Positions 1 to 21,359 of a DNA stretch of 21,359 nucleotides are shown one piece after another. The DNA comes from a bacterium Ga0077546 (GTDB taxonomy: Bacteria; Cyanobacteriota; Vampirovibrionia; Obscuribacterales; Obscuribacteraceae). Every line of letters begins with the position of its first letter. The stretch's first letter is position 1. Both the position numbers and the translations under genes were made by a program. The notes below the pieces were generated by a model. That model saw only the letters and a list, made by a program, of their open reading frames with translations. It did not search any database and was not told where the DNA came from. The stretch covers positions 1-21,359 of the forward strand of contig LNEX01000383.1 of NCBI GenBank assembly GCA_001464165.1, written 5' to 3'.

Positions 1-1
1 G

Positions 2-355
2 ATCGTCAAAGATGCTGCTACTAAATACGGTATCAATACCAGCAAGCCATTTCCGTTTCTAATTGAAGGTGTGGCCAAGACTGCTCGCTATCATGTTATG
101 AATCGAACTGAGTCTACGCCGCCAACTCCTGGAGCCGAGGCGCACGAGAAGGCTAAAGTACGCTTTACTCTGCAAGATACTCCAGTCAGTCTTCTCGGCT
201 TCTATTCAGAGCATCACCAGGCAATCTTCACTCACCACTCTAGTTTTGTTCACATGCATGTTAAGACAAAAGACAATAAGATTGCTGGCCATCTAGAAGC
301 TATCGAACTAGAGCCAGGCGCGCGCTTATTGCTTCCCAATGGTTATTTGCACTGA
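2..355 (+). CDS. budA: Acetolactate decarboxylase-like protein, C-terminal part (5' end outside window)
   Basis: The reading frame is open from the left edge, so this is a 117-residue C-terminal fragment; the GTG at 71 is internal and not the start. In the family, alpha-acetolactate decarboxylase converts 2-acetolactate to acetoin in the cytosol, using a zinc bound by three His and Glu residues. Seen here are a GFYSEHHQAIFTHH segment and then the metal-binding pattern HMH...GH (His codons at 251, 257 and 290, i.e. H-x-H-x10-H), followed by EAIELEPG. This order matches the family. It ends in TGA, whose last base is the A of the next gene's ATG, so the two are probably translationally coupled. 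A catalytically dead relative cannot be excluded because the N-terminal half is missing. Confidence 0.75.
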   Translation: MVKDAATKYGINTSKPFPFLIEGVAKTARYHVMNRTESTPPTPGAEAHEKAKVRFTLQDTPVSLLGFYSEHHQAIFTHHSSFVHMHVKTKDNKIAGHLEAIELEPGARLLLPNGYLH

Positions 356-915
356 TGGTAAATAATGAGGTTTTGGACCGTATGCGACGTACAAAGTATC
401 TAGTGGCATTGATCAATACTCTGGCCTTTAGCCTTACCAGTATGGCAATAGTGTCCGGCGCTATTTGGTTTTCCGCCGGTTCTTGTTTTGCTCAGAGCTT
501 AGGCGATAAGCCTTTGGGGCCGGTTAAAGCGTCACTCATTAGTGACAGCGGAAAGATTGTCTTAGGTAAGCCACTCAAGGTCTATGTCGACTTTGAAATG
601 GAGCCAGGCTGGCACATTTACTATAAAGACCCTGGACAAACAGGGATGCCGACAGCGGTTGACTTTACCTTACCCCCGGGCTTTTCTGCGCAGCCGCTTA
701 GTTGGCCCGCCTACGAGACCTTTAAAGAATCAGGTATCGTCACTTATGGATATTCTAAGAAGTTGCGGCTTTCCACTTTAGTTACGCCGTCAAAAACGCT
801 CAAGACTGGTCAGATAGTGACATTAAAGGCCTCTGTCAAGTGGCTAGCTTGCGAGCATAGTTGTATTCCTGGAAGCAGCGCAATTAGCGTTGATTTGAAA
901 GTACAGGCGAAATAG
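355..915 (+). CDS. Secreted stand-alone DsbD N-terminal-like domain protein
   Basis: This 186-residue protein has a hydrophobic N-terminal segment (about residues 15-46, ending near AGSCFAQ) that looks like a signal peptide or anchor. It continues into one domain resembling the periplasmic N-terminal domain of DsbD (PF11412-like): GWHIYYKDPGQTGMPT at 85-100, a WPAYETF segment at 118-124, YGY at 131-133 and WLACEHSCIPG at 163-173. Cys166 and Cys170 could form a redox pair. Full DsbD proteins continue into eight membrane helices and a thioredoxin domain; none follow here, so this is a solo domain. The start at 355 overlaps the previous stop codon; ATG at 382 (residue 10) is an alternative. It ends 32 bases inside the 3' end of convergent arsA. 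A role in thiol chemistry of the envelope is inferred. Confidence 0.72.
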   Translation: MVNNEVLDRMRRTKYLVALINTLAFSLTSMAIVSGAIWFSAGSCFAQSLGDKPLGPVKASLISDSGKIVLGKPLKVYVDFEMEPGWHIYYKDPGQTGMPTAVDFTLPPGFSAQPLSWPAYETFKESGIVTYGYSKKLRLSTLVTPSKTLKTGQIVTLKASVKWLACEHSCIPGSSAISVDLKVQAK

Positions 916-2695
916 GGAGCTTGCCACCAAGCATTTTTTCCAGACCAGACGAATCAGTTGGTGGCTCCACTAACCAAGGCACCACGGCAACGCGTTTACT
1001 TAGCTGCTTAACTTCGGTTATGTATGGTCGTTCGTTTTCTCGACGGGCTTGCAAAACAGGGTTTGTCGTTTGAGCCGCTGAGAGCGATTGATTGATAATC
1101 CAGGCAAAAGGATGAATGTCTGCTCGGGCCAGATCTTCTTGTAAATGCTTGGCTTCATGCACTGGAGTAGCTTCGGGCAGAGTGATAATCAAAATGCGTG
1201 TAAAGTCTTGGTCGCGTAATCTTGGCAATAAATTGATTACAGAGTCAGGCATGTTGCTTGATTGCCGCAGTACTTCTTTGTGATAGGCTTGGGCTGCATC
1301 TAGTAGCAAAATTGTGTGGCCTGTTGGTGCCGTGTCTAACACGACAAAGCTATCTTGACCTTCCGCCACTATGTTGGCAAAACTTCTAAATACCGCCACT
1401 TCTTCTGTGCAAGGTGAGCGCAAATCTTCGTCAAGTAAGGCTTTCCCTTGCTCGTCGAGATTTTCACCAGCGCTTTGCATGACTTCGTCTTGATAGGCCT
1501 TAGTTTCGGCTGCGGGGTCAATGCGACTGATGCTCAAATTTGGTACTGGGTTTTCTACTACCCACAACAAGTGAGCTGCCGGGTCAGTGGTGCTCAGGCG
1601 TACAGCGTGTCCTCTGTGGGCAAGTTCTACTGCTATTGCTGCAGCTATGCTGGTTTTGCCAACACCACCTTTGCCCATGGTCATGATTACGCCTTTGCCA
1701 GATTTTTCTAGTTCATCAACAATACTCACTAGAGGCTGAGGAAGGATTTCATTTACGGCAGAATTTTCAGCTAAATTGTTAACAGCTAGATTTTTCGAAA
1801 CTGTTGTGGCAAACATACTTCGCAGTGCTTCCACACCAATCAGGGCTTTGGCGCTGAGCAGTATTTCTTGGGTGGGTATTGCTGATAATGCTTCTGGCAT
1901 TGAGCTTCTAGCCGACTGTTCGCGGCTTAAGAATGCTGCCGCTATGGCGTCGCGACTAGTATCATTAATGTCATCGCTCTTCAAAACACCATTGAGCATG
2001 AGACATTGGTTGACAACGCCAATTGCTCTTAACTCGCTGCTAGTATTGGCAGCTTCTCTTAAGGCCGATTGCTCTGGGCGAGCAACTAATACTAGGGTTG
2101 TGCGGGTAGCATCAATCAGTGTGCTCACTGATGATGCATATATGTTCTCTTGTTGTTGCAGGCCAGCTAGGGGGCCAAGACAAGACGTGCCAGTGGTGTT
2201 GTTTTCAATAAAAGTAGACCAAGACTTCGGCAACGACAGCAGGCGCATGGTGTGACCGGTTGGGGCCGTGTCAAAAATGACGTGGTTGTAGTTGGCTGTT
2301 TTTTCGTCGTCGCCAAGTAACCTCGCAAATTCGTCGAAGGCGGCGATTTCGGTGGTGCATGATCCAGAGAGCTGCTCTTCCATACTCTTTAAGCTAGCCT
2401 CGGGTAAGAGGCCGCGATATGGTTCTATCAATCTATTACGGTATTCGCAGGCCGCTGCTTCTGGGTCGATATTTAGAGCATCGAGTCCGGGCACATCGGG
2501 CACAGCTGTTGGTGTTCCTTTTAAGGCGACATGGAGCACTTCATCAAGGTTTGAGGCTGGGTCAGTACTGACCAATAGCACTCGCTTGCCTTTGTCTGCT
2601 AGGGCAATGGCCACAGCGCAAGATACTGACGTTTTTCCAACGCCACCTTTGCCGGTGAAGAACATATATTTGGTGGCTTGCTCAACCAGATTCAT
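884..2695 (-). CDS. arsA: ArsA, arsenite-stimulated ATPase with two ATPase domains
   Basis: This 603-residue protein has two homologous P-loop halves, as in E. coli-type ArsA. Walker A motifs GKGGVGKT lie at 15-22 and 341-348, each half also has DTAPTGHT (142-149 and 454-461), and a linker lies at about 300-335. Cys113 (GSCTTE), Cys172 (TSCLG) and Cys429 (SPCTEE) match the three metalloid-binding cysteines known in E. coli ArsA (113, 172, 422); the first two fall at identical numbers. That agreement and an AGGAG sequence five bases upstream decide the start at 2695 over the ATG at 2716. It is the last gene of the ars operon, 21 bases after arsD. By family it couples ATP hydrolysis to As(III) extrusion. 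Pairing with Acr3 instead of ArsB is inferred from the neighbourhood. Confidence 0.96.
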   Translation of the reverse strand: MNLVEQATKYMFFTGKGGVGKTSVSCAVAIALADKGKRVLLVSTDPASNLDEVLHVALKGTPTAVPDVPGLDALNIDPEAAACEYRNRLIEPYRGLLPEASLKSMEEQLSGSCTTEIAAFDEFARLLGDDEKTANYNHVIFDTAPTGHTMRLLSLPKSWSTFIENNTTGTSCLGPLAGLQQQENIYASSVSTLIDATRTTLVLVARPEQSALREAANTSSELRAIGVVNQCLMLNGVLKSDDINDTSRDAIAAAFLSREQSARSSMPEALSAIPTQEILLSAKALIGVEALRSMFATTVSKNLAVNNLAENSAVNEILPQPLVSIVDELEKSGKGVIMTMGKGGVGKTSIAAAIAVELAHRGHAVRLSTTDPAAHLLWVVENPVPNLSISRIDPAAETKAYQDEVMQSAGENLDEQGKALLDEDLRSPCTEEVAVFRSFANIVAEGQDSFVVLDTAPTGHTILLLDAAQAYHKEVLRQSSNMPDSVINLLPRLRDQDFTRILIITLPEATPVHEAKHLQEDLARADIHPFAWIINQSLSAAQTTNPVLQARRENERPYITEVKQLSKRVAVVPWLVEPPTDSSGLEKMLGGKLPISPVLSNQR

Positions 2696-2700
2696 GGCCG

Positions 2701-2706
2701 CTCCTT
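2701..2706 (-). promoter_or_regulatory. Shine-Dalgarno sequence of arsA
   Basis: AAGGAG on the minus strand lies five bases before the ATG at 2695. It selects this start over the upstream in-frame ATG at 2716, which directly abuts the arsD stop codon. Confidence 0.8.
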
Positions 2707-2716
2707 TACTTAGCAT

Positions 2717-3181
2717 TTAGCAACACGAGGACGAAGACTTCCTGTCTGATTCTTCTTTTTCTTTGGGCGCGCTACAGCAGCCAGAGCTTGTCGAACTTTT
2801 GATTTCGGCTTGTTGAACAGTAAATTTGAGCCCAGACTTTTGTTCTTTGTTAGGCTCGTCTTTTTGCTCAGATTTAGAGAATTCAACATGAGCAAGTTCA
2901 GCCAATTTTTCTCGCGATAGATAACAGCCTTGCGAAGCGATATTGCCGTCTACAAGAATTAGGGGGAGGCAGTCATTACCGTCTTTTTTTAGTGCCGCAG
3001 CAACAGTTGGATTGCTGACAAAAGCTTGAGTTTGCTGCGAGAGATTGTAGCGCTCGACTTCAATGCCTTGACGTTTGATCCAGTCGAGGTCAGCGCTGAA
3101 TGTTACCAGTGCCGGGTCTACTCCTGGTCCGCAAATACCTGTTGAACAGCACATTGGTGGGTCGAATACTTGAATTTTCAT
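2717..3181 (-). CDS. arsD: ArsD, arsenite metallochaperone
   Basis: This 154-residue protein matches ArsD. In the family it hands As(III) to ArsA and has weak repressor activity. The N-terminal site DPPMCCSTGICG has Cys11, Cys12 and Cys17, equivalent to the three essential cysteines of E. coli ArsD (12, 13, 18). A thioredoxin-like fold follows, with LPLILVDG at about 72-79. The last third is a low-complexity Lys/Glu/Ser-rich tail with two vicinal pairs, GCCS near 134-137 and CC at the extreme C-terminus. This is the same layout as the C-terminal Cys pairs of E. coli ArsD, but the tail is longer and more charged. An AGAGG sequence about eight bases upstream supports the start. A 67-base gap separates it from acr3, the largest gap in the operon. 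Confidence 0.95.
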   Translation of the reverse strand: MKIQVFDPPMCCSTGICGPGVDPALVTFSADLDWIKRQGIEVERYNLSQQTQAFVSNPTVAAALKKDGNDCLPLILVDGNIASQGCYLSREKLAELAHVEFSKSEQKDEPNKEQKSGLKFTVQQAEIKSSTSSGCCSAPKEKEESDRKSSSSCC

Positions 3182-3248
3182 GGCTTAGCCTCTTTCTTTG
3201 TATTTGGCAGACTGTCTAATTTTTGGTCTGTTCCTTGCTTTTAAGTAT

Positions 3249-4304
3249 TTAACATTGATTCTTTGGAATTCCTTTTTCGTACCAGTTTTTGCTGCTGTTT
3301 ACAATTTTGACGACAGCGAGCATTACCGGCACTTCAATCAATACGCCAACCACAGTGGCTAGAGCGGCTCCAGAGTTGAAGCCAAATAGACTTATGGCCG
3401 TTGCCACAGCTAGTTCAAAGAAGTTGCTGGCGCCAATTAGAGCAGAGGGGCCCGCGACACAATGGGCAACACCAAACTGTTTGTTTAGCAAGTAGGCTAG
3501 GGTCGAATTGAAAAACACTTGAATGAGAATCGGTACGGCTAACATCGCTATTACAAGAGGTTGTTTGAGAATTGCTTCGCCTTGAAAAGCAAAGAGCAAT
3601 ACAAGAGTAGTTAGTAGTGCTGTTAGCGAGACCGGGTGAAGAAATACAAGTGTCTTGTCAAAGGCGCTCTGCCCTTGTTTTAGCAATATTTTTCTCCACA
3701 GCTGGGCAATCATCACTGGTATGACAATGTAAAGCCCAACCGAGATTAGCAAGGTATCCCAAGGCACTGTGATTGCCGATAGACCCAACAGTAGTCCTAC
3801 TATCGGGGCAAAAGCGAAAATCATAATTAAGTCATTGACAGCGACTTGCGACAGTGTGAAATAAGGATCACCCTTTGTTAGTTGGCTCCAGACGAATACC
3901 ATGGCGGTGCACGGTGCAGCGGCTAGTAGAATCAGTCCTGCTATATAGCTGTCGATTTGTTCAGGTGGCAGGTATGGTGCAAAGATGACGCGAATAAATA
4001 TGTATGCAAGTAAGGCCATAGAAAATGGCTTTACTGCCCAATTTATAAAGAGAGTTACAGCAATGCCTTTCCAGTGGCCTTTGACTTGTCCGAGGGCGCT
4101 GAAGTCGATTTTCAAAAGCATTGGCACGATCATGAGCCAAATCAAAAAGCCAACAGGTATATTGACTTTGGCAATTTCAAGTGAACCGATAAATTTTACA
4201 GGCTCTGGTAGCAGTTGCCCTAGGGCAATTCCCGCACCGATGCAGAGAAAAACCCAAACCGTGAGCCAACGTTCGAAGAAGCCGATGCTTGGTTGTTCAA
4301 CCAT
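3249..4304 (-). CDS. acr3: Acr3-family arsenite efflux permease
   Basis: This 351-residue integral membrane protein has about ten hydrophobic segments and belongs to the Acr3 branch of the bile acid/sodium symporter superfamily. It is not the unrelated 12-helix ArsB. Diagnostic features are APCTAMVFVWSQLTKGD with Cys132 (the conserved TM4 cysteine required for transport), NDLIMIFAFAPIV at about 157-169, NFFELAVATA at about 294-303, and GVLIEVPVM with Glu324 in the ninth helix. By family it expels arsenite across the cytoplasmic membrane using the proton-motive force. Its ATG shares one base with the TAA of arsC (TAATG), and no Shine-Dalgarno sequence is needed if translation is coupled. Together with downstream arsD-arsA it may work as an ATP-boosted pump, which is inferred. 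Confidence 0.96.
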   Translation of the reverse strand: MVEQPSIGFFERWLTVWVFLCIGAGIALGQLLPEPVKFIGSLEIAKVNIPVGFLIWLMIVPMLLKIDFSALGQVKGHWKGIAVTLFINWAVKPFSMALLAYIFIRVIFAPYLPPEQIDSYIAGLILLAAAPCTAMVFVWSQLTKGDPYFTLSQVAVNDLIMIFAFAPIVGLLLGLSAITVPWDTLLISVGLYIVIPVMIAQLWRKILLKQGQSAFDKTLVFLHPVSLTALLTTLVLLFAFQGEAILKQPLVIAMLAVPILIQVFFNSTLAYLLNKQFGVAHCVAGPSALIGASNFFELAVATAISLFGFNSGAALATVVGVLIEVPVMLAVVKIVNSSKNWYEKGIPKNQC

Positions 4305-4726
4305 TACTTTATCCTGCTTTCTGAGCGCGCTTTTGCCACGCCGATTTGTTCCACAAGATTTTTTACCAGTGTTTCCACTTCGTTTCGAATTTCGCGAACG
4401 CGCTCAATTGGCTGCCCTTTGGGATCTTGCAAAGCCCAGTCTGCTCTCTTTAGCCCTGGAATGGTTGGGCAGGTTTCACCACAGCCCATGGTAATGAGCA
4501 TGTTGGCGTCTGCTGCTAGAGCGTCGGTGAGCAGTTGCGGCTTAACTTCAGAGAGATCGATACCATCTTCTTTCATAATTTGTAGCACCTCTGGATGTAC
4601 CGTGGTACCAGGTTCGGTGCCAGCTGATAGAGCATGAGCTTTGCTTTGATCGCAATATAAATTGAAGAAGGCCGCAGCCATTTGTGAACGGCCAGCATTA
4701 TGGACGCAGGCGAAGATTACTTTCAT
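4304..4726 (-). CDS. arsC: Arsenate reductase, low-molecular-weight tyrosine phosphatase type
   Basis: This 140-residue protein reduces As(V) to As(III) in the cytosol. It has the phosphatase-fold P-loop CVHNAGRS (Cys7 nucleophile, Arg13), a second cysteine group GCGETCP (Cys82, Cys86), and the catalytic Asp in DWALQDPKGQP (Asp101). Cys82 matches the first resolving Cys of thioredoxin-coupled ArsC, but the second Cys is four residues on instead of seven. The reducing partner (thioredoxin, glutaredoxin or mycothiol type) is therefore uncertain. The start is set at 4726 because it makes a classical ATGA overlap with the arsR stop codon. The frame extends upstream to an ATG at 4777, but that would add 17 unconserved residues inside arsR. 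Its stop overlaps the acr3 start. Confidence 0.94.
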   Translation of the reverse strand: MKVIFACVHNAGRSQMAAAFFNLYCDQSKAHALSAGTEPGTTVHPEVLQIMKEDGIDLSEVKPQLLTDALAADANMLITMGCGETCPTIPGLKRADWALQDPKGQPIERVREIRNEVETLVKNLVEQIGVAKARSESRIK

Positions 4727-5067
4727 GGTTTTTTTTGCCCGATGTTTTCTTGACATGTGTTGATTTCGGTACAGCAATCATTTTTTCCTTCGCAGCAGTT
4801 TTCTAAAAGGAAATTGATGAGGTTTTGCATGGTGTCATAGTTGGCGCTGTAGATAATTGAGCGCCCTTCTCTACGAGAAGACAAAAGGCCAGCTTGGCTC
4901 AGTTGCTCTAGGTGGTGAGACATAGTGGCTGGGGTTATCTCCAATTGCGAGGCGATTGTGCCAGCGGCCAAGCCCTGTCTACCTTGCTGTACCAAAAGAC
5001 GAAAGGTTTTTAGCCGTGACTCTTGCGAGAGGGCGGCGAAGGCATTTAAAACTGGTTGAATTTCCAT
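4723..5067 (-). CDS. arsR: ArsR-family arsenite-responsive repressor
   Basis: This 114-residue winged-helix repressor has an AALSQESRLKTFRLL helix, the recognition region ITPATMSHHLEQLSQAGL (44-61) and the wing REGRSIIYS (66-74). It lacks the ELCVCDL metal site of E. coli ArsR. It instead has C-terminal cysteines 91, 92, 98, 99 and 105 (NCCEGKNDCC then TC), like the C-terminal As(III) site described in Acidithiobacillus ferrooxidans ArsR (Cys95/96/102). The ATG at 5067 is chosen because the protein then begins as family members do. The upstream in-frame TTG at 5103 is part of a TTGACA promoter box. No Shine-Dalgarno sequence precedes the ATG. It is the first gene of the operon and presumably autoregulates it through the palindrome at 5066-5081. 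Confidence 0.94.
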   Translation of the reverse strand: MEIQPVLNAFAALSQESRLKTFRLLVQQGRQGLAAGTIASQLEITPATMSHHLEQLSQAGLLSSRREGRSIIYSANYDTMQNLINFLLENCCEGKNDCCTEINTCQENIGQKKP

Positions 5068-5081
5068 ATTTGTACAAATAT
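5066..5081. promoter_or_regulatory. Perfect 16-bp palindrome, probable ArsR operator
   Basis: ATATTTGTACAAATAT reads identically on both strands. It covers the putative arsR -10 box and the first two bases of the arsR start codon. ArsR/SmtB-family repressors bind AT-rich inverted repeats at or near their promoters, so this is the best operator candidate. Binding here would block both polymerase and translation initiation. Direct evidence is only the symmetry and position. Confidence 0.75.
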
Positions 5082-5103
5082 CAAAATGTTTGGGTTGTGT
5101 CAA
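5075..5103 (-). promoter_or_regulatory. Probable sigma70-type promoter of the ars operon
   Basis: On the minus strand, a perfect -35 box TTGACA (5103-5098) is followed after 17 bases by TATTTG (5080-5075), a moderate -10 box. The predicted transcription start falls at about 5068, at or one base before the arsR ATG, which would make a leaderless message. Confidence 0.6.
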
Positions 5104-5109
5104 GACCCC

Positions 5110-5115
5110 TATAAT
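5110..5115 (+). promoter_or_regulatory. TATAAT -10 box, possible promoter of the 5162 gene
   Basis: A perfect TATAAT lies about 46 bases before the TTG start at 5162 on the plus strand. No good -35 box is at the right distance (TGTTTG at 5087-5092 is the 17-base candidate). The site lies just behind the divergent arsR -35 box, so ArsR binding might affect both directions. Confidence 0.4.
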
Positions 5116-5161
5116 TACCAGGCAGTGATGATTTAACTTAGTATGATTTGAGCATTAGATC

Positions 5162-5575
5162 TTGAGTAAGCTTGACTTCAAAACCTTGTGGCGCACGCGG
5201 CCAATTTTTAAGTGGCTGTTGGCCGTCGAGTTAATTCTCTTGATTGCCATAGCCGCTTTGGCTATCTCGTTTGTTCAAGATCCCACACCGTTGCCGTTTA
5301 ATAGTGAAATTTGGGACTTTGGTGTTGGTCCTACTCGTTACTCGATGGTTCAAGATTTGATTGGTTCTGGTCGACTGATAGGCAAAGATGTTGAGCAGCT
5401 TGAAAAGCTTTTGGGCACTCGTCTAAGCGAGAAGAAAGTGGTTGACAACAAGGTTGTGCAGTTGAGCTATGTCATGAGCCGAGGTTTGAAAGAGGCTTAT
5501 CTCGACCTCGATTTTAATGATGGCCATTGCGTTGGTGCTCAAATTAGGCGACCAGTGGAAGCTATAGAGCATTAG
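5162..5575 (+). CDS. Membrane-anchored protein with an SmpA/OmlA-like (BamE-like) domain, unknown function
   Basis: This 137-residue protein has a short basic N-terminus, one strong hydrophobic segment (about 17-37) and a C-terminal domain outside the membrane. The pattern RYSMVQDLIGSGRLIGKDVEQLEKLLG (split: RYSMVQDL at 59-66, LIGKDVEQLEKLLG at 72-85), then a YVMS strand and LDLDFNDGHCVGAQI at 114-128, resembles small periplasmic proteins of the SmpA/OmlA fold. Those have a helix pair G.s..eV..lLG followed by a strand with a F.dG.v turn. The start is a TTG because an in-frame stop lies at 5156 and no ATG occurs before residue 62; no clear Shine-Dalgarno sequence is seen. It is transcribed away from arsR and has no obvious functional link to arsenic. 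Confidence 0.65.
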   Translation: MSKLDFKTLWRTRPIFKWLLAVELILLIAIAALAISFVQDPTPLPFNSEIWDFGVGPTRYSMVQDLIGSGRLIGKDVEQLEKLLGTRLSEKKVVDNKVVQLSYVMSRGLKEAYLDLDFNDGHCVGAQIRRPVEAIEH

Positions 5576-5686
5576 TGTGGCTATTTCTTGTGCTTACCGG
5601 ATTTTTACAGTCGCTGAATCGGTTCAGGTGATACATGACTTATTCGCCCTCGTGTAGAATGGGCTTATCTTATTTGAGGTCTCACC

Positions 5687-6166
5687 ATGCGCCTGTCGGT
5701 TCTCTTGTGTTCTTTGCTTATCCCTGCGGCTGTCGTAGTGACTGGGTGCAGTAAGACCGATAAAGTCGAAGACAAGACCACCACTACCACTACATCAACG
5801 ACAATTGAGTCTAGCAAGCCGGTTGGTCCTCATAAGGTGATGGTTTCGCCGGTTAGCGAGCATAGTTATACCCCTGAGCAGCAGCGCTATTGTATAGACC
5901 TGCAGAACCGCCTGGCAGAAGGTTGGCGGCCGCTAAAGTCTGACCACCGCTACAGTGTGGCTGTTGAGTTTTTGATTACACGCCCTGGTTATTGCACAGA
6001 TGTTCATACGGTTAGCGCCACAGGTGGCCAAAGAGCTATTGAACGAACCGTGGACTCAGTGAAAATACAGTCACCATTTGCCCCTTTGCCCGCCGATTTC
6101 AAAGACGCACCGGCGCCATTCCGCTGCGACTTTATTTACTATCCAGAAGGCAGTGCCTCTAAGTAA
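5687..6166 (+). CDS. Lipoprotein with TonB/TolA C-terminal-like domain
   Basis: This 159-residue protein has a lipoprotein signal peptide with lipobox VTGC and Cys21 as the lipidated residue. A Thr/Ser/Lys-rich linker (about 22-45, including a run of six Thr) leads to a domain of about 95 residues. That domain has the TonB/TolA C-terminal pattern: WRPLKSDHRYSVAVEFLITRPG, then DSVKIQSPFAPLPADF and a final CDFIYYP strand. Two cysteines in the domain (YC near 69 and YC near 102) and one near the C-terminus might form disulfides. TGAGG seven bases before the ATG is a good ribosome binding site, and TAGAAT at 5655-5660 may be a -10 box without a matching -35. The role, perhaps envelope scaffolding, is unknown; it lacks the N-terminal helix of a true TonB. 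Confidence 0.7.
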   Translation: MRLSVLLCSLLIPAAVVVTGCSKTDKVEDKTTTTTTSTTIESSKPVGPHKVMVSPVSEHSYTPEQQRYCIDLQNRLAEGWRPLKSDHRYSVAVEFLITRPGYCTDVHTVSATGGQRAIERTVDSVKIQSPFAPLPADFKDAPAPFRCDFIYYPEGSASK

Positions 6167-6218
6167 TAAGTCGAAAAAATTGACTCTTTTTGAAATGTAG
6201 GCCCTTGATACTAGTGAT

Positions 6219-8444
6219 TTGGCCACAATCTCTTATTTTGATGTGGTTGTAAGTAGTGTTCGGCTGTCTAAGAGCGGGCATATCAGAGTAGAAAGTGATC
6301 ATGCAGGATTGATGGAAGCAAAAGCAGAACCTACTTTGAATCCAACAGAAAAACTCGACAGCGGACCTGCTAGGTCTGCCGTTAAGAGGCCTGTGCCAAT
6401 TGGTATTGGTGCTTTTGCTTTGGTTGGCTTGGTAAAGGTTCTGGCTATGGTGCTCTTTTCGTCTGGTTATATGAACCAGCTATTTGTGCCCTTTGTTCAG
6501 CACTTTATCAGTCACTTTGATAATCCCTGGGATTTCTATTTTCAAACCACCGCCCAGCGCGATCAGTTTCCTTATCAGCCGCTGATGCTTTATCTCATTG
6601 GCTTCTTTTGTTTGCCGCTAAAGCTTATTGGCTTTGACAATTCGTATTTGGTCAATTTCTTTATGAAATTGCCTACGCTTTTTAGCGATATTTTGATTGC
6701 TTTTTTATTGGTCAAAATGTTTCCTGCTCGCGTAAACAAAGTCTTTTGGTATTACTTTCTTTCGCCCATTATCCTTTACGCATGTTATGTCCACTCGCAG
6801 CTTGACTTGATACCGACGGCGATACTGTTTTCAGCGGTTTATTTTTTACGCAAGCACGATACTCTCAAGTCTGCACTGCTCTTTGGGTTGGCTCTAGCGA
6901 CTAAGTCTCATGTGGTAGCTGCCCTGCCCTTATGTCTCACCTATATTTATCGCAATCAGAAGCCAAAAATGGCTGCTCTTTATCTCGTTTGTTCGCTGCT
7001 TATGCTTGTTTTCTGGGTTTATCCATTTTTGTCTTCAGCTGGATTTCAAGCAATAGTTTTGCATAATCCGAAGCAGAGCCAGATTTTCGAGTCTTACATA
7101 AGTATTGGTTCAATGCATATTTTCTTGCCAGTTTTGGCTGTGTGCAGCACTTATGTGCGCTTTGCTCTCTATCCTAAAATCAATCTTGATTTGTTAGATG
7201 CCTTCCTCAACATAGTTTTTGCTTTATTTGTGGCACTAATTGTTCCCGCCCCGGGTTGGTACGTATGGATAGTGCCTTTTCTCAGCATTTTCATGATCAA
7301 ATATAGTCGCCGTGATAGTCGAATTGTGCCAGCTGGCATTGCGCTTTCGTGTTTCTATCTATTCTATTTTCTGTTTTTCCATCAGTTTGATTATCCGGCT
7401 ATTATTTTTTGCGATCATGTTTGGAATTTGGCGATACAGGGTGAACACCTCTCTTCTCTCGCCTTTACTCTGCTAGAAGCAACTCTTTTGGCTAATATTG
7501 TGCTCTGCTATCGCACTGGGGTGCGAAGCAATTCTAGCTATAAGCGTGAGAAAGCCATTGTCATTGGCATCGGTGGAGATAGTGGTGCGGGAAAGTCGAC
7601 GCTGCTTAAAGATATAAAATCGTTACTGCAGAATAGGGTCGTAGAGCTAGAAGGCGACGCGGACCACAAATGGGCTAGGCATGATGAAAATTGGAAAGGT
7701 AAAGACATTACTCATCTTGATCCTAAGGCCAATTTTCTCCATAGGCAGGCCGATACGCTCTTCAATCTCAAGCGTGGTCGCAGTGTTGAGCGTGTCGATT
7801 ATGATCATTCAACTGGTGCCTTTACCAGCGCTCGGGTGATCGAGCCAAATGATTTCATTGTGCTCTCAGGTTTGCATACTTTCTACTTACCTAAGTCGCG
7901 TAAAGTGATTGACCTCAAGATTTTCATGGATCCGGAAGCTGAGCTCAAGACTTTTTGGAAAGTCAGTCGCGATCATCGCGAACGAGGCTATACCGAGAAA
8001 CAGGCTAGCGCTCAGATTAGTCGAAGAAAGACTGATGCTGACAAGTTTATTTCGCCTCAAAGAGAGTTTGCCGACCTCTGCATTCGTTATTATCCTCAAG
8101 CTTTACTTGATGAAGGCTCGCTAACAGCCCAGGCCAAACTTTCGCTCAAGTTGTCTCTTAGTTCAAGTATTCAATTAGAAGATTTAGTGCAAGAACTTAT
8201 GGCCAATGGTTTGCTCTTGCATTGGGATTATAGTGAGAATCTATCGAAACAAGATTTGACTCTTTCTGAGCCAGTGCCACCGGCACTTTTGCAAAAATTG
8301 GCGAGTGACTTGATTCCTAATTTAGAAGAGTTAGTTGAAAATAAAATTGAGTGGGCCGAGGATTTACGCGGCTTTGTGCAGTTGATTATTTTGCTTATCA
8401 TCAATGATCTGATGAAAGACAAGGAAGAAATGCATGAAGAGTAA
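6219..8444 (+). CDS. Fusion protein: GT-C-like membrane glycosyltransferase plus uridine kinase/PRK-like domain
   Basis: This 741-residue protein has two unrelated parts. Residues 60-430 are polytopic (about ten hydrophobic segments). The first external loop contains DNPWDFY (101-107) and FPYQPLMLY (117-125), like GT-C glycosyltransferases that use lipid-linked sugars. Residues 445-625 form a P-loop kinase domain of the uridine kinase/phosphoribulokinase type: Walker A GDSGAGKST (453-461), LDPKANFLHRQADTLFNLKRG (starting at 500), a VDYDHSTG loop, SGLHTFY (550-556) replacing the family's EG motif, DLKIFMDP (565-572) and RDHRERGY (584-591). The last 115 residues are helical and unassigned. The start is uncertain: TTG at 6219 has no Shine-Dalgarno sequence, and ATG at 6312 (residue 32) has AGGA only three bases away. 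It is the first gene of the eight-gene cluster and overlaps the next by 11 bases. Confidence 0.8.
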   Translation: MATISYFDVVVSSVRLSKSGHIRVESDHAGLMEAKAEPTLNPTEKLDSGPARSAVKRPVPIGIGAFALVGLVKVLAMVLFSSGYMNQLFVPFVQHFISHFDNPWDFYFQTTAQRDQFPYQPLMLYLIGFFCLPLKLIGFDNSYLVNFFMKLPTLFSDILIAFLLVKMFPARVNKVFWYYFLSPIILYACYVHSQLDLIPTAILFSAVYFLRKHDTLKSALLFGLALATKSHVVAALPLCLTYIYRNQKPKMAALYLVCSLLMLVFWVYPFLSSAGFQAIVLHNPKQSQIFESYISIGSMHIFLPVLAVCSTYVRFALYPKINLDLLDAFLNIVFALFVALIVPAPGWYVWIVPFLSIFMIKYSRRDSRIVPAGIALSCFYLFYFLFFHQFDYPAIIFCDHVWNLAIQGEHLSSLAFTLLEATLLANIVLCYRTGVRSNSSYKREKAIVIGIGGDSGAGKSTLLKDIKSLLQNRVVELEGDADHKWARHDENWKGKDITHLDPKANFLHRQADTLFNLKRGRSVERVDYDHSTGAFTSARVIEPNDFIVLSGLHTFYLPKSRKVIDLKIFMDPEAELKTFWKVSRDHRERGYTEKQASAQISRRKTDADKFISPQREFADLCIRYYPQALLDEGSLTAQAKLSLKLSLSSSIQLEDLVQELMANGLLLHWDYSENLSKQDLTLSEPVPPALLQKLASDLIPNLEELVENKIEWAEDLRGFVQLIILLIINDLMKDKEEMHEE

Positions 8445-9120
8445 AGGCATTCTCCTTGATCTCGATAATACAGTCTATGACTATAAACTGGCGCACGAAC
8501 CTGCCATTGCAGGTGCTTTGCAGTGGCTGGCCTCTGAGCTTGAGCAAACACTTGAAATAGTTGAGGGGCAATATGTCGATTGTCGCATGAAGGTTAATAA
8601 AAACCTACATGGTTTGGCTTCTTCTCATAGCCGCTTGCTTTATTTTCAGGGTATAGCCGAGGCCTTTGGTCGCTTTCCGCATCTGTTGTCTTGTGCTGCT
8701 GAAGATCTTTATTGGCAAATATTTTTTGATAATATGCAGCTGCGCCCAGGCTGCCTAGCTTTTCTTCAATCAGTGGGTTTGCCCGTCGCTATTGTTACCG
8801 ATTTGACTGCGCGCATACAGTTTGAAAAAATCGCGCACCTTAAGATTGATAACTATTTGCAGGCTATTGTTACCAGCGAAGAAAGTGGTCATGAAAAGCC
8901 CCATCCCCGCATGTTTGAGCTGGCGGCCCAGAAGCTCAGCTTGCCCTTAGCTAGTCTTTGCATGATTGGTGATAGCTTTGAGCGCGATATTGAAGGTGCA
9001 CGAAAACTTGGTCTTGACTGCTATTGGTTTAACGCTGAAGGTGGAAATATTGAGCGAGTCTGCGACAGTGTTACTATTTTTGATGATTTTCTCCAGTTGC
9101 TTGAGTTGGTAAGAAAATGA
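8434..9120 (+). CDS. HAD-superfamily (subfamily IA) phosphatase
   Basis: This 228-residue cytosolic protein has all four HAD motifs: LLDLDNTVYDY with nucleophile Asp9 and acid/base Asp11, the motif II threonine in AIVTDLT (Thr122), Lys155 in HEKPHP, and IGDSFERDIEGA with Asp180 and Asp185. A helical cap occupies about residues 18-95, as in haloacid dehalogenase/phosphoglycolate phosphatase-like members. It most likely dephosphorylates a small phospho-sugar or polyol; the substrate is not readable. AGGAAG six bases before the ATG supports the start, which lies inside the end of the upstream fusion gene. Its TGA overlaps the ATG of the aldolase gene (ATGA), so both are probably made together and act in one pathway. 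Confidence 0.88.
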   Translation: MKSKGILLDLDNTVYDYKLAHEPAIAGALQWLASELEQTLEIVEGQYVDCRMKVNKNLHGLASSHSRLLYFQGIAEAFGRFPHLLSCAAEDLYWQIFFDNMQLRPGCLAFLQSVGLPVAIVTDLTARIQFEKIAHLKIDNYLQAIVTSEESGHEKPHPRMFELAAQKLSLPLASLCMIGDSFERDIEGARKLGLDCYWFNAEGGNIERVCDSVTIFDDFLQLLELVRK

Positions 9121-10253
9121 ACTCGATAGAGACTGAAATGGCTGATCTCATAGAAATATCGCGCTTTGCTGGCGAACGTTTTGATTTGGTGCAAGCTGGT
9201 GGCGGCAATACATCGGTCAAGCTTGATGATGGGCGAATTTTCGTTAAGGCCTCAGGTATGGCTCTTAGTGAAGTCAGTTCAGAGTCTGATTTTTGCTTGT
9301 TAGAATGGCCAAGTCTGGTTCAGTTTTTATCTAGCTGCGCCACTAATGCTACTACTGAAATACTGGAAGCTCAGGCGAAAATAGCAGTGGCTGCCGCTCT
9401 AAGCACAGAGTCTTCTAGCAAACGTCGACCATCAATTGAAACGCTGCTGCATTGCTTGCTAGGAAAGTATACGCTGCATACCCATCCGATTGCGGTGGCC
9501 TCCTTGGTTTGTCGTAGTGATTGGCAAAAAATAGTAGCTGATATTTTTGCTACTACTTTTCCACAGTATCAAGATGCTCTCTTTATGGTGCCTTATAGAA
9601 CTCCAGGGCCAGCCTTGGCTGTGGCTCTTCTCCAGCAGCTCAAAGAGAAAAACTGGCAGTCTGCTAAGCCTGATAAGGCAAGTATAGCCATTGTCTTTTT
9701 GGAAAACCATGGGCTGATTGTTGCTGGCGCAAGCAAACAGGTGGTGATGCAGATTACCAATGAAGTTGTCGACAAGTTGGCCAGCCGGCTTACATTTAAC
9801 CTCTACCGCTATAAGTTAGTCAATTTTGCCTCGGCCCTAGTCAATCAAGTTTGTGGTACGAAATGGTTGGCTTATTTGAGTGACGACCATATTTTGCTGG
9901 ATGCCCTGCGACGTGACCCGGCATATTTACTAGCTTCTTGTGCTACACCCGATCAGCCTGTTTATTGCTGGGCTCGAGGTATGGCTTTGACTGAGTTTGA
10001 TAGCCCTGAGGCTGTGCAGTCAGTGGCCGATTATCTAGAGCAGTTTGGTCATCCACCCAAAGTGATAATTTCAGGGGAGCATGTTTTGCTACTTGGTCAG
10101 AGCTTGCGAAAGTGCCGTGAAACTGAAGAAGTTTTGCGTTCTCATGTGATGTTACAACTCGGTGGTGAGCTTGCCACCATGAATTATTTGAACCAGGGTG
10201 AAGTCGATTATTTAAGCGATTGGGAAGCTGAAAAATACAGGCAGACCCTATGA
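9117..10253 (+). CDS. Class II aldolase/adducin-family protein
   Basis: Residues 1-225 of this 378-residue protein form a class II aldolase domain: QAGGGNTSVKL (26-36, phosphate-binding loop), VKASGMAL (43-50), SIET with Glu108, the zinc ligands in LHTHP (His121, His123) and LENHGLIVAG (195-204, third ligand His198). All metal ligands are present, so it should be active. Family members cleave or form ketose phosphates with DHAP (fuculose-1-P, rhamnulose-1-P, ribulose-5-P types). The C-terminal 150 residues (about 226-378) are an extension seen in longer family members such as bifunctional aldolase/dehydrogenases, but I see no Rossmann glycine motif in it. Overlaps of ATGA type on both sides place it in the core of the cluster. 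The aldehyde acceptor is unknown. Confidence 0.85.
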   Translation: MNSIETEMADLIEISRFAGERFDLVQAGGGNTSVKLDDGRIFVKASGMALSEVSSESDFCLLEWPSLVQFLSSCATNATTEILEAQAKIAVAAALSTESSSKRRPSIETLLHCLLGKYTLHTHPIAVASLVCRSDWQKIVADIFATTFPQYQDALFMVPYRTPGPALAVALLQQLKEKNWQSAKPDKASIAIVFLENHGLIVAGASKQVVMQITNEVVDKLASRLTFNLYRYKLVNFASALVNQVCGTKWLAYLSDDHILLDALRRDPAYLLASCATPDQPVYCWARGMALTEFDSPEAVQSVADYLEQFGHPPKVIISGEHVLLLGQSLRKCRETEEVLRSHVMLQLGGELATMNYLNQGEVDYLSDWEAEKYRQTL

Positions 10254-11863
10254 CCCATGTTGTAATTCCGATGTCTGGTTTAGGCGAACGCTTTATCAAG
10301 GCTGGCTACAGGCTGCCAAAACCATTAATTGAAGTAGACGGCAAGCCGATGATTGAGCATGTTGTCTCGATGTTTTCTTCTGACGATAAGTTTACTTTTG
10401 TCTGCAATCAAGAGCATTTGAGCCAGACTGATTTTAATTTGCGTGAGGTTCTCAATCGCGTTGCTCCCAGCGCTGAGATTATTTCGATTGACACCCATAG
10501 AAAAGGCCCTGTTTATGCCGTTGCACAATGTCTCGATCGCATCGAAGAGGCAGAAGCGACTATCGTTAATTATTGCGATTTCTATTCATATTGGAATTAT
10601 TCTGATTTCTTAGCGAAAACTCGCAGCAGAAGAGCTGCTGGCGCTGTAGCAGCCTACCGCAATTTTCATCCTCATATGCTTGGTACAGACAACTATGCCT
10701 TCATAAAGGAGAATAATCTTTGGTTAGAAGCGATTCAAGAGAAGAAGCCATTTACGAACAATCGCATGGCCGAATTTGCTTCTAACGGCACCTACTATTT
10801 TTCTCGTGGCCAGTACATCAAGCATTACTTCCAAGAGCTGATGAAACAAGATATTCAGGTCAACGGTGAATACTATGTCAGTATGGTTTATAACCTAATG
10901 GTGGCTGATGAGCTGCGTGTATTGGTATACGAAGTAGATTATATGCTGCAATGGGGTACGCCACGCGATCTTGAAGAGTACCAGCACTGGTCTGACTATT
11001 TCTCTAGGCTAGCTCAAGAAGGCCTTGAAGATCAGCCTAGGACAGGACAAAAGAGTAGACTTAGTGAGCCTCAGTCTAGTTTGGTTAACACTTGTTTGAT
11101 ACCTATGGCCGGAAAAGGCTCGCGATTTGCTGAGGTTGGCTATTTAACACCAAAGCCGCTGATTCCAGTTTCGAACAAACCGATGGTAGTGCTTGCCTGC
11201 GACAATTTACCGCCGGCATCGCGTTACGTCTTCGTAGCGCAGAAAGAGCACCTCGATAATTCGCAGTTGAAAGGAATTTTGACTGAGCAGTTTCCTAATG
11301 TCAGCGTTGTTGCCATTGATGGTATCACTGAAGGGCAGGCTTCTTCTTGCCAGCTAGGCATTGATGGCGCTGAGCCGCCAATTGACCCTGAGTCTAGTTT
11401 GCTGATCGGTGCCTGCGATAACGGTATCGTTTACGAGCAAAGCAAGTGGCAGGCGCTGATGGCCGATCAAACTATTGATATGGCAGCCTTTAGCTTTCGT
11501 AATCATCCTTCTAGTGAACGCAATCCTCAAATGTTTGGCTGGCTGAAAATTGACGACAAGCCTGCTGAATTTCCTTTGATTACTGGGGTTTCGGTGAAGA
11601 AGGCAATTTCTGAGAACCCGAGAGCCGACCACGCTATTGTTGGTGCTTTCTTCTTTCGCAAAGCGAAGTACTTTGATGGGGAGTTCTATGTAGACAGTAT
11701 GGTCGGTGTGTTGGCACAGCTGGGGCTTAAATGCGTGGCTTTTGAGGTGGTTGATTATATTTCGTTCGGCATACCGAATGATCTCAAAACATTTGATTAC
11801 TGGCAGTCGTTTTTCAAAAAATGCTCGTGGCACGAGTACAAGAAAGAGGTCAGTAAAATATAG
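10250..11863 (+). CDS. Protein with two tandem sugar-phosphate nucleotidyltransferase domains
   Basis: This 537-residue protein contains two complete GT-A-fold nucleotidyltransferase modules. Module 1 (1-255) has IPMSGLGERF (6-15), PKPLIEV (23-29), a metal site in NYCDFY (Asp110) and GTPRDLEEY (236-244). Module 2 (278-530) repeats the order: IPMAGKGSRF (284-293), TPKPLIPV (300-307), ACDNG (388-392, Asp390) and GIPNDLKTF (507-515). Both keep the glycine-rich NTP loop and the Lys of PKPLI, so both may be active. A hydrophilic linker lies at about 256-277. Family members join a sugar or polyol phosphate to CTP, UTP, GTP or dTTP. The gene overlaps the aldolase gene by four bases and ends two bases before the GT2 gene. 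Which nucleotide is used, and whether each module has its own substrate, cannot be told. Confidence 0.87.
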   Translation: MTHVVIPMSGLGERFIKAGYRLPKPLIEVDGKPMIEHVVSMFSSDDKFTFVCNQEHLSQTDFNLREVLNRVAPSAEIISIDTHRKGPVYAVAQCLDRIEEAEATIVNYCDFYSYWNYSDFLAKTRSRRAAGAVAAYRNFHPHMLGTDNYAFIKENNLWLEAIQEKKPFTNNRMAEFASNGTYYFSRGQYIKHYFQELMKQDIQVNGEYYVSMVYNLMVADELRVLVYEVDYMLQWGTPRDLEEYQHWSDYFSRLAQEGLEDQPRTGQKSRLSEPQSSLVNTCLIPMAGKGSRFAEVGYLTPKPLIPVSNKPMVVLACDNLPPASRYVFVAQKEHLDNSQLKGILTEQFPNVSVVAIDGITEGQASSCQLGIDGAEPPIDPESSLLIGACDNGIVYEQSKWQALMADQTIDMAAFSFRNHPSSERNPQMFGWLKIDDKPAEFPLITGVSVKKAISENPRADHAIVGAFFFRKAKYFDGEFYVDSMVGVLAQLGLKCVAFEVVDYISFGIPNDLKTFDYWQSFFKKCSWHEYKKEVSKI

Positions 11864-11865
11864 CG

Positions 11866-12633
11866 ATGACCAGCGATTTAAGTGATATGCACAAAAGCCA
11901 GGCTAAGAATCAGACATTTACGGTGGTAATGCCGTGCTATAACGAATCGAAAAATATTCCTCTTATTCTCAGCCGCTTTGAGAGTATTGCGGCCAACGAT
12001 GTCTCGCAGGTTCAGTTGCTGCTCGTCGATAACGGCTCTACCGATGAGACACCGGCGGTGCTAGCCAGCCAGTTGCCATCATACTCTTTCGCTACATCAA
12101 TTAGGGTGCCAGTTAATCAAGGTTATGGGTTTGGTATTCTTGAAGGTTTGCGTGCATGCGAAAGTGATTATATTGGATGGACTCACGCTGATATGCAGAC
12201 AGATCCAAGCGATATCGTCAAGGCTCTTGAGATAGTCAAACAAGCAAATTATCCAAGAGATATTTATGTCAAAGGATTGCGGCGTGGTCGGCCTTTGGCT
12301 GACTCGTTTTTTACTGGGGGAATGAGTCTATTTGAGACTTTCTACATGGGCACCAACTTGTGGGATATTAATGCCCAGCCCAATATTTTTCATCGGTCTT
12401 TCTTTCAGGCTTGGTCTGAGCCGCCCACTGACTTTGCCTTAGACCTTTATGCCTATTATATGGCTAGGCAGAGGAGTCTAAACATTGTTCGATTTGATGT
12501 GGTATTTCCTCCGCGCATTCACGGTGAGTCAAAGTGGAATACCGGCTTTCAGTCGAAAGTGAAATTTATTAAGCGCACTGTCGATTTTAGTATCAAACTT
12601 AAGCAATCTCTCAATAAATCGCTCAATAAATAA
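11866..12633 (+). CDS. Family 2 glycosyltransferase (DPM/undecaprenyl-phosphate type)
   Basis: This 255-residue protein has a GT2 GT-A fold: VVMPCYNESKNIPLIL (20-35), LLVDNGSTDET (52-62) with Asp55, NQGYGFG (84-90) and the metal-binding HADMQTDP (107-114). A later region INAQPNIFHRSF is like the acceptor region of polyprenyl-phosphate mannosyl/glucosyltransferases, and RIHGESKWN (217-225) lies near the end. No C-terminal membrane helices are present, so membrane contact must be peripheral or by partners. It probably loads an activated sugar onto a lipid phosphate carrier for use by the GT-C proteins of the same cluster, which is inferred. ATG at 11866 lies two bases after the previous stop without a clear Shine-Dalgarno sequence; ATG at 11887 is an alternative. 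Confidence 0.85.
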   Translation: MTSDLSDMHKSQAKNQTFTVVMPCYNESKNIPLILSRFESIAANDVSQVQLLLVDNGSTDETPAVLASQLPSYSFATSIRVPVNQGYGFGILEGLRACESDYIGWTHADMQTDPSDIVKALEIVKQANYPRDIYVKGLRRGRPLADSFFTGGMSLFETFYMGTNLWDINAQPNIFHRSFFQAWSEPPTDFALDLYAYYMARQRSLNIVRFDVVFPPRIHGESKWNTGFQSKVKFIKRTVDFSIKLKQSLNKSLNK

Positions 12634-12648
12634 TTAGGGGAAGTTTGA

Positions 12649-13242
12649 ATGCATTTTATTGCCCACCGTATCAATCAACTGGAACAATTGCGTCAAGTGC
12701 CCGCTTTGTTTGGTTGCGAAATAGATTTGCGAGATCGTGGCGAGCGTTTAATTTTGCAGCATGACCCTTTCAAAGATGGAGAAGATGCAGAGCCATTTTT
12801 TGCTGAGTACAAGAAGCACGGTACATTGATTTTAAACGTTAAGAGTGAGCGTATTGAAGATACTGTTTTGTCCCTGATGGAGAAATACCAAATCGAGAAT
12901 TATTTCTTTCTTGATTCGTCGTTGCCGATGATTGTCAATCTGACCAAGCGCGGGGAGAAGCGTATTGCGCTGCGCTATTCTGAGTTTGAGACAATCGAAA
13001 CAGTGCTCAATTTCGCTGGCTTAGTTGATTGGGTTTGGATTGACTGCTTCACTCGCTTATCGCTCAGCAAGGAAGACTATATGCTGCTAAAGGACGCTAA
13101 CTTCAAGCTTTGTTTAGTTTCGCCTGAATTACAGGGCCGTCCTGAAGATATCGCCGCTTACAAAAAGCAGATGGCTGAAGCTGAAATTGTCATGGACGCC
13201 ATTTGTACCAAGCAACATAATATTGACCTCTGGAGCGCTTAG
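12649..13242 (+). CDS. Small glycerophosphodiester phosphodiesterase-like (PI-PLC fold) protein
   Basis: This 197-residue protein looks like a shortened GDPD/PI-PLC TIM barrel. It begins directly with FIAHR (3-7, His6), then CEIDLRD (23-29, Glu24 and Asp26 as metal ligands), LQHDPF (36-41, His38 as the second catalytic His) and LNVK (62-65). These are the catalytic markers of GDPD enzymes, but the protein is about 50 residues shorter than typical GDPDs (about 250) and has no signal peptide. Small proteins of this kind occur in polysaccharide clusters with unknown substrates. A phosphodiester such as a nucleotide- or glycerol-linked intermediate is a guess. AGGGGA seven bases before the ATG is a strong ribosome binding site. 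The next gene starts one base after its stop. Confidence 0.7.
   Translation: MHFIAHRINQLEQLRQVPALFGCEIDLRDRGERLILQHDPFKDGEDAEPFFAEYKKHGTLILNVKSERIEDTVLSLMEKYQIENYFFLDSSLPMIVNLTKRGEKRIALRYSEFETIETVLNFAGLVDWVWIDCFTRLSLSKEDYMLLKDANFKLCLVSPELQGRPEDIAAYKKQMAEAEIVMDAICTKQHNIDLWSA
13232..13235 (+). promoter_or_regulatory. Shine-Dalgarno sequence of the 13244 gene
   Basis: GGAG lies eight bases before ATG 13244, inside the end of the preceding gene. It favours this start over the in-frame ATG at 13187, which would overlap the preceding gene by 56 bases. Confidence 0.65.
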
Positions 13243-13243
13243 T

Positions 13244-14929
13244 ATGCCTCTGCTTGGCGAAGTAATTAGAGAGCCGGGGCAGGCCGCGCCAGCGGAATAC
13301 AAGAACGTAGATGATAAGCCAATGGCCAGCGATTTGGCCATGGTTGTGTTGCTTGCTGCTGGTTCGTTGTCATTGCTTACGCTGCTAATCAGCTTACGCT
13401 GGTGGCTGGGTCACCCGATGTTGATTTATTGTGATCAGGGCCTCTACGTTCACATGGCCCAGCTTCTTCTTGATGGAAAAGTGCCTTACATAGATATGTT
13501 TGACGTTAATCCACCGTTGGCGATTTATATTCAGATCTTGCCAGTGGTTCTTTCTCGTCTCTTTCATGTCCCTGCACCTTTGAGTTTTTCAATCTATGTT
13601 TCTGCCGTAGAGATTCTTAGTTGCTTAATGATGTTGTGGATTCTGCCTGCTTCTCGGCGAACGGGAGCTGTCGTACTTGGTGCCTGTGCCATGATTGGCT
13701 TTGCCTATTTCAATCAGGTTCAACGGCTGGATTTTGGACAGCGTGAACATATTTTTTGTATCGTTTATGCCCCCTTTCTGCTCTTGCGTTACTTGCGTTG
13801 GCAGGGTATTGAGGTAGGGCGCTGGCCTTGTATTGCTGCTGGAGTTTTGGCTGGTATTGGTTTGGCTCTCAAACCGCATTTTATGCTGATGGCTTGTGCC
13901 CCTGAATTGGTTTGGTGGTTACGCTGTCGTCAGTTTAAGCCTTTGATTGCCACTGAGGTTCGTGCGGCGGTGGCGGTGATTGCAATCTATCTGGTTCATT
14001 TTCTCTTTCTACCGCCTCAAGAACTTAAGGCGTTTTTCAATTTTGTGGTGCCAATCTATAAAGAAGGTTATGAATATTACGTTACTTCTCCTATCTTCAA
14101 TATGGCTAGTTTCTGGCGTGTCGATTTTCTCTTGCTTGCCTTGGCCGCTTTGCTGGCTGTAGTCTTTGCCCCGTCGAGTAGCTTGCCTTTGGCTCTGTGT
14201 GCTTTCTCTTTTATGTCAGCTGTGGTTTTTGTACTGGCCGGTCAGGATTGGTCATGCCATATGATTGCAGTGCGCATGGGAAACACTATGGCTTTGGCCG
14301 TTGAGGCAGCTTTGCTCTATCAGCTACTGCCTCTTAAGGCAATTAGATGGGGGCGGCCAGAATTAGAATTGACTGGTATGGCTGCTTCTGTGGTGGCGCT
14401 CACCGTTGTGGGCGGTGGTATGTATTTAAATTCGGTGCAGACAGTTGAAGAAGAAGAGCTGCGCAACCGCCAGCCTTACCCCTTGGTGCAGGTGGGCTAT
14501 CCTGAATGGGGTATGGGTACGGCTGATGATATGGACTGGTTTGTGTCTACTTGCCTAGAGCACAGTAGCAAGGGTGATTCATTGATCTTTATCTGCGCCT
14601 CGATGGCCCCAGGCTATCCTGTGCTTTTGCAAACTGAGCGCAAGGCCGGTTCGCGCTTCTTGCATGGCATGATGCTGCCGATTTTGTCATTTATCGTTGA
14701 TAAACCAGACCTCGATGCTAAAGCTAAAGAGCGCTTCAAAGGTTACAAGAAGCAAGTTATTGACTGGTATACCGAAGACATTGAGAAGAATCGACCGAAG
14801 CTAATTTTCATACAAGATAATCCAATGAGCTGGGTATTGGGCGATGCTGATTTCATCAATACCAGAATGCCAAACTATAAGGTGGTTGAGCGGAAGGGTG
14901 GGATCAGTGTTTATAAACGCAAAGACTAA
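13244..14929 (+). CDS. Polytopic GT-C-like glycosyltransferase (GT39/ArnT-like layout), first of a pair
   Basis: This 561-residue membrane protein has about ten or more hydrophobic segments between residues 30 and 400 and a soluble C-terminal domain of about 150 residues. The first external loop carries the GT-C signature: YCDQGLYVHMAQLLLDGKVP starting at 62, then YIDMFDVNPPLAIY, with Asp64, Asp84 and Asp87 as candidate catalytic or metal residues. Family members transfer sugars from polyprenyl-phosphate donors on the outer face of the membrane. The soluble tail includes DDMDWFVSTCLEHS and a IFICASMAPGYPVLLQTER region, matched in position by a similar ...ILNGRLLPGFPLYALVERP region in the next gene, so the two are probably paralogs. 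It starts one base after the GDPD-like gene, and its TAA overlaps the next ATG (TAATG). Confidence 0.78.
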   Translation: MPLLGEVIREPGQAAPAEYKNVDDKPMASDLAMVVLLAAGSLSLLTLLISLRWWLGHPMLIYCDQGLYVHMAQLLLDGKVPYIDMFDVNPPLAIYIQILPVVLSRLFHVPAPLSFSIYVSAVEILSCLMMLWILPASRRTGAVVLGACAMIGFAYFNQVQRLDFGQREHIFCIVYAPFLLLRYLRWQGIEVGRWPCIAAGVLAGIGLALKPHFMLMACAPELVWWLRCRQFKPLIATEVRAAVAVIAIYLVHFLFLPPQELKAFFNFVVPIYKEGYEYYVTSPIFNMASFWRVDFLLLALAALLAVVFAPSSSLPLALCAFSFMSAVVFVLAGQDWSCHMIAVRMGNTMALAVEAALLYQLLPLKAIRWGRPELELTGMAASVVALTVVGGGMYLNSVQTVEEEELRNRQPYPLVQVGYPEWGMGTADDMDWFVSTCLEHSSKGDSLIFICASMAPGYPVLLQTERKAGSRFLHGMMLPILSFIVDKPDLDAKAKERFKGYKKQVIDWYTEDIEKNRPKLIFIQDNPMSWVLGDADFINTRMPNYKVVERKGGISVYKRKD

Positions 14930-16626
14930 TGAAATCGACAATTGACAAACGTATATTATTTGTTGCGCTAGCTGCCCTGGCTGTTTTTGCTGCGGGTATT
15001 GCCTATCGAGCTATTTTTTATCGCGATCTTGCTGGGACGATCTGCTATGAAATGGAAGCAGCACGTCGCATACTTCAGGGTCAAGTTCCTTTCCGAGACT
15101 TCTATTTTGATTTGGCTCAACTAGCATCTGCTCATACTGGTGGTGCTCTATTACCAGCAGATTTGCAGACAGGTCTTCCTCTTGTTTTTCCTTTTGCATC
15201 ATTGGCGCTAGGTTCATTCATTGAAGTATCAGCGTTGGCTCTGCTTTCTTTTGCTCTTTGTATTTATATTGTTTCGCTAACTAAGTTAGATCAACGCTGC
15301 CAATTACAGCTTTGGTTTCTCTTGATTGGGTTCGGTCTGGCAAACTTTGCCATGGGCTATTCCTACGGTAGTGCTCAGCACATTTTCGCTCTTCTTCTCT
15401 CTCCTTATTTGTTCTTGCGCCTGACCGCTTGGAGTAGTTTTTCGGTTAACGCCGCCAGGCCGTGGCTTCGCTTTGGCTGTGGGCTCTTGGCCGGTTTTGG
15501 TGCTTCCTTTGATGTCTGGTTTATTTTGGTGCCCCTAGCCATTGAAACTGTCGAATTTCTTAGTCGTCGCTTGGGAGGCAAAGCGAATAGGTTTGCCTAT
15601 GAGTTACTTGGGCTGATAATTTCATTTTGCATCTCTTGGTCGTATCTTTTGCGGCTTGATCCAGCAGCTCTGAGAGAGCTTGTTGATTGGATTATTCCAC
15701 TCAAAATTACCAGCTACTATTTAGATCAGATTGCCTACTTTGGTCTTGGATCTACCCCAGACCGTCGAGATGTAATTTATTTTTGTGCAGCAGCAGCGAT
15801 CCTCAGTTTTGGCATAGTCAATCGCGTGGCTCTGTTGCGACCCATTTTTACTCTAATGATGGCCGGATTCGTTCTCTATCAAATAGGCATGAGCGGCTTG
15901 AGTACCGACATCTTGCTTGTCGTTTGGGCCTCTTGCATGAGTTTTGCTTTACAGTTTTGCTATTTGCTTGAAAGTAGCTTTTTCTCGAGAATCTGTCGAA
16001 GATACCCAAGACTTTCCTACCGTCGTTTGCCGAAGGTTCAGATATTTGCTCTGGTTGCATTGTGCTCTATTAGTTTATTGTCTCTGGCTACCGCTGAGAT
16101 ACTGCAGCGTCGTGAAAATGTCACTGTATTGACTGGACCTAATGCAATTGATCCAACCTATTTAGAGTTGACTGATGCTTTCGCTAAGTTTTCTCAGTCT
16201 GGTGAATCTATTATGATTCTAAATGGCCGTTTGTTGCCAGGTTTTCCCCTCTATGCCTTAGTTGAGAGGCCCATTGCGGGCTATTTCATTAGTACTGAGG
16301 CCTTTAGTTCACTGGCTAATATTGAGTCTCATGATTTAAAGGATGATGTGCTTGGTAAGCCTTTTGGTTGGATTGCAGCGACTAAGAAAAAAATGTTTGA
16401 TCGACTGCGGTGTGACATTGCGAAGAGTCAGCCTGGAGTTATCGTGGTTGAAGGTGGGCAGACATTTGATGGCTTAGAAAAGGCCAACGTAATTGCTCAG
16501 ATCTTGGCAAATTACACCTCTCAGGGAGAAGCCCGCTATCACTCACGCTGCATCGGTGCTAAAGAATTTGCCGATTGGAATTATCGCTATAACGTTTATG
16601 AGCGTCACGGTAAAGGTCAGAATTGA
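14929..16626 (+). CDS. Polytopic GT-C-like glycosyltransferase, second of a pair
   Basis: This 565-residue membrane protein has the same layout as its upstream neighbour: a hydrophobic start, a first loop with YEMEAARRILQGQVPFRDFY (starting at 40) and FDLAQL, about ten more hydrophobic segments and a soluble C-terminal part from about 400. The segment ILNGRLLPGFPLYALVERP corresponds to the neighbour's CASMAPGYPVLLQTER. In the usual D-x-G-x-Y position it has YE (Glu41), and the NPP sequence of the neighbour's loop is replaced by DLAQL. Catalysis is thus uncertain: it may use a Glu, accept another substrate, or be a partner subunit. The one-base TAATG overlap implies coupled translation with the upstream gene. 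It is the last gene of the cluster; no hairpin terminator is visible in the 85 bases after it. Confidence 0.75.
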   Translation: MKSTIDKRILFVALAALAVFAAGIAYRAIFYRDLAGTICYEMEAARRILQGQVPFRDFYFDLAQLASAHTGGALLPADLQTGLPLVFPFASLALGSFIEVSALALLSFALCIYIVSLTKLDQRCQLQLWFLLIGFGLANFAMGYSYGSAQHIFALLLSPYLFLRLTAWSSFSVNAARPWLRFGCGLLAGFGASFDVWFILVPLAIETVEFLSRRLGGKANRFAYELLGLIISFCISWSYLLRLDPAALRELVDWIIPLKITSYYLDQIAYFGLGSTPDRRDVIYFCAAAAILSFGIVNRVALLRPIFTLMMAGFVLYQIGMSGLSTDILLVVWASCMSFALQFCYLLESSFFSRICRRYPRLSYRRLPKVQIFALVALCSISLLSLATAEILQRRENVTVLTGPNAIDPTYLELTDAFAKFSQSGESIMILNGRLLPGFPLYALVERPIAGYFISTEAFSSLANIESHDLKDDVLGKPFGWIAATKKKMFDRLRCDIAKSQPGVIVVEGGQTFDGLEKANVIAQILANYTSQGEARYHSRCIGAKEFADWNYRYNVYERHGKGQN

Positions 16627-16711
16627 AGATTGAGCCATAACATTTTCTTGGTGCTAGCCAAACTTCAGCTGTACCAATACAATTTAGTTTTAGCTCACTC
16701 AGGAAAGCTCT

Positions 16712-16966
16712 TTGGACGATTTCGACTTAAAATTATGCGGCAGCAAGCATTACGGGCCTGTGCTCAGTATCGAGGGCAATTATCAGGTAATGAGATGTTC
16801 TTTCTGCGAACAAATTTTTAGAACCTTAATCGAAGGGCCCTTTGAAGTGGAAGCTAAGCTTCGCTCTTCGAAAACTTGTATTTCGGCCTGCGACTGGACA
16901 GTCACCGATAACATGGTGAAATGCAACGCTTGCAGCTACTGGGGCCCGCGTCCGAATTTGCCATAA
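16712..16966 (+). CDS. Small Cys-rich zinc-ribbon-like protein, unknown function
   Basis: This 84-residue protein starts at TTG; AGGAAA (16701-16706) seven bases upstream is a good ribosome binding site and supports translation. Cysteines are arranged as Cys9, a CxxC pair (29, 32), CISAC (56, 60) and a CNAC pair (71, 74), followed by an aromatic YW. Two CxxC knuckles about 40 residues apart suit one zinc site. I do not recognise the family; single-domain zinc ribbons of this size are often nucleic-acid or protein-binding adaptors. It lies 85 bases after the glycan cluster in the same direction and is convergent with cysS, ending 25 bases before it. It may be read through from the cluster or have its own promoter. 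Confidence 0.55.
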   Translation: MDDFDLKLCGSKHYGPVLSIEGNYQVMRCSFCEQIFRTLIEGPFEVEAKLRSSKTCISACDWTVTDNMVKCNACSYWGPRPNLP

Positions 16967-16991
16967 GTATAGCTACGGGATTGCTGTCAAT

Positions 16992-18377
16992 CTATGTCTT
17001 TTCCCAAGTGGCTCCATCGGCGCTGTCCATGACATTTACGCCAATTTCAGTCAGGCTCTTGCGAATCAGATCTGAGGAGGCATAGTCTTTTCTTTCTCGT
17101 GCTTCTTTGCGCAAGGTAAGAATCAAGTCGATTAGTTTGGCACCAGTGGCGGTGTCTAGCTCTTGTCTTGTGTCAGTCATGGTCAAGCCCAATACTTTGG
17201 CATAGTGAACCAGAGTGCTGGCTAGATACTGCTTGTCGGCTGCTGATTTGGTCTGAGTGATACCGTCGGCCAATTGATAGAGATGCGAAATCGCAATAGC
17301 TGTATTAAAGTCGTTGTTCATTGCTGCGGCAAATTCAGCTTTGAATGTGTCAGCAGTTTTTTGTGCCGCCGCGCTCGGGGCAACCGCTTCATTCTCATTT
17401 AATCCGTGTTCGAAACTGGCGGCTCGCAGCAAGCGTTGAATTCCGGTGCTGGTGGCTTGCAAACTTTCAATGGTGAAGTCAATCGGATTTCGATAATGCG
17501 ATTGCAGAATAAAGAGGCGAATGGTATCGGCCGAAAATGTTGCCAGCAAGTCTCTAATGGTTTTGAAATTGCCCAGTGACTTAGCCATTTTCTCTGAATT
17601 GGTTTGCACAAAGCTATTGTGCAGCCAATAGCGGGCCATGGGTTGGCCATGTAGAGCTTCTGACTGAGCTATTTCGTTTTCATGGTGAGGGAAAACAAGG
17701 TCTTCTCCACCGCAGTGAATGTCGATGGTTTCACCCAGTATGCGCTTGACCATGGCTGAGCATTCCAGGTGCCAGCCCGGACGGCCTCTACCCCAGGGGC
17801 TAGGCCAACCCACAAAATCAACCGGGCTCTTTTTCAAGTGGGCCAGGGTTTCTTGAGCCACAGCTTGCTCGCGCGAGCCCACTAGCAGTTGCTCTAAGTT
17901 TTGCTTGCCTAGTTTGCCGTAGTCTTTGAAAGAAGCCACGTCAAAATAGACATCGCCACCAGCTTCATAGGCATGGCCACCATCAATTAGGCCCTGGGTG
18001 AAGGCAATCATCTGAGTGATGTACTCAGTCGCTCTTGGCTCGAAATCTGGTGATTCGACATTGAGTGAGTGCATGTCGTGCCAGAAGGCATAGGTGTACT
18101 GGCGTGAGAGCTTCTCTGGTGTAATACCTAACTCTTTGGCGCGCTTGATGATTTTGTCATCGACATCGGTGATATTGCGCACATAGATAACGTCGTAGCC
18201 AACAAAGCGCAGATAGCGTTGCACTACATCCCAGACTATGGCCATCCGGGCATGACCCAAGTGGCTTAAATCATAGACGGTGGGGCCGCAGGCGTACATT
18301 CTGACGACGTTGTCCTGCAGTGGAACAAATTCTTCTTTCGTGCCAGAAAGAGTATTGAAGACTTGAATCTTATTCAT
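16992..18377 (-). CDS. cysS: Cysteinyl-tRNA synthetase
   Basis: This 461-residue class I synthetase charges tRNA-Cys in the cytosol. It has the zinc ligand in YACGPTVYD (Cys30), the HIGH variant HLGH (39-42), NITDVDDKI (68-76), GRPGWHLECSAM with Cys206, HCGGEDLVFPHHENE (221-235) and the KMSKS-loop variant KMAKSLGNF (263-271). The stretch before GRPGW reads VDFVGWPSPWGRGRP, about a dozen residues shorter than the usual FALWK...SPWG insert. The overall length is normal. The start lies 12 bases after the gltX stop without a clear Shine-Dalgarno sequence, which suggests it is the second gene of a gltX-cysS operon. Confidence 0.97.
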   Translation of the reverse strand: MNKIQVFNTLSGTKEEFVPLQDNVVRMYACGPTVYDLSHLGHARMAIVWDVVQRYLRFVGYDVIYVRNITDVDDKIIKRAKELGITPEKLSRQYTYAFWHDMHSLNVESPDFEPRATEYITQMIAFTQGLIDGGHAYEAGGDVYFDVASFKDYGKLGKQNLEQLLVGSREQAVAQETLAHLKKSPVDFVGWPSPWGRGRPGWHLECSAMVKRILGETIDIHCGGEDLVFPHHENEIAQSEALHGQPMARYWLHNSFVQTNSEKMAKSLGNFKTIRDLLATFSADTIRLFILQSHYRNPIDFTIESLQATSTGIQRLLRAASFEHGLNENEAVAPSAAAQKTADTFKAEFAAAMNNDFNTAIAISHLYQLADGITQTKSAADKQYLASTLVHYAKVLGLTMTDTRQELDTATGAKLIDLILTLRKEARERKDYASSDLIRKSLTEIGVNVMDSADGATWEKT

Positions 18378-18389
18378 AGATTTAGCTGC

Positions 18390-19853
18390 TTACTTGTGAG
18401 TCAGGGCCGCTTCCAGACGGGATTTTACTCGCTCGGCGCCTAGTATTGAAATAATTGAACCAAGGTCTGGACCTTGAGTCTTTCCTGATAAGGCGGCTCG
18501 AACGGGCCAGTAGAGTTCTTTTCCTTTGAGGGAAATTTCTTTACCGAAGGCGTCTACCGCCTTTTTACATCCTTGATGGTCGTCCCACGGCATGGTACCA
18601 AGGGCATTTAACATGGTGTTGAGAACTTTCTTGGCACTGTCAGAGCTGAGGACATCGCGGGCAATGTCTTCTGGAATGTTGAGCGGTTCAAAATAGAATT
18701 GTACTGCCGCAGTCAAGTCAGATAGTGTGGTAAGCCCTTCTCGCACTGAGGCTATCATGGCCGCTATCTCGGCCGGCGTGTAAGCACTGGTATCGTGGGC
18801 GGTGAGGAATGGCATTGCTCTGCTGACAATTAAGTCGAGGGGCAAGCTTCTGATGTAATGGCTGTTAAACCAGTTGAGGCGAGCAACATCGAACACCGCC
18901 GGGCTTTTCGATACTTTGTCTAAATCAAAGACTGCGGCAGCTTCTTCTAGGTCGTAGATTTCTTTGCCTTCAGGGTGGGTAAAGCTCATTTGCGCTAGAT
19001 AGTTGATGATAGCTTCAGGCATATAGCCTTGGGCTCGATAATAATCAATATGCACGGTTTCGCCGTGTTTGCGCTTAGAGAGCTTCTGATGTTCGATATC
19101 AAAAATCAAAGGCGCATGGGCAAATTCTGGGGCCTTTTGATTCATGGCCTCATAGATCAGCAGTTGCTTGGCGGTGTTGTGAATGTGGTCTTCGCCACGA
19201 ATGACATGGGTCATTTTCATGTCGATATCATCGATGACAACGGCGAAGTTGTAGATGGCGACACCGTTAGACTTTACGATTACCATGTCGCCGCCCAAGT
19301 CTGACGTATCAATGGCGATTTCGCCTTTGATGTGATCGTGCCACGACACTACCTGTGGTTCTTCAACGATAAAACGAACCGAGGGAATGCGACCTTGTTC
19401 TTCGAACTGTTTGCGCTGCTCTTCGCTGGTTTCTCTGCCTCTATTGTCATAGCGAGGGGCGGAATTGGTTGCTTTTTGCTCTTCTTTGAGAGCAGCCAAT
19501 TCTTCCTGGGTGGCATAGCACAAATAGGCTTTGCCACTGCTGATCAAGTGATTGGCCATGGTGCTGTAGTGGTCAATTTTTTCGGTCTGGCGATAAGGTG
19601 CATAAGGGCCACCAATATCGAGACCTTCGTCCCAGTTCAGGCCTAACCACTTCAAGCCATCGATGATGTCTTTGGTGTAAGTCTCTTTTGAGCGCTCTTC
19701 GTCTGTGTCTTCAAGGCGAAGAATAAAGGTGCCGTTATGTCTCTTAGCGTACAAGTAATTGTAAAGAGCTGTGCGAGCGGTACCAACATGCAAATTGCCT
19801 GTTGGGCTTGGCGCTATTCGAACTCGGACATCTGTTTTCATAACCAGAGGCAT
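18390..19853 (-). CDS. gltX: Glutamyl-tRNA synthetase
   Basis: This 487-residue class I synthetase has the HIGH-type motif in PSPTGNLHVGTARTAL (HVGT at 22-25), RLEDTDEERS (46-55), a GEDHIHNTAKQ region at 220-230 and the KMSKS-type loop KLSKRKHG (257-264). The anticodon-binding helices follow to the end. It charges tRNA-Glu, and possibly tRNA-Gln if the organism lacks GlnRS; nothing in this window tells which. Two starts are possible, ATG 19853 and ATG 19841 (residue 5, which would give the common MKTDVRVRIAPSPTG beginning). Neither has a convincing Shine-Dalgarno sequence, so the longer one is given. The 89 bases upstream separate it from rlpA, which is transcribed in the same direction. Confidence 0.97.
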   Translation of the reverse strand: MPLVMKTDVRVRIAPSPTGNLHVGTARTALYNYLYAKRHNGTFILRLEDTDEERSKETYTKDIIDGLKWLGLNWDEGLDIGGPYAPYRQTEKIDHYSTMANHLISSGKAYLCYATQEELAALKEEQKATNSAPRYDNRGRETSEEQRKQFEEQGRIPSVRFIVEEPQVVSWHDHIKGEIAIDTSDLGGDMVIVKSNGVAIYNFAVVIDDIDMKMTHVIRGEDHIHNTAKQLLIYEAMNQKAPEFAHAPLIFDIEHQKLSKRKHGETVHIDYYRAQGYMPEAIINYLAQMSFTHPEGKEIYDLEEAAAVFDLDKVSKSPAVFDVARLNWFNSHYIRSLPLDLIVSRAMPFLTAHDTSAYTPAEIAAMIASVREGLTTLSDLTAAVQFYFEPLNIPEDIARDVLSSDSAKKVLNTMLNALGTMPWDDHQGCKKAVDAFGKEISLKGKELYWPVRAALSGKTQGPDLGSIISILGAERVKSRLEAALTHK

Positions 19854-19920
19854 TTTAGCACTAAGGTTCGGCTGAACAAGCTTTAGCTCTTGACGTGCTT
19901 TACACTTCTACCGTTAAGAT

Positions 19921-19956
19921 AGCCAATCAGTTAGCCAATTAGTTAGCGATCAGCTG
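19921..19956. repeat. Short tandem repeat, 12-bp unit, two good copies and one degenerate copy
   Basis: AGCCAATCAGTT (19921-19932) is followed directly by AGCCAATTAGTT (19933-19944), 11 of 12 bases identical, and then by a diverged third copy AGCGATCAGCTG. The repeat spans the last codons and stop of rlpA and the gap before gltX. Confidence 0.6.
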
Positions 19957-20842
19957 GGTTGATAACCATGCAGTCAACCATTGCTACTCCTGATGAGAGC
20001 ATGTTCAGCTTCTCTGCCGCGCCACGGGAAAGATCTATCACTCGGTCGTCGACGAACGGTCCCCGGTCGTTCACGTGAACAACACAGGTGGCGCCGGTGC
20101 GGCGGTTCATAACTAGCAATTTAGTGCCGAAAGGCAGGGTGCGATGAGCGGCGGTTAAGCCGTGCATGTCGAAGCGATCGCCATTTGATGTGCGGCGGCC
20201 ATGGAACTTGCCACCATACCATGAGGCATGACCGCTGAAGTTAGGTGAGAAATTTTCTGGGGCAATATTATTGAGGCTTGGTAGGGCCGAGTGGTTGAGA
20301 CAGGCCGTCAGAGCCTGTTCTGGTGACTGCGATTCTGCCAGTTTGATGAAGCTAGCGGGAATTTGCTGAGCACCTAAAATGCTGCGAATGCTGTTGACGA
20401 GCTTGAAGCTGTATTCGAGCGCTGAGGACTTGTTGCCGTCTGGCAGTTCCAGTTTCACTACTGAGCTGCCGTCTACGCGGATTACAGCTAATTGGCCTTC
20501 GCATGCTGGTACAAGCTTAGAAGGGTCGAGCTTCTCGCCTTTGAGCAAGTCTTGTAGTCTATCTGCCAAATTTTCGGCGCGGTCTTCTGCTGAGCCAGCA
20601 GGGGTCTCTCCGCGGTAAGTAATTAGCTCTTTACCGTTAAGAGTAACGGAAGCGCATTCTTGATCGTTCTCTTCCCAGACATTTGATTCGACTTCGGGGT
20701 CTAAGTTTGCGTTATCAGCGGCCATTGCTTGTGTGCTGTTAGTGCTGAACATCGCAGCCGCTAGACTAAGGGCCAAGGCGACCTTCTTGTGTTTAGGTTG
20801 AAGGTCTATTGAAACTATTTGCGAGAACATTTGCCAGATCAT
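19943..20842 (-). CDS. rlpA: RlpA-family secreted protein (double-psi beta-barrel, septal/peptidoglycan-associated)
   Basis: This 299-residue protein has a signal peptide (basic QPKHKK at 15-20, hydrophobic VALALSLAAAMF, cleavage likely after STQAMA near 41). A middle domain (about 63-165) with a RAENLADRLQDLL helix is like the one preceding the barrel in cyanobacterial RlpA proteins. A C-terminal double-psi barrel follows: GHASWYGGKFHGRRTSNG (204-221), TAAHRTLPFGT (230-240), VHVNDRGPF (255-263) with the key Asp259, and RVIDLSRGAAEKL (267-279). In RlpA the barrel acts on denuded peptidoglycan glycan strands at the septum; SPOR domains, when present, target it, and none is present here. The start ATG 20842 directly follows an in-frame stop; ATG 20830 is an alternative. 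The upstream 500 bases may form a structured leader. Confidence 0.9.
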   Translation of the reverse strand: MIWQMFSQIVSIDLQPKHKKVALALSLAAAMFSTNSTQAMAADNANLDPEVESNVWEENDQECASVTLNGKELITYRGETPAGSAEDRAENLADRLQDLLKGEKLDPSKLVPACEGQLAVIRVDGSSVVKLELPDGNKSSALEYSFKLVNSIRSILGAQQIPASFIKLAESQSPEQALTACLNHSALPSLNNIAPENFSPNFSGHASWYGGKFHGRRTSNGDRFDMHGLTAAHRTLPFGTKLLVMNRRTGATCVVHVNDRGPFVDDRVIDLSRGAAEKLNMLSSGVAMVDCMVINPADR

Positions 20843-21061
20843 TTAGTTTGATCACTCTCTCTAGTGCCTGGGCCAGGCGATTTGCTGATGCGTTCTCTGT
20901 GATTTCGAGAACCGTTTTTCCAGGCTTTGCAGCGACTGCGTATATGCGATGGATAACTTCCGGCCCGTCAAAGATCTGATGACAAGTTTGATTTTTGTGC
21001 GCCAGTTTGCTTTTGGTGTTTTATTGGAGAAAACTTAGAAATCTTGAATTGACAAAAAAAC

Positions 21062-21144
21062 GAAAGACTGCTGACCTCTTGCCGGGTGGTTATCTTTCCT
21101 TACTGGCTTTAGCGTTGGCAAGATGAGGCCGTGTTAATCTCGCC
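21062..21144 (-). promoter_or_regulatory. Possible structured leader/attenuator of rlpA
   Basis: On the minus strand GGCGAGAT (21144-21137) can pair with ATCTTGCC (21124-21117), with one G-U. The same TCTTGCC can instead pair perfectly with GGCAAGA (21083-21077). Further on, GAAAGA (21098-21093) can pair with TCTTTC (21067-21062), which is followed by G and seven T (21060-21054). Mutually exclusive helices before a U-run look like an attenuator. It matches no riboswitch class that I recognise, and transcription through it has not been shown. Confidence 0.3.
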
Positions 21145-21246
21145 CCTTGAAAGCTGCTGTCAAGAAGGCGAGGTAACGCTCTGTAAAACCTTTGTAAGAC
21201 ACCGCCTATTTATTTCATCAGCTAAGTTATTGGCATTTCACAAAAC

Positions 21247-21286
21247 GCCGATCGCAAGCAGTAGTTAGCTTTACGGCCCTTTTTTT
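21247..21286 (+). terminator. Terminator-like hairpin with T-tract
   Basis: On the plus strand GCCG (21247-21250) can pair with CGGC (21274-21277), and inside it AAGC (21256-21259) with GCTT (21268-21271). An asymmetric internal loop separates the two helices. CC and seven T follow (21280-21286). The stems are short. It would stop a plus-strand transcript, yet no plus-strand gene lies directly upstream, so it might end a small RNA or be chance. Confidence 0.3.
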
Positions 21287-21359
21287 GGAGGCTCGGTATA
21301 TCTGTTGGGATCTTAAACTTTCTTCGTCAAATATTGTGTTGTAGAGTGACATTTGCTCA

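Follow-up and report, generated by a model that had tools for sequence, protein, structure and literature searches.

What product does an operon make that combines a kinase, a phosphatase, an aldolase and nucleotidyltransferases with glycosyltransferase-like genes? The question is raised by a 21,359-nucleotide contig of the Obscuribacteraceae bacterium Ga0077546 (LNEX01000383.1; the whole stretch is called the window here), in which positions 6219-16626 carry eight tightly packed ORFs on the + strand. An earlier note on this DNA had proposed one eight-gene operon with overlaps or gaps of 15 bases or less, and analysis of the ORF junctions confirmed this. Gene 1 and the HAD gene overlap by 11 bases, and the HAD/aldolase and aldolase/nucleotidyltransferase (NTase) junctions are 4-base overlaps. 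Gaps of 2 and 15 bases separate NTase from GT2 and GT2 from the GDPD-like gene. Counted from the ATG at 13244, the gap between the GDPD-like gene and gene 7 is 1 base (an alternative TTG start of gene 7 at 13187 would give an overlap), and genes 7 and 8 overlap by 1 base. The features are as follows, with E-values from a Pfam/NCBIfam scan in which genes 6, 7 and 8 gave zero matches at E ≤ 0.1.

6219..8444, + strand: gene 1, fusion of a GT-C domain and a PRK-type kinase (fold, motifs)
7536..8441, + strand: kinase half of gene 1 (motifs, family profile; PRK kinase, 5.7e-36)
8434..9120, + strand: gene 2, HAD phosphatase (4e-19; nearest NCBIfam model NF053830)
9117..10253, + strand: gene 3, class II aldolase (PF00596, 3.8e-16; catalytic residues)
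10250..11863, + strand: gene 4, double nucleotidyltransferase (NTP transferase in two stretches, 2e-16; signatures)
11866..12633, + strand: gene 5, GT2 (PF00535, 3e-19; PDB matches)
12649..13242, + strand: gene 6, GDPD/PI-PLC-like TIM barrel (predicted model, fold match)
13244..14929, + strand: gene 7, multi-pass membrane protein (gene 8 paralogue)
14929..16626, + strand: gene 8, multi-pass membrane protein (gene 7 paralogue, 54 bits)

Gene 1 encodes a GPI-mannosyltransferase-like membrane domain of GT-C fold (approximately residues 50-430), followed by a PRK-type kinase (approximately residues 440-741). The kinase named in the earlier note is thus one half of a fusion protein. The kinase has a PRK fold with conserved nucleotide-site and Ru5P-site motifs, and keeps the P-loop, THLxPxAN, YDHxTG, RD..RG and FIxPQ motifs. 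Its family profile scored 203.8 bits to Synechococcus PRK versus 98 to the best uridine kinase, and its score to the NCBIfam PRK subfamily lies below the cut-off (NF005655, 191.9 versus 236 bits). The kinase is PRK-like, and Ru5P is its predicted substrate. It differs from the Calvin-cycle phosphoribulokinase in its fusion to a GT-C membrane domain, and in occurring mostly in genomes without RuBisCO (no match at E<1e-100 in 59 of 69). The gene opens with a TTG start codon (position 6219), but translation may begin instead at an ATG in the same frame at 6312, as pLDDT is below 50 in the first 47 modelled residues. Relatives of the fusion also occur in Paenibacillus.

The nearest named model for the HAD protein is the RuBP 5-phosphatase NF053830, matched by all four cassette HADs scanned and giving the lowest best E-value among the families listed. 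With a score of 145.4 bits against a curated cut-off of 330, the window HAD is not assigned to that family. Gene 3 matches PF00596 with 59.9 bits (cut-off 22.2), and the catalytic Glu and three metal-ligand His are present. In an alignment of 135 aldolase sequences, the Glu and the HxH motif are present in 135/135 and the NHG His in 133/135, the other two being gapped. The nearest NCBIfam models are aldolase/dehydrogenase fusions, including rhamnulose-1-phosphate aldolase, all far under cut-off. Enzymes of the L-ribulose-5-phosphate 4-epimerase family have Asp where aldolases have Glu, and the invariant Glu counters an epimerase role for gene 3. It is therefore still likely that gene 3 carries out aldol chemistry on a ketose-1-phosphate.

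Gene 4 consists of two fused nucleotidyltransferase domains (approximately 10250-11080 and 11087-11863), each of which carries a GxGxRF...PKP signature. Gene 5 resembles polyprenyl-phosphate sugar transferases (DPMS/ArnC) over its full length, minus their C-terminal membrane domain. In the PDB search, chondroitin synthase scored higher but matched the first half, whereas the matches to dolichol-P-mannose synthase and ArnC span most of the length. The lipid-phosphate transfer previously suggested for this GT2 is upheld by its resemblance to polyprenyl-phosphate-sugar enzymes, shared by the GT-C half of gene 1. The predicted model of gene 6 is a GDPD-type TIM barrel (mean pLDDT 94.5; query TM up to 0.74 against solved GDPDs). 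In the family alignment (n=72), E24, D26 and H38 are invariant and H6-R7 are found at ≥90%. With the barrel and the HR, E/D and HD residues, the protein is GDPD/PI-PLC-like in this model and a predicted phosphodiesterase. The family is large, with 7965 protein clusters at E ≤ 0.001 among 7998 scorable candidates.

Genes 7 and 8 encode mutually related membrane proteins, for which hydrophobic segments were counted in the homologues of two related loci, L006 and L008 (6-8 for gene 7, 5-7 for gene 8). A protein from Candidatus Melainabacteria matches gene 7 at 100% identity. Both had been described as further GT-C proteins, an assignment that found no support in Pfam or the PDB. A PDB sequence search gave 0 matches for either gene, and gene 7 matched no Pfam family, with two weak chance-level families over 10 homologues. 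Among the loci compared, both genes occur only in L005-L008, the close relatives of the window. Elsewhere other membrane proteins adjoin the aldolase, the large one varying between lineages; an acceptor-specific GT-C is possible for this slot. GtrA (PF04138) was not found in the window or in any of four related genomes, and is common elsewhere (52/80 NTase-seeded loci).

The other core families recur together. Among NTase-seeded loci with full flanks, 45/51 carry the GT-C/PRK fusion, HAD, class II aldolase, GT2 and GDPD-like gene, and all six partner profiles, two of which stand for gene 1, were found in 61 of all 80 loci. The kinase is followed by the HAD gene in 67/70. A GDPD-seeded sample gave NTase, kinase, HAD and aldolase in 14 of 17 strong-match regions, four of which come from the same genomes as L006, L007, L009 and L010; the other three are incomplete, L166 and L167 lying at contig ends and L176 at the end of the examined stretch. 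For this sample 20 of 24 matches were taken, G001 and G002 being already included and the distant G192 and G202 left out; one stop lies within the GDPD search match in G072, G066 and G043. Judged from the counts alone, this recurrence is far beyond chance co-location. The neighbourhood comparison proposed in the earlier note thus bears out co-occurrence of the core, but not of the full eight-gene unit, given the confinement of genes 7 and 8 and the usual presence of GtrA elsewhere.

The cassette ranges over Obscuribacterales, Pseudomonadota, Acidobacteriota, Omnitrophota and two E. coli plasmids, and is a mobile, widely shared and very common gene set that has no name. In Azospirillum brasilense it lies on plasmid p5. 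O97 is a xylulose-type O-antigen structure of E. coli. The idea of the cassette as an O97-type xylulose cluster was given up after it was found in just 2/5426 genomes of the E. coli collection, both times plasmid-borne. In the genus Yersinia, 2/25 genomes matched, one with merely a distant GDPD.

The kinase has decayed in picocyanobacteria and Nitrosomonas, which makes at least two separate losses. Decay was scored in 6/67 rows (6-19 of 31 motif positions, these having been picked among the conserved columns of the very alignment that was scored). RuBisCO at E<1e-100 was found in 5/6 genomes with a decayed kinase versus 5/61 with an intact one (Fisher p 1.5e-4, no phylogenetic correction), and a separate PRK-family gene in 6/6 of the former. 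This cut-off was set after the scores were known, and weaker matches in L018, L071, L074 and L080, all above the Pfam cut-off, were scored negative. The search covered 69 genomes, with loci L031, L038, L040, L052 and L059 left out. Among 57 genomes without RuBisCO at this cut-off there is one decay, in L025, a Prochlorococcus with a separate PRK-family gene. The kinase is nevertheless intact or nearly so in five RuBisCO genomes (L014, L026, L043, L072, L073), and two enteric genomes (G003, G004) retain the cassette kinase alongside a second strong PRK-family gene. In a label-shuffle test on the tree, clustering was not significant.

Large phages carry a stripped core of NTase, aldolase, mini-HAD and mini-GDPD, often with GT61, in which the kinase is present or absent. 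The enzyme slots are those of bacteria, and the HAD and GDPD subfamilies differ. Aldolase, mini-HAD and mini-GDPD were found together in 39/53 and 64/79 phage loci (records partly shared), and a GT61-profile match in 41/53; in one phage the module adjoins GT61, a glycosyltransferase family. The first psb and PRK searches covered 50/58 viral records, contigs below 15 kb being left out. The discovery table excludes records below 40 kb, G318 (bacterial-type cassette) and G330 (weak NTase), and includes G327, whose NTase is of bacterial type. With the prediction set down beforehand, kinase and psb (psbA/D) were counted in 34 further records, those of at least 40 kb among 79 new ids: none had both, 31 had PRK without psb, 2 had psb without PRK and 1 had neither. 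Kinase-less phages include phages of Synechococcus, and many kinase-less records are short and also lack psb. Because the kinase-less psb phages are all related to one another, a single event may account for the phage pattern; in one of these phages, G309, there is a PRK match under the cut-off (4.8e-4).

Decay or absence in RuBP-making cells fits a kinase whose product, RuBP, is already made there. Taken with its PRK-like character, the loss tracking such hosts points to entry probably by Ru5P → RuBP and not by DHAP plus an aldehyde. The reading to which we give an even chance is that of a nucleotide-sugar cassette fed by ribulose bisphosphate, which would supply an activated pentulose for an outer-face glycan. 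We infer each reaction, the order of the aldolase and activation steps and the identity of the sugar from what was observed directly: the gene set, its conservation, the folds, the catalytic motifs and the pattern of kinase loss. In this pathway, the gene 1 kinase would convert Ru5P to RuBP, and the HAD would remove the 5-phosphate to give ribulose-1-phosphate. The class II aldolase would act on this, most simply by C4 retro-aldol/aldol exchange (DHAP plus glycolaldehyde), forming a stereoisomer such as L-xylulose-1-phosphate. The double nucleotidyltransferase and the GDPD-like enzyme would then yield a nucleotide-activated pentulose, which the GT2 would place on undecaprenyl phosphate. After flipping, by GtrA in most relatives, GT-C proteins (the kinase-fused half, perhaps also genes 7/8) would move the pentulose to the outer-face glycan.

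Ketose-1-phosphates are not anomeric phosphates, and the activation step therefore needs as yet hypothetical chemistry. A fuller scheme, tentative and rather unlikely as a whole, has RuBP as the committed precursor of an activated ketopentose (ribulose/L-xylulose) for the surface glycans of many bacteria and large phages. NTase domain 1 would form an NDP-1-ketose, the GDPD/PI-PLC-like enzyme would shift the phosphate through a 1,2-cyclic form to the anomeric C2, and NTase domain 2 would form the NDP-2-ketose donor; the kinase would be dispensable where the host runs the Calvin cycle. The HAD and kinase scores under NCBIfam cut-offs count against the RuBP route, as do the RuBisCO and enteric genomes that retain the kinase and the lack of GtrA in the window and its four related genomes. 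Nor did any organism turn up that combines the cassette with a pentulose glycan already described. L-xylulose is present in Yersinia enterocolitica O:10, but the account of its O-antigen cluster in PMC11380512 mentions no cassette gene.

The earlier note had suggested de novo building of a sugar from DHAP and an aldehyde. On this route the aldolase would join DHAP to a free aldehyde, and the kinase and HAD would adjust the phosphates of that product, not those of Ru5P. The conserved aldolase-type Glu and metal ligands suit this route, as does the rhamnulose-1-phosphate aldolase among the nearest, far under cut-off, models. It is nevertheless not the best fit and appears rather unlikely: the kinase is PRK-like by motif and fold and has been lost from, or is missing in, RuBP-making settings, and no cassette gene obviously makes an aldehyde. 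Slightly more doubtful still is a kinase with a different substrate, either some other ketose or the 5-position of a nucleoside; lineage history, and not RuBP supply, would then explain why autotrophs have lost it and cyanophages lack it. The lineages are few, five RuBisCO genomes retain the kinase, and the hosts of many of the short, psb-less phage records are unassigned; against this stand the separate losses in picocyanobacteria and Nitrosomonas, the kinase-less Synechococcus phages and the Prochlorococcus identity of the lone decay outside RuBisCO genomes.

Two further readings concern the fate of the product. A nucleotide-linked ketose-1-phosphate could donate pentulose phosphate in teichoic-acid style, which would make the polymer phosphate-linked and leave the GT2 and GT-C proteins to another sugar. 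The presence in a single module of both a phosphodiester-type enzyme and a pair of NTase domains would accord with this, but we consider it improbable, given a GT2 that for the most part resembles polyprenyl-phosphate glycosyltransferases and a phage module adjoining GT61. A catabolic RuBP/ribulose-1-phosphate shunt lying beside glycan genes by chance is hardly credible: taken by themselves, the HAD and the aldolase would fit the catabolic pathway of haloarchaea, but NTase, GT2 and GDPD are linked to them in most loci, and phage loci retain the NTase, mostly with the GT61-profile match.

The haloarchaeal non-carboxylating pentose bisphosphate pathway provides a precedent for the HAD and aldolase steps of the preferred RuBP-fed route, with adjoining genes for a HAD RuBP 5-phosphatase and a class II (FucA-type) ribulose-1-phosphate aldolase (PMC9700705). 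In haloarchaea, ribose-1,5-bisphosphate isomerase supplies the RuBP, which is then broken down, whereas the PRK-type kinase and nucleotidyltransferases of the cassette point to synthesis; the homology between the HADs is at family level only. Among the open-access papers listed in literature searches, judged by title and start of abstract, we found neither a description of the gene set nor a characterised pathway matching it one to one, in keeping with its earlier designation as possibly undescribed. If the RuBP-fed route is correct, RuBP would have a role beyond CO2 fixation and archaeal nucleoside breakdown, the PRK-like genes of bacteria without RuBisCO would be accounted for, and the ketopentoses of bacterial and chlorovirus glycans, such as chlorovirus xylulofuranose (PMC9614988), would gain a donor pathway.

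With respect to glycan-modifying systems, the cassette shares with gtrABC a DPMS-like (GtrB-like) GT2, GtrA in most relatives and a lineage-variable large membrane protein. It differs in having its own sugar-building enzymes and an extra GT-C fused to a kinase, and in the window and the four related genomes GtrA is absent. Operons of the gtrABC type modify O-antigen by lipid-linked sugar logic. A second, kinase-less cassette was also considered. A fructose product for it was dropped as unsupported; the fructosylation of E. coli K4 is assigned to kfoE (PMC7925653), and the Scandinavium kinase-less cassette had zero DNA-level matches in the E. coli collection. Clusters of this kind in Azospirillum, Scandinavium, P. 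alcaligenes and on other plasmids combine distant NTases (~25-31%) and a distant GDPD-like protein (~28-33%) with a HAD, often with WavE. The annotated genes examined in them include no kinase or aldolase, and in the two scanned the HAD is of the beta-phosphoglucomutase type.

The eight cassette genes in the window encode a GT-C/phosphoribulokinase (PRK)-type kinase fusion, a HAD protein, a class II aldolase, a double nucleotidyltransferase (NTase), a GT2, a GDPD-like protein and membrane proteins 7 and 8. All lie on the same strand and overlap or are spaced by at most 15 bases, bearing out the tight packing claimed in the earlier note; given this spacing, the gene layout makes a single transcript likely.

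884-5103, minus strand: arsenic resistance operon (arsA-, arsD-, Acr3-, arsC- and arsR-like; ORF reading, named from sequence)
6219-16626, plus strand: cassette of eight genes (ORF positions)
16992-20842, minus strand: cysS-, gltX- and RlpA-like genes (named from sequence)

The arsenic-operon-like genes, together with two small genes, occupy the 5' side of the operon, and the cysS-, gltX- and RlpA-like genes stand 3' of it in convergent orientation. The source organism is related to Candidatus Obscuribacterales/Melainabacteria: the genome scan found the closest NTases (91-83% identical) at loci L005-L008, and a protein carrying the name Candidatus Melainabacteria matches gene 7 at 100% identity. 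Large membrane proteins adjoining the aldolase vary among relatives, none of the seven scanned reaching a Pfam cut-off; the window carries genes 7 and 8 in their place.

In a tblastn search of plasmids, Azospirillum brasilense p5, Hirschia baltica and an E. coli IncR plasmid each carried these families as a group. Among E. coli genomes the cassette was present in 2 of 5426, plasmid-borne in both. The IncR plasmid (33 kb) holds a complete cassette (L003, NZ_CP145712.1 6022-14984), and a near-identical copy is found on another E. coli plasmid. The best 80 of 125 NTase relatives were scanned with profiles built from four cassettes: six for the partners, gene 1 accounting for two. All six were present at 61/80 loci, and at 45 of the 51 whose flanks reach 7.5 kb or more in both directions, so the neighbourhood check proposed earlier shows that the core families do recur together. 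The most frequent gene order was NTase-GtrA-GT2-GDPD-kinase fusion-HAD-aldolase (32/80), with HAD after the kinase fusion in 67/70. Of the six full-flank misses, four (L013, L016, L034 and L074, from Roseomonas/Pseudoroseomonas) lacked GT2 alone, L032 had neither GT2 nor GDPD detected, and L075 kept aldolase as its sole partner. No GT2 could be detected next to the NTase in L033 either, a further cassette of this Roseomonas/Pseudoroseomonas group.

When the GDPD gene served as the seed, in the class of genome G002, 24/194 genomes matched. NTase, kinase, HAD and aldolase were all present in 14 of 17 strong-match regions, the other three being incomplete at their ends; three distant matches adjoin NTases, with kinase and aldolase undetected there. 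At L175 and L178, NTase and GT2 form a single ORF, a fusion that would tie activation to the loading of the lipid. In Erwinia mallotivora, rmlBDAC-type genes, a rhamnan synthesis protein and an ABC exporter stand upstream of the cassette. The GT-C/kinase fusion also occurs in Gram-positive Paenibacillus (P0098, P0100, P0107, P0110), one such protein being named glycosyltransferase 87 family. Bacterial-type cassettes on two contigs labelled viral (L147, L152) represent either prophage cargo or mislabelled bacterial DNA.

IMG/VR was scanned twice, yielding 58 loci and then, from the best 80 of 138 relatives, 79 new locus ids partly overlapping the first scan. The phage NTase is adjoined by a short aldolase and by mini-HAD and mini-GDPD, subfamilies that differ from the bacterial ones and retain the same slots. 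All three occurred together at 39/53 strong-NTase loci in the first scan and 64/79 in the partly overlapping second. A GT61-protein profile matched 41/53 and 51/79; the one such protein scanned is assigned to Pfam GT61. Two of the phages are named isolates, Synechococcus phages Bellamy and S-SM2, in which the module genes bear the annotations hypothetical, aldolase or pyrophosphorylase. Since the slots stay constant while HAD and GDPD subfamilies change, we infer that NTase, aldolase, HAD and GDPD form one donor-making pathway, with the GT2, GtrA and GT-C genes as its delivery part.

Kinase state was scored over 31 motif positions in 68 aligned fusions. Decay was seen in six rows (6-19/31 positions; next lowest row, 28), of which four come from picocyanobacteria and two from Nitrosomonas. 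RuBisCO (E<1e-100) was found in 10/69 genomes, comprising 5/6 decayed rows versus 5/61 intact (Fisher p 1.5e-4, kinship uncorrected). The sixth, Prochlorococcus L025, has a separate PRK-family gene, and its genome is probably incomplete. Such a gene was present in 6/6 decayed-kinase genomes and also in 7/10 others in the same search. In addition to the cassette kinase, a second strong PRK-family gene is present in the Yersinia genome G003 (C13:340170-340793, E 2.5e-71) and the Erwinia genome G004 (C27:19108-19731, E 1.3e-75). In a GT-C-half tree the decayed rows fall in a cyanobacterial group, which includes kinase-intact Phormidesmis L014, and a Nitrosomonas pair, forcing at least two changes of kinase state. 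L014, L026, L043, L072 and L073 are counter-examples, combining RuBisCO with an intact or near-intact kinase.

In the first phage set (records of at least 40 kb), psbA/D occurred in 0/8 kinase-bearing versus 9/11 kinase-less records, one of the nine (G309) having a PRK match under the cut-off. The exclusion thus predicted was checked in 34 further records of at least 40 kb (Fisher p 0.005): 31 had kinase only (G362 as a fragment at a contig end), two psb only, none both, and one neither, L214, which ends near the expected kinase position. Because several records are near-identical and the kinase-less psb phages form one group, few independent events lie behind this pattern.

The simplest reading of kinase decay in RuBisCO genomes and absence from psb phages is that the kinase would make ribulose bisphosphate (RuBP). 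The cassette HAD and class II aldolase, which may act downstream in that order, parallel the RuBP phosphatase and ribulose-1-phosphate aldolase of haloarchaea (PMC9700705). The presence of NTases, GT2 and GT-C speaks for activation followed by transfer to the outside, not breakdown; combined with a kinase that would make RuBP and the haloarchaeal parallel, they favour a pentulose as product. The C4 epimer of ribulose is L-xylulose. This relationship, and its presence in Yersinia enterocolitica O:10, make L-xylulose a candidate; the description of the O-antigen cluster there names no gene making it (PMC11380512, section 11). As a role for the GDPD-like protein, working with the two NTase domains, we propose that phosphate might be relocated to C2.

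No description of this gene set turned up among the open-access papers that the literature searches listed. We place the cassette among nucleotide-sugar/lipid-linked-sugar systems; its sugar-building core fits no pathway found. A second, kinase-less cassette occurs on plasmids and in genomes (L004, L102, L103, L104, L181-L183), with fused or separate NTases, a GDPD-like protein, usually HAD and often WavE; its HAD was of beta-PGM type in both scanned.
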